Positions 1-64,000 of a stretch of 64,000 bases of DNA are shown here, one piece after another. The notes beneath the pieces were generated by a model. It was not told the origin of the DNA. It ran no database searches and saw nothing but the letters and a program-made list of their open reading frames with translations. Each line of letters opens with the position of its first letter. Within the stretch, counting starts at the first letter, position 1. The stretch comes from Paragemmobacter amnigenus (GTDB lineage: Bacteria; Pseudomonadota; Alphaproteobacteria; Rhodobacterales; Rhodobacteraceae): assembly GCF_009908265.2 (NCBI RefSeq), contig NZ_JAAATX020000001.1:62001-126000 (forward strand), given 5' to 3'. The translations under genes and the position numbers were made by a program.

Positions 1-575
<575 letters not shown>

Positions 576-579
<4 letters not shown>

Positions 580-854
580 TCCGCCTCTCCGGCCGCCTTG
601 TCTGCATGACCGGGGAGGAGCGCGCCGCCGTGCTCCTCCACCGCCCCGCCCACATTCAGGCAACGCTGGCCGAAGCGGGCTGCCTCTCCTTCACCATCGA
701 CGACACCGACGATCCCCTGATCTTCGACGTGCGCGAATCCTTCCGAGACCGCGCCGCCTTCGACGCCCACCAGTCCCGCACCCGCGAAAGCGCGTGGTTC
801 GCCGCCACCCGCCACATCCTGCGCGACTTCCGGGTCGAGGAACTGCGGGATTGA
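576..854 (+). CDS. Small ABM-fold (antibiotic biosynthesis monooxygenase / YgiN-like) protein
   Basis: A 92-residue protein starting inside the guaA stop codon. Size and pattern fit the dimeric ABM ferredoxin-like fold: a first strand (LSGRLVCM), a helix with acidic and alanine residues, then [31 protein letters not shown], read as two strands and the family's helix that packs on the beta sheet. Members act as cofactor-free quinol or polyketide monooxygenases or as small-molecule binding dimers. The substrate cannot be told from sequence. The 4-nt overlap with guaA says it is read from the same transcript. Family assignment is fairly secure; function is not. Confidence 0.75.
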
Positions 855-901
855 CGAAAGCCCCCGCTTTGCGCCCCAATGCGAGCCGGGGGGAACAGCA
901 C

Positions 902-1891
902 ATGCGCGCCACACGCCTTTTCGCCATAAATGACATCCGCACCGTCGATGTCCCCGTCCCCGTCCCAGCGGCGGGCGAGGTTCTGGTACAGGTCGAAGCC
1001 TGCGGCATCTGCGGCACCGACCGCCACCTCCTGCACGGGGAATTCCCGTCAAAACCGCCCCTCACGCTGGGGCATGAATTCTCCGGCATCGTCGTAGGCC
1101 GCGGCGCGGGCGTGTCGATCCCCGAAGGCACCCGCGTCACCTGCGATCCCAACACATGGTGCGGCACCTGCGAGAATTGCCTGCGCGGGCGGGTGAACCT
1201 CTGCCTGAACAACGTGGCGACCGGCATCCACCGCGACGGCGGCTTTGCCGAATTCTGCGCCTATCCCGCCCACAAGGCCCACCCCCTCCCCGCCGACCTC
1301 GACCCGCTGCACGGCGCCTTTTGCGAACCGCTGGCCTGCACGATCCACGGCGTCGACATGGGCGCGCCGAAAGCGGGCGAGCGCGCCCTCATCCTCGGCG
1401 GCGGCGTCATCGGCATGCTGGCGCTGCAACTCTGCGTCGCCGCGGGGTCCGAGGTGATGCTGCTCACCCGTTCCCCCGCGAAACAGGCGCTCGGCCGCAG
1501 CCTGGGCGCCGCCATCACTGCCGCGACCGAGGAAGAGGCCCGCGCGCTCTGGCCCAAGGGGGCGGATCTGGTGATCGAATGCGCGGGCGTCACCGACACG
1601 GTGGAATGCGCCCCGCGACTGACCCGTTCGGGCGGGCGCGTCGTGATCCTCGGCGTCCTGCCTGCGGGCCAGACCGTGCGGATCGAACCCTTCGACCTTC
1701 TGTTCCGCGAGGTGCAGCTCCTTTCCTCCTTCATCAACCCCTTCACGCAGGACCGCGCCGCCCGCATGATCGCCACGGGGGCGATCCGCATCGACCCGGT
1801 CATCTCGCGCATCCTGCCGCTGGAAGAGGCCGCAGCCGCAATCATCGCCCCCGCCCCGCCGGGCGAGATCCGCGCCATCGTCCGCCCCTGA
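902..1891 (+). CDS. Zinc-dependent alcohol dehydrogenase (MDR superfamily)
   Basis: A 329-residue medium-chain dehydrogenase that oxidises an alcohol or polyol with NAD(P)+. The catalytic zinc site is visible as CGICGTDRH and the GHEFSG motif near residues 35-65. The structural-zinc loop has four cysteines (CDPNTWCGTCENCLRGRVNLC). The Rossmann motif appears as LGGGVIGMLALQL. I chose the ATG at 902 because GGGGGGAA lies about 8 nt upstream and the conserved beta-strand start follows directly; the open frame extends further upstream without homology. Relatives act on sorbitol, threonine or galactitol; the substrate here is unknown. The gene follows the ABM gene by 47 nt and may share its transcript. 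Confidence 0.88.
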   Translation: MRATRLFAINDIRTVDVPVPVPAAGEVLVQVEACGICGTDRHLLHGEFPSKPPLTLGHEFSGIVVGRGAGVSIPEGTRVTCDPNTWCGTCENCLRGRVNLCLNNVATGIHRDGGFAEFCAYPAHKAHPLPADLDPLHGAFCEPLACTIHGVDMGAPKAGERALILGGGVIGMLALQLCVAAGSEVMLLTRSPAKQALGRSLGAAITAATEEEARALWPKGADLVIECAGVTDTVECAPRLTRSGGRVVILGVLPAGQTVRIEPFDLLFREVQLLSSFINPFTQDRAARMIATGAIRIDPVISRILPLEEAAAAIIAPAPPGEIRAIVRP

Positions 1892-2102
1892 GGCCAGCGC
1901 GCCCGTCTGCTGCTTGCGCCCGTCCCGCCAGTGCGGCGCGTCTTCGGTGCAACCGGCTTCATGGTGGAACCGGTCAGAGGCTGTCCGACCGCCCTGCCAC
2001 TCTGCCTTTCCCTGCTTGGTCCCGGCGCTGATGCTGTGTCGGCACCACGCCTGACAGGTTGCGGGGCTGGACAATCGCCCGCACCAGACCGACAGTGCCG
2101 CC

Positions 2103-3008
2103 ATGACCACCCATCGCCCCCTTGCCGCCGCGCTGTGGATGTCCGGCGCGATCTTCTCCTTCACGGCGATGGCGATTGCTGGCCGCGCCGTGGCCGACGC
2201 GCATGACACGTTCGAGATCATGATGTGGCGCTCGGTTGTAGGCTTCGCGCTGGTCCTTGCCGTTGCCGGCTCGCTCGGTCGGTTGCGAGAGGTCCGGCGC
2301 GACCGGATGGCACAACATCTTGTCCGCAACCTCTTCCACTTCTCGGGGCAGAACCTGTGGTTCTGGTCGCTGACCATGATCCCGCTGGCGCAGGTCTTCG
2401 CGCTGGAATTCACCTCGCCCATCTGGGTGATCCTGCTCTCGCCGCTGGTTCTGGGCGAGCGTCTGACCCGCCCCCGCCTCATTGCGGCGGGCCTTGGTTT
2501 CGTGGGCATCCTGATCGTGGCCCGCCCCGATTTCGCGGCGCTGGATGCGGGCGTGCTTGCCGCCGCCGGATCGGCGGTCTGCTTTGCCGCGACGACGCTG
2601 ATGACAAAGCGCCTGACGCGGGGGGAAAGCATTGTGTCCATCCTGTTCTGGCTGACCTTGATGCAAGGCTGCTTCGGTGCCGTCATGGCGGGCCATGACG
2701 GGGTCGTCACCCTGCCTACCGCCGCAACCCTGCCGTGGCTGGCCCTGATCGGCTTCTGCGGGCTTCTGGCCCATACCTGCCTGACCACGGCCCTTTCGCT
2801 CGCCCCGGCCAGCTATGTGGTTCCCGTCGACTTCATCCGCCTGCCGGTGATCGCGGTGGTGGGGGTGATGCTCTATTCCGAACCGCTCGACCCGCTCGTC
2901 CTGCTGGGCGCGCTGGTCATCTTTGCGGGCAACTGGATCAACATCCGCGCCGAGACGCGCAAGTCTGCCACAGTCGCGAATTCACAAATCCGTGACGCCG
3001 CGTCATGA
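2103..3008 (+). CDS. DMT-superfamily transporter, two EamA domains
   Basis: A 301-residue inner-membrane protein with ten predicted hydrophobic segments arranged as two EamA repeats. The first covers roughly residues 10-140 and ends LGFVGILIVARP; the second covers roughly 150-285. EamA exporters of this size (RhaT/YdcZ-like drug/metabolite transporters) move amino acids, nucleosides or other metabolites out of the cell. The specific substrate cannot be assigned. The 211 nt upstream hold no gene and no clear regulatory element, so the gene is probably monocistronic. A charged linker (TKRLTRGES) separates the two repeats. Confidence 0.87.
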   Translation: MTTHRPLAAALWMSGAIFSFTAMAIAGRAVADAHDTFEIMMWRSVVGFALVLAVAGSLGRLREVRRDRMAQHLVRNLFHFSGQNLWFWSLTMIPLAQVFALEFTSPIWVILLSPLVLGERLTRPRLIAAGLGFVGILIVARPDFAALDAGVLAAAGSAVCFAATTLMTKRLTRGESIVSILFWLTLMQGCFGAVMAGHDGVVTLPTAATLPWLALIGFCGLLAHTCLTTALSLAPASYVVPVDFIRLPVIAVVGVMLYSEPLDPLVLLGALVIFAGNWINIRAETRKSATVANSQIRDAAS

Positions 3009-3085
3009 ATTGACCTCAAATCTGCCCGAACCTAGCGTTAAGAAAGATGGGCCCGTGGGGATGGGTCCGGGAGGAGTTTGGGGAT

Positions 3086-4138
3086 ATGACAGTTATCAAG
3101 ACAGTAATGGGTGCAACGTTGGTGCTGGCAGCAGGCACGATGGCAGCACAGGCCGGCGGCATCGACCGCTCCGGTCAATCGATCGGTACGATCTTCGAGA
3201 AGACCGGGCAAACGGGCAACTTCTTCCAGCTTTCATACGGATCGATCACGCCGAGTACTAATACGTCGACGGGCGGCAATCCCCTCTTGGATTACTCGCT
3301 GCTCGGACTGACCTACAAGCGCCAGTTTGACGAGAATTTCAGCCTGACCGTAATCTATGACGAACCCTACGGTGCTGCCGTGCAATATCCTGCCGGAGCG
3401 CCCTTCCTTGGGTCTTTCGCGACGGTCGAAAGTCAAGCCGTCACCATGGTCGGACGGTATGAAACCGGCAGCGGTTTCAGCGTCCATGGCGGCCTGCGAG
3501 CACAGAAGCTTTCGGGTTCGATCCAGACCTCGCAACGTCTTGTCGCGGAAAGCGGTTATGACCTCGGGTACGTCGTCGGCGCTGCCTACGAGATTCCGGA
3601 CATCGCACTTCGCGTCGCGGTGACGTACAATTCCGAGATCGACAACGAACTCACCGGTACCGAAACAGTATTGATCCCCCCTGTATCGTCCGCGGCGACG
3701 TCCTTCACGGTCACTACGCCGGAGAGCGTCAATCTCGACTTTCAGTCGGGAATCGCGAAGGACACGCTGCTTTTCGGCTCGATCCGCCATGTGCGCTGGG
3801 CAGGGTTCAACCTGACCACCCCAACGCTGGCCTATGCGAGTTTCACGGACAATACGACCACCTACACGCTTGGTATTGGTCGCAAATTCAACGACAACTG
3901 GTCGGGCGCAGTTTCCATCGGTTATGAGGCCGAGGGTACAAAGCCCACGACCACCGCTCTCGCTCCCTATACGGGCAGCAAGAGCATAACGGTCGGGGCG
4001 ACCTACACCCAGGACACCTTGAAGATTACAGGCGGGGTAACCTACGCCAAGCTGGGTGATACCTTCCTTGGAGGCCCGATCTCTTGGTCGGACGGAAAGG
4101 CGGTCGGCGTCGGCCTGCGGATAGGCTACTCCTTCTAA
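3086..4138 (+). CDS. Outer-membrane long-chain fatty acid/hydrocarbon porin, FadL/OmpP1 family
   Basis: A 350-residue beta-barrel protein. A Sec signal peptide of about 22-25 residues (MTVIKTVMGATLVLAAGTMAAQAGG) is followed by GIDRSGQSIGTIFEKTG, the N-terminal hatch typical of FadL. The rest alternates aromatic and polar residues in strand-length blocks and ends with an aromatic residue (IGYSF), as outer-membrane barrels do. I chose the ATG at 3086 because GGAGG lies upstream and the signal peptide starts there. The gene uses less extreme GC codons than its neighbours, which is common for exported barrel proteins. A strong terminator follows. Likely role: uptake of hydrophobic compounds across the outer membrane. 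Confidence 0.87.
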   Translation: MTVIKTVMGATLVLAAGTMAAQAGGIDRSGQSIGTIFEKTGQTGNFFQLSYGSITPSTNTSTGGNPLLDYSLLGLTYKRQFDENFSLTVIYDEPYGAAVQYPAGAPFLGSFATVESQAVTMVGRYETGSGFSVHGGLRAQKLSGSIQTSQRLVAESGYDLGYVVGAAYEIPDIALRVAVTYNSEIDNELTGTETVLIPPVSSAATSFTVTTPESVNLDFQSGIAKDTLLFGSIRHVRWAGFNLTTPTLAYASFTDNTTTYTLGIGRKFNDNWSGAVSIGYEAEGTKPTTTALAPYTGSKSITVGATYTQDTLKITGGVTYAKLGDTFLGGPISWSDGKAVGVGLRIGYSF

Positions 4139-4157
4139 CGCCGCTACGACACATCCC

Positions 4158-4187
4158 AAAAGGCCCCGCCCCTGCGCGGGGCCTTTT
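4158..4187. terminator. Rho-independent terminator after the FadL-type gene
   Basis: Perfect 11-bp stem AAAAGGCCCCG / CGGGGCCTTTT around an 8-nt loop, ending in a T run. It sits 19 nt past the porin stop codon and can work in either direction because the stem starts with A and ends with T tracts. Confidence 0.85.
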
Positions 4188-4255
4188 GCCATTTTCCGCG
4201 TGAATTCCCCCGCACCCTTGGCTAATCATCGCGCCAGACAAACGGGGGACGGGTG

Positions 4256-5137
4256 ATGATCTACCAGACCGGCGCAGAGTTCCGCGCGGCCAAGGAAAAG
4301 CGGGTGGTGCTCTTCGGCATGTCGGGGCTGGGCAAGACGCACCTCTCGAACCTCCTGCGCGACGCGCCCAAGGATCAGGGCGGCGGCTGGTTCCACTATT
4401 CCGTCGATTACCGCATCGGCACCCGCTACATGGGCGAATACATCGCCGACAACTTCAAGCGCGAGGCGATGAAGGTCCCGCTCCTGCGCGAATTGCTGAT
4501 GACCGACAGCGTCTACATCGCCTCGAACATCACCTTCGACAATCTTGCCCCCCTCTCCACCTATCTGGGCAAGCCGGGTGATCCCGCGCGCGGCGGCGTC
4601 CCCTTCGCCGAATATTGCAAGCGTCAGGCCCAGCACCGCGAGGCCGAGATCGCGGCGCTGCTGGACACCACGCGCTTCATCGACCGCGCGCATGACATCT
4701 ACGGCTATGACAACTTCGTCTGCGATAGCGGCGGTTCGATCTGCGAGGTGGTGGACCCCGCCGATCCGGACGATCCCGTGATGCGCGCGCTGTCGGAGCG
4801 GTTGCTGATGGTCTGGATCAAGGGCTCGGACGCGCACCGCGACGAATTGATCCGCCGCTTCGACAAGGCCCCCAAGCCGATCTATTACCAGCCCGACTTC
4901 CTTGCCACGCTCTGGGAAGAATATCTCGCCCTGCAAGGCCAGCCCGCCGAAAAGGTCGACCCCGATGCCTTCCTGCGCTTCGGCTATGCGCGCATCCTGA
5001 ACCACCGCCAGCCGCGCTATGCCGCCATGGCCGACTGGGGCGTGACCGTCACCGCCGAGGAGGTGGCCACGATCCGCAATCCCGCCGGTTTCGCCGACCT
5101 TATCGCTGCCGCTATCGACCGCCACCGCGCGACTTGA
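4256..5137 (+). CDS. P-loop ATPase/kinase-like protein of unknown function
   Basis: A 293-residue protein with a clean Walker A motif, GMSGLGKT, at residues 21-28, preceded by the hydrophobic strand RVVLF. No second nucleotide-binding signature is obvious; [14 protein letters not shown], near residue 155, could provide an acidic strand end. The size and single N-terminal P-loop suggest a small-molecule or nucleotide kinase, or a regulatory ATPase. Similar proteins are usually named only ATPase in Rhodobacterales. An in-frame GTG lies directly before this ATG (at 4253), so the start is uncertain by one codon; a GGGGGAC purine run precedes both. It is followed by metA, but nothing links the two functionally. 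Confidence 0.7.
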
Positions 5138-5189
5138 ACCTGCTGCTCTTTGCCATTACCTCACCGCCCCTGACCTGACAGAGGATCCC

Positions 5190-6107
5190 ATGCCCATCAC
5201 CCTGCCCGAGACCCTGCCCGCCTATGACGTTCTGCGGAACGAAGGCGTCATGGTCATGTCGCCGGAACGGGCGGCGCGGCAGGACATCCGGCCCCTGCGC
5301 ATCGGCCTGCTGAACCTGATGCCCAAGAAGATCCAGACGGAAAACCAGTTCGCCCGCCTGATCGGGGCCACGCCGTTGCAGATCGACCTGCATCTGATCC
5401 GCATGACGGAACACCAGACCCGCAACACCGCCGCCGAACATATGGAAACCTTCTACCGCCCCTTCCAGGAGGTGAAGGGAGAGAAGTTCGACGGCCTGAT
5501 CATCACCGGCGCCCCCATCGAACACCTGCCCTTCGAGGAGGTGACCTATTGGGACGAGCTGTGTCAGGTCTTCGACTGGACCCAGACCAATGTTCAATCC
5601 ACCTTCGGCGTCTGCTGGGGCGGCATGGCGATGATCAACCATTTCCACGGGGTGAAGAAACACATGCTGCCGAAAAAGGCCTTCGGCTGCTTCCGGCACA
5701 GGAACCTCGCCCCCACCTCGCCCTATCTGCGTGGCTTCTCGGATGATTTCGTCATCCCCGTCAGCCGCTGGACCGAGATGCGGCAGGACGAGATTGACGC
5801 CCGCGCGGGCCTGCGCACGCTGCTCGGCTCCGAAGAGGTTGGCCCCTGTCTGGTCGAGGATGCGGGCCACCGCGCGCTCTATATCTTCAACCATTTCGAA
5901 TATGACAGCGACACGCTGAAACAGGAATATGACCGCGACATCGCCAACGGCACACCGATCAACGTGCCGCTGAACTATTACCCCGATGACAATCCCGCGA
6001 TGCCCCCCCTGAACCGGTGGAGAAGCCACGCCCACCTTCTATATGGCAACTGGATCAACGAGATTTACCAGTCCACGCCATATGAGATCGCCGAGATTGG
6101 CACTTAG
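5190..6107 (+). CDS. metA: Homoserine O-acyltransferase MetA, predicted acetyl-CoA-specific
   Basis: A 305-residue MetA-family enzyme that acylates homoserine in the first committed step of methionine biosynthesis. The catalytic Cys142 (FGVCWGG), His235 and Glu237 (NHFEYD) fall exactly at the family's standard numbering. Residue 111 is Glu ([12 protein letters not shown]). In characterised MetA proteins Glu111 goes with acetyl-CoA use and Gly111 with succinyl-CoA, so this copy is probably an O-acetyltransferase. The ATG follows AGAGGA. Only 52 nt separate it from the ATPase gene, and I see no SAM-II riboswitch fold there. Its end overlaps the next gene by 26 nt. Confidence 0.94.
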
Positions 6108-7047
6108 CATCCTGATTGCCGCAACCGCCATCGGCGGTTGCGCGCTTCTGACCGACCGCCGCGCCACCGCGCGCGAGATGACGGCCGAAGCCGCCTTCCC
6201 CCCCACGGGCCGGATCATCGACGTGCAGGGCATCAAGGTCCACGCCCATGTGCAGGGCATCGGGCCGGACCTCGTCCTGATCCACGGCGCCAGCGGCAAC
6301 ACGCGTGACTTCACCTTCTCGCTCGTCGACCGTCTGGCGCGGGATTATCGCGTCATCGCCTTCGACCGCCCCGGTCTGGGCTGGAGCGAGAGCCTCGGCC
6401 CCGACGGGGTCAGCCCGCTGTTGCAGGCGCGGCTGTTGCAGAAGGCGGCGGACGAACTCGGCGTCACACGCCCCGTGGTGCTGGGCCACAGCTATGGCGG
6501 CGCGGTCGCCATGGCCTGGGGCCTGACCGACACGCCCGATACGGCGGCGCTGGTGATCGTCTCGGGCGCGACCATGCCTTGGCCGGGGGGCCTCGGTCCC
6601 TTCTACGCCGTGACGGGCAGCCGTCTGGGGGCTGCGACCGTGATCCCCGCCATCACCGCCTTCGCCTCGCCCGACCAGGCGCAAAGCGTCATCGCCGGCA
6701 TCTTCGCCCCCGACGCAGCCCCCGCAGGCTATGCCGATTATGTCGGCGCCGCCCTGACCATGCGGCGCGGCACGCTGCGCGACAACGCCATGCAGGTGAG
6801 CGGGCTGAAACCCCATGTCACCCTCATGGCGGAAAAGTACCCCGCCCTGAACATCCCCGTCGAACTGCTCCACGGCACGGCCGACACCATCGTTCCCGCC
6901 TCCATCCACGCCATTCCCCTGTCGGACAGCCTGCCCGACGCCAACCTCGTGCTGGTCGACGGCATGGGCCACATGCCGCACCACACCCATCCCGACGCCG
7001 TCATCGCCGCTATCCACCGCGCCGCCACCCGCGCCGGATTGCGCTGA
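6082..7047 (+). CDS. Alpha/beta hydrolase with a lipoprotein-like signal
   Basis: A 321-residue hydrolase. Residues 1-20 form a short hydrophobic export signal ending IGGC, so Cys20 is a plausible lipidation site, although the Gly-Gly before Cys is not the strongest lipobox. The fold is shown by the oxyanion HG at 68-69, the nucleophile elbow GHSYGG with Ser137, Asp in [10 protein letters not shown], and His in DGMGHMPHH. These complete the Ser-Asp-His triad. The substrate is unknown; esterase, lipase-like or epoxide-hydrolase-like activity is possible. The start at 6082 lies inside metA, so translation is likely coupled. An earlier in-frame ATG at 6043 would spoil the signal sequence. Confidence 0.84.
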
Positions 7048-7104
7048 CCGCCCGCATCGCCATACTGGCCCCGTGCCCGACCCCGTAACCAGCGCGAGGA
7101 TGCC

Positions 7105-7980
7105 ATGACCGACCTGCCCTTCGACGGCGCCATCACCCGTTACTTCGAAAAGGGCGCCCCCAAGGCGATCCGCAGGGCCATCGAGAAGGCCGGCAAGGAC
7201 GACATCCTCACCCCCGGCTACCCCTATGCCGAAGAGATCAAGCGCAAGGCCTATGACGCCGCGATGGACGGATTGCAGCGCCAGCTTGTCCGGATGCAGG
7301 CCGACATCAAGGCGACCGGCAAACGCGTGATCGTCGTCTTCGAGGGCCGCGACGCGGCAGGCAAGGGCGGCACCATCGACACGATGCGCGAAAACCTGAA
7401 CCCGCGCGTCTGCAACGTCGTCGCCCTCTCCAAACCCTCGGACCGCGAGGCGGCAAGCTGGTATTTCCAGCGCTATGTGGACTGGCTGCCCGCCGCGGGG
7501 GAAATGGCGATGTTCGACCGCTCCTGGTACAACCGCGCGATGGTCGAACATGTCTTCGGCTTCTGCACACCCGACCAGCGCGAAAAGTTCTTCCGCCAAC
7601 TCCCCGAATTCGAACACATGCTGGTGGATGAAGGCATCACCCTCGTAAAACTCTGGCTGGAAGTGGGCCGCGCCGAACAGCTCCGCCGGTTCCTCGCGCG
7701 CGAGCGGGACCCGCTGAAACAGTGGAAACTCTCGCCCATCGACATCCACGGGCTGGGCAAATGGGACGACTATTGCACCGCCATCAACGACACGATGGAA
7801 CGGTCACATTTCCCCTTCGCCCCTTGGACGGTGATCCTGTCCGACGACAAGAAGCGCGCCCGCATCGCAGCCATCCAGACCGTGCTGAACGCGGTCGACT
7901 TCAAGGGCAAGGATGCCGCCCTCATCGGCCAGCCCGACCCCGCCATCTGCGGCGGACCAGATCTCAGGCCAAGGGAATGA
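7105..7980 (+). CDS. ppk2: Polyphosphate kinase 2
   Basis: A 291-residue single-domain PPK2, which transfers phosphate between polyphosphate and nucleoside di- or monophosphates. Walker A is GRDAAGKGG at residues 81-89 (after VVFE), Walker B/lid is [10 protein letters not shown] at 136-145, and the family's KLWLEV strand and HGLGKWDDY helix are present. This length matches class I enzymes that phosphorylate NDPs. The stop codon overlaps the start of the TetR gene by 4 nt, so the two are expressed together. Polyphosphate handling suggests a link to energy or stress storage, but neighbours give no further clue. Confidence 0.94.
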
Positions 7981-8591
7981 AACACGGCTACCACCACGGC
8001 AATCTCCGGCAGGCGCTGGTGGATGCGGCGCTTGCCCTGATCGCAGAGCGTGGCCCCACCGGCTTTACCCTGTCCGAGGCGGCGAAACGCGCCGATGTCA
8101 CCCCCGCCGCCGTCTACCGCCATTTCGCAGGCCGCGACGACCTGATCGCCGAAGTGGCGCGGCAGGGCTATGACATCTTCGCCGCGCTTATGGAATTCGC
8201 CTATGACGACGGCAAGCCCACTGCGCTCGCGGCGTTCGAGGCGACGGGCCGCGCCTACCTTGCCTTCGCGCGCAAATATCCGGGCCATTACATGGCGATG
8301 TTCGAAAGCGGGTTGAGCTTCAACGCCCATCCCGACCTCGCGTTGGTGGCGGGCAAGGCCCGCGCCGTGCTGGAAAGGGCGGCCGAGAAACTGTCGGACC
8401 AGATGCCCCCCGACCGCAGGCCGCCTGCCACCATGTTTTCTGCCCATGTCTGGGCCATGTCGCACGGGGTGGTGGAACTCTACATGCGCGGCGCCCCGGG
8501 GGCGAAATCGCCCTTCACGCCCGAGGACCTGCTGGAAGCGGGCATAGGCATCTATCTGCGCGGGCTGGGGCTGCTGCCACCGGACTGCTAG
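7977..8591 (+). CDS. TetR-family transcriptional regulator
   Basis: A 204-residue regulator. The N-terminal helix-turn-helix spans roughly residues 8-55, with the pattern [36 protein letters not shown], typical of TetR proteins. The C-terminal ligand domain resembles the WHG/TetR_C group ([16 protein letters not shown], then [13 protein letters not shown]). It starts within the ppk2 stop codon (ATGA overlap) and so may control the ppk2 operon or an unlinked target. No clear palindromic operator is seen before ppk2. The last base of its stop codon is the first base of a hairpin cluster. Confidence 0.88.
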
Positions 8592-8710
8592 GCGGAAGGA
8601 TTTTCTGGCGAAAATCCTTTCGCCAAACTTTCTGCGAAAGTTTGCCACCCCGGAACCCGATCCTTCGCCAGAAGGATCGTTCGCAAGATTTTTCGCAGAA
8701 AAATCTTGCG
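8591..8710. repeat. Cluster of four hairpins with conserved CTG(G)CG-type loops
   Basis: Four consecutive stem-loops fill the gap between the convergent TetR and ABC genes. Hairpin 1 (8591-8624) has 14 bp with one G-U pair and loop CTGGCG. Hairpin 2 (8624-8644) has 8 bp and loop CTGCG. Hairpin 3 (8658-8679) has 8 bp and loop CGCCAG. Hairpin 4 (8682-8710) has 12 bp and loop CGCAG. Stems differ in sequence while loops are the same word or its complement. They probably end transcription from both sides. Matching clusters occur at 15679, 21903-22085 and 50696-50809. Confidence 0.85.
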
Positions 8711-8753
8711 CCAACGTCAGGCGGGGTTCACCCCGCCTTCACCGCCCCCGCCC

Positions 8754-9848
8754 TTACCGGAACAGCACCAGCGCGCCCGGCGACCAGCCGACCCGCGCCC
8801 GCGCGCCGCGATCCAGAACAGGACGGCCAAAGACGTTGCGCATGGAAATCCGCACCGGCGTCTCGGTCCCGTCGATCCGCACGTCGTAATAGGTCATGTC
8901 ACCGAAATAGACGACCTCCTCGATGGTCGCCATGCTTTCGCGGTCCGTGGCCGCGCTGCTGTCATAAAGGATGGTCAGCGTCTCGGGCCGGAAGCCCACC
9001 GTCGCCCCCTCGGCCGTCGCCCCGCCCATCACCTGCGACGCCTCGACATGGATACGGCCAAAACCCGCTGCTTCAATCTCCACCGCGCCCGCGCCTTCCT
9101 CCAGCACCTTGGCGGGCAGGAAGTTCATCGTCCCGATGAAATCCGCCACCTTCCGGCTGTTCGGACGGCGATACAGCGTCTCTGGATCGGCCAGCTGCGC
9201 GATCTCGCCCTCGAACATCACGGCGATCCGGTCGGACATGACCAGCGCCTCTTCCTGATCGTGGGTGACAAGGATGAAGGTAATCCCCACCTGACGCTGC
9301 AGGCGGATCAGCTCCACCTGCATCTGCTCGCGCATCTTCTTGTCCAGCGCCGACAGGGGTTCATCCAGCAGCAGCACCTTCGGCTTCAGGATCAGCGCCC
9401 GCGCCAGCGCCACGCGCTGCCGCTGCCCGCCCGACAGGGCATGCGCCGCCCGCTTGCCATATCCCTTCAGCCCCACCATCTCCAGCGCCTCGCCCACGGC
9501 GCGCGCCTTCTCCTCCTTCGACCGCGGGTCGCGGCGCAGGCCGAAGCCCACGTTCTCTTCCACCGACAGGTGGGGGAAGATCGCATAGGACTGGAACACC
9601 ATGTTCGTCGGACGCTTGTTCGCAGGAACCCCCGCCATGTCGCGCCCGTCCACCAGCACCGCGCCCGAGGAAATGTCCTCGAACCCCGCGATGGTGCGCA
9701 GCAGCGTGGTCTTACCACAGCCCGACGGCCCGAGCAGCGAGAAGAACTCCCCCGGACGGATCGTCGCGGTGATCCCGCGCAGCGCGTGATAGTCGCCGTA
9801 ATATTTGTGGACGTCCCGGAACTCGATCATGGGGTCAGACGTGGTCAC
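8754..9848 (-). CDS. Spermidine/putrescine-type ABC transporter, ATP-binding subunit (PotA-like)
   Basis: A 364-residue ATPase with Walker [11 protein letters not shown]-loop FQSYAIFPHLSV, signature [15 protein letters not shown] and Walker [13 protein letters not shown], followed by a C-terminal TOBE domain (from about residue 240) as in PotA and MalK. It powers import through the two permeases encoded upstream. The start is GTG and overlaps the permease stop by 4 nt; an in-frame ATG six codons in (MIEFRDV) is the alternative. It is the last gene of a three-gene operon and ends just before the hairpin cluster. The solute is probably a polyamine or related compound, from family only. Confidence 0.9.
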   Translation of the reverse strand: MTTSDPMIEFRDVHKYYGDYHALRGITATIRPGEFFSLLGPSGCGKTTLLRTIAGFEDISSGAVLVDGRDMAGVPANKRPTNMVFQSYAIFPHLSVEENVGFGLRRDPRSKEEKARAVGEALEMVGLKGYGKRAAHALSGGQRQRVALARALILKPKVLLLDEPLSALDKKMREQMQVELIRLQRQVGITFILVTHDQEEALVMSDRIAVMFEGEIAQLADPETLYRRPNSRKVADFIGTMNFLPAKVLEEGAGAVEIEAAGFGRIHVEASQVMGGATAEGATVGFRPETLTILYDSSAATDRESMATIEEVVYFGDMTYYDVRIDGTETPVRISMRNVFGRPVLDRGARARVGWSPGALVLFR

Positions 9849-10651
9849 AGGAAGCCTCCGGTATCCTTGCCGCCCGATTTCGCGATACCGCGACGGCGGA
9901 AATATTCTGCAGTAGCAAGCAGGGTGATGGACAAGAGGACGAGGATCGTCCCCAGCGCCATGATGGCGGGAACCTTGGCCGGGAAACGGAACTGGCCGTA
10001 GATATAGACAGAAAGCACCGTCTCGTTGCCGCCAAGGAAATAGGCGATGATGAATTCGTCCAGACTGATCGTGAAACAGATCAACAGGGACGAGATGATC
10101 CCCGGCATCACCAAGGGCAGGATGATCAGCCAGAAGGTGGAAATCGGCGTCTCGCCCAGATCATAGGCCGCCTCTTCCAGCGACTGGTCCAGCGACTGGA
10201 AGGCCGAGGACAGGATCGCCACGGCAAAGGGCGTGCAGATCAGCACATGGCCCATGATGATGGTCAGGATCGACAGCTCGATCCCCACCGCCAGCAGCAC
10301 GACCAGCATCGACATGGCCACGATCATCTCGGGCAGGACGAGGGGCAGCATGATCAGCCCCATGATCCCCGCCTTGGCCGGAAATCTGAACCGCGTCGAC
10401 GACCGCGCCGCGAACAGGCCCAACACCGTGGACAAGACCGCGACCGAGACCGAGATGATCACCGAATTGCGGACCGCGTTCCACAGCGTCGTGTCCTGCC
10501 ACATCTCGCCGAACCACGCCGTGGTAAAGCCCTGCAGCGGAAAGGCGATCACCTTGCTGTCGTTGAAGGCAAAGATCGGCAACAGGACGATCGGCGCGTA
10601 AAGGAAGACCAGATAGGCGATGGCATAGCCTTTGAAGACGGGCGACTTCAT
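9845..10651 (-). CDS. ABC transporter permease, PotC type
   Basis: A 268-residue inner-membrane permease with about six transmembrane helices. The ABC-contact loop EAAYDLGETPISTFWLIILPLVMPGI matches the EAA-G motif that docks on the ATPase. It pairs with the upstream PotB-type permease to form the channel. Both ends overlap neighbours by 4 nt (ATGA type), which indicates tight translational coupling within the operon. Resemblance is to PotC/PotI of spermidine and putrescine importers. Confidence 0.9.
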   Translation of the reverse strand: MKSPVFKGYAIAYLVFLYAPIVLLPIFAFNDSKVIAFPLQGFTTAWFGEMWQDTTLWNAVRNSVIISVSVAVLSTVLGLFAARSSTRFRFPAKAGIMGLIMLPLVLPEMIVAMSMLVVLLAVGIELSILTIIMGHVLICTPFAVAILSSAFQSLDQSLEEAAYDLGETPISTFWLIILPLVMPGIISSLLICFTISLDEFIIAYFLGGNETVLSVYIYGQFRFPAKVPAIMALGTILVLLSITLLATAEYFRRRGIAKSGGKDTGGFL

Positions 10652-11520
10652 TTCGTACCCCGCAGGAACCGGCGGTTCAGAAAGAGAAAGACGATGCTCA
10701 CCAAGGCCACGATCATCATCGCGGACACGGCGATCGCCGACCCCAGTTCGCGGTTGTTCTGCTTCAGCATGGTCCCCTCGATCCGGTTGGCGATCATGGG
10801 CAGTTTGCCCCCGCCGATCAGGTCGGGCGTCACATAGTCGCCCACCGTGGGGATGAAGACGATCAGCACCGCCGCGATCACCCCCGGCATGGACAGGGGC
10901 AAGGTCACCCGCAGGAAGGTCATGAACTGACTTTCGCCCAGATCGCGCCCCGCCTCGAGGAAGGAGCGGTCGATCTTCTCGAGCGCGACGAAGATCGGCA
11001 GGATGGCGAAGGGCGCATAGGCATGGGCCAGCGTCATGACCAGCGCGGGCACGTTGTAATTGATCACCTGCAACGGCTCGTCGATGATCCCCAGCGAGAT
11101 CAGGCCGGAATTGATCACCCCGTTATAGCCGAGGATCACCTTCCACAGGAAAACGCGGATCAGATAGCTCGTCCAGAACGGAATGGTTATCAGGAACAGC
11201 CAGAGCGATTTCTTCTCCGGTCTGACATGGAAGCTGACGAAGTAGGCAACCGGATAGGCCAGCAGCACGGTGGCCAGCGTCACGGACATGGACACGGTCA
11301 GAGAGCGCATCATCAGCAGACGGTTGATCCGGTCGGACCAGACCTCGGCATAGTTGCCCAGACCGAAGCCGCCATCGGGCAGCGACAGCGAATAGACCAG
11401 CACCATGAACAGTGGAGCGGCCAGAAGAAGCACGGCATAGACCAGCGGCGGGCTGACCAGAAGCAGGCCACTCGCCGCCTCGGAGCGGCCTCCGCCGCCC
11501 GTTCCCCCATTCGATGCCAT
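10648..11520 (-). CDS. ABC transporter permease, PotB type
   Basis: A 290-residue permease and first gene of the potB-potC-potA-like operon. After a short glycine-rich cytoplasmic start it has about six transmembrane helices. The EAA loop (LEAGRDLGESQFMTFLRVTLPLSMPGV) is clear. No periplasmic binding-protein gene is found on either side, unlike the second cluster at 26.6-30.4 kb. The 146 nt upstream to the next gene must hold the promoter; I cannot name a convincing -35/-10 pair there. Confidence 0.9.
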   Translation of the reverse strand: MASNGGTGGGGRSEAASGLLLVSPPLVYAVLLLAAPLFMVLVYSLSLPDGGFGLGNYAEVWSDRINRLLMMRSLTVSMSVTLATVLLAYPVAYFVSFHVRPEKKSLWLFLITIPFWTSYLIRVFLWKVILGYNGVINSGLISLGIIDEPLQVINYNVPALVMTLAHAYAPFAILPIFVALEKIDRSFLEAGRDLGESQFMTFLRVTLPLSMPGVIAAVLIVFIPTVGDYVTPDLIGGGKLPMIANRIEGTMLKQNNRELGSAIAVSAMMIVALVSIVFLFLNRRFLRGTK

Positions 11521-11666
11521 TGCGCCCCCTGTCGGCCCGTTCTTCGCGTTCTTTGATCAAATTTAGACGCAAGACGGACCGTCACGCAAGTGACAGGAAG
11601 GAACGTCGTTGCGGCAGGACGGTGGAATGCACCGCAGCTGCCGCAAAATCAAGCACTTCGCCGCGA

Positions 11667-11921
11667 TCAGCCCGCGATGCGTTCGACCGAGATCGCGCGC
11701 TTCTTCAGCTCGTCATAGAGCGTTGGCACAACCCGCAGGCTGCCCACCGCCACGCGCAGCGCGTCGGACAGCTTGCCGTCCTGCGCCTCGCCCTCGACCC
11801 GCCAGACCATGCGCCGCGTCACGCCGTCATCATAGACGATCTCGGTCGCCCCGTTGCGCGCCTGCCGGATACCAAGAAAATCCGCCCCGCCATGCGGGGC
11901 ATGAAAGAATGCCTGTCCCAT
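11667..11921 (-). CDS. Small conserved-looking protein of unknown function
   Basis: An 84-residue soluble protein. It reads HGGADFLGIRQARNGATEIVYDDGVTRRMVWRVEG, followed by a Leu/Val-rich helix and a basic tail, suggesting a small alpha/beta fold. No signal peptide, membrane segment, catalytic motif or metal site is seen. Codon usage matches neighbouring genes, and the frame is closed by sensible start and stop codons, so it is likely real. I do not recognise the family. It stands alone between the ABC operon and the MocR regulator gene, both on the same strand. Confidence 0.6.
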   Translation of the reverse strand: MGQAFFHAPHGGADFLGIRQARNGATEIVYDDGVTRRMVWRVEGEAQDGKLSDALRVAVGSLRVVPTLYDELKKRAISVERIAG

Positions 11922-12034
11922 TTTCGGGTCCGTTCTGCTGCTCTTGTTATGCAGACAGGAAAATCCGCAGCCCCCCTTGCGTCAACGAATCTTTCCACAC
12001 CCGCGGCAAGAAGCGATCAAACCGAGACTCGATT

Positions 12035-12107
12035 GCCACAATTCCGCCCTTTCGGGCCGCAATTGTGGCGCGGCTCGCCGCCTTGCCGCCACAATCCCGC
12101 CACAATC
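12035..12107. repeat. CCACAAT repeat cluster at the 3' end of the MocR gene
   Basis: GCCACAATT (12035-12043) is mirrored by AATTGTGGC (12061-12069). Two tandem 11-bp copies of CCGCCACAATC follow at 12086-12096 and 12097-12107, the last touching the MocR stop codon. The inverted pair could fold as a hairpin, but no T run follows, so it is a weak terminator. The same ACAAT/ATTGT word occurs at the MocR promoter. Confidence 0.5.
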
Positions 12108-13512
12108 AGACCGCCGGCGGGTCATAGGGCGGGCGCGACAGAAGCCCCGCCAGCCGGTCCATCGCCCCGGCGAAATCCGCGTCCGACACATGCCCCGCCA
12201 GCGCAAGCCGCACCGCCTGCGGTGCCCGCCCGTGGCTCAGCGCATATTCGTCCGCCGACCGGACCAGCACGCCCTCGGCCTCGGCCATCCGCGTGAAGGT
12301 CGAGGCCCGCCATCCCAGCGGCAGACGCAGGAAGGCGAAACGCAGCCCCGGCTGCCAGGCCAGATCGAAACGCCCGATCGTGTTGACCATCACCTTGATC
12401 CGGCCCGCCAGTTCCTCTCCGACGCGCCGACGGATATCCACGGCAGCGCCACTCTGGAACAGATGCAAGCAAAGGTCGCTCACCGGACGGGGCAAGGCAA
12501 AGAAGGCGTGCTGCGCGGTCAGCCGCCCCGTCTCTCCCATGCCCGCCGGACAGACGATAAAGCCGAACCGAAGCGCGGCCGAGATCGTCTTGGACAGGCT
12601 GCCCACATGCCAGACCCGTTCCGGCGCCAGCGCGCGCAGCGACGGCCACGTGCTTTCCGACAGCGTGTAGCAATCGTCCTCGATCACCTGAAGGTCGAAA
12701 TGACGGGCAATCGCCGCGATCCGCTGGCGGCGTTCCATCCCCATCCGCGCCGTCGTCGGGTTCTGCGCCTCGGTCGTCAGGCACAGCACCTGCGCCCCGT
12801 GGCGGCGACAGGCGGCCTCCAGTGCCTCGGGGATCATCCCTTCGGCATCAGTCTCCACCCCCACCACCTCGGCCCGCGCCAGCCGCGCGGCATGGCGGAA
12901 CCCGGGATAGGCCAGCTCCTCGGTCAGCACGACCGGCCTGTCCCCGCGCAGACAGCACAGCAGGATCAGGTTGATGGCATTCTGCCCCCCCGCCGTCAGC
13001 GCGATATCCTCCGGCCCGAAACTGCCAAGCGCGCGGTCCGACAGCCAGCCGCAAACCGCCTCGCGCAAGGGCGCCTCGCTGCGCTGGGTGGTATAGTCGA
13101 TCCAGTCCTCGTCCAACCGCGCCGAGATTGCCTGCATCGCGCTGCGGAACGCCGGTATCTGGCCCACATCCGGCAGGCGCGGCGCGCGCAGGTCGATGCG
13201 GCCCCGCACGTATTCCGGATCCCGTTCGATCAGCAAAGGCTGCGTCGGCCCCAGCTTCGGCGCGCGGGCCGCCACGAAGGTCCCCCGCCCCACGGTCGCG
13301 GCCAGAAGCCCCTCCTGCGTGGCCAGCGCATAGGCGCGGCTCACCGTGCCCGGCGTCACGCCCAGAACCCAGGCCAGATCGCGCACCGTGGGCAGCTGCT
13401 CCCCTTCGGCCAGTTCGCCCGACCGTATCGCCTCGCGCAGCGCGCGCGACAGGGCCAGATATTTCGGCCCCGGATAGGCCGCCAGATCGGGTTTCCAGAT
13501 TGTATCGGCCAC
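12106..13512 (-). CDS. MocR-type regulator: GntR winged helix fused to PLP aminotransferase domain
   Basis: A 468-residue MocR/GabR-class regulator. The winged helix covers about residues 15-82, with ELAEGEQLPTVRDLAWVLGVTPGTVSRAYA and the wing VGRGTFV. A type I aminotransferase-like domain follows. The PLP-binding lysine is Lys308 in GSLSKTISAALRFG, with the Asp279-Asp280 and Tyr282 surroundings (VIEDDCYTLSE). Such proteins use PLP or an amino compound as effector. The start is GTG with AGAGGA upstream. It is divergent from a DUF1127 gene, with three ATTGTATC sites at its 5' end, so it probably controls that gene and itself. Confidence 0.9.
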   Translation of the reverse strand: MADTIWKPDLAAYPGPKYLALSRALREAIRSGELAEGEQLPTVRDLAWVLGVTPGTVSRAYALATQEGLLAATVGRGTFVAARAPKLGPTQPLLIERDPEYVRGRIDLRAPRLPDVGQIPAFRSAMQAISARLDEDWIDYTTQRSEAPLREAVCGWLSDRALGSFGPEDIALTAGGQNAINLILLCCLRGDRPVVLTEELAYPGFRHAARLARAEVVGVETDAEGMIPEALEAACRRHGAQVLCLTTEAQNPTTARMGMERRQRIAAIARHFDLQVIEDDCYTLSESTWPSLRALAPERVWHVGSLSKTISAALRFGFIVCPAGMGETGRLTAQHAFFALPRPVSDLCLHLFQSGAAVDIRRRVGEELAGRIKVMVNTIGRFDLAWQPGLRFAFLRLPLGWRASTFTRMAEAEGVLVRSADEYALSHGRAPQAVRLALAGHVSDADFAGAMDRLAGLLSRPPYDPPAV

Positions 13513-13581
13513 AATGTTCCTCTGGCAGATGTACGCCGCCTATTGTATCTATCCATATAGACAGATCATCCACATTGTATC
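13499..13581. promoter_or_regulatory. Three ATTGTATC direct repeats between mocR-type and DUF1127 genes
   Basis: ATTGTATC occurs at 13499-13506, 13542-13549 and 13574-13581, spaced 43 and 32 bp, close to four and three helical turns. The first copy also forms ATTGT-N7-ACAAT with 13511-13515, right at the regulator's GTG start. MocR/GabR proteins are known to bind direct repeats in divergent promoters, so these are the likely operators. Confidence 0.6.
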
Positions 13582-13604
13582 AACACAAAAGATCGGAGCT
13601 TCCC

Positions 13605-13817
13605 ATGTCCTCGCGGACCGCCTACGCCGCCCTGCCCGTCACCCTGCCGCCGCTGTCGCGCGCGCTGGTTTCGCTGGCACTGGCCGTCGCGCGCTGGGAA
13701 GACCGCCGCCGCACCCGCAGCGCCCTCGCGCGTCTGGACAGCCACATCCTTGCCGATATCGGCCTGACATCTGCCGCCGCGCAGGTCGAATGCCGCAAGC
13801 CCTTCTGGCGCGACTGA
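13605..13817 (+). CDS. DUF1127 small protein
   Basis: A 70-residue basic protein ending in a DUF1127 domain: RWEDRRRTRSALARLDSHILADIGLT, then VECRKPFW. DUF1127 proteins are arginine-rich; in some alphaproteobacteria they affect RNA turnover and phosphate or stress physiology. The N-terminal half is an amphipathic or weakly hydrophobic helix. GGAG lies 7 nt before the ATG. It is divergent from the MocR regulator across a 92-nt repeat-bearing promoter and followed by a strong terminator, so it forms its own transcript and is the natural target of that regulator. Confidence 0.85.
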   Translation: MSSRTAYAALPVTLPPLSRALVSLALAVARWEDRRRTRSALARLDSHILADIGLTSAAAQVECRKPFWRD

Positions 13818-13845
13818 CCCGCGCTTTCCTTTCGATCCCCTGACT

Positions 13846-13873
13846 GGGCCGGGCATACCGGCCCTTCTTTTTT
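13846..13873 (+). terminator. Rho-independent terminator after the DUF1127 gene
   Basis: GGGCCGG / CCGGCCC stem (13846-13852 with 13858-13864), 5-nt loop, then TTCTTTTTTT. It lies 29 nt past the DUF1127 stop. A second GC stem, CGGGGCGG / CCGCCCCG, follows at 13893-13916 next to the 3' end of the opposing gene. Confidence 0.88.
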
Positions 13874-13942
13874 GCCCGAAGGCAGACAGGAACGGGGCGG
13901 ACCAAGGCCCGCCCCGCCATCCGTCACCGGCCGCTATCCGCC

Positions 13943-14179
13943 TCAGCCTTGGGCAAGGATCGACCGGATCAGGGCAGCAGCCCCGCTTTCGTCGCTGTGG
14001 ACAGCATTCGAGATGGCCAGAGCCTGCGCCGGAGTCAGGTTATCCAGATCGGCATTCGGCACCAATTGGCGCGCCTCCATCTTTGTTGCGGTGGACAGGG
14101 TGCCATCCATCCCCGTCATGGCAAAGGACGGCAGCGCCGAAGCAAGGACCAGCGCGGAAACGGTCGCAAGGTTTTTCAT
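13943..14179 (-). CDS. Small secreted protein of unknown function
   Basis: A 78-residue protein with a Sec signal peptide (MKNLATVSALVLASALPSFA) and a predicted mature part of 58 residues. The mature part reads MTGMDGTLSTATKMEARQLVPNADLDNLTPAQALAISNAVHSDES..., which predicts helices and has no cysteine. I chose the ATG at 14179 because AGAGAGG precedes it and the signal starts there; an upstream in-frame start would add 18 charged residues before the signal. I do not recognise a named family. It converges with the DUF1127 gene. Confidence 0.75.
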   Translation of the reverse strand: MKNLATVSALVLASALPSFAMTGMDGTLSTATKMEARQLVPNADLDNLTPAQALAISNAVHSDESGAAALIRSILAQG

Positions 14180-14496
14180 TTCAAGCCTCTCTTTCTTTCT
14201 GAAATCATCGCGGACCGTCGCGGTCCGTGGCAATGACTATGGTGCGATCGGGCAAAGGGTTGAAATCACATGCCAATCGCGCGACCTCACGCAGATTTGG
14301 ACGGTGTGAGCGAAACTTCCTCCCGCACCCCGCGTTCCCCGCCGCCGCATGGTCTGGACCGCAGCATCCGGCCGTTGCAGCCGCGCCCTCGCCTCGCATC
14401 CCGTACGGGGCGCCAGTCACGGGCGCGCGAGCAACAGCCTCGCAAGGCCCGCTGCGCCATCCCTGTGCATCCGCGCACAGATCCGGACCCAAAGCA
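14180..14496. other. Intergenic stretch with one 5'UTR hairpin and no gene
   Basis: About 360 nt separate the secreted-protein start from rpsI. The only structure I see besides the rpsI terminator is CGGACCG-TCG-CGGTCCG at 14211-14227. It lies 32-48 nt before the secreted-protein start and could fold in its leader RNA. No convincing ORF or promoter pair is visible. Confidence 0.5.
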
Positions 14497-14522
14497 AAAG
14501 GCCCGCCAAGCGGCGGGCCTTT
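14497..14522 (-). terminator. Terminator of the rplM-rpsI operon
   Basis: On the minus strand AAAGGCCCGCC pairs with GGCGGGCCTTT around a 4-nt loop and is followed by TGCTTTGG. It is 19 nt past the rpsI stop codon. Confidence 0.85.
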
Positions 14523-14541
14523 CGAACACATATCTTCCGGA

Positions 14542-15030
14542 TCAGCGCTTGGAGAACTGGAAGGACCGGCGCGCCTTGCGCTTGCCGTACTTCTTCCGTT
14601 CGACGACGCGCGAGTCGCGGGTCAGGAAGCCCGCAGCCTTCAGCGCCGGACGCAGCGAGGGTTCATAAAGCTGCAGCGCCTTCGAGATGCCATGCTTCAC
14701 CGCGCCCGCCTGACCCGACAGACCGCCACCGGCGACCGTCGCGTAGACGTCGAACTGGCCTTCGACATTGGCGATCTGGAAGGGCTGCTTCAGGATCATC
14801 TGCAGCACGGGACGGGCGAAATAGGCCGCCATATCCTTGCCGTTGACCACAACCTTGCCGGAGCCGGGCTTCACCCACACACGGGCGACGGCATCCTTGC
14901 GCTTGCCGGTCGCATAGGACCGACCCAGCGCATCACGGACCGGAGCCTTGGGCGCAGCCGCTTCCGCAGCGGCGGGGGCCGAACCGGCGACGGCCGACTT
15001 CAGATCGTCGAGGGATTTGATATCGGCCAT
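14542..15030 (-). CDS. rpsI: 30S ribosomal protein S9
   Basis: A 162-residue S9. The first 30 or so residues are an alanine-rich N-terminal extension often seen in alphaproteobacteria. The conserved body then runs from [21 protein letters not shown] to the C-terminal RRSFQFSKR, whose basic tail reaches the tRNA in the P site. It lies 2 nt after rplM, the standard bacterial order, and the operon ends in a strong terminator. Confidence 0.97.
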
Positions 15031-15032
15031 GA

Positions 15033-15497
15033 TCAGGCGCTCCGCGTGTTCTTCGGGTTCAGGACGCGCAGGTCCAGAACGGTGGGCTGCTGGGCTTCAT
15101 GCGGATGGGCCGCACCTGCATAGACGCGCAGGTTGGTCATCTGCTGGCGGCCCAGACGGTTGCGGGTGATCATGCGCTCGACGGCCTTGATCACAACGCG
15201 CTCGGGATGGTTGCCTTCCAGCACCTGCCGCGCGGTGCGCTGCTTGATCCCGCCCGGATGGCCGGTGTGCCAGTAATAGACCTTGTCGTCGCGCTTCTTG
15301 CCGGTCATCTGGATCTTGTCGGCATTGATCACGATGACGTTGTCACCCATGTCCATGTGGGGGGTGAAGGTCGGCTTGTTCTTGCCGCGCAGGATGTTGG
15401 CGACGATCGTGGCGAGGCGGCCCAGAACGATGCCTTCGGCATCGATCAGGATCCACTTCTTCTCGATGTCCGCCGGCGTAGCCGTGAAGGTTTTCAT
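15033..15497 (-). CDS. rplM: 50S ribosomal protein L13
   Basis: A 154-residue L13, a typical length. Markers include [46 protein letters not shown] and [13 protein letters not shown]. The frame is open upstream for 39 more codons, but [15 protein letters not shown] is the family's normal start and AGGG lies before it. It is the promoter-proximal gene of rplM-rpsI. The 207 nt upstream to the SseB gene end include an AT-rich patch at about 15594-15650 that is a reasonable place for the ribosomal promoter. Confidence 0.97.
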
Positions 15498-15678
15498 CTC
15501 GAACCCTGTGAAGTTGAAGCGGGGGCTGCCCCCCGGAATCTCGGATGGCGGCTTATCGCGTGAAGCGCCGCGCAGGTCAAGCGCCGGAAACGGAATAGTT
15601 TTATTGTATTTCAATAGCTTGTGATTTGCGGTATTATTTTACCCCAAATCCTCCGCCCCGACACCAGCCACCCGCGCC

Positions 15679-15699
15679 CGATTTTTCGCAGAAAAATCG
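15679..15699. repeat. Single hairpin of the CTG(G)CG-loop family
   Basis: CGATTTTT / AAAAATCG with loop CGCAG. It lies 6 nt past the 3' end of the SseB-like gene and matches the hairpins at 8591-8710 and 21903-22085. It probably terminates or protects the SseB-UDG transcript. Confidence 0.75.
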
Positions 15700-15704
15700 C
15701 CCCT

Positions 15705-16478
15705 TCACCGCAGGCGCGGCGGTTTCGCCGGATCCGATCCCGGCGCAACCGGCGCGGCCGGTTCTGCCCGCACCGGCGCGGGCAGGTCAAAGCGCAACGC
15801 CACCTTCGCCATGCTGGCCGTCGCCGGATCGTTTCCCGCGAGGAAGGTCACGTCCATCTCGCCAGCCTCGACGCCCGAGAAAGCCAGCGCCTCGCCCGCC
15901 GCGCGCGCCAGCGCCGCCTCGGCCCCCGCCACCGCATCGACGAAGGCCAGCATGTGCCCCCGCCGCCCGCCGCGATAGGTCACCCCCGCCAGCAGCGCCG
16001 CCCCCGCCAGACCGCCCGCGCGCGCAAGCTTGGCATCCAGCCCCTCGACCAGCCGTTGCGGCAGCCCCTTCGGCGCGTGGAACGCCTCGGCCACCGCCTC
16101 GGCCTCTTCCGGCGCGGCCTCCAGCATCCCCGCCAGCCAGTCCACCGCCTCGGGCGGCAGCACCATGGCCGAGGGCGCCACGCCCAGATTGATCCCCAGC
16201 CCGATCCCCTGCCCCGCCAATTGCTGCGCGATCACGCGCCCCGGCAAGGCGGCATAGGGCTGTATCCCGCCCGCGAATTCCGCCAGCCGCTCCTCGAGGT
16301 CAAAGACCAGAACCACCGGCCCGTCCTCCAGCGGAAAGACGCGCGGGCGGATGTCCGCCCCGGCCGCCTCTTCCTCCAGCATCAGGAACATCTCGCCATC
16401 GGCCAGCCGCTCATAGAATTGCAGACGGTTGTCCTCGTCCTCGGCCATTGCGGCATAGGCTGCGTCCAGCGGGGTCAT
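15705..16478 (-). CDS. SseB-family protein
   Basis: A 257-residue protein. Residues about 5-125 carry the SseB N-terminal domain pattern (DAAYAAMAEDEDNRLQFYERLADGEMFLMLEEE..., later VVLVFDLEERLAEFAGG and YAALPGRVIAQQLAGQGIGLGINLGVAPSAMVLPPEAVDWL). The C-terminal half is Ala/Glu-rich and ends in a proline-rich basic tail. SseB proteins are poorly characterised; the name comes from enhanced serine sensitivity in E. coli. The start overlaps the stop of the upstream glycosylase gene by 4 nt, so they form a two-gene operon. Confidence 0.82.
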   Translation of the reverse strand: MTPLDAAYAAMAEDEDNRLQFYERLADGEMFLMLEEEAAGADIRPRVFPLEDGPVVLVFDLEERLAEFAGGIQPYAALPGRVIAQQLAGQGIGLGINLGVAPSAMVLPPEAVDWLAGMLEAAPEEAEAVAEAFHAPKGLPQRLVEGLDAKLARAGGLAGAALLAGVTYRGGRRGHMLAFVDAVAGAEAALARAAGEALAFSGVEAGEMDVTFLAGNDPATASMAKVALRFDLPAPVRAEPAAPVAPGSDPAKPPRLR

Positions 16479-17116
16479 TGCCCGTCCTCCATCACATCGC
16501 GCACGGCCTGACGCAGCGCGGGCACCAGCTCGGCCCCGAACCACGGGTTACGCTTCAGCCATCCGGTATTCCGCCACGACGGATGCGGCAAGGGCCAGAT
16601 GCCCCGCGCGGCATGGTCGCGCCATTCCGCCACGGCCTGCGTCACATTCCCGGTCCCCAGATGCCAGCGCTGCGCCGCGCCCCCCACCGCCAGCACCAGC
16701 CGCAGACCGGGCATGGCCGCCATCACCCGTCCCCGCCACTCCCGTGCACAGACCGGCGGCGGCGGCAGGTCCGCCCCCTTGGCATCATAACCCGGAAAGC
16801 AGAAGGCCATGGGCACCACCGCCACGCGGTCAAGATCATAGAACGCGGCCTCCGACAGGCCCGTCCAGTCGCGCAGCCGGTCCCCCGAGGGATCGGTGAA
16901 GGGCCGGCCCGAGGCATGGACCCGCGCCCCCGGCGCCTGCCCCGCGATCAGCAACCGCGCGGCGGGCCGGAACCAGACCACGGGGCGCGGCTCATGCGCC
17001 GTCGCGGTCGCGGCGAAACGTCCGGCACAGATCCTGCATCCGCGGATCGCCCCGGCAAGAGCCGTGGCACAGACCGATCCGGCAGCGGCGGGATCATCGA
17101 AAGGGGGTGTGGGCAT
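16475..17116 (-). CDS. Uracil-DNA glycosylase superfamily protein, atypical motifs
   Basis: A 213-residue protein of the UDG superfamily, which cuts damaged or deaminated bases from DNA. The water-activating motif is GQAPG at 59-63, in place of GEAPG or GQDPY, and the minor-groove motif is HPSWRN at 178-183. Cysteines are placed as C27-x2-C30 and C106-x16-C123, which resembles the iron-sulfur cysteine spacing of family 4/5 enzymes, so a 4Fe-4S cluster is possible. It does not fit family 1 or UdgX. It is the first gene of the operon with the SseB protein. Substrate is untested. Confidence 0.8.
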   Translation of the reverse strand: MPTPPFDDPAAAGSVCATALAGAIRGCRICAGRFAATATAHEPRPVVWFRPAARLLIAGQAPGARVHASGRPFTDPSGDRLRDWTGLSEAAFYDLDRVAVVPMAFCFPGYDAKGADLPPPPVCAREWRGRVMAAMPGLRLVLAVGGAAQRWHLGTGNVTQAVAEWRDHAARGIWPLPHPSWRNTGWLKRNPWFGAELVPALRQAVRDVMEDGQ

Positions 17117-17276
17117 GGCAGCATCATCCGCAGGGGGCGCAGGGCACGGCCATCACAGATGGTCTTCCGGATGCGCGGGGGCAACACCGGCGCGGCAATC
17201 GGTCCGCGCCGCCTTGCGGCTTCCCGCTGCCCTGTTTACCTCGCCGCCGGTTCCCCAACACACCGGCGCCCCGCAG

Positions 17277-18494
17277 ATGTATCGCGTCTCACCCTTCGTC
17301 CGCCATTTCGCCTGGGCCCTGCTCGGCGGCATCGGCCTTGCGACGCTCTGGGTCAATATCGACCCTGCCGGCTATTACGACCTTGTCGAATACCGCCTGA
17401 TCGACCTGCCCAAACCCGTCTGGATCGCGGGCGAGACGCTGGTCATCACCCCGCAAACCGTCACGGCCGATCTGCTGATGGCCTTCTTCCTGTTCTTCGT
17501 CGCCAAGGAACTGTGGGAGGCGCTGATCCTCACCCGCGGGGCCCTTTCGGGGCGGCGGGCTCTCTTGCCTGCCGGGGCCGTTGCAGGCGGACTGGCGGGC
17601 GCGGTTGCGATCTGGCTGCTGCATTCGGCGCTTTTCGTGACGGATGAATTCGTCCCGACCGGCAGCGGCTGGCCCCTGCCCGTCGGGTCCGAGATCGTGC
17701 TGGGCTTCGTCGCGGGACGCATGGTCTTCGGCCCCGGGCATCCTGCGCTGCACCTTCTGCTTCTGCTCTCCATCGCCTCGACCATCCTCGGGATCCTCAT
17801 CCTCGGCCTCGCCTATCCGGGCGAAGGGCTACAGCTTCTGTGGCTGCTGCTGCCGCTGGCCTCGTCGCTGGCCGTCTGGCGGCTGCACGGACGCCAGACC
17901 CGCACGGGCGGGACCGAACGCGACCGTCGCCGCGCCCTCACGCTCTGGCCCTATCTGCTGGCCGGAGCGGCGGGATGGCTGGGCGTCACCTTCGCGGGCC
18001 TTCCGGGGGCGCTGGGGCTTCTGCCGGTGATCCCTGCCATTCCCCATGCCGACCGCGCCTTCGGCCTCTTTGCCGAGGCCGAGGAATATCTACACGACCC
18101 GCTCAACCGTCTGGCCCACATGCTGGTCCGCCCGCTCGCGGTCGTTCTGCTGCTTGTGGGCTTCACGCAGGGCGCGGTCGATCCCTCTGCCTTCGACGTG
18201 ACAACCCTGACCGTCCTCGCCTCGCTCTGGATCGGCAAGCCACTGGGCCTGATGCTGGGCGCACTCCTTGTCGCGCAGCTCTTCCGCCTGCCCATGCCCG
18301 CAGGAATCCGCATCCGCGATCTCCTGCTCGTCGCGATGCTCTCGGGCATGGCCTTCACGGCGCCCGTCCTTGCGCTCGACACCGCCCTCCCCGGTGGCGC
18401 CATGGCCGAGGCGGCGCGCCTTGGCCTTGTCCTGTCGCTTCTCGCATGGCCGGCGGCGCACCTTCTGGCACGATTCCTGCCCCGCAAGCGCTGA
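17277..18494 (+). CDS. NhaA-family Na+/H+ antiporter-like protein lacking the DD motif
   Basis: A 405-residue membrane protein with about eleven hydrophobic helices. Family signposts are TADLLMAFFLFFVAKELWEAL near 63-83 and GWPLPVGSEIVLGFVAGRMVFG near 131-152. In NhaA the next helix carries two adjacent aspartates (D163-D164 in E. coli) that bind the ion. Here the aligned residues are Ser168-Thr169 in LSIASTILGILILGLAYPG, and the ATDIAFA loop has Glu139 instead of Asp133. It may transport differently or not at all. The ATG at 17277 begins the first helix. A hairpin follows the stop. Confidence 0.82.
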   Translation: MYRVSPFVRHFAWALLGGIGLATLWVNIDPAGYYDLVEYRLIDLPKPVWIAGETLVITPQTVTADLLMAFFLFFVAKELWEALILTRGALSGRRALLPAGAVAGGLAGAVAIWLLHSALFVTDEFVPTGSGWPLPVGSEIVLGFVAGRMVFGPGHPALHLLLLLSIASTILGILILGLAYPGEGLQLLWLLLPLASSLAVWRLHGRQTRTGGTERDRRRALTLWPYLLAGAAGWLGVTFAGLPGALGLLPVIPAIPHADRAFGLFAEAEEYLHDPLNRLAHMLVRPLAVVLLLVGFTQGAVDPSAFDVTTLTVLASLWIGKPLGLMLGALLVAQLFRLPMPAGIRIRDLLLVAMLSGMAFTAPVLALDTALPGGAMAEAARLGLVLSLLAWPAAHLLARFLPRKR

Positions 18495-18505
18495 CCGGTG
18501 GTGTG

Positions 18506-18535
18506 GACAATCCGCCCCGCCGGGGCGGCATTGTC
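18506..18535. terminator. Bulged GC-rich hairpin after the NhaA-like gene
   Basis: GACAATCCGCCCC pairs with GGGGCGGCATTGTC, a 13-bp stem with one bulged G and a 3-nt loop. Only a short ATCTT follows, so termination would be weak; it may also be a 5' structure for kpsT. Confidence 0.5.
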
Positions 18536-18628
18536 ATCTTGGTGGAACTTCCGACATAATGATGCCCGAAAGTATGGCTAGCAGGGCCAAAGGTCAGGCG
18601 ACGTCGCGTTGCAGGTAAAGGGGCAGGA

Positions 18629-19288
18629 ATGATCGAGTTCGAAAACGTCTCGAAGTCCTTCTGGACCGGCAAGACGCGCAAGGTCATTCTCGATCAGGCC
18701 AGCTTCCGCGTCGAACTCGGCAATTCGCTGGGAATCCTCGCGCCCAACGGCACGGGCAAGACCACGATCGTCAACATGATGTCGGGGCTCGAACAGCCGG
18801 ACGAAGGGCGGATCACGCGGTCGGCGCGAATCTCCTTTCCGCTCGGCTTCATGGGCGGCGTCGTTGGCCGCCACAGCGCGACCGAGAACGCCCGCTACAT
18901 CGCGCGGCTCTACGGGCTTGATCCCGACTATGTCGAAAGCTTCTGCCGGTGGCTCTGCGACATCGGCGAATATTTCGACATGCCCGTGGGCACCTACTCG
19001 TCGGGGATGCGGGGGCGCTTCAACTTCGCCCTGCTCCTCGCGCTCGAATTCGACATCTATCTGATAGACGAGGGAATGCCCGGCACGACCGATGCCGAAT
19101 TCAACCGCAAGGCCGGAACCATCCTGCGCCAGCGGCTGGAGAACGCGACCGTCGTCATCGTCTCCCATCAGGCCTCCACGCTCGAAAAGTTCTGCCGTTC
19201 GGCGGCAGTCTTGCGGAACGGACGGCTGCACATGTTCGACACTCTGGAAGAAGCGAAACGGCTGTATAATTATGAAACTCAAGGTTAA
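18629..19288 (+). CDS. Capsular polysaccharide export ABC transporter, ATP-binding protein (KpsT-like)
   Basis: A 219-residue ATPase of the KpsT/CtrD type that energises export of capsular polysaccharide across the inner membrane. Walker A is APNGTGKTT starting at residue 38, the signature is YSSGMRGR at 123-130, Walker B is FDIYLIDEG at 141-149, and the switch His is in VIVSHQAS. A short A-loop start (MIEFENVSKSFW) fits the polysaccharide-export subfamily. The gene overlaps the KpsE-like gene by 17 nt. The expected KpsM permease gene is not adjacent. Confidence 0.9.
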   Translation: MIEFENVSKSFWTGKTRKVILDQASFRVELGNSLGILAPNGTGKTTIVNMMSGLEQPDEGRITRSARISFPLGFMGGVVGRHSATENARYIARLYGLDPDYVESFCRWLCDIGEYFDMPVGTYSSGMRGRFNFALLLALEFDIYLIDEGMPGTTDAEFNRKAGTILRQRLENATVVIVSHQASTLEKFCRSAAVLRNGRLHMFDTLEEAKRLYNYETQG

Positions 19289-21059
19289 GCGGTACCACAC
19301 CCGCCGTCCCGAGCCGTTGCCGCAGCCCGTGCCGCGCCGCCCCGCGCCCGACCGGATGGAACAGGCCGCGCCCTCCGCCATGCCCGCAGCCGTCCGCGCG
19401 TCCCTTGCCACCGGAGCGATGGCCGCCCAGCCCCCACGCGCCGCCGCGCCGCGCAGCCCGATTCCCGCCGCCACGAACGAGGCGCTCTTCGAACAGTCCG
19501 AGGACGGCTTCGGCAGCCAGCCCTATCCCACCGCGGCAGGCGCGGCCCCGACCGCAAACACGGATGCCGTGGCGCTTCCCGCCGACGGACCGGCAGGTGC
19601 CGAACTCGACGCGATCCGGCGCGAGGGGCTGACCGGCCGCCAGCTTCGCCTCGCCCGTCGCATGGCCCAGAAATACGGGCTTCCCGCCACGTCGGACTTC
19701 GACGCCGTGCGCCTCTTGCGGCAGGCGGGGCTCGATCCCTTCCGCAGCACGCCGGTCGTCGACATCGTCGCCGCCGCCGGCGCCGAGATGGAGGCCGCAG
19801 GCCCGGACGCCCCCCCCGCACGGGGCGGCATGGTGCCCGTCCCCGCAGGCCAGCGCCTGCCCCAGACGATCAAGCCGGTGCAGGTTCCCGCGCCGATGCC
19901 GGAAATCAACCCCGCGGCCGAGATCATGCAGATGCAGCTCGATCTGCAACGCCGCCGCCGCCGCCGCTCTCTCCTGCTCATGGCGCGGCTCTTCTTCTTT
20001 GTCCTCCTGCCCACCGTCCTTGCGGGCTTCTATTACTACGTCGTGGCAACGCCCCTCTATGCCACGCGCACGGAATTCGTGATCCAGCAGGCCATGCCGC
20101 AGACACCCGGCAGCAGCAGTCTGGGCGGGCTGGCCACCACACCGATGGCCAACATGCAGGATTCGATCACCGTGCAGGGCTATCTGCAATCGCGCGACGC
20201 GATGCTGCGCCTCGACCGCGACATCGGCTTCCGCGAGGTGTTCTCGGCCCCTCATATCGACCCGATCCAGCGCCTCGAACCCGACGCCACCAACGAAGCC
20301 GCCTACAAGATCTACCAGCGCAACGTCCTCGTCTCCTACGACCCGACCGAAGGCATCATCCGGATGGAGGTGATCGCCCCCGATCCGCAGACCTCGGTCC
20401 AGTTCTCGCAGGCCCTCATCGGCTATGCCGAGGAACAGGTGGACCAGTTGACCCAGCGCCTGCGCGAGGATGCCATGAAGGGCGCCCGCGACAGCTATGC
20501 CGAGGCAGAGCAGGCCCTGCTCGACGCCCGCCAGCGCTCGGTCCAGTTGCAGGAACGCTTCAAGGTGCTCTCCTCCGATGTCGAGGTCAGCCTGATCACC
20601 GGCCAGATCGGCCAGCTCGAAGGCCAGCTCACCGCCGACAAACTGTCGCTGGCGCAGATGGAGTCGAACGCCAACCCCAATGCCGCGCGGATGGAACCGC
20701 TGAAACGCCGCATCGCCACGCTGGAATCCGAAATCGCCACCCTGCGGTCCAAGCTGGTGGAAGAGGATGCCTCGGGCCAGTCGCTTGCCCGCGTGCAATC
20801 CGAACTCGCCGTGGCCGAAGCCGATGCCGAAACCCGCCAGATGATGCTGGCCCAGTCGCTTCAGGCGATGGAGACCGCGCGGATTGAGGCAAACCGTCAG
20901 GCCCGATATATCTCGCTCTCCGTCGCGCCCGTCGCACCGGACGAGGCGACCTATCCCCGCGCATTCGAGAACACGGTGGTGGCGATGCTGATTTTTGCCG
21001 GTATATACCTCATCCTGTCGATGACCGCCGCAATCCTGCGCGAACAGGTCTCGGCCTGA
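19272..21059 (+). CDS. Capsule polysaccharide export inner-membrane protein (KpsE/PCP-type) with long N-terminal extension
   Basis: A 595-residue polysaccharide co-polymerase-like protein. It has a cytoplasmic N-terminal region of about 230 residues, very Pro/Ala-rich, containing a helical patch (about 110-160). A basic stretch RRRRRRS (about 227-233) leads into the first membrane helix at about 235-258. A large periplasmic coiled-coil region (about 420-540) and a second membrane helix near the C-terminus follow. KpsE/CtrB proteins are usually near 380 residues, so the N-terminal part is an addition. It starts inside the KpsT gene and links the exporter to the periplasm-spanning machinery. 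Confidence 0.85.
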   Translation: MKLKVKRYHTRRPEPLPQPVPRRPAPDRMEQAAPSAMPAAVRASLATGAMAAQPPRAAAPRSPIPAATNEALFEQSEDGFGSQPYPTAAGAAPTANTDAVALPADGPAGAELDAIRREGLTGRQLRLARRMAQKYGLPATSDFDAVRLLRQAGLDPFRSTPVVDIVAAAGAEMEAAGPDAPPARGGMVPVPAGQRLPQTIKPVQVPAPMPEINPAAEIMQMQLDLQRRRRRRSLLLMARLFFFVLLPTVLAGFYYYVVATPLYATRTEFVIQQAMPQTPGSSSLGGLATTPMANMQDSITVQGYLQSRDAMLRLDRDIGFREVFSAPHIDPIQRLEPDATNEAAYKIYQRNVLVSYDPTEGIIRMEVIAPDPQTSVQFSQALIGYAEEQVDQLTQRLREDAMKGARDSYAEAEQALLDARQRSVQLQERFKVLSSDVEVSLITGQIGQLEGQLTADKLSLAQMESNANPNAARMEPLKRRIATLESEIATLRSKLVEEDASGQSLARVQSELAVAEADAETRQMMLAQSLQAMETARIEANRQARYISLSVAPVAPDEATYPRAFENTVVAMLIFAGIYLILSMTAAILREQVSA

Positions 21060-21066
21060 GGACAAG

Positions 21067-21897
21067 ATGAAGACAGTAAAGATCGGCGGGCTGACCGTCA
21101 GCAACGACAGCCCGCTTCTGGTGATCGCAGGCCCCTGCCAGCTCGAATCCCTCGACCACGCCCAGATGATCGCGGGGAAGATGGCCGAAGCCTGCGCCGC
21201 ATCCGGCGCGCAGTATGTGTTCAAGGCCAGCTACGACAAGGCCAACCGCACCTCGCTCAAGGGCAGGCGGGGCTTGGGCATCGACGCGGGGCTGAAGGTG
21301 CTGGAGGCGGTCCGCGCGATGGGGATGCCGGTGCTGACCGATATCCACGACCCCGAACAGGCCCGCATGGCGGCCGCCGTGGTGGACGTGATCCAGATTC
21401 CCGCCTTCCTCTGCCGCCAGACTGACCTGCTGCTTGCGGCGGGCGAAACCGGCGCGGTGGTCAACATCAAGAAGGGCCAGTTCCTTGCCCCGTGGGACAT
21501 GGACAATGTGGCCGAAAAGGTCGCCTCCACCGGCAATGACCGCATCCTTTTGACCGAACGCGGCACCAGCTTCGGCTACAACACGCTGGTGGCCGACATG
21601 CGCGCCCTGCCCCGCATGGCAAAAACGGGCTGGCCCGTCATCATGGACGCCACCCATTCCGTGCAGCAGCCGGGCGGTCAGGGCGGATCAAGCGGCGGGC
21701 AGCGCGAATACGCGCCCCTCATGGCGCGCTGTGCCGTGGCCGTGGGCATCGCGGGGGTCTTCATCGAAACTCACGAAAACCCCGACAGCGCCCCCTCGGA
21801 CGGGCCGAACATGGTCCACCTGTCGGACATGCCTGCACTGGTCGACACGCTGATGGCCTTCGACCATCTGGCCAAGGCAAACCCGCTCCGCGTCTGA
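21067..21897 (+). CDS. kdsA: 3-deoxy-8-phosphooctulonate synthase (KDO-8-P synthase)
   Basis: A 276-residue aldolase that condenses arabinose-5-phosphate and phosphoenolpyruvate to KDO-8-P. Family signatures are LLVIAGPCQLES, FKASYDKANRTS, GLKVLEAVRAMGMPVLTDIHDPEQ, INIKKGQFLAPWDM-type, ERGTSFGYNTLVADMR and DATHSVQQPGG. The residue after KKGQFLAPWDM (Asp) and an Asp in the 3' catalytic loop occur in both metal classes, so I do not assign one. It lies 7 nt after the KpsE-like gene. KDO forms the linker of Kps-type capsules as well as the LPS core, so its place in this operon makes sense. Confidence 0.95.
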   Translation: MKTVKIGGLTVSNDSPLLVIAGPCQLESLDHAQMIAGKMAEACAASGAQYVFKASYDKANRTSLKGRRGLGIDAGLKVLEAVRAMGMPVLTDIHDPEQARMAAAVVDVIQIPAFLCRQTDLLLAAGETGAVVNIKKGQFLAPWDMDNVAEKVASTGNDRILLTERGTSFGYNTLVADMRALPRMAKTGWPVIMDATHSVQQPGGQGGSSGGQREYAPLMARCAVAVGIAGVFIETHENPDSAPSDGPNMVHLSDMPALVDTLMAFDHLAKANPLRV

Positions 21898-21902
21898 CGC
21901 GC

Positions 21903-22085
21903 GCGAAGGAATTTCTGCGAAATTCCTTCGCCACGATCCTTCTGGCGAAGGATCGCCCAGACGCCCCGCGCCGGCGGCACCGTCGCAGAAACACTGCCCA
22001 CCACCTGCCCGCAGCCTTGGTTCAGAGTAGTGCCCGATCCTTCGCCAGAAGGATCGCACTTAAGATTTTTCGCCAGAAAAATCTT
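21903..22085. repeat. Two pairs of CTG(G)CG-loop hairpins between convergent genes
   Basis: Hairpins at 21903-21931 (12 bp, loop CTGCG), 21934-21955 (8 bp, loop CTGGCG), 22035-22056 (8 bp, loop CGCCAG) and 22062-22085 (9 bp, loop CGCCAG). The second and third share the stem CGATCCTT/AAGGATCG, which is also the stem at 8658-8679. The two pairs are near mirror images and flank 79 nt of GC-rich filler. They likely terminate kdsA and the opposing flavoprotein gene. Confidence 0.85.
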
Positions 22086-22108
22086 CGGCGGCACGGCTCA
22101 GGCACGGC

Positions 22109-23293
22109 TCACGCCACCTGCCCCGCCACCCAGCCCGACGACCAGGCCCACTGGAAATTGTATCCCCCCAGCCAGCCCGTCACATCCACGACCTCGCCCA
22201 CGAAATAAAGCCCCGGCACGCCCTTGGCCTCCATCGTCCGGCCATCCAGCGCCTCCGTATCGACCCCGCCCAGCGTCACCTCTGCCGTGCGATAGCCCTC
22301 GCTGCCTACGGGCCGCAACTCCCAGCCCGACACCTGCGCCGCGACGCGGTCCAGCACCGCCCGCCCGACCTCGGCCATGGGCCCACCCGTCGCGCCCGCC
22401 TGCGCCTCGATCAGCCGCGCCAGCTTTTCCGGCAGCAGCTTTCCCAGCGCCGTACGCAGCGCCGCCCGACCCGCCGCCTGCTTCTCGGCCCGCAGGAACG
22501 CCGCCACATCCAACCCCGGCGCAAGGTCGACGCGGATCGCCTCCCCCTCGCGCCAATAGGACGAAATCTGCAGCACCGCAGGCCCCGACAACCCGCGATG
22601 GGTGAAAAGCAACGCCTCGTCGAACCCCGTCTTGCCGCGGCTCACCCGCCCCTGCACGGCCACACCGGCCAGCGGGCGCATCCAGTCCAGTTCCTGCTCG
22701 GCGAATGTCAGCGGCACCAGCGCGGGCCGCGTCTCGGTCACGGGCAGGCCGAAGGCCGCCGCCACCTGATAGCCGTATCCCGTGGCCCCCATCTTGGGGA
22801 TCGACTTCCCCCCGGTCGCCACGATGACCGAGGCAGCACCCACCACACCCCGCCCCGTCTCGACCTCGAACCCGCCGCCCGCCGCTTGCCGGACCGCGCC
22901 CAGCGTGCAGCCCAGCCAAAGCTCCACCCCCCGGCGCGCCATATCCCCCAGCAGCATGTCGACGATCTGCTTTGCCGACCCGTCGCAAAACAGCTGCCCG
23001 AGGGTCTTCTCATGCCAGGCGATTCCCGCCGCATCGACGCGCGCGATGAAATCCTGCGCGGTGAAGCGGCGCAGCGCCGACAGGGCGAAGCGCGGGTTCT
23101 TCCCCAAGAACCGTTCGACCCCGAAACCGGTATTGGTAAAGTTGCACCGCCCCCCGCCCGAGATGCGGATCTTCTCGCCCGCCGCCGCCGCATGGTCGAC
23201 GACCAGCACCCGCCGCCCGCGCCGCCCCGCCTCGATCGCGGCGAACATTCCGGCCGCTCCGGCCCCAAGCACGATGACATCCACGCGTTTCAT
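22109..23293 (-). CDS. NAD(P)/FAD-dependent oxidoreductase, YhiN/HI0933 (BaiN-like) family
   Basis: A 394-residue flavoprotein. The N-terminal dinucleotide fold is VIVLGAGAAGMFAAIEAGRRGRRVLVVDH. The family block KIRISGGGRCNFTNTG follows at about 43-58, and a second FAD contact is VIVATGGKSIPKMGATGYGYQVA. The C-terminal AEVTLGGVDTEAL and GLYFVGEVVDVTGWLGGYNFQWAWSSG is the hallmark of the HI0933 family. Members reduce double bonds in steroid- or quinone-like substrates, or have no known role. It is a single gene on its strand, downstream of tRNA-Gln in the opposite direction. Confidence 0.9.
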   Translation of the reverse strand: MKRVDVIVLGAGAAGMFAAIEAGRRGRRVLVVDHAAAAGEKIRISGGGRCNFTNTGFGVERFLGKNPRFALSALRRFTAQDFIARVDAAGIAWHEKTLGQLFCDGSAKQIVDMLLGDMARRGVELWLGCTLGAVRQAAGGGFEVETGRGVVGAASVIVATGGKSIPKMGATGYGYQVAAAFGLPVTETRPALVPLTFAEQELDWMRPLAGVAVQGRVSRGKTGFDEALLFTHRGLSGPAVLQISSYWREGEAIRVDLAPGLDVAAFLRAEKQAAGRAALRTALGKLLPEKLARLIEAQAGATGGPMAEVGRAVLDRVAAQVSGWELRPVGSEGYRTAEVTLGGVDTEALDGRTMEAKGVPGLYFVGEVVDVTGWLGGYNFQWAWSSGWVAGQVA

Positions 23294-23396
23294 GCCCCTT
23301 GCCTAGCCCCTCTGCCCGACCTTCACAATCCGGCAGATTTTTCCATCGGCCCCCCTTGCACGCCCGAAAACCCTTCGCTAAACACCCCCCCACGGT

Positions 23397-23471
<75 letters not shown>

Positions 23472-23553
23472 AGAAACCTCCGCGACATGAATGAAATCAA
23501 TGGGTTGCATGGTGCCGCCTCGGCGCTTCGGGTGCCCCGCTTCACCTTTCTGC

Positions 23554-23723
23554 TGACCTGCCACGGGATTTTTCCTCCATCTACGATTAGAGTCCGGCCC
23601 AAGGAGAGGACGGACGATGAAGAAGGCGCGACTGACGGAAGAGCAGATCATTGGCATCCTGCAGGAGCATGAGGCGGGCGCGAAGTGTGCCGATCTCTGC
23701 CGCAAGCACGGGATGTCTGAGGG
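23554..23723 (+). mobile_element. Left-end remnant of an IS3-family (IS407-like) element
   Basis: The segment begins TGACCTGCC...GGGATTTTTCCTCC, the usual terminal repeat style of this IS group, and contains the start of its OrfA. It is cut at 23723 by the end of a second IS, and the remainder of the element is not found on the other side of that IS. Confidence 0.7.
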
Positions 23724-23757
23724 TGAGCTGCTGCTGGTTTCGTGGCCACGAAGATAA
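23617..23757 (+). pseudogene. Truncated IS3-family transposase OrfA
   Basis: The first 35 codons are a typical OrfA start (KKARLTEEQIIGILQEHEAG, then CADLCRKHGMSE), the N-terminal helix-turn-helix of an IS407-like transposase. The reading frame then enters the terminal repeat of the second IS and stops at 23757 after 11 foreign codons. AAGGAGAGGA precedes the ATG, so a 46-residue peptide could still be made, but it would lack the rest of OrfA. Confidence 0.8.
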
Positions 23758-23786
23758 GATCGTGACCAAGGAACTGGAGAGTGGAT

Positions 23787-24114
23787 ATGACGAGATGGAA
23801 GTTCAGCCGTGAGTTCAAGATCGAGGCCGTAAGGCTGGTGACGGATCGGGGCGTCGCGGTGGCGCAGGCGGCCCGTGATCTGGATGTGGCCGAGAGCGTT
23901 CTTCGTCGCTGGATGCGGGAACTGACCGCGACACCGGTGACGGCGTTTCCCGGGAACGGACAGATGCAGGCCGATCTGGCCGAGATTGCAGCCCCGAAGA
24001 TAAGGTGAGCGGGGCTGCGCCACCGGTTCGAGCAGACCCGCGAACGCGCGTCTTCGTGCGGAGCGTGACATCCTGAAGAAAGCGGCAACTTTTTTCGCGC
24101 GCGAGGCGACATGA
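23787..24114 (+). pseudogene. IS3-family transposase OrfA, frame-disrupted
   Basis: The N-terminal HTH part is intact: TRWKFSREFKIEAVRLVTDR, then ARDLDVAESVLRRWMREL. The frame stops at 24006-24008 (AAPKIR-stop). The conserved OrfA tail RAERDILKKAATFFAREAT is present from 24055 to 24114 but in another frame, so a frameshift or small deletion lies at about 24000-24054. The T6 run near 24094 is the usual frameshift-type region before OrfB. Confidence 0.75.
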
Positions 24115-25010
24115 GGTTCGCCTTCATCGCCAAGCGTCGTCACATCTGGCCCGTCACCTGGCTGTGCGAAGTGCTGGAGGTCTCGCGATCCGGCTTCCAT
24201 GCCTGGCTCAATCGTCCGACCAGCGCCCGCGAGATCCATGACGCCAAGCTTGTCACGGCAATCGAGACGAGCTTCAAGGCCAGCGACCGGACCTACGGGG
24301 CTCGCCGCGTCTGGCACGATGTGCTGGAAGAGGGGCTGGCCTGCGGCCTTCACCGGATCGAACGGCTGATGCGGATCAATGCCTTGCGCGCAAGGCCAAG
24401 ACGCCGCGGAAAGCCGAAGGACGACGGCGAACGGTCGGTCATCGCCGACAATATCCTCAAGCGCGACTTCCAGGCCGACCGGCCAAACCAGAAGTGGCTG
24501 GCCGACTTCACCTATATCTGTACCGCGGAAGGCTGGCTCTACGTCGCAGCCGTCCTTGATCTGTATTCACGGCGCATCGTCGGTTGGTCCATGAAGGCCG
24601 AACGAGATGCATCTCTGGTCATGGACGCGCTGATGATGGCCGTCTGGCGAAGAGGAAAGGCTGACGCGCTGCTTCATCACTCGGACCAGGGATCGCAATA
24701 CACAAGCGAGCAGTTCCAGCGTCTGCTGGCCGACAACGGCATCACCTGCTCGATGAGCCGCGCGGGCAACGTCTGGGATCGAGCCATGGTCGCGCAACTG
24801 GTCCAAGCGACCATGGCGAGGTCCGCGATGGAGAGCTTCTTTTCCTCGCTGAAGACCGAACGGATGGCACGGAAGGTCTACCGCACCCGCAACGAAGCCC
24901 GTGCCGATGTCTTCGATTACATCGAGCGCTTCTACAACCCGCGCAGGCGGCATTCGAAACTCGGCTACCTCAGCCCCATGGAGTTCGAGGCCCGCGCTAT
25001 GCTAGCTTAA
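24111..25010 (+). CDS. IS3-family transposase OrfB (DDE integrase) with an internal insertion
   Basis: A 299-residue rve-type transposase. The first catalytic Asp is in WLADFTYIC, the second in HHSDQGSQY, and the Glu in AMESFFSSLKTE. The spacing between the last two is normally 35 residues; here it is 48 because about 13 residues (MVAQLVQATMARS region) are inserted after GNVWD. The 39-bp insertion keeps the frame but falls next to the catalytic Glu. With OrfA broken as well, the element is probably not autonomous. Its ATG overlaps the OrfA stop (ATGA). Confidence 0.88.
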   Translation: MRFAFIAKRRHIWPVTWLCEVLEVSRSGFHAWLNRPTSAREIHDAKLVTAIETSFKASDRTYGARRVWHDVLEEGLACGLHRIERLMRINALRARPRRRGKPKDDGERSVIADNILKRDFQADRPNQKWLADFTYICTAEGWLYVAAVLDLYSRRIVGWSMKAERDASLVMDALMMAVWRRGKADALLHHSDQGSQYTSEQFQRLLADNGITCSMSRAGNVWDRAMVAQLVQATMARSAMESFFSSLKTERMARKVYRTRNEARADVFDYIERFYNPRRRHSKLGYLSPMEFEARAMLA

Positions 25011-25036
25011 CCTGCCTCCACGAAACCAGCAGCAGC

Positions 25037-26449
25037 TCAATCCACGGGCTCTACTGGCAAGAGCGACCCGATCCGGCGCTCCATGACTTCGGCAGCCGAA
25101 AGGCAGCGTTCATCCTCGAACCAGCGCGCGATGATCTGCACGCCGACCGGCAGACCTCCCACCTTGCCTGCCGGAACGGTCAGCCCCGGCACGCCAAGGC
25201 CCGCCACCAGCGGCAAGGGACGGTAGGCGCGGATGATCTGGCCCATCGTCGCAAGGTCCACCGTGTCGTGGTCGATGGGCAAGGGCGGCACGCAGGTTGT
25301 GGGCGTCAGCACCAGGGGCCATGTCTGGAAGAACATCGCCCAAGCGCGGCGGATCGCCATGCGGCGGACCCAACCCTCGGTATGGGCGTTCTGGTCCAGC
25401 TTGGGCAAGCTGTCCGAGGTGAACAGGAACGACCGTCGGAAGGCCTCGTCGCCCAGCTCCATGAAGACAGCGCGCACCGGGTCGGAGGCATCGGCATACA
25501 AGAGCGCCATCCAAAGCTCGGCCATTTCCGACAGATGCGGAGGAGTCACCTCTTCGACGACATATCCCGCCTCCGACAGCCAGCCTGCCGCCTGCCGCAC
25601 CACGGCGGCCACGTCTGGATCAACCGGCGTATCGCCATCACCCAGCCACATCGCAACACGGCAAGGCAGGCGCTGTGCGGGCGTCACTTCGGGCGCGGGC
25701 ACCTGGTCGGGGTCGCGTGGATCGGGCTGGGCCAGGACCGACATACCCAGGCGCAGATCGCGGACGGAACGGGTGATCACGCCATCAGATGCACCGATCT
25801 GCAGCCCGATGGTGGCTTCACCGGTTTGCGACGGGTTGAAGGTGGGGATGAGACCCATTGTTCCTTTAATCGCGTAGACGCCGTTGACCGATCCGGGCAG
25901 GCGCAAGGATCCTGCCACATCATTGCCGTGCGCCAGCGCCCCGATCCCCGCCGCCACCGCCGCCCCCGCCCCCCCCGAAGACCCGCCCGGCGAGCGGGTC
26001 AGATCATGGGGATTGCGCGTGATGCCATGCAGATCGTTCGACGCGAACCAGCGATAGCAGAAGGCCGGCACATTGGTCTGCCCGATGATCACCGCGCCTG
26101 CCCTTTTCAGATTGGCCGTAGGAATTCCATCCTCGGCAACCCGGGCGTCTTTCAGCGCGACCAGCCCCGTGGTCGTGGCATGGCCTGCAAGGTCCGTGTC
26201 GATCTTCGTGGTGACCGGTACGCCATGCAGCGGGCCGAGCGGCAGGCCGTCGCGCACTGCGCGGTCGGCTGCATCGGCCGCGGCAAGGGCTTCCCCGTCG
26301 AACCGGTGCACGACGGCGTTCAGGGACGGGTTCACCGCGTCCATCCGTGCGAGGGCGGCCTCGGTCACCGCGCGGCTGCTGACGCGGCCCGCGCGGATCG
26401 CGGCGGCGGTGGCCGAGGCGTCAAGCTTGTAAAGATCGTCGGTTGCCAT
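25037..26449 (-). CDS. Amidase (amidase signature family)
   Basis: A 470-residue Ser-cisSer-Lys hydrolase. The triad is Lys82 (VTTKIDTD), cis-Ser157 (SPGGSSGG) and nucleophile Ser181 (AGSLRLPG), with the usual spacings of 75 and 24. Family members cleave amides, including aryl, nicotinamide-type and carbamoyl compounds; the substrate is unknown. AGAGGACC precedes the ATG at 26449, and upstream in-frame codons are GC-biased noise. The stop codon TGA is formed by the last three bases of the IS (25037-25039), so the true C-terminus may have been changed. It is the last gene of the transporter operon, which suggests it acts on the imported solute. Confidence 0.9.
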   Translation of the reverse strand: MATDDLYKLDASATAAAIRAGRVSSRAVTEAALARMDAVNPSLNAVVHRFDGEALAAADAADRAVRDGLPLGPLHGVPVTTKIDTDLAGHATTTGLVALKDARVAEDGIPTANLKRAGAVIIGQTNVPAFCYRWFASNDLHGITRNPHDLTRSPGGSSGGAGAAVAAGIGALAHGNDVAGSLRLPGSVNGVYAIKGTMGLIPTFNPSQTGEATIGLQIGASDGVITRSVRDLRLGMSVLAQPDPRDPDQVPAPEVTPAQRLPCRVAMWLGDGDTPVDPDVAAVVRQAAGWLSEAGYVVEEVTPPHLSEMAELWMALLYADASDPVRAVFMELGDEAFRRSFLFTSDSLPKLDQNAHTEGWVRRMAIRRAWAMFFQTWPLVLTPTTCVPPLPIDHDTVDLATMGQIIRAYRPLPLVAGLGVPGLTVPAGKVGGLPVGVQIIARWFEDERCLSAAEVMERRIGSLLPVEPVD

Positions 26450-26532
26450 CGCGGTCCTCTCGAAGGGTGGGAACAGGGCCGTGCCGTCTACCCCGAGGCA
26501 TCGGGCAGGCGTTACAGGTTGTGGTGGCGGCG

Positions 26533-26560
26533 CCTCGCCCCGGGTCACCCCGGCGCGAGG
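26533..26560 (-). terminator. Hairpin between binding-protein and amidase genes
   Basis: CCTCGC...GCGAGG plus inner CCGGG/CCCGG give an 11-bp stem with one C-C mismatch and a 4-nt loop. No T run follows, so partial termination or protection of the upstream mRNA is more likely than a full stop. It lies 11 nt past the binding-protein gene. Confidence 0.55.
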
Positions 26561-26570
26561 GCTGTGCGGA

Positions 26571-27599
26571 TCACTTGGTCAGGTCGGTCCAGATCCGGCT
26601 GTAAAGGTCCTGCACTTCGGTCGAGCAGGTTTGCTGGAACCGGGCCACCGGCGCGGCATCGTCAGGGATGGTCATTTCCGGAGCCGCCAGCAGGTCGGCG
26701 GACATGAAGGCCTCGCTGCCGGCAATCCCGTTGCCATATCCGGTGTAGTCCGAGATCATCGCGGCGTTTTCCGGATCCATGATGAAATTCAGGAACAGCT
26801 TCGCGTTCCGGACGTTCTGGGCGTCGGCCAGAATGGCGACATTGTCCTGCCATTTCAGGAAGCCTTCCTTGGGAAAGCCGTAGGTGAAGCCCGAGTTTTC
26901 CGCGCGGATACGCATGGCGGCACCGCTCCAGAAGACCGAGGCCTGCAGGTCTTCATTGATGAACTTCTCGAAACTCGCGTAGTCGATCGACGCCCAATGC
27001 TCTTTCGCGGCAACCAGCTTGTCCCGCGCGGCTTTCAGCACCTCCTTGTCCGTCGTGCAGGGCTGGCCGCCCACATACATGATCGCAAGATCGATCACGT
27101 CGTTCATGGATGGGACGACGTTGATCTTGCCTTTCAGCTCGTCCGGCGGGTCAAGGAAGATGGCCGAGGTGTTGATGTCGCCCGCGTAGACGTCCTTGTT
27201 GACCATGATGCCGGTCGTGCCCCAGACCCACGGCACGGTATAGGATCGGTCCGGGTCCCACTCCACGCTGACCCATTCCGGCGCGACGTGCTTGAAATTC
27301 TCCATCGTGTTCGGGTCGGACTTCAGCAGAAGGCCCTTCCCGATGTAGATCGGCACGACCGAGGCCGAGGGCACCACGATGTCAAAGCCGTGCCCGCCCG
27401 CCTCGATCTTGGCCATGGCGGTTTCGTTGCTGTCATATTCCGTAAGAGTGACCTCGACACCATAGGTCGTCTCGAACTTCTCGATCAGGTCCGGAGGCGT
27501 ATACAGGCCGAAATTGTAGATGTTCAGCACGCCTTCCGCAAAGGCAGGAAGCGTGGTTGCAGAAAGGATGGCCGTGGTCAGGACAAGTCTGGTCTTCAT
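26571..27599 (-). CDS. Spermidine/putrescine-type periplasmic binding protein (PotD/PotF-like)
   Basis: A 342-residue exported protein with a 21-residue Sec signal (ending PAFA). The mature start EGVLNIYNFGLYTPPDLIEKFE matches the PotD/PotF pattern, where the usual NWxxY becomes NFGLY. Other family strings are YDSNETAMAKIEAGGHGFDIVVPS and VPWVWGTTGIMVNKD, with a conserved acidic floor typical of cation binders. The substitution of Trp by Phe in the first pocket motif hints at a ligand other than plain putrescine. It lies after two permeases and before the amidase and should set the specificity of the system. Confidence 0.92.
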   Translation of the reverse strand: MKTRLVLTTAILSATTLPAFAEGVLNIYNFGLYTPPDLIEKFETTYGVEVTLTEYDSNETAMAKIEAGGHGFDIVVPSASVVPIYIGKGLLLKSDPNTMENFKHVAPEWVSVEWDPDRSYTVPWVWGTTGIMVNKDVYAGDINTSAIFLDPPDELKGKINVVPSMNDVIDLAIMYVGGQPCTTDKEVLKAARDKLVAAKEHWASIDYASFEKFINEDLQASVFWSGAAMRIRAENSGFTYGFPKEGFLKWQDNVAILADAQNVRNAKLFLNFIMDPENAAMISDYTGYGNGIAGSEAFMSADLLAAPEMTIPDDAAPVARFQQTCSTEVQDLYSRIWTDLTK

Positions 27600-27618
27600 G
27601 GCAGGCTCCTCTATCGGG

Positions 27619-28422
27619 TCAGGTCTTTTTTCTTGTCAGCAGCCACGACCCCGCAACAATCAGCACGCTGATCAGCAGAAGAAGCGAGGAGATGGCGTAG
27701 ATTTCCGAGGTCAGGTTGCGTTTCAGCTGGCCCAGAAGATACGTGGGCAGCGTGTCCTGGCCGGGCGATTTCAGGAATTCCGAGATGACGACGTCGTCCA
27801 GCGACACCACGAAGGCCAGCATGAAACCCGCAAGGATCGCCGGTGCCAGAAGCGGCAAGGTCACCTTGCGGAACGTGTAGAACCGGCTGGCGTAAAGGTC
27901 GGCAGCGGCGGTTTCCAGCGTCAGGTCCATGCCCTGCAGCCGCGCGCGGATCGGCATGTAGGCGAAGGGGATGCAGAAGGCGCTATGCGCGACGACCAGA
28001 TAGCCAAGACCCATATAGCCGGTCGCCTGCTTGATCTGGGCAAGGATGATCAGCAGCGCGATGGCCAGCACGATCTCGGGCACCATGAGGGGCTGGTTCA
28101 GGATCAGGTTGATCGCGCCTTCGCCCCGGAATCCCCTGCTGCGCGTGGTAGCGAGCGCCGCCATCGTCGCGGTCACCGTCGCCACAAGCGCGGCCGTCGT
28201 GGCGAGGATCAACGAGGTCTTTGCGGCGTTCAGAAACCCCTCGTTCTGCAGTGCGACGGCGTACCAGCGCAGCGACACGCCCTCCCACAGGCTGATCGAC
28301 TGGCCCCCGTTCAGCGAGTTCACAACCAGTATGACCATCGGGATGTAAAGGATCACGAAGCAGGCAATCGCCAGCGTCGCCGCTCCGGGAAGGCGGCGGA
28401 TGTCAAAGCCGCGCTCAACCAT
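27619..28422 (-). CDS. ABC transporter permease, PotC/PotI type
   Basis: A 267-residue permease with about six membrane helices and the EAA loop ETAAADLYASRFYTFRKVTLPLLAPAIL. The C-terminal LLTRKKT is basic. It overlaps the upstream permease gene by 8 nt and ends 19 nt before the binding-protein gene. Together with the neighbouring permease it forms the import channel. Confidence 0.9.
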   Translation of the reverse strand: MVERGFDIRRLPGAATLAIACFVILYIPMVILVVNSLNGGQSISLWEGVSLRWYAVALQNEGFLNAAKTSLILATTAALVATVTATMAALATTRSRGFRGEGAINLILNQPLMVPEIVLAIALLIILAQIKQATGYMGLGYLVVAHSAFCIPFAYMPIRARLQGMDLTLETAAADLYASRFYTFRKVTLPLLAPAILAGFMLAFVVSLDDVVISEFLKSPGQDTLPTYLLGQLKRNLTSEIYAISSLLLLISVLIVAGSWLLTRKKT

Positions 28423-29326
28423 CGCGCCGCTCCCGCGTTGTCAGGCGCGTGTACCAGACCAGCGCCACAAGAACCAAGGCCGTCAGCGTAAGCGACAGTG
28501 CCGCACCCAGGGGCCAGTCGCGGCCCTGGCCGAACTGCGTCTCGATCAGGTTTCCAAGCATGAGCGTCGTGCCGCCGCCCATGATGCGCGGGGTGACATA
28601 GGCACCAAGCGAGGGCACGAAGACCAGGATCGAGCCCGCAATGATCCCCGCCTTCACCTGCGGCAGGACCACCTTGCGCAGACAGTAAAGCCGCGAGGCA
28701 TAAAGGTCATATCCGGCCTCGGCCAGCCGGAAGTCGAACCGCTCGATCGCGGCATAGACCGGCAGCACCATTAGGGGCAGGAACACATAGGCCATGCCAA
28801 GCAGGATGGCGAAATTGGTGAACATCATCTGGATCGGGGCGTCGATCAGGCCAAGCCAAAGAAGCAGCCGGTTCACGATGCCGTCGCTGCGGATCATCTC
28901 CTGCACCGCGATGGTGCGCACCAGAAGGTTCGTCCAGAACGGAATGGTGATGAGAAACAGCCAGAACGCCCGCTGCCTTTGCGGCCGGGTGGCGATGAAC
29001 CAGGCCGTCGGCACACCGAGGACCAGCGTGATGCCCGTCGTTGCCAGAGACAACAGGACCGACCTTACAACAATGGTCAAATGTGCATCGGAGAGGCTGA
29101 CCGTGTCGTCGAAGATGTCGCGCTCGAACAGAACATGAAACCAGCCCTCGAACGAAATGATCCATTTCACGTTGCCGTAATCGCCGGGCGTCAGGAATGA
29201 ATAGGCAACGACGACGCCGAGCGGCAGGATCGAGAACAGGGTAATGATCGTGACGGCGGGCAGAGCGAGGACCCAGCGACGGCGCGTATCCGCGCGGATG
29301 GACAGGGTTTCGGCATCCGTCGCCAT
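28415..29326 (-). CDS. ABC transporter permease, PotB/PotH type
   Basis: A 303-residue permease with about six helices. The EAA loop reads LAEAGYDLYASRLYCLRKVVLPQVKAGI. I chose the ATG at 29326 because it lies 2 nt from the stop of the ATPase gene (starting within TGACATGG); 12 further upstream codons overlap that gene in another frame and look like noise. It pairs with the downstream PotC/PotI-type subunit. Confidence 0.9.
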   Translation of the reverse strand: MATDAETLSIRADTRRRWVLALPAVTIITLFSILPLGVVVAYSFLTPGDYGNVKWIISFEGWFHVLFERDIFDDTVSLSDAHLTIVVRSVLLSLATTGITLVLGVPTAWFIATRPQRQRAFWLFLITIPFWTNLLVRTIAVQEMIRSDGIVNRLLLWLGLIDAPIQMMFTNFAILLGMAYVFLPLMVLPVYAAIERFDFRLAEAGYDLYASRLYCLRKVVLPQVKAGIIAGSILVFVPSLGAYVTPRIMGGGTTLMLGNLIETQFGQGRDWPLGAALSLTLTALVLVALVWYTRLTTRERRDG

Positions 29327-29327
29327 G

Positions 29328-30398
29328 TCAGCCAGCCTCTTTGGGCAGAAGCCGAAGGGCATCGGTCGGCAGTGTGACTTCGATCACGTCGTCTTCGGCG
29401 CAGGGCGCACCGCCGCGCAGGGCGTTCTGGACACGCGCCACCATCCTTGCCCCATCCGCCAGCAACAGGTGCACATGCGTGTCCGTACCGAAATAGACCA
29501 GCCGTTCGACCCTTGCCGCGAGGGTCAGCCCACCGCCGCGCGCGGAGCCGAGGACCACATGCTCGGGCCGGACCATGAGCGTAACCGGCCCGTCGGGATG
29601 TGAGACGGGCAGTGGACCCGCTGCCTGCGAAAGCACGAGCCTTCCCCGAGCGCAGGTGGCGTCGAGAAAGTTGCTCTCGCCGATGAAGCTTGCGACAAAG
29701 CGGTTGGCGGGTTGGTCGTACAGTTCGCGCGGGGTGGCGATCTGCTGGATGCGTCCGCCGTTCATCACCGCGATGCGGTCGGACATGGTCAGCGCCTCTT
29801 CCTGGTCATGCGTAACGAAGATGAAGGTGAGGCCGGTTTCCTGCTGCAGCCGTTTCAGTTCGACCTGCATGTCCTTGCGCAGCTTCATGTCCAGGGCGGA
29901 CAGCGGCTCGTCCAGAAGCAGGATACGCGGCTTCGGCGCCAGCGCGCGTGCCAATGCCACCCGCTGCTGCTGACCGCCCGACAACTCGCCGCTCTTGCGG
30001 TGTGCCAGATGACCCAGCTGCACCAGCGCCAGCATCCGTTCGACCGTCGCGGCAATCTCTGAACGCGGCCGCCCCTGCGCTCCCAGCGCAAAGCCCACGT
30101 TCTCGGCGACGGTCATGTGCGGAAACAGGGCGTAGTTCTGGAAGACCGTGTTCACCGGCCGCTTGTTGGGAGGCAACCGGGCGATGTCACGACCGTCCAG
30201 CACAAGCTGGCCACCGCTGGGCGGCTCGAACCCCGCAATCAGGCGCAGAAGCGTGGTCTTGCCACAGCCTGACGGTCCAAGAAGCGTGAAGAACTCCCCT
30301 TCCGCAATCGGGAACGTGACTTCGCTCAAGGCGGTCACGGACGTCGCACCCCTCCCGAAGCTCTTCGTCAGGTTTCGAATCTCGAGCATCAGACCCAT
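29328..30398 (-). CDS. Spermidine/putrescine-type ABC transporter ATP-binding subunit
   Basis: A 356-residue ATPase and first gene of the leftward transporter-amidase operon. Walker [11 protein letters not shown]-loop [12 protein letters not shown], signature [15 protein letters not shown] and Walker [13 protein letters not shown] are complete, and a TOBE domain follows from about residue 245. Two starts are possible, 30398 and 30389 (MLEIRNL); the purine-rich GCGGGATGGG serves both. The gene diverges from the TetR gene across 85 nt that contain palindromes, so TetR probably controls it. Confidence 0.92.
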
Positions 30399-30419
30399 CC
30401 CGCTGGATGGTCTAGGCGT

Positions 30420-30451
30420 ATTGACAAAATAACTTTAGTCAATCAAAAGTT
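30420..30451. promoter_or_regulatory. Palindromes in the divergent TetR/transporter promoter
   Basis: ATTGAC (30420-30425) is mirrored by GTCAAT (30438-30443), and AACTTT (30431-30436) by AAAGTT (30446-30451). The two overlapping inverted repeats lie in an AT-rich 60-bp stretch, unlike the GC-rich surroundings. TTGACA at 30421 could be a -35 element, but I do not see a good -10. The likely occupant is the adjacent TetR protein. Confidence 0.55.
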
Positions 30452-30483
30452 TTATCGACATAAGTTTTTGGGATGTAGGGCCG

Positions 30484-31164
30484 ATGGAACATCTGGCAGA
30501 CAGTGCCAAGCCTGGCCTGCGGGATCGCAAAAAGGCACGGCGCCGGGACGAGATCATCGCCGCCGCCCGAGACCTGTTCACCCTGCAAGGCATCGACGCC
30601 ACGACCATGGCCGAGATCGCGGCGGCGGCAGAAGTGTCGACACCGACCGTCTTCAACTACTTCGGCTCGAAGGACGGCATCCTGATCGCGATGATTTCGG
30701 AAGGGACCAGAGAGGCGCGCGAGCGGGACAAGGGCCTGCATTGGCGCGAGGGGGCCGATCTGGTCACCCTCATTGTCGATCTGTTCCTGCGCGTCTCGTC
30801 GCGGACCTTGGATGTCGCGGGCAAACGCGTGTGGCGCTACGCCGAAGCAGCCGCCATCCGGCATCCGGAAACCGGTCTGTCGAAGGAATACCGAAATGTC
30901 TCCAACGCGTTGCATGTCTTCCTCACCGACTTTCTGGCAGAGCTTGACCTGCAGACCCGGGCGGCAGGCGACTGCCCGCCCGCTTTCCTTGCCGAAGTGC
31001 TGATCGAACGCTGGATGCCCTGTTTCATCCACCTGATCACCTCGGAAGAGCAGACTTTGACCCAACACAGGGCCGTGCTTCAGGCACAATTTGAACCGCT
31101 GATCGACCTCATCTTCACCGACGCCTGCGTGGAACGCCCGCACCGCAAGGGTGCAACGGCATGA
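30484..31164 (+). CDS. TetR-family transcriptional regulator of the accessory block
   Basis: A 226-residue regulator. The HTH spans about residues 15-62 (RDEIIAAARDLFTLQGIDATTMAEIAAAAEVSTPTVFNYFGSKDGIL), the TetR consensus. The long C-terminal helical domain will hold the effector pocket; WMPCFIHLITSEEQTL is unusual in carrying a lone Cys. It starts the rightward operon, overlapping the start region of the following DUF3237 gene, and diverges from the transporter operon. It probably senses the imported compound or a breakdown product. Confidence 0.9.
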   Translation: MEHLADSAKPGLRDRKKARRRDEIIAAARDLFTLQGIDATTMAEIAAAAEVSTPTVFNYFGSKDGILIAMISEGTREARERDKGLHWREGADLVTLIVDLFLRVSSRTLDVAGKRVWRYAEAAAIRHPETGLSKEYRNVSNALHVFLTDFLAELDLQTRAAGDCPPAFLAEVLIERWMPCFIHLITSEEQTLTQHRAVLQAQFEPLIDLIFTDACVERPHRKGATA

Positions 31165-31187
31165 CGGCAGAACGGAAAGGATCGGAC

Positions 31188-31673
31188 ATGCCATCTGACG
31201 GTCTGGCCGCGGACATCACCTCTCTGGGTGCCCGGACTTCGCCGGGTCAGCCAAGGGTCCGGCGCGCCTGCGTGATCCGCGCGGATCTGGGGCAGGCCCT
31301 GGAATTCTCCGCCGCCAGCGGCAGGGTCCGCGCCATGTTCCCGATTGCCGGCGGCGAGGCGCGCGGTATCGGCTGGTCGGCACGCATCCTGCCCGGCGGG
31401 GCGGATTTCGCCGTCCGTCTGCCCGACGGCACCTACGAGATCGAGGCGCGCTATTGTCTGGAACTTGAGGACGGCACACCTGTGATGGTGACCAATGCCG
31501 GACGCATGTTCCCGCAACCCGACGGCAGCTATGCCGGCCGGACGCGCGCCATGCTCGAGGTTCCGGACGGGCCGCACCGGACACTGGGGGACGCCGTCTA
31601 CTTGGGCACGGCCTTGGCCGAGCCGGGTGACGAAAACCATGTCTACATCGAACTGTGGGAGGCGCCCGTCTGA
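31188..31673 (+). CDS. DUF3237-family protein, first copy
   Basis: A 161-residue protein with the core strand pattern of DUF3237 barrels: FPIAGGEARGIGWSARILPGGADFAVRLPDGTYEIEARYCLELEDGTPVMVTNAGRM. The key ILPGGADF block matches the second copy at 32939. DUF3237 proteins are small beta-barrels of unknown or isomerase/hydrolase-like role, often found in aromatic degradation clusters. AAGGA lies 6 nt before this ATG. An alternative ATG at 31161 overlaps the TetR stop (ATGA) and would add nine residues. The FAD monooxygenase gene follows within 18 nt. Confidence 0.78.
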   Translation: MPSDGLAADITSLGARTSPGQPRVRRACVIRADLGQALEFSAASGRVRAMFPIAGGEARGIGWSARILPGGADFAVRLPDGTYEIEARYCLELEDGTPVMVTNAGRMFPQPDGSYAGRTRAMLEVPDGPHRTLGDAVYLGTALAEPGDENHVYIELWEAPV

Positions 31674-31691
31674 GGCGGGCGGGAAAGACCA

Positions 31692-32942
31692 ATGATTCTG
31701 ATTGCCGGGGCTGGCATTGCCGGACTGACCTTGGGGCTGACCCTGCATCAACTTGGCCTGCCCTTCCGCATCCTTGAACGCGTCGCGGGCCTTCGCCCCT
31801 TGGGCGTCGGGATAAACATCCAGCCCAACGCCGTGCGCGAGCTTTTCGACCTCGGTCTGGAGGCAGAGCTTGACCGGATCGGCATCCGGACCCGGCAATA
31901 TGGATTTTACACCAAGACCGGCCTGCCTATCTGGGTCGAACCGCGCGGGCTAGCTGCGGGCTATGCCTGGCCGCAATTCTCGCTGCATCGCGGCCAGTTC
32001 CAGATGCTGCTCCTGAAGGTGCTTCAGGACCGCGCGGGCGATGTGGTCGAGACGGGCGCCGGTATCGCCGGAGTCGAAACCGGTGACCGCGGCGCAACCC
32101 TGATCCTGACGGACGGTCGGCGGGTGTCGGGCGATGTGGCGATTGCCGCCGACGGCATCCACTCGGCGATCCGCAAGCAGATGGTGCCGGATGAAGGAGA
32201 GCCGATCTGGAACGGCGCCATCATGTGGCGCGGTACCTCGCCGGGGCGGCATTTCCTTGGCGGGAATGCGATGTTCCTTGCCGGACATGATACCCAGCGC
32301 TTCGTAGCCTATCCGCTGACGCCCGAAGACCCCGCGACCGGCATGGCAACGATCAACTGGATTGCCGAGATGCGGGTGGATCCAGCCCGCGCGATGGCCA
32401 AGGGCGACTGGAACCGTCCGGCCGACAAGGCCGATTTCCTTCCGGCTTTCGAGGGCTGGGATTTCGGCTGGGTCGATTGCCCCGGTCTGATCCGCGCCTC
32501 CGGCCTGGTTTACGAATATCCCATGGTAGACCGCGAGCCGCTGCCCTCATGGACCGACGGCTGCGTCACCCTGATGGGCGATGCGGCGCATGCGACCTAT
32601 CCCGTGGGCTCGAACGGCGCGACTCAGGCGATCATCGACGCCCGCAAGCTCGGCGCGGCCATCCGCGATCATGGCCCGAACCGCACGGCCCTTCTTGCCT
32701 ACGAGGCCGAGATGCGCCCCCGCGCCGAAGGCATCCTGCGCGCCAATCGCGGCAAGGGACCGGATGCGGTGATGCAGATGGTCGAGGACCTGTGCGGCGG
32801 CGTCTTTGACGACCTTGAACCGATCCTGCCGCGCGAAAAGCTGGCGGCCCATGCCGAACACTACAAGCGCCTGTCGGGCTTCTCGGTCGAGGTGCTGAAC
32901 GCCCAGCCGCCGATCATCGGGGCCATGGAGCGGGTGGCATGA
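31692..32942 (+). CDS. FAD-dependent monooxygenase, PhzS/salicylate hydroxylase-like
   Basis: A 416-residue group A flavin monooxygenase. GAGIAG at 6-11 is the dinucleotide fold start, IAADGIHSAIRKQ carries the DG motif that contacts FAD and NAD(P)H, and LMGDAAHATYPVGSNGATQAIIDA is the GD motif. The ordering and length resemble PhzS (phenazine-1-carboxylate monooxygenase) and related ring hydroxylases. It likely hydroxylates an aromatic or N-heterocyclic acid. The stop overlaps the second DUF3237 gene by 4 nt. Its genetic link to the amidase-importer operon suggests one pathway. Confidence 0.9.
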   Translation: MILIAGAGIAGLTLGLTLHQLGLPFRILERVAGLRPLGVGINIQPNAVRELFDLGLEAELDRIGIRTRQYGFYTKTGLPIWVEPRGLAAGYAWPQFSLHRGQFQMLLLKVLQDRAGDVVETGAGIAGVETGDRGATLILTDGRRVSGDVAIAADGIHSAIRKQMVPDEGEPIWNGAIMWRGTSPGRHFLGGNAMFLAGHDTQRFVAYPLTPEDPATGMATINWIAEMRVDPARAMAKGDWNRPADKADFLPAFEGWDFGWVDCPGLIRASGLVYEYPMVDREPLPSWTDGCVTLMGDAAHATYPVGSNGATQAIIDARKLGAAIRDHGPNRTALLAYEAEMRPRAEGILRANRGKGPDAVMQMVEDLCGGVFDDLEPILPREKLAAHAEHYKRLSGFSVEVLNAQPPIIGAMERVA

Positions 32943-33379
32943 CCCTCTTTGCCGAATTCCGCCTGCAGGTCGGTCGCCCCGTCGCTCTGGGCAATGACGG
33001 CTTTGGCGAGGCGCGGATCGTGCCCATCTTGGGCGGAACGGTCAGCGGCCCCGGCCTGACGGGCACGATCCTGCCCGGCGGGGCCGACGAACAGCGCATC
33101 CGCGCCGATGGCCTGACCCGCATCCATGCACGCTATGTCATCCGCGCCGAAGACGGGTGTCTCATTCGGGTCGACAGCCAGGGCCTGCGTCACGCCCCTC
33201 CCGAGGTGATGGCTGCCATGATGCGCGGGGAACGCGTCGACCCGACCCAGGTCTACTTCCGCACGGTGATCCGGTTCGAAACTGCTACCGAAGTGCACGA
33301 CCACCTGAACCGAAGCCTTTTCCTGTCCGAGGGACAGCGTGAACCCGATGCCGTCGTTCTGCGGTTGACTCGCCTTTGA
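32939..33379 (+). CDS. DUF3237-family protein, second copy
   Basis: A 146-residue protein, full family length. It begins FAEFRLQVGRPVALG, continues ILGGTVSGPGLTGTILPGGADEQ and ARYVIRAEDG, and ends with LRHAPPEVMAAMMRGERVDP and YFRTVIRFET, a near-consensus DUF3237 sequence. It overlaps the monooxygenase stop by 4 nt. Two divergent DUF3237 genes around one monooxygenase suggest sequential or heteromeric use. It is the last gene of the rightward operon. Confidence 0.88.
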   Translation: MTLFAEFRLQVGRPVALGNDGFGEARIVPILGGTVSGPGLTGTILPGGADEQRIRADGLTRIHARYVIRAEDGCLIRVDSQGLRHAPPEVMAAMMRGERVDPTQVYFRTVIRFETATEVHDHLNRSLFLSEGQREPDAVVLRLTRL

Positions 33380-33921
33380 ACTCCCAAGCGTTTTCTCAGG
33401 GTTGAACATCGGATTCTGCACAGCGTCTTCCTGAAATCTTTTCTCCAGAGGAAACGAGCCACGCTGAGTACCGCGCCCGACAAAAACGTCTTTCGAGAGG
33501 GAAAAGCGATCTGTAGCTTCGGTCCCTGCTAGCGATCGCATAACCAATATTCGCGCTTTCTCGCCCGTACTCGCTCGTTGATTTGGGCGTGCTGAGACAG
33601 CGCTTCCTTTCCCGCCGTTTCGTAATCATCGACGGACCTCATGGACCGAAAGTGACTACGTTGCGCTATCTGAGAGACGTGCCATGCGTCCGGAAGCTTT
33701 CATCAAAAAATCAGACAGACTTTGGTGAAACTTCGATTTATCCAATATCCTGCGACCGTCTAATTTAATATTATAATCAAATACTTAAATTCGCACCCCA
33801 GCTTTTCAGCCAATAACCTTCCCGAAAATGCGCGCATGATGCGCTATGGCAGGCGCTTCAAGCCTTTTGCCTGATCCGTTCGGTATGGGGCAGCCAGCCT
33901 GCAGCCACCGCCGCCGAACCT
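33380..33921. other. Gene-free region with an AT-rich patch at the right edge of the accessory block
   Basis: About 540 nt without a credible gene. Short open frames exist (for example 33583-33768) but have no recognisable product and poor codon bias. Composition changes sharply at about 33700-33795, with runs such as TAATTTAATATTATAATC that occur nowhere else in the window. At 33793 GCACCCCAGC resembles the tRNA-Gln end GCGCCCCAGC (9 of 10), which is too short to call an attachment site. I see no terminator with a T tail for the DUF3237 gene. Confidence 0.6.
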
Positions 33922-34560
33922 TTACCAGCGCAGGAAGCGATGTCCCGCCACGGCGCCGATTCCGCCGACAAGGCAGATCGCCCCCCCGTACCACGCCACG
34001 AAGAAAAGCGGTGAATCCTCGGTGCAATGCAGGGCATAACCCGACGCGACCGCCGCCGCCGTCGCAAGGCCAAGCAGTGCACCGGTCACGACGGGCCGCG
34101 TCGGTGCGGACCGGCGGAACAGGACGATGCCTGCGGCAAGGGGCAGCGCCGACAGCAACACGATGGATCCCAGACAGGCCAGCGCCGTCTGTCCCGCCAT
34201 TTCGGCAAAGGAAAGCCCGTCCGCACCGGCCAGACGGTACAGCACCATCGCGCCAGCCACGGCACCGGGAAGGGCCAGCAGCCACAGCATGACCCGCCCC
34301 TCCGGCCTTGCCGACCTCAGGGCAAGCCAGATGGCCGACAGCGACAACAGCGCAGGCAGGATCGTCTTGGCCTGCACCGCCAGTTCGGCCCAGGCTGCGC
34401 CCAGATCGGGGCGGATCCCGAAGATCGCAAGGTACAGGCCAAGACCCGCCAGCATGACACAAAGCATCGCAGCCAGCGTCCGGCCGGGCCTGAACGGCTC
34501 CGGCAAGGGCGCCGCGGCAAGCGCGCCGATCAGGTCTTCCGTGCGTCGCCTGTCATTCAT
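33922..34560 (-). CDS. NrsF-type anti-sigma factor (DUF1109)
   Basis: A 212-residue inner-membrane protein with six predicted helices, the size and topology of NrsF. Cys129 (ALACLGS) and Cys179 (LHCTEDSPLFFVAWYG) fall where the pair of periplasmic cysteines implicated in metal sensing lies in Caulobacter NrsF; I recall those positions from the literature and could not check them here. Family role: holding an ECF sigma factor at the membrane until metal or oxidative stress. The start overlaps the sigma-factor stop by 4 nt. It is the last gene of the bufferin-type operon. Confidence 0.88.
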   Translation of the reverse strand: MNDRRRTEDLIGALAAAPLPEPFRPGRTLAAMLCVMLAGLGLYLAIFGIRPDLGAAWAELAVQAKTILPALLSLSAIWLALRSARPEGRVMLWLLALPGAVAGAMVLYRLAGADGLSFAEMAGQTALACLGSIVLLSALPLAAGIVLFRRSAPTRPVVTGALLGLATAAAVASGYALHCTEDSPLFFVAWYGGAICLVGGIGAVAGHRFLRW

Positions 34561-35189
34561 TTCATCATCCTTTCGGCCAAGCCCGACAGCCGCTGCATCG
34601 CGCGGTGCAGCGCGACACGTGCGGCACCTGCCGTCATCCCCACCGTCTCACCCGCCTCACCGGCGGTCTTTCCATCCAGCGCCACCGCCCTGACCAGCAT
34701 GGCAGACCGCGTGTCGATCAGTCCCAGCATCACCTCGGCGTCCCGCGCCGAAAGCGGCGCTGCGGCATCCTCCCCGGGCAGGATCTCGGCGAAATCCTCG
34801 ATCGGCAGGGTCACCGCCGCCCCGCGCTTGCGGAAAGCATCCACCACCTTGTAGCGGGCCAGCGCATAAAGCCACGGCCTGACCGGCGCATCCGGCCGCC
34901 ATGTCCGGCGCTTCAGATGGACGGCCAGCAGAACCTCCTGCAGGATATCCTCGTGCTGGTCGGGGGGCAGCCCGTCGCCCCTGCGCCGGATCACGGCGCG
35001 CAGCGTGGGCGTGACGGCATGCAGGAAACGGGCAAAGGCCGCGCCATCCCCGTCATTGGCGCGGGCCAGCAGAACCTCCCAGACCTCGTCCTGCCGCAAC
35101 CGCTCCTCCACCCCTGACGGCCCAACCGTAACAGGGGCAGAGAGGGTGGCACAGTCACGCCTCGGTGAAAGGGCGAAGGCCGCCGTCAT
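34557..35189 (-). CDS. ECF RNA polymerase sigma factor (SigF-like, paired with NrsF)
   Basis: A 210-residue ECF sigma factor. Region 2 is visible as DILQEVLLAVHLKRRTWRPDAPVRPWLYALARYKVVDAFRKR (about 80-122) and region 4 as LVRAVALDGKTAGEAGETVGMTAGAARVALHRAMQRL (about 165-201). The ATG at 35189 overlaps the thioredoxin stop by 4 nt. The first 25 residues are not conserved-looking, so a later start is possible. Its partner is the NrsF gene that follows. In Caulobacter the SigF-NrsF pair controls bufferin-type operons, which fits the upstream genes here. It likely activates its own operon through the promoter at 38767-38795. Confidence 0.88.
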   Translation of the reverse strand: MTAAFALSPRRDCATLSAPVTVGPSGVEERLRQDEVWEVLLARANDGDGAAFARFLHAVTPTLRAVIRRRGDGLPPDQHEDILQEVLLAVHLKRRTWRPDAPVRPWLYALARYKVVDAFRKRGAAVTLPIEDFAEILPGEDAAAPLSARDAEVMLGLIDTRSAMLVRAVALDGKTAGEAGETVGMTAGAARVALHRAMQRLSGLAERMMK

Positions 35190-35593
35190 CCCGCCGCCGC
35201 CAGCGCCGCATCGAACAGCGCCTTGATCTCGGCCCTGCCGGTTCCCGCAACGATGCGCCCGATCTCCTCCCGCCCTTTCAGCGCGACAAGCGTCGACCGG
35301 CGCGGGATCTTCAGTGCACGGGACAACTCGCCCTCGCCATGCTGGTCCCAGTCCACGACGATGAAACGGATGCTCCGGCCATAAGCGGGGGTCTCGGCCA
35401 TAAGCCCCGCGATCACCCGTTCCTGCGCCGCGCAGGTGCTGCACCAGCTCGCCCAGAAATCGAGGATCACGACCTCCCCCGCATCCATCGCCGCCTCGGC
35501 AAGTCCGGGCGTGTAGAAGGTCCGCCCGTCCGCATGCAACGGGCCGGCAAGGATCGACATGGCAGAAGACAAAAGCAGGGTTCGACGGTTCAC
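35186..35593 (-). CDS. Periplasmic thioredoxin-like protein (TlpA/DsbE type)
   Basis: A 135-residue thioredoxin-fold protein with an N-terminal export signal (NRRTLLLSSAMSILAGPLHA). The redox motif is WASWCSTCAAQE, CxxC at about residues 50-53, in the strand-helix context ILDFWASWC. The start is GTG with AAGGAG 7 nt upstream. It follows ccdA by 14 nt; CcdA proteins pass electrons to just such thioredoxins. Probable job: keeping periplasmic cysteines reduced, possibly those of the operon's metallopeptide. The pairing with the sigma factor gene by overlap shows shared expression. Confidence 0.87.
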   Translation of the reverse strand: MNRRTLLLSSAMSILAGPLHADGRTFYTPGLAEAAMDAGEVVILDFWASWCSTCAAQERVIAGLMAETPAYGRSIRFIVVDWDQHGEGELSRALKIPRRSTLVALKGREEIGRIVAGTGRAEIKALFDAALAAAG

Positions 35594-35607
35594 GGGATGT
35601 CTCCTTC

Positions 35608-36318
35608 TCAGATGCTGACGGACAGATCGACAAGCCACGCAGGCAGGATTTGCAGGGCAGCGGCGTCAAGGATGTGGTTCAGGCCAAGAAACAGCGCGGC
35701 CCCCACGGCGATGAAGACCCAGCCCATCACGGGCCGCGCGCGGGCCGACAGCGCCACCGCGCGGCCCATGTTCCGCCGCAGCCAGCCCCGCAGGCCATAG
35801 GCGGCGGACAGGAACAGCGTTGCCACACCGGCAGCGAAAGCCGCCATCACGGCGGCTGCGTGACCGATACCCTCTCCCGTACTGGCCAGCGCGATGGCCG
35901 CCCCCAGCGTGGGGCCGATGCAGGGGCTCCAGACCGCACCCAGCAGCGCGCCCCCTGCAAACTCGGCCCCGATCCCGCGCGGCGTCGCGGCGATGCGCGC
36001 ATCCGCCGCCGCCGCGATCCCCGCCGAGGCGAGGGAAAACCGCCGCGCCAGCACGGGCAGGACCATGACCAGCCCGAAGCCGACCATGACCAGCGCCGCG
36101 ATCCGCGTGACGTCCTCGGGATAGATGCCCAAGGCCGGACCGATGGCCGCCACGCCCGTTCCCACCGCCACGAAGGACAGCCCCATCCCCGCCGCAAGGG
36201 CCAGCGGCGCCCGCGGATCGGTCTGCAGGCTGCCTGCCAGAACGATGGGCAGCACCGGCAGGACGCAGGGATTGATCAGCGTCAGAAGTCCTGCGAGGTA
36301 GCCAAGGATCAGGTCCAT
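35608..36318 (-). CDS. CcdA/DsbD-type transmembrane electron carrier
   Basis: A 236-residue membrane protein with six helices. The redox cysteines are in TM1 (INPCVLPVLP) and TM4 (WSPCIGPTLG), the exact CcdA arrangement. CcdA moves electrons from cytoplasmic thioredoxin to periplasmic acceptors, for cytochrome c maturation or thiol repair. Its place between DoxX and a periplasmic thioredoxin in a bufferin-type operon points to a dedicated role here rather than general cytochrome c assembly. It starts 1 nt after the DoxX stop. Confidence 0.9.
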   Translation of the reverse strand: MDLILGYLAGLLTLINPCVLPVLPIVLAGSLQTDPRAPLALAAGMGLSFVAVGTGVAAIGPALGIYPEDVTRIAALVMVGFGLVMVLPVLARRFSLASAGIAAAADARIAATPRGIGAEFAGGALLGAVWSPCIGPTLGAAIALASTGEGIGHAAAVMAAFAAGVATLFLSAAYGLRGWLRRNMGRAVALSARARPVMGWVFIAVGAALFLGLNHILDAAALQILPAWLVDLSVSI

Positions 36319-36759
36319 CTAAGCCCTCGCCCCGCGCTCCAGCCCGATCAGATGGTCAAGGGACCACCGCCCCGCCCCCCGCGCCACCACCGCCAGCAGC
36401 ATCGCGGCCCAAAGACCATGCGTCATCCAGGCATCGGGATAGACGAAGATCTGGATCACCGCCGTCATCCCCAGAAGGCCAAGCGCCGACAGTCGCGCGC
36501 ACAGGCCAAGCACCAGCAGGACGGGCAGCAGATGCTCTGACACCGTCGCCATCACCGCCGCCATTTCAGGCGGGATCAGCGGCAGGGCATATTCATGCTC
36601 GAACAGGAACCATGTTGAGTCCTTGATCGAGACCCCCTCCACCTTCGTCCGTCCCGATTGCCAGAACACCAAGGCCGGAAAGACGCGCAGCAAAAGGGCC
36701 ACCGGCGCATCGGGGATACGGGCCAGCGTCAGGTTCAGTTTGTGAATCATGTGGATCAT
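36319..36759 (-). CDS. DoxX-family membrane protein
   Basis: A 146-residue protein with four predicted helices: [22 protein letters not shown], then [26 protein letters not shown] and [12 protein letters not shown]. This is the DoxX pattern seen in bufferin and MNIO operons, where the protein is thought to work with quinone or thiol redox. Two ATGs (36759 and 36750) are possible; GAGGGAGA precedes both. It sits 6 nt after the DUF2063 gene. Confidence 0.88.
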
Positions 36760-36765
36760 TCTCCC

Positions 36766-37521
36766 TCACGCCCCCGCATCGACAATCGCCCCGGCCCGCA
36801 TCAGCGAGACGAGCAGCGCCTGCGGTTCGTGCCCCGCGTCAACCTTGCGTGCCTTCCCCGCCGCAACCGCCAGAGGGTCACCCGCCAGAACGGATCGCAC
36901 CATGACGCCATCCCCGCGCCCCACCCGCCAGACCGGCACGCCAAAGGCGGCATCGCGCAGGATCAGCGCGATTTCGGGTCCATGGGCCAAGGGCACATCC
37001 TCCCCGCCCGGCTGGTTGCGCGCCCAGATCGACACGGCAGGATGGGCAAGCCACAGGAGCGTGACGGACGGATGCAGCCGCAACCGGACGCGTTCGGGAT
37101 CGGCCCCCGCAAGACGCGCCGGATCGACGGCCCGCGCATCCGCCGCATGGAACGCCCGCCCCCGCGCGAACTCGATCCGCGCCACATCGCCCAGATAGGG
37201 ATAGGCCGCCAAGGGCGCGAACCCCTCCACAAACGCCGCAAAGCCTTCGCCCCATTCCGCAAGGACGGGAGAGCACGGGCGCTCCATCTTGGCATAAAGC
37301 AGCGCGAGCGGGGCAAAGAACGCCTCGCCCACCACCCTGCGGATCACGGGAAAACGGGTCGCCAGCGCGCCGGTCAGGCCGACGGCCACGTTGTTGCGGT
37401 AGACGCTGAACCGCCGCCCGATCTCTGCGGGGTCGCGGGCGGTCAGACCGGCGGGAACCGGCCCTCCGCTGAGCGCCTCGCCGAAGGCCGCGACGAACTC
37501 AGGATGCGTGTGCAAGGCCAT
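36766..37521 (-). CDS. DUF2063 partner protein of the MNIO enzyme (BufC-like)
   Basis: A 251-residue protein. The DUF2063 N-terminal domain is clear in the pattern [62 protein letters not shown] (about 35-97). Such proteins bind the precursor peptide and help the DUF692 enzyme. The C-terminal half contains a typical [17 protein letters not shown] stretch. The ATG at 37521 overlaps the DUF692 gene by 23 nt, so the enzyme and partner are translationally coupled. Confidence 0.9.
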
Positions 37522-38356
37522 GCCCCCCGCCCGCCAGTATCTCCCCCGCCCGCGCGGCCTCGGCCGCCAGAACCGGCCAGTCGGGCAGGTCATTGTCCCA
37601 CTCCACCAGCGTGGGCAAAGCCCCCGCCCTGTCGATCACCGCGGCAAACAGCTCCCAGACCGGATCGGCCACCGCCGCCCCGTGGCTGTCGATCAGCAAC
37701 GGGCCTAAGGGCAATTCCTCCGCGTCATGCCCGCCAAGATGGATTTCCCCCACCAGATGCAGCGGACAGGCCGCCAGCCATGCGCGGGGATCATCGCCAT
37801 GATTGGTGCAGGACACGAAGACATTGTTCACATCCAGAAGCAGCCCGCACCCCGTCCGCCGCGCCACCTCGCCCAGAAACTCGGTCTCGGGGATCGTCGA
37901 TTGCGCGAAACGCAGATAGGTCGCGGGATTTTCCAGCAGGATCCGCCGACCCAGCACAGCCTGCACCTGATCGACATGGTCACAGACCAGCCGCAGCGTT
38001 TCCTCGGTATAGGGCAAGGGCAGCAGGTCGTTCAGATACTCCGCCCCGTGACTGGACCATGCCAGATGTTCGGAAAAGCTTTCGGGCTGATACCGGTCGC
38101 ACAGCCGCTTCACGCGGGAAAGATGGTCCCCGTCCAACCCCCGCGCCCCGCCTATGGACAGCCCCACCCCGTGGATCGACAGCGCATGGTCCGCCCGTAT
38201 CGCCCCGAGCATCGCATGGGGCAGTCCGCCCGCACCCATGTAATTCTCGGCATGCACCTCGAAAAAACCGATCCCCGCCGCCCCCTCGCGGATCGCGGCG
38301 AAATGTTCCGGCTTGAAGCCCACTCCGGGCAGAGGGGGAAGGAAGGCTGGCAGCAT
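37499..38356 (-). CDS. DUF692 multinuclear non-haem iron oxygenase (MNIO, BufB-like)
   Basis: A 285-residue TIM-barrel MNIO. Metal-site blocks are readable in order: [73 protein letters not shown] and [10 protein letters not shown]. This family (MbnB, TglH, ChrH, BufB) oxidises cysteines in precursor peptides. The precursor is most likely the DUF2282 protein encoded directly upstream. I chose the ATG at 38356 ([15 protein letters not shown]), the common family start. Confidence 0.93.
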
Positions 38357-38410
38357 GGCGCATCCACTCGGATGGAAACGGGCGCGCGGAACATCCGCGC
38401 GCCCCAAGGA

Positions 38411-38719
38411 TCAGGCCTCGGGAACATCCCGCTCCAGCGCCTCGAGCGATCCGCTCCGCGCCATGCCATCCTCGGCCGCCGGCAGTTCCATGGTCAGGCA
38501 GGTGCCCGCCGGAACCAGCTTCCATGCGTTGCCCTGATAATCGACCTTCGACGTGCCGGCACAGGTCGTGCCCGGACCGGCAGCGCAGTCATTCTGCCCC
38601 GCCAGCGCCACGCCAAAGCACTTTTCCATCTCCTCGGCCATCACCGGCGTCACGGCCATCGCGCCAAGCGCGCAAGCCAGCGAGGCACCAAAGACGAAAC
38701 GGGACGTCATCGCAGTCAT
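38411..38719 (-). CDS. DUF2282 bufferin-type precursor peptide (BufA-like)
   Basis: A 102-residue secreted protein. A Sec signal (cleavage about VMA-EE at residue 28) precedes a core with four cysteines: C34 in EKCFGVA, C45 in [11 protein letters not shown]53 in [10 protein letters not shown] and C74 in PAGTC. This is the DUF2282 signature of bufferins, RiPPs whose cysteines are oxidised by an MNIO enzyme and that bind copper. An acidic tail of about 25 residues without Cys follows. GGGAG precedes the ATG at 38719. It is the first gene of the eight-gene operon and the only precursor in the window. Confidence 0.92.
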
Positions 38720-38766
38720 GTCTATCTCCCTGTCATACCCGAAAGGCCATCTGCCCTTCCCCAGAC

Positions 38767-38795
38767 AGTTCGCAGGCAGGTGCCGCAGCATTACA
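38767..38795 (-). promoter_or_regulatory. Candidate ECF (SigF-type) promoter of the bufferin operon
   Basis: On the minus strand TGTAATG (-35), a 16-nt spacer, then CGAACT (-10). The form GTAA-N16/17-CGAA is the general ECF promoter shape and close to the TGTAACC/CGAA pattern I recall for Caulobacter SigF. It lies about 48 nt upstream of the precursor start and would make the operon auto-regulated by its own sigma factor. Confidence 0.65.
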
Positions 38796-38875
38796 GCAGT
38801 CGCGGTTTCGTGATGGACGCGCTCGCCAGCAGGTCCGGCCGTCGCCGTCTCGGAACCCTGCCGCAGCCGTCCGCG

Positions 38876-39658
38876 CTATGCCCGCACCAGCTGCGTGCCC
38901 AGCCAGACCAGCGCGATCAGCACAGGCTGGTGCAGCAGATAGATAGCCAGCGAATGCCGCCCCGGCCAGGCCAGACGCCGCGCCAGCGGGCCGCCCTGCC
39001 CCAGCCGGTCCCAAAGCCCCGCCCGCGCCGCCAGTTTCGCCGTCCCCATCCCCGCCAGCAGCGCGCCGGTCCACGGAAAGACGGGCACGAAATCCATCGT
39101 CCATGGCAATTGCGTGCCCAGCCCGATCCAGACCAGCCCGCGCCCGTTCATTGCGTCAAACCCGAACTTCCGGTCCACCCAGACCACCCCCAGTGCCAGC
39201 ACCACCAAGGCCACCCCCGGCAGGCGGATCAGCGCGATCCCCAGCAGCGAGGCCAGCACGATGGAATGCAGGATGCCGAAAAAGATGAAGGCCTCGGGAA
39301 TCGCCAGCCGCGTCGCCACCGTCACGGCAAGGGCGGCCAGCCCCACCCGCAGCAACCTGCGCGCGAAGGCGCTCCAGCGCACTCCCGCGCCATGAGCCAG
39401 AACCAGACTGACCCCCGCCAGAAACAGGAAACTTCCCGCCACAACCCGCGCCAGAACGGCCCAGCCCCCCGTCACCGTCGTGCCCGCGGGCAGATGGCCG
39501 AAAAGTTCGAGATCGAATGTGAAGTGGAACAAGACCATACCGGCCAGCGCGACCGTCCGCGCCACATCCACCGCCACCAGCCGCCCCGCCGCATCCGCCC
39601 TGCCCAAACCCGCCTCCTGCCTGCGAAACCGTGCGATCGGGCGCAGTTTTGCGGGCAA
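38876..39658 (-). CDS. DUF1624 (heparan-alpha-glucosaminide acetyltransferase-like) membrane protein
   Basis: A 260-residue membrane protein with about seven helices. The N-terminal RLVAVDVARTVALAGMVLFHFTFDLELFG is the DUF1624/HGSNAT start with its conserved Asp and His. The C-terminal WPGRHSLAIYLLHQPVLIALVWL is the typical end of this acyltransferase-like family. Bacterial members are of unknown role, perhaps acylating cell-surface sugars. It lies upstream of the bufferin promoter on the same strand and is not in that operon. It diverges from the B12-binding gene. Confidence 0.85.
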   Translation of the reverse strand: MPAKLRPIARFRRQEAGLGRADAAGRLVAVDVARTVALAGMVLFHFTFDLELFGHLPAGTTVTGGWAVLARVVAGSFLFLAGVSLVLAHGAGVRWSAFARRLLRVGLAALAVTVATRLAIPEAFIFFGILHSIVLASLLGIALIRLPGVALVVLALGVVWVDRKFGFDAMNGRGLVWIGLGTQLPWTMDFVPVFPWTGALLAGMGTAKLAARAGLWDRLGQGGPLARRLAWPGRHSLAIYLLHQPVLIALVWLGTQLVRA

Positions 39659-39765
39659 AAACGCCGCTTCACAAGTGCAACACGCTGCCCGGGGCCGCGC
39701 AACGCGACCTTTCGCGGATTGACTTCCCCCCTGCGCTGTGCGCCGATGGCCGCAGGGAACCGAGG

Positions 39766-40605
39766 GTGACCGTCAACCAACCCGTACATGCTTCGATGTC
39801 TGCCGAATTTGACGACCAGAGTACAAGTGCCACGCTGTCGGAGCCCCAATCCGCCAGACACCGACGTTTTGACCAGCGCGACCACGTCACGGCGCTGGCC
39901 TCGGAAGTGCTGCATCAGGTCGCCCGCCGCGCCGTCGAGATCCGCAAGGCCCGCGACCGCGAGGCCATCCTTGCCGCCGCCGTCGCCCTGACCTCCGGCA
40001 CAGAGGAAGACGCCGCGCTCTCGCTCGAATCGCTGGACGATCCGCTGCACGAGCTGGACTGGTTCCTTGCCGAACGGCTGGGTCCCATCGCCAAACAGAT
40101 CGGCAACCTCTGGACCGCCGACAAGGTCTCGTTCCTCGAGGCGACGGTGGGCGCCTCGCGCATCTATTCCTATCTGCGTTACCGCCGCCGCCCGCCGCGT
40201 CTGCCGGAAAGCGGAGTGCGGAAATCGGCCACCTTCGCGCTCGTCCCCGGCGACATGCACACGCTGGGCATATCGGCCGCCACCGATGTCTTCCGCGCCC
40301 GTGGCTGGGACATCACCCTGCTCATCGGCCACAGCCATGACGAGCTTTCAGCCCATTTCGAAACCTCGCAGGACATGCTCTACGGCTTCTCCGCAGGCTC
40401 CTCCCACTCGCTCGAGGCGCTGGGGCGGCTGGTCGTGGCACTCACCGTCGCGCGGCCTGCCGCGCAGGTCATGGTCAGCGGCCAGATCACCACCGATCCT
40501 GCTGCCGTTCTGGCCCTGCCCGGCATCGACCATTGCGAGACGGACCTCGACTCCGCCTGCCGCTGGTTCGAAGACCACACCCGCGCCGCCAAGACCCCCG
40601 CCTGA
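39766..40605 (+). CDS. Cobalamin (B12)-binding domain protein, PpaA/AerR-like regulator
   Basis: A 279-residue protein. The C-terminal half is a Rossmann B12-binding domain with the DxHxxG lower-ligand motif in PGDMHTLGISAATDVFRARGWDI, preceded by a helical cap (ERLGPIAKQIGNLWTADKVSFLEATVGASRIYSYL). This layout and length match PpaA/AerR, light- or redox-linked regulators of photosynthesis genes in Rhodobacter. No HTH is present, as in those proteins. I chose the GTG at 39766 because AGGGA precedes it; an ATG at 39796 lacks a ribosome site. No photosynthesis gene cluster is in the window. Confidence 0.82.
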   Translation: MTVNQPVHASMSAEFDDQSTSATLSEPQSARHRRFDQRDHVTALASEVLHQVARRAVEIRKARDREAILAAAVALTSGTEEDAALSLESLDDPLHELDWFLAERLGPIAKQIGNLWTADKVSFLEATVGASRIYSYLRYRRRPPRLPESGVRKSATFALVPGDMHTLGISAATDVFRARGWDITLLIGHSHDELSAHFETSQDMLYGFSAGSSHSLEALGRLVVALTVARPAAQVMVSGQITTDPAAVLALPGIDHCETDLDSACRWFEDHTRAAKTPA

Positions 40606-40790
40606 CGGCGGATTTCCGCTCTATGTCAGGGGTTTAGACCGCTAAACCGATGCATCGGGCAGCGCGCCTATGCCTTGCGTCGGATCGACAGACAGACCTG
40701 CCCGCGCCAGTCTCTTCCCACGCACCCGCTCCCCCGGGTGCACGTCCCCGAGTCCGGCGCGGGGGGTCAACCGGCCCCCCGCGTCCGCCC

Positions 40791-41801
40791 TCAGCCCTCG
40801 GCCAGTTGGCGGTTCGACAGGCGGCGCGGCGATACGCCATAGCGCTGGCGGAAGGCCTTGGTGAAGGTGTTGGTCGCGTTGAACCCGCAGCCATAGGCCA
40901 CTTCCGCCACCGGCATGTCCGTCTCGGTCAGCAAGGCCCGCGCCCGCTCCAGCCGCAGCCCGTTCAGGTACTGCTTGGGCGACATGCCGACATAGCGCTG
41001 GAACAGCCGCTCCACCTGCCGCCGCGACACGCCCATCTTCTCGGCCAGCGCCTGGATATCGACGCCCGCCTCCAGATTCTCCTCGAAACTGCGGATCACC
41101 TCGACCAGCACCGGATTGCGGATACCAAGGGTCGAGGACAGCGACATCCGCTGCCGCAGGTCGGCAGGCCGCTGCTGGCCGTGCAGGCACATCTTCAGCA
41201 CCGCATCCGACAGCCGGTCGCCATAGTTCTGCGCCACGATCTCGATGAACAGGTCGGTCGCCGCCGCGCCCCCCGCACAGGTCAGGATACGCCCGTCGAT
41301 GCAGTAAAGCTGCTCCAGCGGCCGCAGATGGCCGAAGGTCTCGACGAAAGGCGGCAGGTTCTCCCAATGCAGGGTGAAGCTCCGCCCCTCCAGTATCCCC
41401 GCCTTGGCCAGCGCATAGGCCCCAGTGCACATGCCGCCCACGGTCCGCCCCTGCCGCCACTGCTGGCGCACCCAGTCCGCCACGCGGCGCGAGGTCGACT
41501 TCTCCGGCTCCACGCCCGCGCAGACGAACACCATCGACTTGGGCTTTGTATCCCCCAGCGGCCCGTCCACCTGCACCTTCAACCCGTTGGAACAGCCCAC
41601 CGCCTCGCCCGTCTCGGACAGCACGTCCCATTCGAACAGCGCCTGCCCCGCCAGCTGGTTGGCGATTCTCAACGGCTCGATGGCCGAAGAGAACGCGATG
41701 AGCGAGAAGTTGGGCAACAGCACAAAGGTCATCCGGACCGGTTCGCCCACGCTCGGCACCGGCACATGCGCCACACCCTTGGGAACAAAATTCGCGGTCA
41801 T
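40791..41801 (-). CDS. GlxA/AraC-family regulator with DJ-1-like domain
   Basis: A 336-residue protein. The N-terminal domain (about 20-190) is DJ-1/PfpI-like (MTFVLLPNFSLIAFSSAIEPLRIAN, then VGGMCTGAYALAKAGIL and the end AGGAAATDLFIEIVAQNYG). The C-terminal AraC domain holds two HTH motifs (VDIQALAEKMGVSRRQVERLFQRYVG and MPVAEVAYGCGFNATNTFTKAFRQRYG). Such regulators (GbdR, SouR and relatives) control betaine, sarcosine and carnitine catabolism, fitting the nearby creatinase. The ATG at 41801 has GGAG 6 nt upstream; the gene begins 2 nt after the LysR coding end. Confidence 0.9.
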   Translation of the reverse strand: MTANFVPKGVAHVPVPSVGEPVRMTFVLLPNFSLIAFSSAIEPLRIANQLAGQALFEWDVLSETGEAVGCSNGLKVQVDGPLGDTKPKSMVFVCAGVEPEKSTSRRVADWVRQQWRQGRTVGGMCTGAYALAKAGILEGRSFTLHWENLPPFVETFGHLRPLEQLYCIDGRILTCAGGAAATDLFIEIVAQNYGDRLSDAVLKMCLHGQQRPADLRQRMSLSSTLGIRNPVLVEVIRSFEENLEAGVDIQALAEKMGVSRRQVERLFQRYVGMSPKQYLNGLRLERARALLTETDMPVAEVAYGCGFNATNTFTKAFRQRYGVSPRRLSNRQLAEG

Positions 41802-41802
41802 C

Positions 41803-42720
41803 TCACGCTCCATGTCCAGTCGCCGCCTCGGGGGTCGCACCATCGCGCGACGCAAAGGCCCAGTCGCGGAAAGCCCGCGCATCCCGTGCCCGCGCCGGAT
41901 CGTCCATTTCTGCCGTCAGCAGATGATAGCCGTATTCCTCCAGTACCGACACATCCGACAATTGCACCAGCCGCCCCGCATCCAGATCGGGCCGGATCAT
42001 CGCGGCGGGACACAGCGCCACCCCCTGCCCTGCCAGCGCCGCCGCGCGCAGCAGGTTGAAATCCTCGAACACCGCCGCCCCCGTCTGCACGGGCATCGGC
42101 ACGCCCATCCGGCGAAACCACGCGGCCCATCCGCTCTGGTCCGTGTCATGCAACAGGCCCAGCGCCAGATATTCCGACGGGCGCACCGGACGCCCGCCGC
42201 GCAGGATGGTCGGGCTGCACACCGGCACGCTTTCCCCGCCAAGGAAGGGCTCCGATTCCACCGACAGGAAATCCGGCCGGCCCTTCGCAAAGACGAAGGC
42301 CAGATGGACATCCCGGAAATCTATATCCCTACCGTGCATGGCATAAACCACCCTTATCTCCACCTCCGGATGCGCCGCGCGAAACCCCGCAAGCCGCGGG
42401 ATCAGCCAGCACACCGCCACCGACGGGATCGCCGCGATGACCAGCGGCCCCGCCCGTTGCCCCACCTTCGCCCGCGTGCAGGCCGCCTCCATCTCGGCCA
42501 GCGACAGGCTGACCGCCCGCGCCAGCTCCGCCCCGTGCGGCAACAGCTTCGGCCTTCCGCCCTCGCGGTCGAACAGCGGCCCGCCCAACCAGTCCTCCAG
42601 ATGCCGGATCTGGTGGCTGACCGCCGACTGCGTGACGAAAAGTAAATCCGCAGCCGCCTTGAACGAACCCGTCTTTGCAACTGCCTCGAAGGCACGCAAG
42701 GCATTTAGGGGAATCTGCAT
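41803..42720 (-). CDS. LysR-family regulator, GcvA-like
   Basis: A 305-residue LysR protein. The winged HTH is at about 5-65 (LNALRAFEAVAKTGSFKAAADLLFVTQSAVSHQIRHLEDWLGGPLFDRE), and the effector domain begins GPLVIAAIPSVAVCWLIPRL, in the GcvA style. The ATG at 42720 is the usual family start. It is divergent from creatinase over 119 nt with a palindrome, and is co-directional with the GlxA regulator, which follows at once. It is the best candidate for direct control of creatinase. Confidence 0.9.
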   Translation of the reverse strand: MQIPLNALRAFEAVAKTGSFKAAADLLFVTQSAVSHQIRHLEDWLGGPLFDREGGRPKLLPHGAELARAVSLSLAEMEAACTRAKVGQRAGPLVIAAIPSVAVCWLIPRLAGFRAAHPEVEIRVVYAMHGRDIDFRDVHLAFVFAKGRPDFLSVESEPFLGGESVPVCSPTILRGGRPVRPSEYLALGLLHDTDQSGWAAWFRRMGVPMPVQTGAAVFEDFNLLRAAALAGQGVALCPAAMIRPDLDAGRLVQLSDVSVLEEYGYHLLTAEMDDPARARDARAFRDWAFASRDGATPEAATGHGA

Positions 42721-42741
42721 GAACCACCGCCCAAGGCCAAA

Positions 42742-42770
42742 TGAGATTTTCTCACCCATTGCATGAGAAA
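42742..42770. promoter_or_regulatory. Candidate LysR operator between regulator and creatinase genes
   Basis: TGAGA-TTT-TCTCA (42742-42754) is a perfect short palindrome, and a further ATGAGAAA half-site lies at 42763-42770. A palindromic site plus an offset half-site in a divergent promoter is the usual LysR layout. Confidence 0.55.
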
Positions 42771-42839
42771 CCGTCTTTTGACAACCGCCCCCCGATTAAC
42801 CGAGTTTGCCCCCAACCAATCAGCAGAGGGGTCCATCAC

Positions 42840-44072
42840 ATGGAACGCGAAAGACTTCAGAACTACGTGGGCAACGGCGAACCCGTCACCCCCACCTTCT
42901 CGGCCGCCGAGATGCAGCGCCGCCTCGACGCAATCCGCAAGGTGATGGCGGACAAGGGCATCGACGCCGCGCTCTTCACCTCCTACCACTGCATCAACTA
43001 CTACTCGGACTTCCTGTTCTGCTACTTCGGCCGCCGCTACGGCCTCTTGGTGGACCACAACATCTCCACCTCCATCTCGGCCGGCATCGACGGCGGCCAG
43101 CCGTGGCGCCGGACCTTCGGTGGCAAGAACGTCACCTACACCGACTGGCAGAAGGACAACTACTTCCACGCCATCCGCCAGCTCACCGGCGGCGTGAAGC
43201 GTCTGGGGATCGAATTCGACCACATCACCATCGACACGCTGAACCTGCTCAAGGCCGAATTCCCGAACATGGAATTCGTCGACATCGCCGGCCCCTCGAT
43301 GCGCCTGCGGATGATCAAGTCGGCCGAGGAAATCGCCCATATCGAAAAGATGACCCGCATCGCCGACATCGGCGGCGCCGCCTGCGTCGAAGCCACCCAG
43401 GTGGGCGTGCCGGAGCATGAGGTCGCGCTGCACTCCACCGCGACGATGGTGCGCGAAATCGCCAAGGTCTGGCCGCATGGCGAACTGCTCGACACCTGGA
43501 CCTGGTTCCAGTCGGGCATCAACACCGACGGCGCGCACAACCCCGTCACATCGCGCAAGATCGAACGCGGCGACATCCTGTCGCTCAACTGCTTCCCGAT
43601 GGTCGCGGGCTACTACGTCGCGCTGGAGCGGACGCTCTTTGCCGAAACCGCCACCGACGAACACATCCGCCTGTGGGAATTCAACTGCAAGGTCCACGAT
43701 CGCGGCAAGGAACTGCTGGTGCCGGGCAACAAGTGCAGCGACATCGCCAAGGAACTGAACGCGATGTATGCCGAAGCGAACCTGCTGCAGTACCGCAGCT
43801 TCGGCTACGGCCACTCCTTCGGCGTGCTGTGCCACTACTACGGCCGCGAAGCGGGCCTCGAACTGCGCGAGGATTGCGACACCGTGCTGGAGCCGGGCAT
43901 GGTCATCTCGATGGAACCGATGATCACCATCCCGAACCACCTGCCGGGCGCCGGTGGCTACCGCGAGCATGACATCCTCGTCATCACCGACGACAACAAC
44001 AAGGGCAACCGCAACATCACGGGCTTCCCCTATGGCCCCGAGCATCTGATCGTCGGCAAGAAAGCCGCCTGA
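42840..44072 (+). CDS. Creatinase (creatine amidinohydrolase)
   Basis: A 410-residue pita-bread-fold hydrolase that splits creatine into sarcosine and urea. Long stretches match characterised creatinases: ALFTSYHCINYYSDFLFCYFGRRYGL, DGGQPWRRTFGGKNVTYTDWQ, DTWTWFQSGINTDGAHNPVT (catalytic His), SLNCFPMVAGYYVALERTLF, YGHSFGVLCHYYGREAGLELRED and GYREHDILVI. This distinguishes it from Xaa-Pro peptidases. AGAGGGG precedes the ATG. Sarcosine oxidase and urease genes are not in the window. A terminator follows 25 nt after the stop. Confidence 0.93.
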   Translation: MERERLQNYVGNGEPVTPTFSAAEMQRRLDAIRKVMADKGIDAALFTSYHCINYYSDFLFCYFGRRYGLLVDHNISTSISAGIDGGQPWRRTFGGKNVTYTDWQKDNYFHAIRQLTGGVKRLGIEFDHITIDTLNLLKAEFPNMEFVDIAGPSMRLRMIKSAEEIAHIEKMTRIADIGGAACVEATQVGVPEHEVALHSTATMVREIAKVWPHGELLDTWTWFQSGINTDGAHNPVTSRKIERGDILSLNCFPMVAGYYVALERTLFAETATDEHIRLWEFNCKVHDRGKELLVPGNKCSDIAKELNAMYAEANLLQYRSFGYGHSFGVLCHYYGREAGLELREDCDTVLEPGMVISMEPMITIPNHLPGAGGYREHDILVITDDNNKGNRNITGFPYGPEHLIVGKKAA

Positions 44073-44096
44073 TCCGCCCTTTGCAGAACATGGAAC

Positions 44097-44122
44097 GGGG
44101 CCGCCGCAAGGTGGCCCCTTTT
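44097..44122 (+). terminator. Terminator after creatinase
   Basis: GGGGCCGCC / GGTGGCCCC (9 bp with one G-U pair), GCAA-type loop, then TTTTCC. Confidence 0.85.
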
Positions 44123-44153
44123 CCTTTCCGCCGCGCTGCCCATATCCTGTGGC

Positions 44154-44846
44154 ATGACCGCGCTCCTCATCCCCACGCTCATCGCCATAGGCTACGCGCT
44201 GCTGATGTGGCGCTTCTCCGTCTGGCGGACGGGCAAGATGCTGGACCAGCAGTCCCGCCCCCTGACCGACCCCGCCATCACCCGCCTTGCCGACCGCATG
44301 GCCGCGGCCCTCGACGTGCCCTCCATCCCAGTGCATGTGTTCGAGGTGGACCCCGTCAACGGCCTTGCCGCCCCCGACGGGCGCATCTTCCTGACGCGCG
44401 GCTTCCTGAACCGGAAAATGCGGGGCGAGGTGACGGCCGAGGAACTCGCCGCCGTCATCGCCCATGAACTGGGCCACGTGGCCCTTGGCCATACCCGCCG
44501 AAGGATGATCGACTTCACCGGCCAGAACGCGGTGTTCGTCGTGCTGTCGGCGGTCCTGAACCGTTTTCTTCCCTTCATCGGCGTCTGGATCGCGAACCTG
44601 ATCTCCGCCGCCCTTGCCGCACGCCTGTCCCAGCGCGACGAATTCGAAGCCGACGCCTATGCCACCGCGCTCCTGCTGAAATCCGGCATCGGCACCGGCC
44701 CGCAAAAGACGCTCTTCCGCAAACTCGATGCGATGACCAAGGGCAACAGGGGCGACATGCCGGCATGGCTGCTCTCGCACCCTTCCAGCGCCGAACGCAT
44801 CGCCGCGATCGAGGCGAACGAACGCCGCTGGCTTCAGCCCGCCTGA
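44154..44846 (+). CDS. M48-family zinc metalloprotease
   Basis: A 230-residue membrane protease of the HtpX/Ste24-like class. The zinc motif HELGH is at 104-108 and the third ligand Glu is in RDEFEADAYA (about 162-171). An N-terminal helix anchors it, and another hydrophobic segment (VVLSAVLNRFLPFIGVWIANLISAALAA) follows the zinc site. These enzymes degrade misfolded membrane or periplasmic proteins. It is shorter than HtpX and lacks its four-helix layout. It converges with the PIN-domain gene. Confidence 0.9.
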   Translation: MTALLIPTLIAIGYALLMWRFSVWRTGKMLDQQSRPLTDPAITRLADRMAAALDVPSIPVHVFEVDPVNGLAAPDGRIFLTRGFLNRKMRGEVTAEELAAVIAHELGHVALGHTRRRMIDFTGQNAVFVVLSAVLNRFLPFIGVWIANLISAALAARLSQRDEFEADAYATALLLKSGIGTGPQKTLFRKLDAMTKGNRGDMPAWLLSHPSSAERIAAIEANERRWLQPA

Positions 44847-45388
44847 TCCGCCGTCACGGCCTTGGCCAGCCGCGGCAGACCCGCCCGCTTCAACAGCGCC
44901 TTCAGCGACACAGGCCCCCCCGCCATCTCGCAGGCCCGCGCATGGACCCGCGCGATCACCGCGCCCGCCGCCACGGGATCACCCGACCACAGCTCCCACA
45001 GGAACCCGTCCGGATCGCGCCGCGCCACCCCCTCGCCCGCCAGCACATGGCGCGGGAAATCGGCCGCGTTGAAGGTCACGATGGCATCCGCCCCGCCCGC
45101 CACCGCCACGGCCAGAACATGCGTGTCATTCGGATCGGGCAGCACCAGCCGCGCCTCCACCCCCGGTGCCGCCGCCACCATGGCGCGCGGAAACACCTCG
45201 CGCATCAGCGCGGCCATTCCCCGCGCCTGCGCCTCGGCCCCCGGGCCCAGCTTCACCACTGCCCGCGCCCATTCCTCGAGGATGCGCTCCGACCATTTCG
45301 GCTCGTAAAGCCCCGCCTCGGCACAGCCCAACAGGATGTCCCGCAGCACCGGCGGGAACAGCACGCAGGCATCCAGAACCGCCCGCAT
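44834..45388 (-). CDS. PIN-domain protein (putative endoribonuclease)
   Basis: A 184-residue PIN protein. The first acidic residue is in AVLDACVLFPP, others in VLPDPNDTHVLAVAVAGGADAIVTFNAADFP, which fits the conserved PIN Asp set. No antitoxin gene is adjacent. The ATG shares a base with the methyltransferase stop (TGATG), so the two are translated together. That suggests a housekeeping RNA role or a solitary PIN rather than a toxin-antitoxin pair. C-terminal 12 codons overlap the M48 gene's end in the opposite strand. Confidence 0.83.
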   Translation of the reverse strand: MRAVLDACVLFPPVLRDILLGCAEAGLYEPKWSERILEEWARAVVKLGPGAEAQARGMAALMREVFPRAMVAAAPGVEARLVLPDPNDTHVLAVAVAGGADAIVTFNAADFPRHVLAGEGVARRDPDGFLWELWSGDPVAAGAVIARVHARACEMAGGPVSLKALLKRAGLPRLAKAVTADQAG

Positions 45389-46617
45389 CAATCCAGACGG
45401 AAGAACAGCGACTTCAGATACCCCGACTCGGCCAGTTGCGGCAGCATCGGATGGTCCGCCCCGGCGAAACCCGTGTGCAACAACTGCCCCCGCCGCCCCC
45501 CGCGCCCGATCCCGCGGGCCGATGCATTGCGAAAGGCCGACAGGTCCGCCGCATGGGAACAGGAACACAGGCCCAGATACCCCCCCGGCGCCACCAGCGG
45601 CGCCGCCAGCCGCGCCACCCGCTCATAGGCGCGCAACCCCGCCTCCAGCGCATTCTTCGACGGCGCAAAGGCGGGCGGATCGCAGATCACCAGATCGAAC
45701 CGCTCCCCTTCGCCCGCCAAAGCCTCCAGCACGGCAAAGGCATCGCCCTGCCGCACGGCAAACCGGTCCGCCACGCCAGAGGCCGCAGCCCCCGCCTCGG
45801 CCAATCCCAAAGCCGCCGCCGACGCATCCACCGCCAGCGCGGACGAAGCCCCGCCCGCCAGCGCCGCCAGACCGAACCCGCCCACATGGGCAAAGACATC
45901 CAGCACCCGCGCACCCTTGGCCAGCCGCGCCGCAAAGGCATGGTTGGGCCGCTGGTCATAGAACAGCCCCGTCTTCTGCCCGCCCGTCACATCGGCCATA
46001 TAGGTGGCCCCGTTCATCGGCACCGCCACCGGCCCCGCGACCGCACCGCACAGGACCACCGTCTCCTCCGCCAACCCTTCAAGGCCGCGCGACCGTCCCG
46101 TGCCGTTCTTGACGACCGTCGAAACCCCCGTCACCGCGCGCAGCGCCGCCACCAGCGGCTCCAGCAGTATCTCGGCCCATGCGGCATTGGGCTGCACCAC
46201 CGCCACATCCCCGAACCGGTCGATCACCACGCCGGGCAGGCCATCCGCCTCGGCATGGACCAGCCGGTAGAAGGGCGCATCGTAAAGCCGCGCGCGCAAC
46301 TCCAGCGCCCGCGACAGCCGCGCCGCGAACCACGCCTGATCCACCACCGCCCCGGGATCGCGGTCCAGCATCCGCGCCACGATCTTGGACTTCACGTTCA
46401 CCGTGACCAGCCCCAGCTCCCGCCGCTCGCCATCCTCCAGCACGCACAGCGTGCCGGGCGCGATATTCCCCGTCCGCCGGTCCATGACCAGCTCGTCGGC
46501 ATAGACCCAAGGAAAACCATGGCGGATCGCCCGCGCCTCGGCCTTGGGTTTCAGCCGCACCACGGGGCGGCCACGGGCGGGTCCGTCATCGGAAATGGAA
46601 GAAGGGGAGGACATCAT
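45388..46617 (-). CDS. Class I SAM-dependent 23S rRNA methyltransferase, RlmI-like
   Basis: A 409-residue enzyme with an N-terminal PUA domain (VRLKPKAEARAIRHGFPWVYADEL...), an EEHB/RlmI middle segment ending GGQKTGLFYDQRPNHAFAA, and a Rossmann SAM-binding domain (VLDVFAHVGGFGLAALAGGA, then VICDPPAFAPSK). The GQKTGxFxDQR and DPPxF motifs are diagnostic of RlmI/RlmK-type 5-methylcytosine methyltransferases. Starts at 46617 and 46614 are both possible. It leads a two-gene unit with the PIN protein. Confidence 0.9.
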   Translation of the reverse strand: MMSSPSSISDDGPARGRPVVRLKPKAEARAIRHGFPWVYADELVMDRRTGNIAPGTLCVLEDGERRELGLVTVNVKSKIVARMLDRDPGAVVDQAWFAARLSRALELRARLYDAPFYRLVHAEADGLPGVVIDRFGDVAVVQPNAAWAEILLEPLVAALRAVTGVSTVVKNGTGRSRGLEGLAEETVVLCGAVAGPVAVPMNGATYMADVTGGQKTGLFYDQRPNHAFAARLAKGARVLDVFAHVGGFGLAALAGGASSALAVDASAAALGLAEAGAAASGVADRFAVRQGDAFAVLEALAGEGERFDLVICDPPAFAPSKNALEAGLRAYERVARLAAPLVAPGGYLGLCSCSHAADLSAFRNASARGIGRGGRRGQLLHTGFAGADHPMLPQLAESGYLKSLFFRLD

Positions 46618-46655
46618 GCCCTCCCCTTACCCGTTCCTGCCCGATTGTGAAAGTC

Positions 46656-47342
46656 TCAGCGCAGCGCGACCGTCGCGGGCGACCCCACCGCCCGCGCCAC
46701 CAGCGCGGGGTCCGTCACCGGCCCCGACAGCTCGCGCCGCAGCGTCTCGACCAGCTTCTCGGTCACGACCACCTTCTGCGTGCGGCCCGCCTGCTCCTCG
46801 GCAATGGCGGCCTGACCGCCCGCCGCCTTGGCATCCGCCGCCACGCGGCGCGGCCCGTCGATCACCGCCCCCGTCGCCGCATCGCGCACCGTCAGGTCAA
46901 AGACCATGTTATGGGTGCCCCCGACCGTATAGCGCGTCTTCTCCGTCACCCCGTGGAACCGCACAAGCGTCAGTTCCAGCACCGCCGGACGCGGCCCGTT
47001 CATCGACGCCGCCGCCTGCTGGCCCGCGGTCTGGAAGATGGCCGCGATCTGGCTGTGACGGTCGCCGGGCGCATCGCCGCGCCAGACGATGTCCGCGATC
47101 GGATAGAACACATTGGCCTCCGACACCCGCAGCGACCGCGGAACCGCAACGCGCACATCCGCGATGGAATAAAGCGGTGCCACCACCCGCACGCCGGTCC
47201 CCACATCCGGGATGGACCCCGTCCCGCGCGACGCCAGCGTCAGCGCATCCGGCGCGACCCCGCGGCTGGCCGGTTCGGTGGCCACGCAGGCCGACAGGAC
47301 CAGCACGGCAGCAAGCGAGGCGAATTTCATCAGGGCGTTCAT
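46656..47342 (-). CDS. Lipoprotein, DUF6778-like
   Basis: A 228-residue lipoprotein precursor. The signal MNALMKFASLAAVLVLSAC has a good lipobox (LSAC), so the mature protein starts at Cys19. The rest is a soluble alpha/beta protein (VRVVAPLYSIADVRVAVPRSLRVSEANVFYP, then AIFQTAGQQAAASMNGPRPAVLELTLVRFHGVTEKTRYTVGG). The DUF6778 name comes from resemblance only. GGAGGT lies 6 nt before this ATG, which picks it over the nearer upstream ATGs. Function unknown; probably at the periplasmic face of a membrane. Confidence 0.78.
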   Translation of the reverse strand: MNALMKFASLAAVLVLSACVATEPASRGVAPDALTLASRGTGSIPDVGTGVRVVAPLYSIADVRVAVPRSLRVSEANVFYPIADIVWRGDAPGDRHSQIAAIFQTAGQQAAASMNGPRPAVLELTLVRFHGVTEKTRYTVGGTHNMVFDLTVRDAATGAVIDGPRRVAADAKAAGGQAAIAEEQAGRTQKVVVTEKLVETLRRELSGPVTDPALVARAVGSPATVALR

Positions 47343-47354
47343 AACCATACCTCC

Positions 47355-47391
47355 GGTCAATATGACCCATACGTCTGGATGCATGTATGGG
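47355..47391. promoter_or_regulatory. Two inverted repeats upstream of the lipoprotein gene
   Basis: GGTCA-ATA-TGACC at 47355-47367 lies 13 nt upstream of the start codon, and CCCATAC-N12-GTATGGG overlaps it at 47366-47391. Both could be operators or a foldable leader. The regulator is unknown. Confidence 0.4.
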
Positions 47392-47544
47392 AATCAAATG
47401 TGGCGCAAATTGGTTAACGGCAGAACATTTCCGCGGTTTATGCTTGGCATGGAAACAATCGGCCACATTATCGCCCGATAGGACACGCTGCTATACAGAT
47501 GGCCAACAAGGGGCTCTGGCCTCCTCACCGGCCCACGCCCCCCT

Positions 47545-47573
47545 TGAACTGGTTGTTAGCGCTAACAACATCT
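47545..47573 (+). promoter_or_regulatory. Palindromic operator and possible promoter of edd
   Basis: A perfect 18-bp palindrome GTTGTTAGCGCTAACAAC lies at 47553-47570. Its TGTTAGCGCTAACA core is the style of a LacI/GntR gluconate-type repressor site. A -35-like TTGAAC (47545-47550) precedes it, and the palindrome sits in the spacer to a weak AACATC at 47568, so a bound repressor would block the polymerase. Confidence 0.7.
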
Positions 47574-47610
47574 GTTAGAACCCCGCCAGCCGCCGCCGAA
47601 GGAGTCGCCC

Positions 47611-49428
47611 ATGTCACGCCCGCAGTCGCTGCATCCTGCCATCGCCCGCGTCACGGACCGGATTCGCGCCCGGTCCGCCGCCACGCGTGCCGCCTATCTC
47701 GACCGCATGGGTCGGGCGGCACAGGCCGGACCCGCGCGCGGCCACCTCGCCTGCGGCAACCAGGCCCATGCCTATGCCGCGATGGGCACGGACAAGGACA
47801 TGCTCGCCGCCGGTCGCGCCCCGAATATCGGGATCGTCACCGCCTATAACGACATGCTCTCGGCCCACCAGCCCTTCGAAACCTACCCCGCCCTGATCCG
47901 CGCCGCCGCCCGCAAGGCCGGTGCCACGGCACAGGTGGCAGGCGGAGTGCCCGCCATGTGCGACGGCGTGACCCAAGGCCAGCCCGGCATGGAACTCTCG
48001 CTCTTCTCCCGCGACGTCATCGCGCTCGCCGCGGGCGTCGCCATGTCCCACAACACCTTCGACAGCGCCCTCTACCTCGGCGTCTGCGACAAGATCGTGC
48101 CGGGCCTCATCATCGCCGCCTCCACCTTCGGCCATGTCCCCTCGATCTTCGTCCCCGCGGGCCCCATGACCTCGGGCCTGCCCAATGACGAAAAGGCCCG
48201 CGTCCGCAACGCCTATGCCGCAGGCGAAATCGGCCGCGACAAACTGATGGAGGCAGAGATGGCCTCCTATCACGGCCCCGGCACCTGCACCTTCTACGGC
48301 ACCGCCAACACCAACCAGATGCTGATGGAGTTCATGGGCCTCCACCTCCCCGGCGCCTCCTTCGTCAACCCCGGCACGCCGTTGCGCGAGGCGCTGACGA
48401 CGGCGGCCGTGGAACGCGCGGCCCAGATCACGGCGCTCGGCAACGACTACCGCCCCGTGGGCGAAATCCTCGACGAACGCGCCTATGTGAACGGGCTCGT
48501 GGGCCTCATGGCCACGGGCGGCTCCACCAACCTCGTGCTGCACCTGCCCGCCATGGCCCGCGCCTCGGGCGTGATCCTCGACCTGCAGGACTTCGCCGAC
48601 ATCTCCGAAACCGTCCCGCTCATGGCCAAGGTCTACCCCAACGGCCTTGCCGACGTGAACCACTTCCACGCCGCGGGGGGCCTGTCCTACATGATCGGCC
48701 AACTCCTCGACGCGGGCCTCCTCCACCCCGACGCCAAGACGGTGGCGGGCGACGGCCTCTCCCTCTACCGTCAGGAACCGAAGCTCCGGGACGGCAAACT
48801 CCACTGGGAAGACGGCGCCAACGCCACCCTCAACGACAAGATCCTGCGCCCCGCCACCGATCCGTTCCAGCCGACGGGCGGGCTGAAACAACTCACCGGC
48901 AACCTCGGGCGCGGCGTCATCAAGGTCTCTGCCGTCGCCCCCGACCGCCACGTGATCGAAGCCCCCGCCCGCATCTTCCACGATCAGGACAGCGTGAAGG
49001 CCGCCTTCAAGCGCGGCGAATTCACTTCCGACACCGTGGTCGTCGTCCGCTTTCAGGGGCCGCAGGCCAACGGGATGCCGGAACTCCACTCCCTCACCCC
49101 CACGCTCTCGGTGCTGCAGGAACGCGGCCTGAAAGTCGCCCTCGTAACCGACGGCCGCATGTCCGGCGCCTCGGGCAAGGTTCCCGCCGCCATCCACGTC
49201 TCGCCCGAGGCGGCGTCGGGCGGCCCGCTGGCGCGCCTGCGCGACGGCGACATCATCCGCCTCGATGCCACACAAGGCACCCTCACCGTCCTCGCCCCCG
49301 ATTTCGACAGCCGCACCCCCGTGACCGTGGACCTGACGGCCAATGGCTTCGGCATCGGACGCGAGCTTTTCGCCGCCTTCCGCGCCCATGTCGGCCCCGC
49401 AGAAACCGGGGGGGCTGTCGTCGTCTGA
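47611..49428 (+). CDS. edd: 6-phosphogluconate dehydratase
   Basis: A 605-residue Fe-S dehydratase that turns 6-phosphogluconate into KDPG in the Entner-Doudoroff pathway. Matches include [94 protein letters not shown] and the C-terminal [26 protein letters not shown]. Length is typical of Edd and longer than IlvD. GAAGGAG lies before the ATG. The operator upstream suggests induction by gluconate or sugar phosphates. It is followed by eda. Confidence 0.95.
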
Positions 49429-49441
49429 CGGAACGCCCCCG

Positions 49442-49493
49442 CATTTTCCGTCCCCAAATATCCTGCGGGGGTCCGGGGGTGCAAAACCCCCGG
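49442..49493. repeat. CATTTTCCGT...CAAATATCCT dispersed repeat with hairpin, between edd and eda
   Basis: The sequence at 49442-49471 (CATTTTCCGTCCCCAAATAT, then CCTGCGGGGG) is nearly repeated at 54471-54500. A hairpin CCGGGGGT / ACCCCCGG follows (49473-49493). It lies inside what is otherwise an edd-eda operon, so it may stabilise the edd end of the mRNA or lower eda expression. Confidence 0.65.
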
Positions 49494-49528
49494 CGCTCGC
49501 CGCCAGCGCACCGTCGAAAGGAATCGCC

Positions 49529-50167
49529 ATGACCCCCGCCGAACAATCCGCCGCCGCGCTCCGCGTCTGCCAGCTCGCCCCCGTCGTCCCCGTCCTCGTG
49601 ATCGACGACCTCGCCCATGCCGCCCCCCTCGCCCGCGCGCTGGTGGCGGGCGGCCTGCCCGCGCTGGAAGTCACGCTCCGCACCCCTGTCGCGCTGGACG
49701 CCATCCGCGCCATGGCCGACATCGAAGGCGGCACCGTCGGCGCGGGAACCCTCCTCACCCCCGCCGACGTCAAGGCCGCCAAGAAAGCAGGCGCCACCTT
49801 CGGCGTCTCGCCCGGTGCCACCGACAGCCTGCTGAAAGCCTGCGAGGATGAGGGCCTCCCCCTCCTCCCCGGCGCCGTGACGGCGTCCGAGATCATGGCG
49901 CTCCTCGAACGCGGCTATACGGTGCAGAAATTCTTTCCCGCCGAACAATCGGGCGGTGCGGCCTTCCTCAAATCCATCGGCTCCCCCATCCCGCAGGTCA
50001 AATTCTGCCCCACCGGCGGCATCAGCCTGAAGAACGCGCCCGACTACCTGTCGCTCAAGAACATCCTCTGCGTCGGCGGCTCATGGGTCGCGCCGAAGGA
50101 GGCGATGGCCGCAGGCGACTGGGCCACGATCACCCGCCTCGCCGCCGAGGCGCGCGCCCTGCGCTGA
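49529..50167 (+). CDS. eda: 2-dehydro-3-deoxy-phosphogluconate aldolase (KDPG aldolase)
   Basis: A 212-residue class I aldolase that splits KDPG into pyruvate and glyceraldehyde-3-phosphate. The Schiff-base lysine is Lys134 in VQKFFPAE and the general acid/base Glu47 is in LEVTLRT; GAGTLL and FCPTGGIS complete the phosphate site. I chose the ATG at 49529, with GAAAGGA upstream and family alignment; the frame remains open upstream without sense. It lies 101 nt after edd across a repeat. Confidence 0.95.
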
Positions 50168-50234
50168 AAGGCTTGCCCGACTCTCCCCTCCCGCGCATTC
50201 TCAGAATGAGACGCAATGCAAGGGAGAGGCCACC

Positions 50235-50696
50235 ATGACCGGACCCAGCCTGCAAACCTGCCTCTGGTTCGACGATCAGGCGCAGGAGGCGGCGGAATGC
50301 TACGTCGCGCTCCTGCCCGGATCGAAGATCCTGCACAGCTTTCCTCGGCGGGGCGGGACGGGAACCTTCCTCGTCCACCTCTCGCTTCTGGGCCAGCGCT
50401 ACACCTTCCTCAACGGCGGCCCGCATTACCGCCTGACCCCCGCCGCCTCGATCGAGGTGCATCTGGACACGCAGGTCGAGATCGACCTCCTCTGGAACGC
50501 CCTGCTGCAAGGCGGTCAGGCGATGCGCTGCGGCTGGCTGACCGACCGTTTCGGCGTATCATGGCAGATCATCCCGCGCAGCCTGATCCGCCTGATGCAG
50601 ACCGAAGACGATGCCGTGGCCCAGCGCGTGACGGCCGCCATGATGCAGATGGTCAAACTCGACGGCCCGGCGCTGGAAGCCGCCGCCCTCGGCTAG
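50235..50696 (+). CDS. VOC-superfamily protein (PhnB/3-demethylubiquinone methyltransferase-like)
   Basis: A 153-residue VOC protein of the PhnB type. It begins QTCLWFDDQAQEAAECYVALLPGSKIL, contains TFLVHLSLLGQRYTFLNGGP and ends GWLTDRFGVSWQIIPRSLIRLMQTEDDAVAQRVTAAMMQMVKLD, the classic pattern of this group. Metal ligands common to glyoxalases are not all evident. Function is unknown. The last base of its stop codon is the first base of a hairpin cluster. AGGGAGAGG precedes the ATG. Confidence 0.85.
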   Translation: MTGPSLQTCLWFDDQAQEAAECYVALLPGSKILHSFPRRGGTGTFLVHLSLLGQRYTFLNGGPHYRLTPAASIEVHLDTQVEIDLLWNALLQGGQAMRCGWLTDRFGVSWQIIPRSLIRLMQTEDDAVAQRVTAAMMQMVKLDGPALEAAALG

Positions 50697-50809
50697 GCGA
50701 TTTTTGGCGCAAAAATCGCCCCGAAATCTGACGCAGATTTCGGAACCCGACGCCGCGCTCCGGAAAATTCTGCGTCAGAATTTTCCGCGATTTCTGCGTC
50801 AGAAATCGC
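50696..50809. repeat. Cluster of four hairpins, CTG-x-CAG loop variant
   Basis: Hairpins at 50696-50720 (10 bp, loop GGCGC), 50721-50743 (10 bp, loop ACG), 50761-50787 (12 bp, loop CGT) and 50787-50809 (10 bp, loop CGT). Three have the closing CTG...CAG around CGT or ACG. The cluster spans the gap between two convergent genes and touches both stop codons. It is a variant of the 8591 and 21903 families. Confidence 0.82.
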
Positions 50810-51096
50810 TAAACGCCCCCCACCCGCGCCGCGCGCCCGCCGCGCCGCTTCGGCGCCTCCGGCGTCATCAGCCCGTCCTCCAGCACCTTCGACATCGGAT
50901 GATCCGGCGCGCCCAGCGCATATTCCGCCATCAGCACGCGGATCGCATCCTTCATCGGCGCATCCACCGGCAGGCTCAGCGCCCAGTCGACAAGGATCGA
51001 CCGGCACTCGCCCGGCGTGATCCCCTCGATGCGGTAACTCTCCCGCACCAGCCCCTTCGGGTCCGCCTCTTTCAGGTCCAAAGCCCGTCTCCCCAT
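50809..51096 (-). CDS. Small conserved-looking protein downstream of glnE
   Basis: A 95-residue soluble protein: GRRALDLKEADPKGLVRESYRIEGITPGECRSILVDWALSLPVDAPMKDAIRVLMAEYALGAPDHPMSKVLEDGL, then a basic RRGGRAAR tail. No known motif. The ATG at 51096 starts 2 nt before the end of glnE, so it is translated with glnE. It is probably a small regulatory or accessory protein; I do not know the family name. Confidence 0.68.
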   Translation of the reverse strand: MGRRALDLKEADPKGLVRESYRIEGITPGECRSILVDWALSLPVDAPMKDAIRVLMAEYALGAPDHPMSKVLEDGLMTPEAPKRRGGRAARVGGV

Positions 51097-51097
51097 C

Positions 51098-53884
51098 TCA
51101 TGCCCCCTGCCCGACATGGGCCGCGATCACCGCCTCGGCAAGGCCCGTCACCGCCTCCAGCCGCTCGGACAGCGCCTCCGCCCCCGCCTCGCCCGTCTCG
51201 CGCAGCACAAAGGCACAGGCCCCCTCGCCAAGGCTGCCCGGCTCCACCACGCCATCCGTGATCAACCGCGTCCCCGCCTGCAACCGCCACAGCAACCTGT
51301 AGGCATCCAGCAGCACCCGCGCGTCCGAATCCGACACAATGCCGCCCTTTCGCCCCGCCTCGATCTGCCGTTCCACCCCCCGCGCGGGCGATCCGGCCAA
51401 CAGCGCGGCCATCTGCGCCATCAACTCGATATCCATCAACCGCCCGGGGCCGTTCTTGGCCTCCCACAGGCCGCGCGCCGGTTTCGCCGCCTGCAACCGC
51501 GCCCGCATCTCGGCCACGTCCGACCGGACCTTCGGCCCCTGCCCCTTCTCCACAAGCAGATGCCGCCGGAACGCCTCCACCGCCGCCATCACCTCTGCCG
51601 CCCCTGCCAAGGGCCGCGCGCGGGTCAGCGCCAGATGCTCCCATGTCCAGGCCTCGCCCTCCTGATAGCTGGTGAAGGACTGGAAGGACGTCGCCACCGG
51701 CCCCTGCCGCCCGCTGGGCCGCAGCCGCATGTCGACCTCGTAAAGCCGCCCCTCCGGCATCTGCGCCGTCAGCGCCGTGACGAAGGCCTGCGTCAGCCGC
51801 GCGTAATAGGCCCGCGTGGCCAGCGGACGCGGCCCCTCCGACGCCTCCACCCCCTCGGCGTCATAGATCACGATCAGGTCCAGATCGGACCCCGCATTCA
51901 ACCGCGCCGCCCCCAGCGACCCCATCCCAAGGACGACCGCCCCCTTCCCCGGCAAGGGCCCGTGCTTGCGCGCGAATTCCGCACAGACGACCGGCCACAG
52001 CGCGGCAATCACCGCCTCGGCCAGATCGGCATAGTGCTTGGCCGCCTCGAAGGCATCGACCAGCCCGCGCAGATGATGCACTCCCACGCGGAAATGCCAC
52101 TCCTTCATCACCCGCCGCGCGGCGCCCAGCTTCTTTTCGTAATCCCCCTCGGCCTCCATGCCCTTCGCCACCGCCTGCACCAACGGCCCCACCCCCGGCC
52201 ATGGCGCAAAGAACGACCCGCCGATCACCCCGTCCAGCACACCCGCATTGCGCGACAGATACCGCGCCAGCGCGGGCGACGTCCCCGCGATGTCGATGAT
52301 CAGATCGATCAGCGCCGGATTGGCCTCGAACAGCGAGAAAAGCTGCACCCCCGCCGGCAAGCCCGCCAGAAACCCGTCCAGCGCCACCAGCGCCTCATCC
52401 GCATTGGCCGCCCGCATCAGCCGCTTCAACAGCACGGGCCGCAACCGCCGGAAGATCGCCTGCGCCCTTTCGGACCGCAGCGCAGGGTAATGCGACCACC
52501 CCTCCACGATCCCCCGCGCATGATCCGAAAGCTCGGGTCCCTCCTCCGCCTGCCCCGGCGCAAAGAACCCCTCCGTAAGCCGGTCCACCCGCGCCAGCCG
52601 GTCCAGCAGCCCCGCGCGGAACGCCCCCTCCTCCTCGCCGCAGAAGGCCGCGATCCGCGCCACCCCCTCCGCCGTCACCGGCATGTCATGGGTCTGCGCG
52701 TCATTCACCATCTGCAACCGGTGCTCCACCTCGCGATGCGCGCGATAAAGCGCGGTCAGCTCCTCCGCCACATCCCCCGGGATCCACCCCTTCGCCGCCA
52801 ATGCCGCAAGGCCACCGACGGTCGTCCGGTCCCGCAGGTCCGCATCCCGCCCCCCCGCGATCAGCTGCCGCGTCTGGGTGAAGAACTCGATCTCGCGTAT
52901 CCCGCCCTGCCCCAGCTTCATGTTGTGCCCCTCGACCGTCAGGGGCCGGTTCAACTGTCGGTGCTCGCGGATGCGCAGGCGCATGTCATGGGCATCCTGG
53001 ATGGCGGCGAAATCCAGATGCTTGCGCCAGACGAAGGGCACCAACACCTTCAGGAACCGCTCCCCCGCCGCCAGATCGCCGCCACAGGGCCGCGCCTTGA
53101 TATAGGCCGCCCGCTCCCATGTCCGCCCGACGCTCTCATAGTAACTCTCCGCCGCCGCCATCGAGAGGCAAACCGGCGTCACCGCCGCGTCCGGCCGCAG
53201 CCTCAGGTCGGTGCGGAACACATATCCCCCCGCCGTCAGGTCGCTCAGCAGCGCCGCCATCTTCCGCGTCACGCGGATAAAGGCCGCCCGCGCCTCGCCC
53301 GCCTGATCGCCATAGCGCGTCTCGTCGAACAGGCAGACAAGGTCGATGTCGGAGGAATAGTTCAACTCCCCCGCCCCCATCTTCCCCATGGCCAGCGCGA
53401 CCATGCCCGCCCCCGTCGCCTCGTCCCCCGCCACGGCACCGGGCAGCTTGCCCCGCCGGATCTCCTCGCCCACGAACCAGCGGATCCCCAGATCCACCCC
53501 CAGATCTGCCAGCCGCGTCAGCGCCCCCGTCACCTCCTCCAGCCGCCACACGCCCCCCACGTCACACAAGGCCGCCAGCAGCGCCGCCCGCCGCTTCGCC
53601 ACCCGCAACGCCTCGCCCAGCGCCTCGGCCCCCTCCACCCCCACGGGCGCGGCCAGCACCGCCTCCATCGCCGCCTCCGGCGCGCCCGCCAGCGCCCCGC
53701 GCAGCCATTCCGCCTCGCGCCCCATCAGCCCCTTCAGATAGGGCGAACACCCCGCCGTCGCGGCCAGCAGACCCGCCACCTCGGGCGGCAGGTCGGCGAA
53801 ACTGCGCCCCACATCGGCGGCAGCCTCGCGGTCAAAGGCGATGGGGGAACGGTTCAGGCGGGCGGCAAAGGGCGCATGTGTCAT
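51098..53884 (-). CDS. glnE: Bifunctional glutamine synthetase adenylyltransferase/deadenylase
   Basis: A 928-residue GlnE that attaches or removes AMP on glutamine synthetase in response to nitrogen status. Two nucleotidyltransferase domains are visible, each with a GxDxD centre: YSSDIDLVCLFD near residue 180 and GSDLDLIVIYD near 665. Length is right for the family. The ATG at 53884 begins MTHAPFAARLNRSP; twelve further upstream codons are weak. The partner glnB/glnA genes are not in the window. It is divergent from the deacylase gene. Confidence 0.94.
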   Translation of the reverse strand: MTHAPFAARLNRSPIAFDREAAADVGRSFADLPPEVAGLLAATAGCSPYLKGLMGREAEWLRGALAGAPEAAMEAVLAAPVGVEGAEALGEALRVAKRRAALLAALCDVGGVWRLEEVTGALTRLADLGVDLGIRWFVGEEIRRGKLPGAVAGDEATGAGMVALAMGKMGAGELNYSSDIDLVCLFDETRYGDQAGEARAAFIRVTRKMAALLSDLTAGGYVFRTDLRLRPDAAVTPVCLSMAAAESYYESVGRTWERAAYIKARPCGGDLAAGERFLKVLVPFVWRKHLDFAAIQDAHDMRLRIREHRQLNRPLTVEGHNMKLGQGGIREIEFFTQTRQLIAGGRDADLRDRTTVGGLAALAAKGWIPGDVAEELTALYRAHREVEHRLQMVNDAQTHDMPVTAEGVARIAAFCGEEEGAFRAGLLDRLARVDRLTEGFFAPGQAEEGPELSDHARGIVEGWSHYPALRSERAQAIFRRLRPVLLKRLMRAANADEALVALDGFLAGLPAGVQLFSLFEANPALIDLIIDIAGTSPALARYLSRNAGVLDGVIGGSFFAPWPGVGPLVQAVAKGMEAEGDYEKKLGAARRVMKEWHFRVGVHHLRGLVDAFEAAKHYADLAEAVIAALWPVVCAEFARKHGPLPGKGAVVLGMGSLGAARLNAGSDLDLIVIYDAEGVEASEGPRPLATRAYYARLTQAFVTALTAQMPEGRLYEVDMRLRPSGRQGPVATSFQSFTSYQEGEAWTWEHLALTRARPLAGAAEVMAAVEAFRRHLLVEKGQGPKVRSDVAEMRARLQAAKPARGLWEAKNGPGRLMDIELMAQMAALLAGSPARGVERQIEAGRKGGIVSDSDARVLLDAYRLLWRLQAGTRLITDGVVEPGSLGEGACAFVLRETGEAGAEALSERLEAVTGLAEAVIAAHVGQGA

Positions 53885-53992
53885 GGCCGAAGCCTTGCAC
53901 CGCCCGCCCCGCAGGGTCAACGCGTCAACCCGACCCCCGTTGCGCTGCCTCCGACCGTCACGCTAGACCTGTGCCATCCGACAGGAGCCCGC

Positions 53993-54463
53993 ATGTCCAA
54001 GAGCCTCGCCCGCGTCACCGCAGCCCTCCGCGCCGCAGGGCTGACCATCACCCCCGTCGAAACCGCGACCGAAACCCGCACCGCCCAGCAGGCCGCCGAT
54101 GCGGCGGGCGTGCATCTCGACCAGATCGTGAAATCCATCCTCTTCGCGGGCGAAACCTCGGGTCGCCTCTTCCTCTTCCTGACCGCAGGCGGCAACCAAG
54201 TCGCCGCCGACCGCGCCACTGCCCTTGCCGGCGAACCGCTGGGTCGCGCCGACATCGCCACCGTCCGCGCCGTCACGGGCTTCGCCATCGGCGGCGTCGC
54301 CCCCGTGGGCCACCTGACACCCTCCCCCACCTTCCTTGACCCCCGCCTCATGGATTTCCCCACCGTCTGGGCCGCCGCCGGAACCCCGCGCCACATCTTC
54401 CCCATCGCGCCTGCCGATCTCTTGCGCATCACCGCCGCCCGGACCGCACCCTTCACCGCCTGA
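53993..54463 (+). CDS. YbaK/EbsC-family aminoacyl-tRNA deacylase-like protein
   Basis: A 156-residue YbaK/ProX-type protein. It reads RTAQQAADAAGVHLDQIVKSILFAG, then FLFLTAGGNQVAADRATALAGEPLGRADIATVRAVTGFAIGGVAPVGH, the standard core with the catalytic Lys in VKS. These proteins clear mischarged tRNAs such as Cys-tRNA-Pro or Ala-tRNA-Pro. ACAGGAG precedes the ATG. Single gene between glnE (divergent) and a GC-rich repeat. Confidence 0.9.
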   Translation: MSKSLARVTAALRAAGLTITPVETATETRTAQQAADAAGVHLDQIVKSILFAGETSGRLFLFLTAGGNQVAADRATALAGEPLGRADIATVRAVTGFAIGGVAPVGHLTPSPTFLDPRLMDFPTVWAAAGTPRHIFPIAPADLLRITAARTAPFTA

Positions 54464-54470
54464 CGCCCCC

Positions 54471-54544
54471 CATTTTCCGTCTTCAAATATCCTCGGGGGG
54501 TGAATGGCCGCGCCCGCGCGGCCAGAGGGGGCGCGAGCGCCCCC
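54471..54544. repeat. CATTTTCCGT...CAAATATCCT repeat with two hairpins
   Basis: 54471-54500 repeats the block at 49442-49471. It is followed by hairpins TGGCCGCG/CGCGGCCA (54505-54524) and GGGGGCGC/GCGCCCCC (54527-54544). Located 8 nt after the deacylase stop, so a terminator function is likely despite no T run. Confidence 0.65.
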
Positions 54545-54561
54545 TTGACCCCTCCCCTCCG

Positions 54562-54644
54562 CCCCGATGTGAATTATTTTAACATTACCCCTTGAACCCG
54601 CCCCGCCGCCCCCTCATCTTCCCCGATGTGAAGGACATTCACAT
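54562..54644 (+). promoter_or_regulatory. Two near-identical 19-bp palindromes upstream of the DUF2852 gene
   Basis: ATGTGAA-N5-TTAACAT at 54567-54585 (one mismatch) and ATGTGAA-N5-TTCACAT at 54626-54644 (perfect). Both sit behind the same CCCCG, giving a 12-bp direct repeat CCCCGATGTGAA spaced 59 bp. The second ends 26 nt before the start codon. They look like operators for one dimeric repressor; none is encoded nearby. Confidence 0.65.
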
Positions 54645-54670
54645 AACACACGCAACGGGAGAAACCGCCG

Positions 54671-55126
54671 ATGTACACCACCCCCGCCGCCGCCGCGCGT
54701 CCCGCTGGCGGTCTCCTCGCCTGGCCCCGCCGCGCCGAAACCTGGCTTGACGGCCACGGCCGCAAGGCCTGGATCACCGCCATGGTGCTGGGCTTCATCT
54801 TCTTCTGGCCCGTGGGCCTCGCCCTCGTCGCCTACATGACCATCACCAACCGCTGGAGCAGAACCATGTTCGGACAATCCTGCCGCACCTCCCGCCACAC
54901 GCATTGGGGCGCGCAGCGCGTCCATTCCTCCTCGGGCAACAGCGCCTTCGACGCCTACAAGGCCGAAACGCTCCGCCGTCTGGAAGAGGAACAAGCCGCC
55001 TTCGAAGGTTTCCTGAACCGCCTGCGCGAGGCGAAGGACAAACAGGAATTCGACGCCTTCATGGAAGATCGCAGCCGCACCGCCGCCCGCCCCGTGGCGG
55101 ACGACCGCCCCGCCAGCGACGCCTGA
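54671..55126 (+). CDS. DUF2852 membrane protein
   Basis: A 151-residue protein with one strong membrane helix (AWITAMVLGFIFFWPVGLALVAYM, about 37-60), followed by a charged C-terminal region (FDAYKAETLRRLEEEQAAFEGFLNRLREAKDKQEFDAFMEDR) that matches DUF2852 and predicts a coiled coil. Function unknown; the topology suggests an envelope-stress or phage-shock-like role, which is inference. Its promoter has two palindromes. The RDD gene follows by 66 nt. Confidence 0.88.
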   Translation: MYTTPAAAARPAGGLLAWPRRAETWLDGHGRKAWITAMVLGFIFFWPVGLALVAYMTITNRWSRTMFGQSCRTSRHTHWGAQRVHSSSGNSAFDAYKAETLRRLEEEQAAFEGFLNRLREAKDKQEFDAFMEDRSRTAARPVADDRPASDA

Positions 55127-55192
55127 TCCCCGACACCCCCTTGATCCGGTGGCCCGCAAGGGCCACCTTTCCCTCCGACCGAAGGAGCGACG

Positions 55193-55642
55193 ATGTTCAC
55201 CGACAGCTACCAGCCCGCCCTGCCCGACCCCGACCGCCACGCGGAATTCTACGCGGGCGTCGCATTCAAGCGTGCGCTGGCATGGGTCGTGGACACGATC
55301 TTCGTCACGCTCATCGTCTTTCTCGTCACCCTCGTCACCGCGCTGACCGCGCTCTTCATCCTGCCGCTGGTCTGGCTGGCCGTGGGCTTCCTCTACCGCT
55401 GGGTCACCCTCAGCGGGACGTCGGCCACCTGGGGCATGCGCCTGATGTCCATCGAATTCCTCGACCGCACCGGCAAGCGGTTCGATGCGGCCACGGCTTT
55501 TGTCCATACGCTGGGCTACTCGCTCTCCATGGCCTTCGTGATCCCGCAGCTCCTCTCGGTGGCGCTGATGATGCTCAGCCGCCGCGGTCAGGGCCTGACG
55601 GACATGGTCCTCGGCTCGGTCGCGATCAACCGCGCGGCCTGA
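55193..55642 (+). CDS. RDD-family membrane protein
   Basis: A 149-residue protein with about three helices: ALAWVVDTIFVTLIVFLVTLVTALTALFILPLVWLAVGFLY, then GYSLSMAFVIPQLLSVALMML. The RDD motif is seen as FKRALAWVVD with Arg and Asp at the expected sites, and TWGMRLMSIEFLDRTGKR is standard. Some RDD proteins transport ions or act as chaperones; role unknown here. GAAGGAG precedes the ATG. Probably co-transcribed with the DUF2852 gene. Confidence 0.88.
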   Translation: MFTDSYQPALPDPDRHAEFYAGVAFKRALAWVVDTIFVTLIVFLVTLVTALTALFILPLVWLAVGFLYRWVTLSGTSATWGMRLMSIEFLDRTGKRFDAATAFVHTLGYSLSMAFVIPQLLSVALMMLSRRGQGLTDMVLGSVAINRAA

Positions 55643-55746
55643 ACCCGCGCGTTCCGGCACAAAACCGCCCGCTTTGCGCGGATTCCCGGCTTGGCGGCTG
55701 GCATTCCCCTTGCTAGGGTGACGGCTGATCCCAATTCCGTCAGCAG

Positions 55747-56589
55747 ATGCGCCACACCCTTCCCATCGCGCCCCAGTTCTATGTGACGGCTCCCCAGCCC
55801 TGCCCCTATCTGGATGGGCGCATGGAACGGAAGCTGTTTACCGCGCTGCAGGGCGAACACGCGCAGAAGCTGAACGACACCCTGTCGAAACAGGGCTTCC
55901 GCCGCAGCCAGAACGTGCTCTACCGCCCCTCCTGCGCGGAATGTTCGGCCTGCCTCTCGGCCCGCATCCGCGTCGCCGACTTCGCCCCCCGCCGCACCCA
56001 GCGCCGCATCCTGAAGAAATGCGAGGATTTGCGCCGCAACGCCACCTCGCCCTGGGCGACCGAGGACCAGTTCGCGCTCTTCCGCCGCTATCTCGACACG
56101 CGCCACGCCGATGGCGGGATGGCCGACATGGACATCTTCGAATTCGCCGCGATGATCGAGGAGACGCCGATCAAATCCCGCGTCATCGAATACACCCGCC
56201 CCGCGCGCGAGGGCGAGCGGGGACGTCCCCTTGCCGCTGTCTGCCTGACGGATGTCTTCGATGACGGGCTGTCGATGGTCTACAGCTTCTACGACCCCGG
56301 CATGACGGACTTCTCGCTCGGCACCTATGTGATCCTCGACCACATCGCCATCGCGGCCGAGGCGGGTCTGCCTTACGTCTATCTCGGCTACTGGGTGCCG
56401 GGCAGCCGCAAGATGGGCTACAAGGCCACCTTCCCCGCGCTGGAAATCTACAAGGGTGGGCGCTGGCAGGACATCGGCGATCCGGCCGACCACAAGGCGG
56501 AACTCCACCCCCTCTCGGTCGACCCCATCGCGGAACAGGTGGCCCGCATCTCGCTGCCCGACACCCGCACCCCGCGCGACGCTTCCTGA
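55747..56589 (+). CDS. bpt: Aspartate/glutamate leucyltransferase (Bpt)
   Basis: A 280-residue N-end rule transferase that adds Leu to proteins with N-terminal Asp or Glu, marking them for ClpAP. The N-terminal domain has [35 protein letters not shown] (conserved cysteines), and the C-terminal GNAT-like domain has [32 protein letters not shown] and [24 protein letters not shown]. This pattern is Bpt/Ate. No signal or membrane segment. Independent gene before the exchanger. Confidence 0.93.
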
Positions 56590-56759
56590 CCCCACACCGA
56601 CAGCGTGGCCGGAAGGCAACGTCCGCCCCCGACCCCGCCACCCGACGGGGAATTTTGCCCCCCGCCCGCCGCTGCGGCCTTGTATCCCGCCCCGCCAGCC
56701 CAATCTCTGCCCAAGCCCGCCGCGCCAAGCCCGGCGCAACGGGCCAAGCGGGAGCATCC

Positions 56760-57671
56760 ATGACCTATCTACTGTTCGGTATCGGCCTTCTGTGCCTGTT
56801 CTTCGGCGGCGAATATCTCGTGCGCGGCGCCTCGGCGGTGGCGCGCCATTTCCGCCTGTCGCCCATGGTGATCGGCCTCACAATCGTGGGCTTCGGCACC
56901 TCCGCGCCCGAGATGCTGGTCTCGGTGCAGGCCGCGCTCGAAGGCAGGCCGGGCATCGCCATCGGCAACGTGGTCGGCTCCAACATCGCCAATATCCTGC
57001 TGATCCTCGGCGTCTCGGCCCTGATCGCGCCACTCCTGATCCCCGCTCGCAAGCTCTGGCGCGATCTGGGCTTCATGCTTGCCGCGACCGCCATCCTCTG
57101 GGTCATGCTGCTCGACGGCGATATCTCCCGTCTGGAAGGGATCCTGCTGCTCGCGGGACTTGCCACCTTCCTTGGCGTGGCCTTCCTGACGGGCAAGCAG
57201 GACTCTGACGAGGTGACGGTGGGCGACATCCCGCAATGGAAGGCATGGGCCATGACGGCGGCCGGTCTCGTGGTGCTTGTCGTCGGCGCAAGGCTGCTCG
57301 TCGACAGTGCCACCGAACTCGCCCGCGGCTTCGGCATCTCCGAGGCGGTGATCGGCCTGACCATCGTCGCGGTCGGCACCTCGCTGCCGGAACTGGCCAC
57401 CTCGGTCATCGCGGCCATCCGCAAACAGACCGAGATCGCGGTGGGCAACATCGTCGGCTCCAACGTCTTCAACATCTTCGGCATCCTTGGCACCACTGCC
57501 GTCATCGCCCCCATTCCCGCCGAGGCGCGCTTTGCCCTGATCGACATGCCATGGGCCGCGGCCACGGCGGTCGGCCTGACGCTGCTCGCCTTCCTTCTGG
57601 GCGGCCTGCCCCGCATCGCCGGTGCGCTGCTGCTCGGTGCCTATGGCGGCTATCTCTGGCTGATGGGGTAA
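56760..57671 (+). CDS. Calcium/sodium antiporter, YrbG family
   Basis: A 303-residue exchanger with two Na_Ca_ex domains and about ten helices. The alpha repeats are readable: VIGLTIVGFGTSAPEMLVSVQAALEG with GNVVGSNIANILLILG in the first, and VIGLTIVAVGTSLPELATSVIAA with GNIVGSNVFNIFGILG in the second. These hold the ion-binding Glu and Asn. Probably exports Ca2+ using Na+ or H+. The ATG at 56760 gives the correct first helix; longer frames lack sense. It converges with the TRAP operon over a large hairpin. Confidence 0.92.
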   Translation: MTYLLFGIGLLCLFFGGEYLVRGASAVARHFRLSPMVIGLTIVGFGTSAPEMLVSVQAALEGRPGIAIGNVVGSNIANILLILGVSALIAPLLIPARKLWRDLGFMLAATAILWVMLLDGDISRLEGILLLAGLATFLGVAFLTGKQDSDEVTVGDIPQWKAWAMTAAGLVVLVVGARLLVDSATELARGFGISEAVIGLTIVAVGTSLPELATSVIAAIRKQTEIAVGNIVGSNVFNIFGILGTTAVIAPIPAEARFALIDMPWAAATAVGLTLLAFLLGGLPRIAGALLLGAYGGYLWLMG

Positions 57672-57682
57672 GGACGACGCAA

Positions 57683-57776
57683 GGGTGGCGGCCGTCCCGC
57701 CGGGGTGGCTGCACGGACCCCGTGCGGCCGCCCCGGGGGGGGCGGGACGGCCGCCACCCGGGCCATTGGGCCCGGG
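57683..57776. repeat. Very large GC-rich hairpin pair between convergent transcripts
   Basis: Outer arms are a perfect 19-bp inverted repeat (57683-57701 with 57741-57759). Inside them is a 15-bp stem (57702-57716 with 57720-57734) with two G-U pairs and a 3-nt loop, and only a bulge of six G's between. A second hairpin overlaps at 57757-57776 (CCCGGGCC/GGCCCGGG). The stem is the longest in the window. Confidence 0.8.
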
Positions 57777-57828
57777 TGATGACCCGACCGTCGCGCCCTT
57801 GTGCCCTGCCCCCGCGCGACAAAGGAAA

Positions 57829-57852
57829 AGGGCCGCCCCGCAGGACGGCCCT
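57829..57852 (-). terminator. Terminator of the TRAP operon
   Basis: Minus-strand AGGGCCG / CGGCCCT around a 10-nt loop, followed by TTTCCTTTG. It is 20 nt past the binding-protein stop. Confidence 0.8.
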
Positions 57853-57872
57853 CTCCGGTCGCTGAACGATCC

Positions 57873-60444
<2,572 letters not shown>

Positions 60445-60459
60445 GGAGGGTCCTTCCGC

Positions 60460-60999
60460 TCACTGCACGGGCTTTTCGTAACGGACATCCAGCGCGATAT
60501 CCCCGCGCAGGGCGGCGATGCGGCGGATGAACTCGGCCAGCCCCTGCAGGGCCAGCAGCGTGAACCCGAAGGGCAGCAGGAATTTCGCGGGCCACACCGC
60601 CAGCCCCCCCGCATTGGCGGAAATCTCGCCCTCCAGATAGCTGGTCCAGGCCCAGGGCCAGGCCATCTCCAGCATGATGAAGCAGACGGGGAAGAAGAAG
60701 ACGAGGTATCCGGTCACATCCACCCACAGCTTGCGCCGCGCATTCAGCCCGCCATAGATCAGATCCACCCGCACATGTTCGTTCAGCTTCAGCACATAGG
60801 GCGCGCCCAGCAGGAAAACGCCCGCGAACATCTGCCACTGGATTTCGAGAAAGGCGTTCGACGACAGGTCCAGCGCATAGCGCGACAGGGCATTGCCCGC
60901 GCTGATCGCACAGGCCGCCGCCACCAGCACCGCCGCGACAATGCCGAAAAAGCGGTTCATCCGGTCAATACCGGATGCAAGCGTCAAAAGACCCTGCAA
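60460..60999 (-). CDS. TRAP transporter small permease (DctQ)
   Basis: A 179-residue four-helix protein, the DctQ subunit that pairs with DctM. The pattern RMNRFFGIVAAVLVAAACAISAGNALSRYALDLSSNAFLEIQWQMFAGVFLLGAPYVLKLNEHVRVDL is standard. The start chosen is TTG at 60999 with GGAGG 5 nt upstream; an ATG at 60960 (MNRFFG) is the conservative alternative. It is the first gene of the operon; the 291 nt upstream to the GST gene end hold its promoter, which I cannot fix. Confidence 0.88.
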   Translation of the reverse strand: MQGLLTLASGIDRMNRFFGIVAAVLVAAACAISAGNALSRYALDLSSNAFLEIQWQMFAGVFLLGAPYVLKLNEHVRVDLIYGGLNARRKLWVDVTGYLVFFFPVCFIMLEMAWPWAWTSYLEGEISANAGGLAVWPAKFLLPFGFTLLALQGLAEFIRRIAALRGDIALDVRYEKPVQ

Positions 61000-61238
61000 A
61001 CCTTCCTCCCCTGACTATGCGACCGTCTGACGCGCTCGCTTGTCCGGAGAGAGTAGGCACTGCCCGCCCCATTTCAAGCCCAAGTTGCGGCAGCGCAGCA
61101 GGGTTTTCCGCGCCGCGCCCGCGCCGGACAGGCCCCGAATCCGACACTTCGGCGCATATATGCGTCAATTCCATCGTGATTTCAGCGACTTGCGCCCGAA
61201 CACTCCGCCGCGCCCCGCTGCAAGGCAGCGCAATAAAA

Positions 61239-61265
61239 AAACCCGCGCTACCCCTGCGCGGGTTT
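61239..61265 (-). terminator. Terminator after the glutathione S-transferase gene
   Basis: Minus-strand AAACCCGCGC / GCGCGGGTTT around a 7-nt loop, followed by TTTTATTG. It lies 25 nt past the GST stop. Confidence 0.88.
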
Positions 61266-61290
61266 CATTCTTGCGCTCCGGCAAGGTCCG

Positions 61291-61896
61291 TTACTTCAGC
61301 AGACCTTCCGCCTTCATCGCCGCCTGCACCGCCGGACGGGCCGCCACACGGGCGCGCATCGCCTCGAGCTTGGGGAAGGCCGACAGGTCATGCCCGATCC
61401 CCTTGGACCAGTTGGTCACGGTGAACAGATAGGCATCCGCCGGCGTGAACTGCTCGCCCAGCAGATAGGACCGCCCGTCCGCCAGCCGCTCCTCGACCAG
61501 TTTCAGCCGTGTTTCCAAGAGCGCCACCTGCGCCGCCTTCGCCTCGCCCTCTATCCCGCGGAAGAAGGGGCTGTAGGTCTTGTGCACCTCGGTCGACACG
61601 AAGTTCAGCGCCTCCTGCAACCGCGCCCGCGCCAGCGTGCCTGCGGCGGGCAGCACACCCGGCGTCACGCTGTCGGCCACGAATTGCATGATCGCCACGC
61701 CCTCGGTCAGCACCTCGCCATCATCCAGCACCAGCACGGGCACCGCCCCGCGTGGGCTGATCGCGGTGAAATCCGCGCCGCTCTCGGTCTTCTTGGCGCG
61801 GATATCCGCCTTCTCGATGCTGTAATCCGCGCCGCTCTCGGCCAGAACGATATGCGAGGCCAGCGAACAGGCACCGGGCGAATAGTAAAGCTTCAT
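61291..61896 (-). CDS. Glutathione S-transferase, beta class
   Basis: A 201-residue GST. The N-terminal thioredoxin fold begins KLYYSPGACSLASHIVL, with Cys10 as the beta-class catalytic residue, cis-Pro in GAVPVLVLDDG, and Glu/Ser in LTEGVAIMQFV. The all-helical C-terminal half includes YLLGEQFTPADAYLFTVTNW. Probable role: detoxification with glutathione. I chose the ATG at 61896 over 61914 because family proteins start MKLYY. Strong terminator downstream. Confidence 0.93.
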   Translation of the reverse strand: MKLYYSPGACSLASHIVLAESGADYSIEKADIRAKKTESGADFTAISPRGAVPVLVLDDGEVLTEGVAIMQFVADSVTPGVLPAAGTLARARLQEALNFVSTEVHKTYSPFFRGIEGEAKAAQVALLETRLKLVEERLADGRSYLLGEQFTPADAYLFTVTNWSKGIGHDLSAFPKLEAMRARVAARPAVQAAMKAEGLLK

Positions 61897-62106
61897 AAAT
61901 GGACCCTCCGTCACGGGGCGGACACCGCCCGTCTGGGGGCGCTATATCCTGAACGCGCCCGTGTACCAACGCCTGATCCGACTCAATCCGGCAGAATACC
62001 CTGTGCGGCAGCGCAGAGATTTGCGAAAATTGCGCGCACGGACCCGCATCCGTAACGAAGTTACAAAATTTCGGCCGACCGCGACACTTTACACCAAGTT
62101 TTGCGG

Positions 62107-62135
62107 TTGACGCCCCTTCCTGCCCGCCCTAGTGT
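62107..62135 (+). promoter_or_regulatory. Sigma-70-type promoter of the ilv leader
   Basis: TTGACG (62107-62112), 17-bp spacer, TAGTGT (62130-62135). The expected start of transcription is about 62142, 20 nt before the leader peptide ATG. Confidence 0.65.
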
Positions 62136-62161
62136 CCGCCCCGAACGCAAGAGGATAGACC

Positions 62162-62209
62162 ATGTCCGGTATTCTCGTACTTGTAGGACGATGGCGCATG
62201 GGGCGGTAA
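62162..62209 (+). CDS. Leader peptide of the ilv attenuator
   Basis: Fifteen residues, MSGILVLVGRWRMGR, then TAA, with AGAGGA 7 nt before the ATG. The run Ile-Leu-Val-Leu-Val gives five consecutive branched-chain codons, the control signal of ilv attenuators. Too short for normal gene calling. Confidence 0.8.
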   Translation: MSGILVLVGRWRMGR

Positions 62210-62262
62210 CGCTGACCAGATTGGTTCCCATGCGCCCCCGGATCGAAGATCGGGGGCTTTTT
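62193..62262 (+). promoter_or_regulatory. Transcription attenuator of the acetolactate synthase gene
   Basis: GGCGCATGGG (62193-62202) pairs perfectly with CCCATGCGCC (62227-62236). The terminator GCCCCCGGATC / GATCGGGGGC (62234-62257, one bulge) is followed by TTTTTCTT. The right arm of the first stem and the left arm of the terminator share 62234-62236, so only one forms. The first arm overlaps the end of the leader ORF, so ribosome position decides the outcome. Confidence 0.78.
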
Positions 62263-62317
62263 CTTGCGCGGTGGACGCGATGACGGGGCGGAAGGCCCCG
62301 CGAAAGGGTGAAGGCAG

Positions 62318-64000
62318 ATGACGAAACAGATGACCGGCGCGCGGATGGTGGTTCAGGCCCTCAAGGATCAGGGGGTCGAGGTCGTCTTCGGCTATCCCGG
62401 CGGCGCCGTGCTGCCGATCTATGACGAGATCTTCCAGCAGAACGACATCCGCCACATCCTCGTCCGCCACGAACAGGGCGCGGTCCACATGGCCGAAGGC
62501 TATGCCCGCTCCACCGGCAAGCCGGGCGTCGTGCTGGTGACCTCGGGCCCCGGTGCGACCAATGCCGTGACGGGCCTTGTCGACGCGCTGATGGATTCGA
62601 TCCCCCTCGTGGTCCTGACCGGTCAGGTCCCCACCTTCATGATCGGCACCGACGGCTTCCAGGAGGCCGACACGGTCGGCATCACCCGCCCCTGCACGAA
62701 ACACAACTGGCTGGTGAAGGACACGGCGAAACTGTCCGAAACCATCCATCAGGCCTTCCACGTCGCCACCTCCGGCCGCCCCGGCCCGGTGCTGATCGAC
62801 ATCCCGAAGGACGTGCAGTTCGCCACCGCGACCTACACCGAACGCGACAAGACCCGCATCAGCCATTACCAGCCCCGCAAGGACGGCGACGCCGCCCAGA
62901 TCGCCCGTCTGGTCGAGATGATGGAACAGGCCGAACGCCCGATCCTCTATACCGGCGGCGGCGTCATCAACTCCGGCACCCGCGCCTCGGCGCTGCTGCG
63001 CGAGCTGGTGGCGGAAACCAACTTCCCCATCACCTCCACCCTGATGGGCCTCGGCGCCTATCCCGCGTCGGGCAAGAACTGGCTGGGGATGCTCGGGATG
63101 CATGGGCTCTATGAGGCCAACCTTGCCATGCACGGCTGCGACCTGATGATCAACATCGGCGCCCGTTTCGACGACCGCATCACCGGCCGCGTCAAGGATT
63201 TCTCGCCCCATTCGCAGAAAGCCCATATCGACATCGACCCGTCCTCCATCAACAAGGTGATCCGCGTCGATGTCCCGATCGTGGGCGACGTCACGTTGGT
63301 TCTGGAAGAAGTCCTGCGCCAGTGGCGCGCCCGCGGCTCCAAGACCAACAAGGGCGGTCTGGACAAGTGGTGGAAGCAGATCGCCGAATGGCGCGCGGTG
63401 GACTGCCTGTCCTTCAAGAACAGCGAAAAGACCATCAAGCCGCAATACGCCCTGCAACGGCTGGAAGCCCTGACCAAGGGCATGGACCGCTACATCACCA
63501 CCGAAGTGGGCCAGCACCAGATGTGGGCGGCCCAGTTCCTCGGGTTCGAGGACCCGCATCGCTGGATGACCTCCGGCGGTCTGGGAACGATGGGCTATGG
63601 CCTGCCCGCCTCCATCGGCGTGCAGATCGCCCATCCGGACGCCCTGGTCATCAACGTGGCGGGCGAGGCGTCGTGGCTCATGAACATGCAGGAAATGGGC
63701 ACCGCGATGCAGTTCCGCGCGCCCGTGAAGCAGTTCATCCTGAACAACGAACGCCTCGGCATGGTGCGCCAGTGGCAGGAACTGCTGCACGGCGAACGCT
63801 ACTCGCATTCGTGGTCCGAAAGCCTCCCCGATTTCGTGAAACTGGCCGAAGCCTTCGGCTGCAAGGGCATCAAGTGCAGCGATCCGAAAGACCTCGACGA
63901 CGCGATCATGGAAATGATCCGCTACGACGGTCCGGTGATCTTCGACTGCCTCGTGGAAAAGCACGAAAACTGCTTCCCCATGATCCCGTCGGGCAAGCCG
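62318..64000 (+). CDS. ilvB: Acetolactate synthase large subunit (partial, runs off the window)
   Basis: 561 codons visible, no stop before the edge; the full family length is about 585. This ThDP enzyme makes acetolactate or acetohydroxybutyrate for Val, Leu and Ile. Markers: VVFGYPGGAVLPIYDE, VRHEQGAVHMAEGYARSTGK (catalytic Glu), VTSGPGATNAVTGL, FQEADTVGITRPCTKHNWLV, NIGARFDDRITG, and the ThDP loop INVAGEASWLMNMQEMGTA then NNERLGMVRQWQ. In most homologues the ThDP motif reads GDGS/GDAS; here it is GEAS. AAGG precedes the ATG. Confidence 0.95.
   Translation, partial: MTKQMTGARMVVQALKDQGVEVVFGYPGGAVLPIYDEIFQQNDIRHILVRHEQGAVHMAEGYARSTGKPGVVLVTSGPGATNAVTGLVDALMDSIPLVVLTGQVPTFMIGTDGFQEADTVGITRPCTKHNWLVKDTAKLSETIHQAFHVATSGRPGPVLIDIPKDVQFATATYTERDKTRISHYQPRKDGDAAQIARLVEMMEQAERPILYTGGGVINSGTRASALLRELVAETNFPITSTLMGLGAYPASGKNWLGMLGMHGLYEANLAMHGCDLMINIGARFDDRITGRVKDFSPHSQKAHIDIDPSSINKVIRVDVPIVGDVTLVLEEVLRQWRARGSKTNKGGLDKWWKQIAEWRAVDCLSFKNSEKTIKPQYALQRLEALTKGMDRYITTEVGQHQMWAAQFLGFEDPHRWMTSGGLGTMGYGLPASIGVQIAHPDALVINVAGEASWLMNMQEMGTAMQFRAPVKQFILNNERLGMVRQWQELLHGERYSHSWSESLPDFVKLAEAFGCKGIKCSDPKDLDDAIMEMIRYDGPVIFDCLVEKHENCFPMIPSGKP

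Follow-up and report, generated by a model that had tools for sequence, protein, structure and literature searches.

In Paragemmobacter amnigenus, eight leftward genes at positions 33922 to 38795 of the window (the whole 64,000-nucleotide stretch of DNA that was analyzed) make up a putative operon of the bufferin type, which also encodes a redox pair, a sigma factor, and an anti-sigma factor. At the level of sequence this is confirmed as a real arrangement, which goes beyond chance because the same gene order is repeated in 8 loci. It is probably a self-contained, mobile operon of the ECF16 (SigF-NrsF) type that regulates itself and responds to metal and thiol stress in the cell envelope, with the redox pair serving as a parallel arm.

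Genes, products, and promoter of the operon

The genes lie on the minus strand in clean frames, in the order bufA, bufB, bufC, doxX, ccdA, trx, ecf, nrsF. The overlaps and tiny gaps described in the original prediction are borne out, with intergenic distances between -23 and +54 nt (54, -23, 6, 0, 14, -4, and -4 nt, counted from bufA), as are the identities given to the products, by Pfam matches and, for CcdA, by a profile. The gene bufA (38411..38719) encodes a 102-aa bufferin-1 precursor of the DUF2282 type (Pfam, 6.5e-26). Its five cysteines comprise Cys16 in the presumed signal peptide and the four core residues that had been noted earlier, Cys34, 45, 53, and 74, all of which are invariant in 93/93 homologues. 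The adjoining genes are bufB (37499..38356), for a 285-aa MNIO of the DUF692/MbnB_TglH_ChrH type (Pfam MbnB_TglH_ChrH, 2e-102); bufC (36766..37521), for a 251-aa DUF2063 partner protein (Pfam DUF2063, 5.7e-19); and doxX (36319..36759), for a 146-aa product (Pfam DoxX, 1.4e-17). These are the features of a bufferin-1 cluster: a DUF2282 precursor with four conserved cysteines and a signal peptide (by inspection), next to MNIO, DUF2063 partner, and DoxX genes.

The redox pair begins with ccdA (35608..36318), whose 236-aa product is a short electron transporter of the DsbD-beta/CcdA type. Its match to Pfam DsbD_TM (2.1e-5, 24.4 bits) falls under the 27.1 cut-off; its identity is secured because a profile of 12 relatives matches the solved CcdA structures 5vkv and 2n4x (8.4e-23). 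By this profile the protein has the DsbD_TM fold with one catalytic cysteine per half, and Cys18 and Cys133 are invariant in the 12 alignment rows. Three other DsbD_TM proteins are encoded in the genome, so the operon CcdA is an additional one. The gene trx (35186..35593, GTG start) encodes a presumed exported thioredoxin of 135 aa with the motif WCSTC (Pfam Thioredoxin, 1.6e-6); the active-site cysteine pair is present in 42/42 homologues, and a putative export signal with an Arg pair was recognized by inspection. When genome contigs were scanned with Trx, the matches fell on a generic thioredoxin motif, with a best identity over longer matches of 36%.

The last two genes are ecf (34557..35189), for a 210-aa NrsF-linked ECF sigma factor (Pfam Sigma70_r2, 3.5e-8), and nrsF (33922..34560), for a six-helix anti-sigma factor of 212 aa (Pfam NrsF, 8.4e-40). 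In a tree built without L067, the sigma factor groups with NrsF-linked sigma factors, and we infer from its NrsF partner and its promoter that it is ECF16-like. The anti-sigma factor carries two conserved cysteines, Cys129 (35/35 homologues) and Cys179 (28/34).

The original prediction gave no promoter; an ECF16/SigF-type sequence, TGTAAT-N17-CGAA, is located at 38769..38795 on the minus strand, 76 bp upstream of bufA and one mismatch from the ECF16 consensus TGTAAC-N16/17-CGAA. Such a motif is not above chance when the window alone is considered. However, the strict pattern TGTAAY-N17-CGAA has a single match in the 4.14-Mb genome, the one before bufA, and a similar motif (N17, at most one mismatch) lies at -76/-77 in 8/8 operons with this gene order. 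Upstream of ccdA-trx more generally, the motif with at most one mismatch was found in 8/44 loci of the family set and 5/20 class loci, compared with about 1% of shuffles. Further ECF16 targets with an N16 spacer were sought in the genome and rejected, there being 4 matches versus 6 for a control pattern, none of them clearly pregenic. No sigma-70 site was found, terminator-like sites were no commoner than in shuffles, and no tRNA genes were found in 28000-46000.

A cassette and the company of its redox pair

Among 81 bufferin loci examined in the window's family, ccdA-trx is present in 4, all in identical gene order, and absent within the fetched stretch in 77. (Eighty of these loci are a non-random sample from the top of the E-value list of 211 positive genomes, some skipped, and several fetched stretches stop at contig ends.) Once genus mates and a Paracoccus plasmid are added, the full order is found in 8 loci, one of which (L067) is cut by a contig end and lacks part of ecf-nrsF; in another (L191) doxX and ccdA are annotated as one ORF. 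A true DoxX-CcdA fusion in Paracoccus liaowanqingii was rejected: in the joined ORF the start of CcdA is retained, and similarity to DoxX ends just before it, so that an indel is likelier. Bufferin genes, redox pair, and sigma/anti-sigma genes are kept together in the 8 cassettes.

The CcdA proteins of the 8 cassette loci form one clade in a tree from which the short rows L225 and L251 were left out, and within the cassette CcdA is 75-92% identical. A 4.9-kb block of DNA (33922..38814 in the window) is common to the cassette loci, whereas the flanking DNA is not. A single clade and a common block with differing flanks suggest that the eight-gene set is a mobile cassette that arose once.

Across the class, the CcdA subfamily follows NrsF. 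In 289 genomes, which are related to one another and were searched with a profile of 12 CcdA rows, 6 of them NrsF-adjacent, NrsF occurs in 20/32 genomes with the subfamily versus 36/257 without it (odds ratio 10, p=9.7e-9). For the short CcdA alone the figures are 15/24 versus 41/265 (p=1.2e-6), and by family 16/22 versus 23/~131 (p ~5e-7, based on an estimated number of families). In the same 289 genomes DUF2282 is weakly associated with the subfamily (p=0.07) and with the short CcdA taken by itself (p=0.04), and no significant association is seen when NrsF-positive (p=0.26) and NrsF-negative genomes (p=0.19) are considered separately. Most pairs are not adjacent to NrsF, which lies within 5 kb of CcdA-Trx in 7/32 class genomes and occurs in 2/8 plasmid stretches; 36/56 NrsF genomes are without this CcdA subfamily. 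Apart from the window, the class set has 31 CcdA places, of which 20 were fetched.

The neighborhoods are varied. In L221, L234, L235, L236, L258, and L260, and on a Methylobacterium plasmid (L197), the pair adjoins ECF-NrsF but buf genes are absent, and a promoter of the same kind is often present. In L222, L223, L242, L259, and L263 the arrangement differs, with a ccdA-trx pair or DsbD-like gene no more than about 5 kb from buf genes (in L263, two DUF2282 genes come after a DsbD-like gene). None of the three DsbD-like genes beside NrsF (L261-L263) has a close ECF16 motif. Homologous ccdA-trx pairs at 40 loci include 8 in cbb3 clusters, 11 beside EamA, and 10 in other contexts. A SoxV-SoxW origin was rejected, the contexts identified being cbb3, EamA, ECF-NrsF, and a mixed rest, and within the genus, pairs of the cbb3 type and pairs of the buf/ECF type show no significant tendency to exclude each other (p=0.15). 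With a place in only 4/81 buf loci, and with class co-occurrence tracking NrsF, CcdA-Trx was rejected as a general bufferin partner. The redox line seems to be associated more with the switch than with the peptide, so that its proposed connection to the peptide is conceivable but nothing special.

Related systems

The occurrence of bufferin genes together with sigma/NrsF genes is already published, and the present operon resembles Caulobacter CC3252-CC3257 and the Cupriavidus gig operon, in which a DUF2282 precursor, MNIO, DUF2063 protein, and DoxX are under an ECF sigma factor and NrsF (PMC12452194, PMC3511200, PMC10304878). In the Caulobacter accounts, sigF-nrsF is described as a separate operon, whereas here all eight genes are in one with the sigma pair last; in addition, the descriptions of these bufferin-1 operons do not mention the ccdA-trx pair that is present here. 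No published case of ccdA-trx inside a bufferin-sigma/NrsF operon was found in the literature searched.

The redox pair has a counterpart, by description, in the Bradyrhizobium japonicum EcfF-OsrA system, which combines a DsbD-beta protein and a periplasmic thioredoxin with an ECF16 sigma factor and a two-cysteine anti-sigma factor (PMC3420878). The genes of that pair, bll1027/bll1026, are reported among the strongest ECF16 targets, changing -15.4/-20.1 fold without EcfF-OsrA and +89.5/+92.4 fold without OsrA (PMC3420878). Unlike here, they lie outside the sigma-gene operon, DUF2282 does not figure in the main text, and methionine sulfoxide reductase is the proposed client. ScsB-ScsC likewise passes electrons across the membrane to a periplasmic thioredoxin-fold protein and is linked to copper tolerance (PMC8900818). 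However, ScsB is described as one protein with alpha, beta, and gamma domains that works with an isomerase partner, ScsC, whereas the operon encodes a separate CcdA and a small thioredoxin, has no alpha domain, and adjoins a metallopeptide.

Proposed function of the redox pair

The gene order, the overlaps, the single promoter, and the strict motif unique to bufA support the following scheme. A periplasmic metal or oxidant would act through NrsF Cys129/Cys179 and free the sigma factor, as known in the Caulobacter and Bradyrhizobium relatives; to judge from the operon's anatomy, the freed factor would then fire the single promoter before bufA and raise BufA-C, DoxX, CcdA, Trx, and itself. As in Caulobacter, BufB and BufC would convert BufA core cysteines to thiooxazoles in the cytoplasm, and BufA would be exported and bind copper. 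CcdA may carry electrons through the inner membrane and hand them to the exported Trx, and Trx in turn may reduce periplasmic thiols oxidised by copper or oxidants. Within the ECF16 response the pair would thus be an arm parallel to bufferin and not a device for its maturation, with bufferin perhaps one client among several. As to the signal, H2O2, paraquat, and diamide are reported to raise Caulobacter SigF genes by a factor of less than two, and a sigF mutant was reportedly no more sensitive to chromate or cadmium (PMC3511200), which counts against plain thiol oxidation as the trigger. A Caulobacter sigF::Tn5 strain is copper-sensitive (PMC8224329).

The original prediction had proposed an electron path dedicated to bufferin, and in 8/8 cassettes ccdA-trx follows doxX and precedes the sigma gene, a fixed position that a dedicated role would also predict and that counts against a parallel arm. 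Trx would then reduce disulfides of thiooxazole thiols or of the outer BufA cysteines after export, allowing copper reloading; the five other loci with a pair or DsbD-like gene near buf, and a report that thiooxazole peptides aggregated, with disulfides suspected and two alkylations observed (PMC13097082), agree with this. Such a role is nevertheless unlikely, given the 77 buf loci without the pair, the preference for NrsF, the pairs beside ECF-NrsF that lack buf genes, and the Bradyrhizobium pair as an ECF16 target. Moreover, the first and last cysteines of Buf1 are said to be disulfide-linked in the mature peptide (PMC12452194), so that reducing that bond could be harmful. The further proposal that cysteines are kept reduced before modification misfits an exported thioredoxin, because modification is taken to come before bufferin export (PMC12452194). 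That Trx instead re-reduces or isomerises the NrsF cysteines, resetting the switch when stress ends, is very unlikely: the pair tracks NrsF, both sensor cysteines are well kept, and both are reported to matter in relatives (PMC3511200, PMC3420878), but diamide fails to induce the Caulobacter genes (PMC3511200), OsrA Cys129 is predicted within the membrane (PMC3420878), a Cys129-Cys179 disulfide was not found in the literature consulted, and most NrsF genomes (36/56) lack this CcdA. A broader version, in which a mobile copper-buffer cassette would use its own electron line to re-reduce exported bufferin and/or NrsF cysteines, giving redox-gated loading or signaling and reuse of the metallopeptide, is doubtful.

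Another recipient of electrons from the pair might be a periplasmic methionine sulfoxide reductase whose gene lies outside the cassette, a role on which the Bradyrhizobium authors speculate for their pair (PMC3420878), and MsrPQ belongs, with bufferin genes, to the Caulobacter SigF regulon (PMC8224329) and to the Brucella ECF16 regulon (PMC8315932). Here this is improbable, as the cassette contains no msr gene and the strict motif occurs only before bufA. The pair would be co-regulated cargo with no role tied to copper or bufferin if it had simply accreted, as its homologues in cbb3, EamA, and other contexts and the persistence of the G299 buf operon beside a broken ccdA could suggest; accretion is hard to credit, however, since the pair is intact in 8/8 cassettes with CcdA closely conserved, and G299 holds a second, intact pair (L221).

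A parallel arm thus remains the probable explanation, and the comparison corrects a tempting inference: the neighborhood points to bufferin, but the wider co-occurrence points to the sigma/anti-sigma switch. As an operon that combines bufferin, a thiol-reducing line, and its own switch behind a strict promoter motif unique in the genome, it also offers a clean system for two questions, namely whether chelation and thiol repair must act jointly in ECF16 responses and whether bufferin undergoes recycling.

The operon and its candidate promoter

The genes bufA (DUF2282 precursor), bufB (MNIO, DUF692), bufC (DUF2063 partner), doxX, ccdA, trx, ecf and nrsF lie in this order at 33922-38719 on the minus strand, separated from bufA to nrsF by 54, -23, 6, 0, 14, -4 and -4 nt. 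Seven of the eight proteins are backed directly by Pfam; the Pfam match of CcdA is below the cut-off, and two CcdA proteins of solved structure are hit by a profile built from 12 relatives (8.4e-23 and 1.3e-10). Together, the coordinates, gaps, Pfam matches and CcdA profile uphold the original prediction of an eight-gene bufferin operon with a redox pair, a sigma factor and an anti-sigma factor. The four core cysteines of BufA are invariant in 93/93 homologues, both cysteines of the Trx active site (WCSTC) are present in 42/42, and NrsF Cys129 and Cys179 in 35/35 and 28/34, respectively. The window's genome encodes one DUF2282 protein and, besides the cassette CcdA, three DsbD_TM proteins above the cut-off. 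Near the operon, at window positions 42741-44072 and 40791-41882, lie what we take to be a creatinase-like gene and a gene for a GlxA-type AraC regulator.

The published ECF16 consensus is (T/C)GTAAC-N17-CGAA or tGTAACc-N16-CGAA in PMC8315932 and PMC3420878, and bufA is preceded at 76 bp by TGTAAT-N17-CGAA. Support for this putative promoter comes from comparison across loci, because the two one-mismatch matches in the window alone are at chance level (at least two in 20 of 100 shuffles). With at most one mismatch and N17 spacing, the motif is found at -76 or -77 in all eight operons of the cassette type; among 90 loci, which are related by ancestry, 30 have it ahead of bufA, versus 2.0% of shuffles. 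A single site in the genome, the one before bufA, fits the strict form TGTAAY-N17-CGAA, but a control pattern occurs four times, so that the single match is by itself no surplus; the N16 version gives 4 matches versus 6 for its control. These counts suggest that, judged on the strict motif, the sigma factor may serve its own operon only, with looser sites possible. In another genome (G300; L293, L294), several perfect ECF16 motifs lie near NrsF genes and near operons that encode, judged by eye, a thiamine-diphosphate-enzyme-like protein.

Distribution of the ccdA-trx pair

Similarity to Paracoccus liaowanqingii (CcdA 65%) suggests that the window belongs to the Rhodobacteraceae/Paracoccaceae, within the Alphaproteobacteria. 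DUF2282 is present in 211 of 295 genomes of the family. Among 81 buf loci (80 fetched plus the window), ccdA-trx is found in four (the window, L060, L062 and L067), all with the window's gene order. In 15 loci, including that of a genus mate (L053), ecf-nrsF is divergent from bufA and ccdA-trx is absent; no ecf-nrsF was found in 62 of the 81. Three genus mates (L218, L219, L220) and a Paracoccus liaowanqingii plasmid (L191) bring the cassettes to eight. In genome G299, a buf operon with an ECF16 promoter has a broken ccdA (L225:8772-9506), behind which no trx, ecf or nrsF was found; an intact ecf-nrsF/ccdA-trx locus (L221) lies elsewhere in that genome.

A CcdA homologue (E<=1e-25) occurs in 145 of 394 family genomes, and 38 of 40 fetched CcdA loci have a Trx match. 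These 40 comprise three cassettes, one buf locus with a broken ccdA, three loci near buf genes (L222, L223, L242), four divergent from ecf-nrsF without buf (L221, L234, L235, L236), eight in a cbb3 cluster between FixP- and FixG-type genes, 11 beside EamA and 10 others. Of 44 loci, eight have an ECF16 motif (<=1 mismatch) ahead of ccdA, including all four ecf-nrsF-divergent ones, versus 1.1% of shuffles. Around the pair on plasmids, NrsF was found in two of eight stretches (L191, L197); L197 has nrsF and trx-ccdA in divergent orientation and no buf genes. On a Burkholderia glumae plasmid (L198:6920-8909), near arsenosugar genes, trx-ccdA is followed by a gene for an ECF sigma factor, accompanied by an anti-sigma gene of the zf-HC2 type in place of nrsF. 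In the eight cbb3-cluster loci, all from the window's genus (L224, L226-L232), the ccdA-trx homologues lie between FixP/ccoP-like and FixG/ccoG-like genes; because CcoG is a copper reductase, a second link to copper through the cbb3-cluster pair is possible.

Among 289 genomes of the class, NrsF is present in 56, the CcdA subfamily (E<=1e-25) in 32 and DUF2282 in 100. NrsF occurs in 20 of the 32 genomes with CcdA versus 36 of the 257 without (odds ratio 10.2, p=9.7e-9), in 15/24 versus 41/265 when only short CcdA is counted (p=1.2e-6), and in 16/22 versus 23/~131 by family (p about 5e-7, the family total being estimated). For DUF2282 the corresponding values are 16/32 versus 84/257 (p=0.07) and, with short CcdA only, 13/24 versus 87/265 (p=0.04). 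When stratified, the association of CcdA with NrsF gives p=2.7e-7 in DUF2282 genomes and p=0.016 outside them, and that with DUF2282 gives p=0.26 in NrsF genomes and p=0.19 outside. CcdA and NrsF lie within 5 kb of each other in 7 of 32 genomes; three of these genomes (G420, G485, G509) encode a long DsbD-like protein.

Of the 31 class CcdA places outside the window, 20 were fetched. L258 has a perfect motif and then trx-ccdA-ecf-nrsF without buf; in L260 the pair is divergent from ecf-nrsF; in L259 buf, ecf-nrsF and trx-ccdA adjoin one another; and in L261-L263 a DsbD_TM+Redoxin+Thioredoxin_10 protein is encoded near ecf-nrsF. Five of the 20 loci have the motif (<=1 mismatch) no more than 250 bp ahead of the pair, versus 1.2% of tiles; none was found in that interval in L259 or L261-L263. 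At L263:4151-9433 (G485), two DUF2282 genes come after the DsbD-like gene, the set being divergent from ecf-nrsF, with no MNIO match within the fetched stretch.

Origin and probable mobility of the cassette

The eight operons form one clade in the CcdA tree (SH-aLRT 98), and seven of them do so in the ECF+NrsF tree (SH-aLRT 99), nested in a lineage otherwise found divergent to buf. In the BufB tree the eight cassettes need three changes, with Paracoccus separate and L225, the locus with the broken ccdA, nested inside the cassette rows. By blastn, the window shares with L060, L062, L218, L219 and L220 a block running from 33921-33954 to 38813-38814; the match to L067 is ended on one side by that contig's end, and the Paracoccus plasmid matches over 33906-38735. 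Outside the block, in the flanks available, the sole stretch in common at E<=1e-8 is 406 nt at 67% between L060 and L218, some flanks being short (L060, 153 nt; L219, 567 nt on one side). By contrast, the divergent ecf-buf loci of six genus mates (L053, L284-L288) have 6 to 17 kb in common. L218, from a genus mate, is 89.0% and 89.5% identical to L060 and L062, from other genera, versus 81.3% to the window. Transfer of the cassette as one block is therefore probable.

The redox pair and the NrsF switch

Buf1 clusters contain sigma and NrsF genes; their core genes encode the precursor, MNIO, DUF2063 and DoxX, with the remaining conserved genes in "extremely low proportions", and the main text makes no mention of thioredoxin, CcdA, TlpA or DsbD (PMC12452194). 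In Caulobacter, SigF-NrsF controls CC3254-3257, and both NrsF cysteines matter; oxidants or diamide induce its targets less than twofold, and a sigF mutant shows no raised sensitivity to chromate or cadmium (PMC3511200). The SigF regulon is copper-induced, and sigF::Tn5 grows poorly with copper (PMC8224329). For RpoE7 and a DUF692 operon of S. meliloti, the authors' test showed no induction by H2O2, Cd or chromate (PMC6180224), and gig deletion alone had no effect (PMC10304878). The Bradyrhizobium japonicum genes bll1027 (-15.4/+89.5 fold) and bll1026 (-20.1/+92.4 fold) are described as a DsbD-beta core and a periplasmic thioredoxin (PMC3420878) and may parallel the cassette pair; the CcdA of PMC12257519 is an unrelated one. 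Among the matches listed from the open-access literature, none joins a ccdA-thioredoxin pair to bufferin or DUF692/DUF2282.

The original prediction suggested that the pair is dedicated to bufferin and proposed a comparison of gene order. That comparison gave a fixed order in all eight operons, which favors dedication, but the claim is weakened by the presence of the pair in only 4 of 81 buf loci and by the tracking of CcdA with NrsF. On sequence comparison, the pair is best read as a companion of the NrsF switch, joined to bufferin by the cassette. The likeliest mechanism is that one switch would govern both copper chelation and thiol repair.
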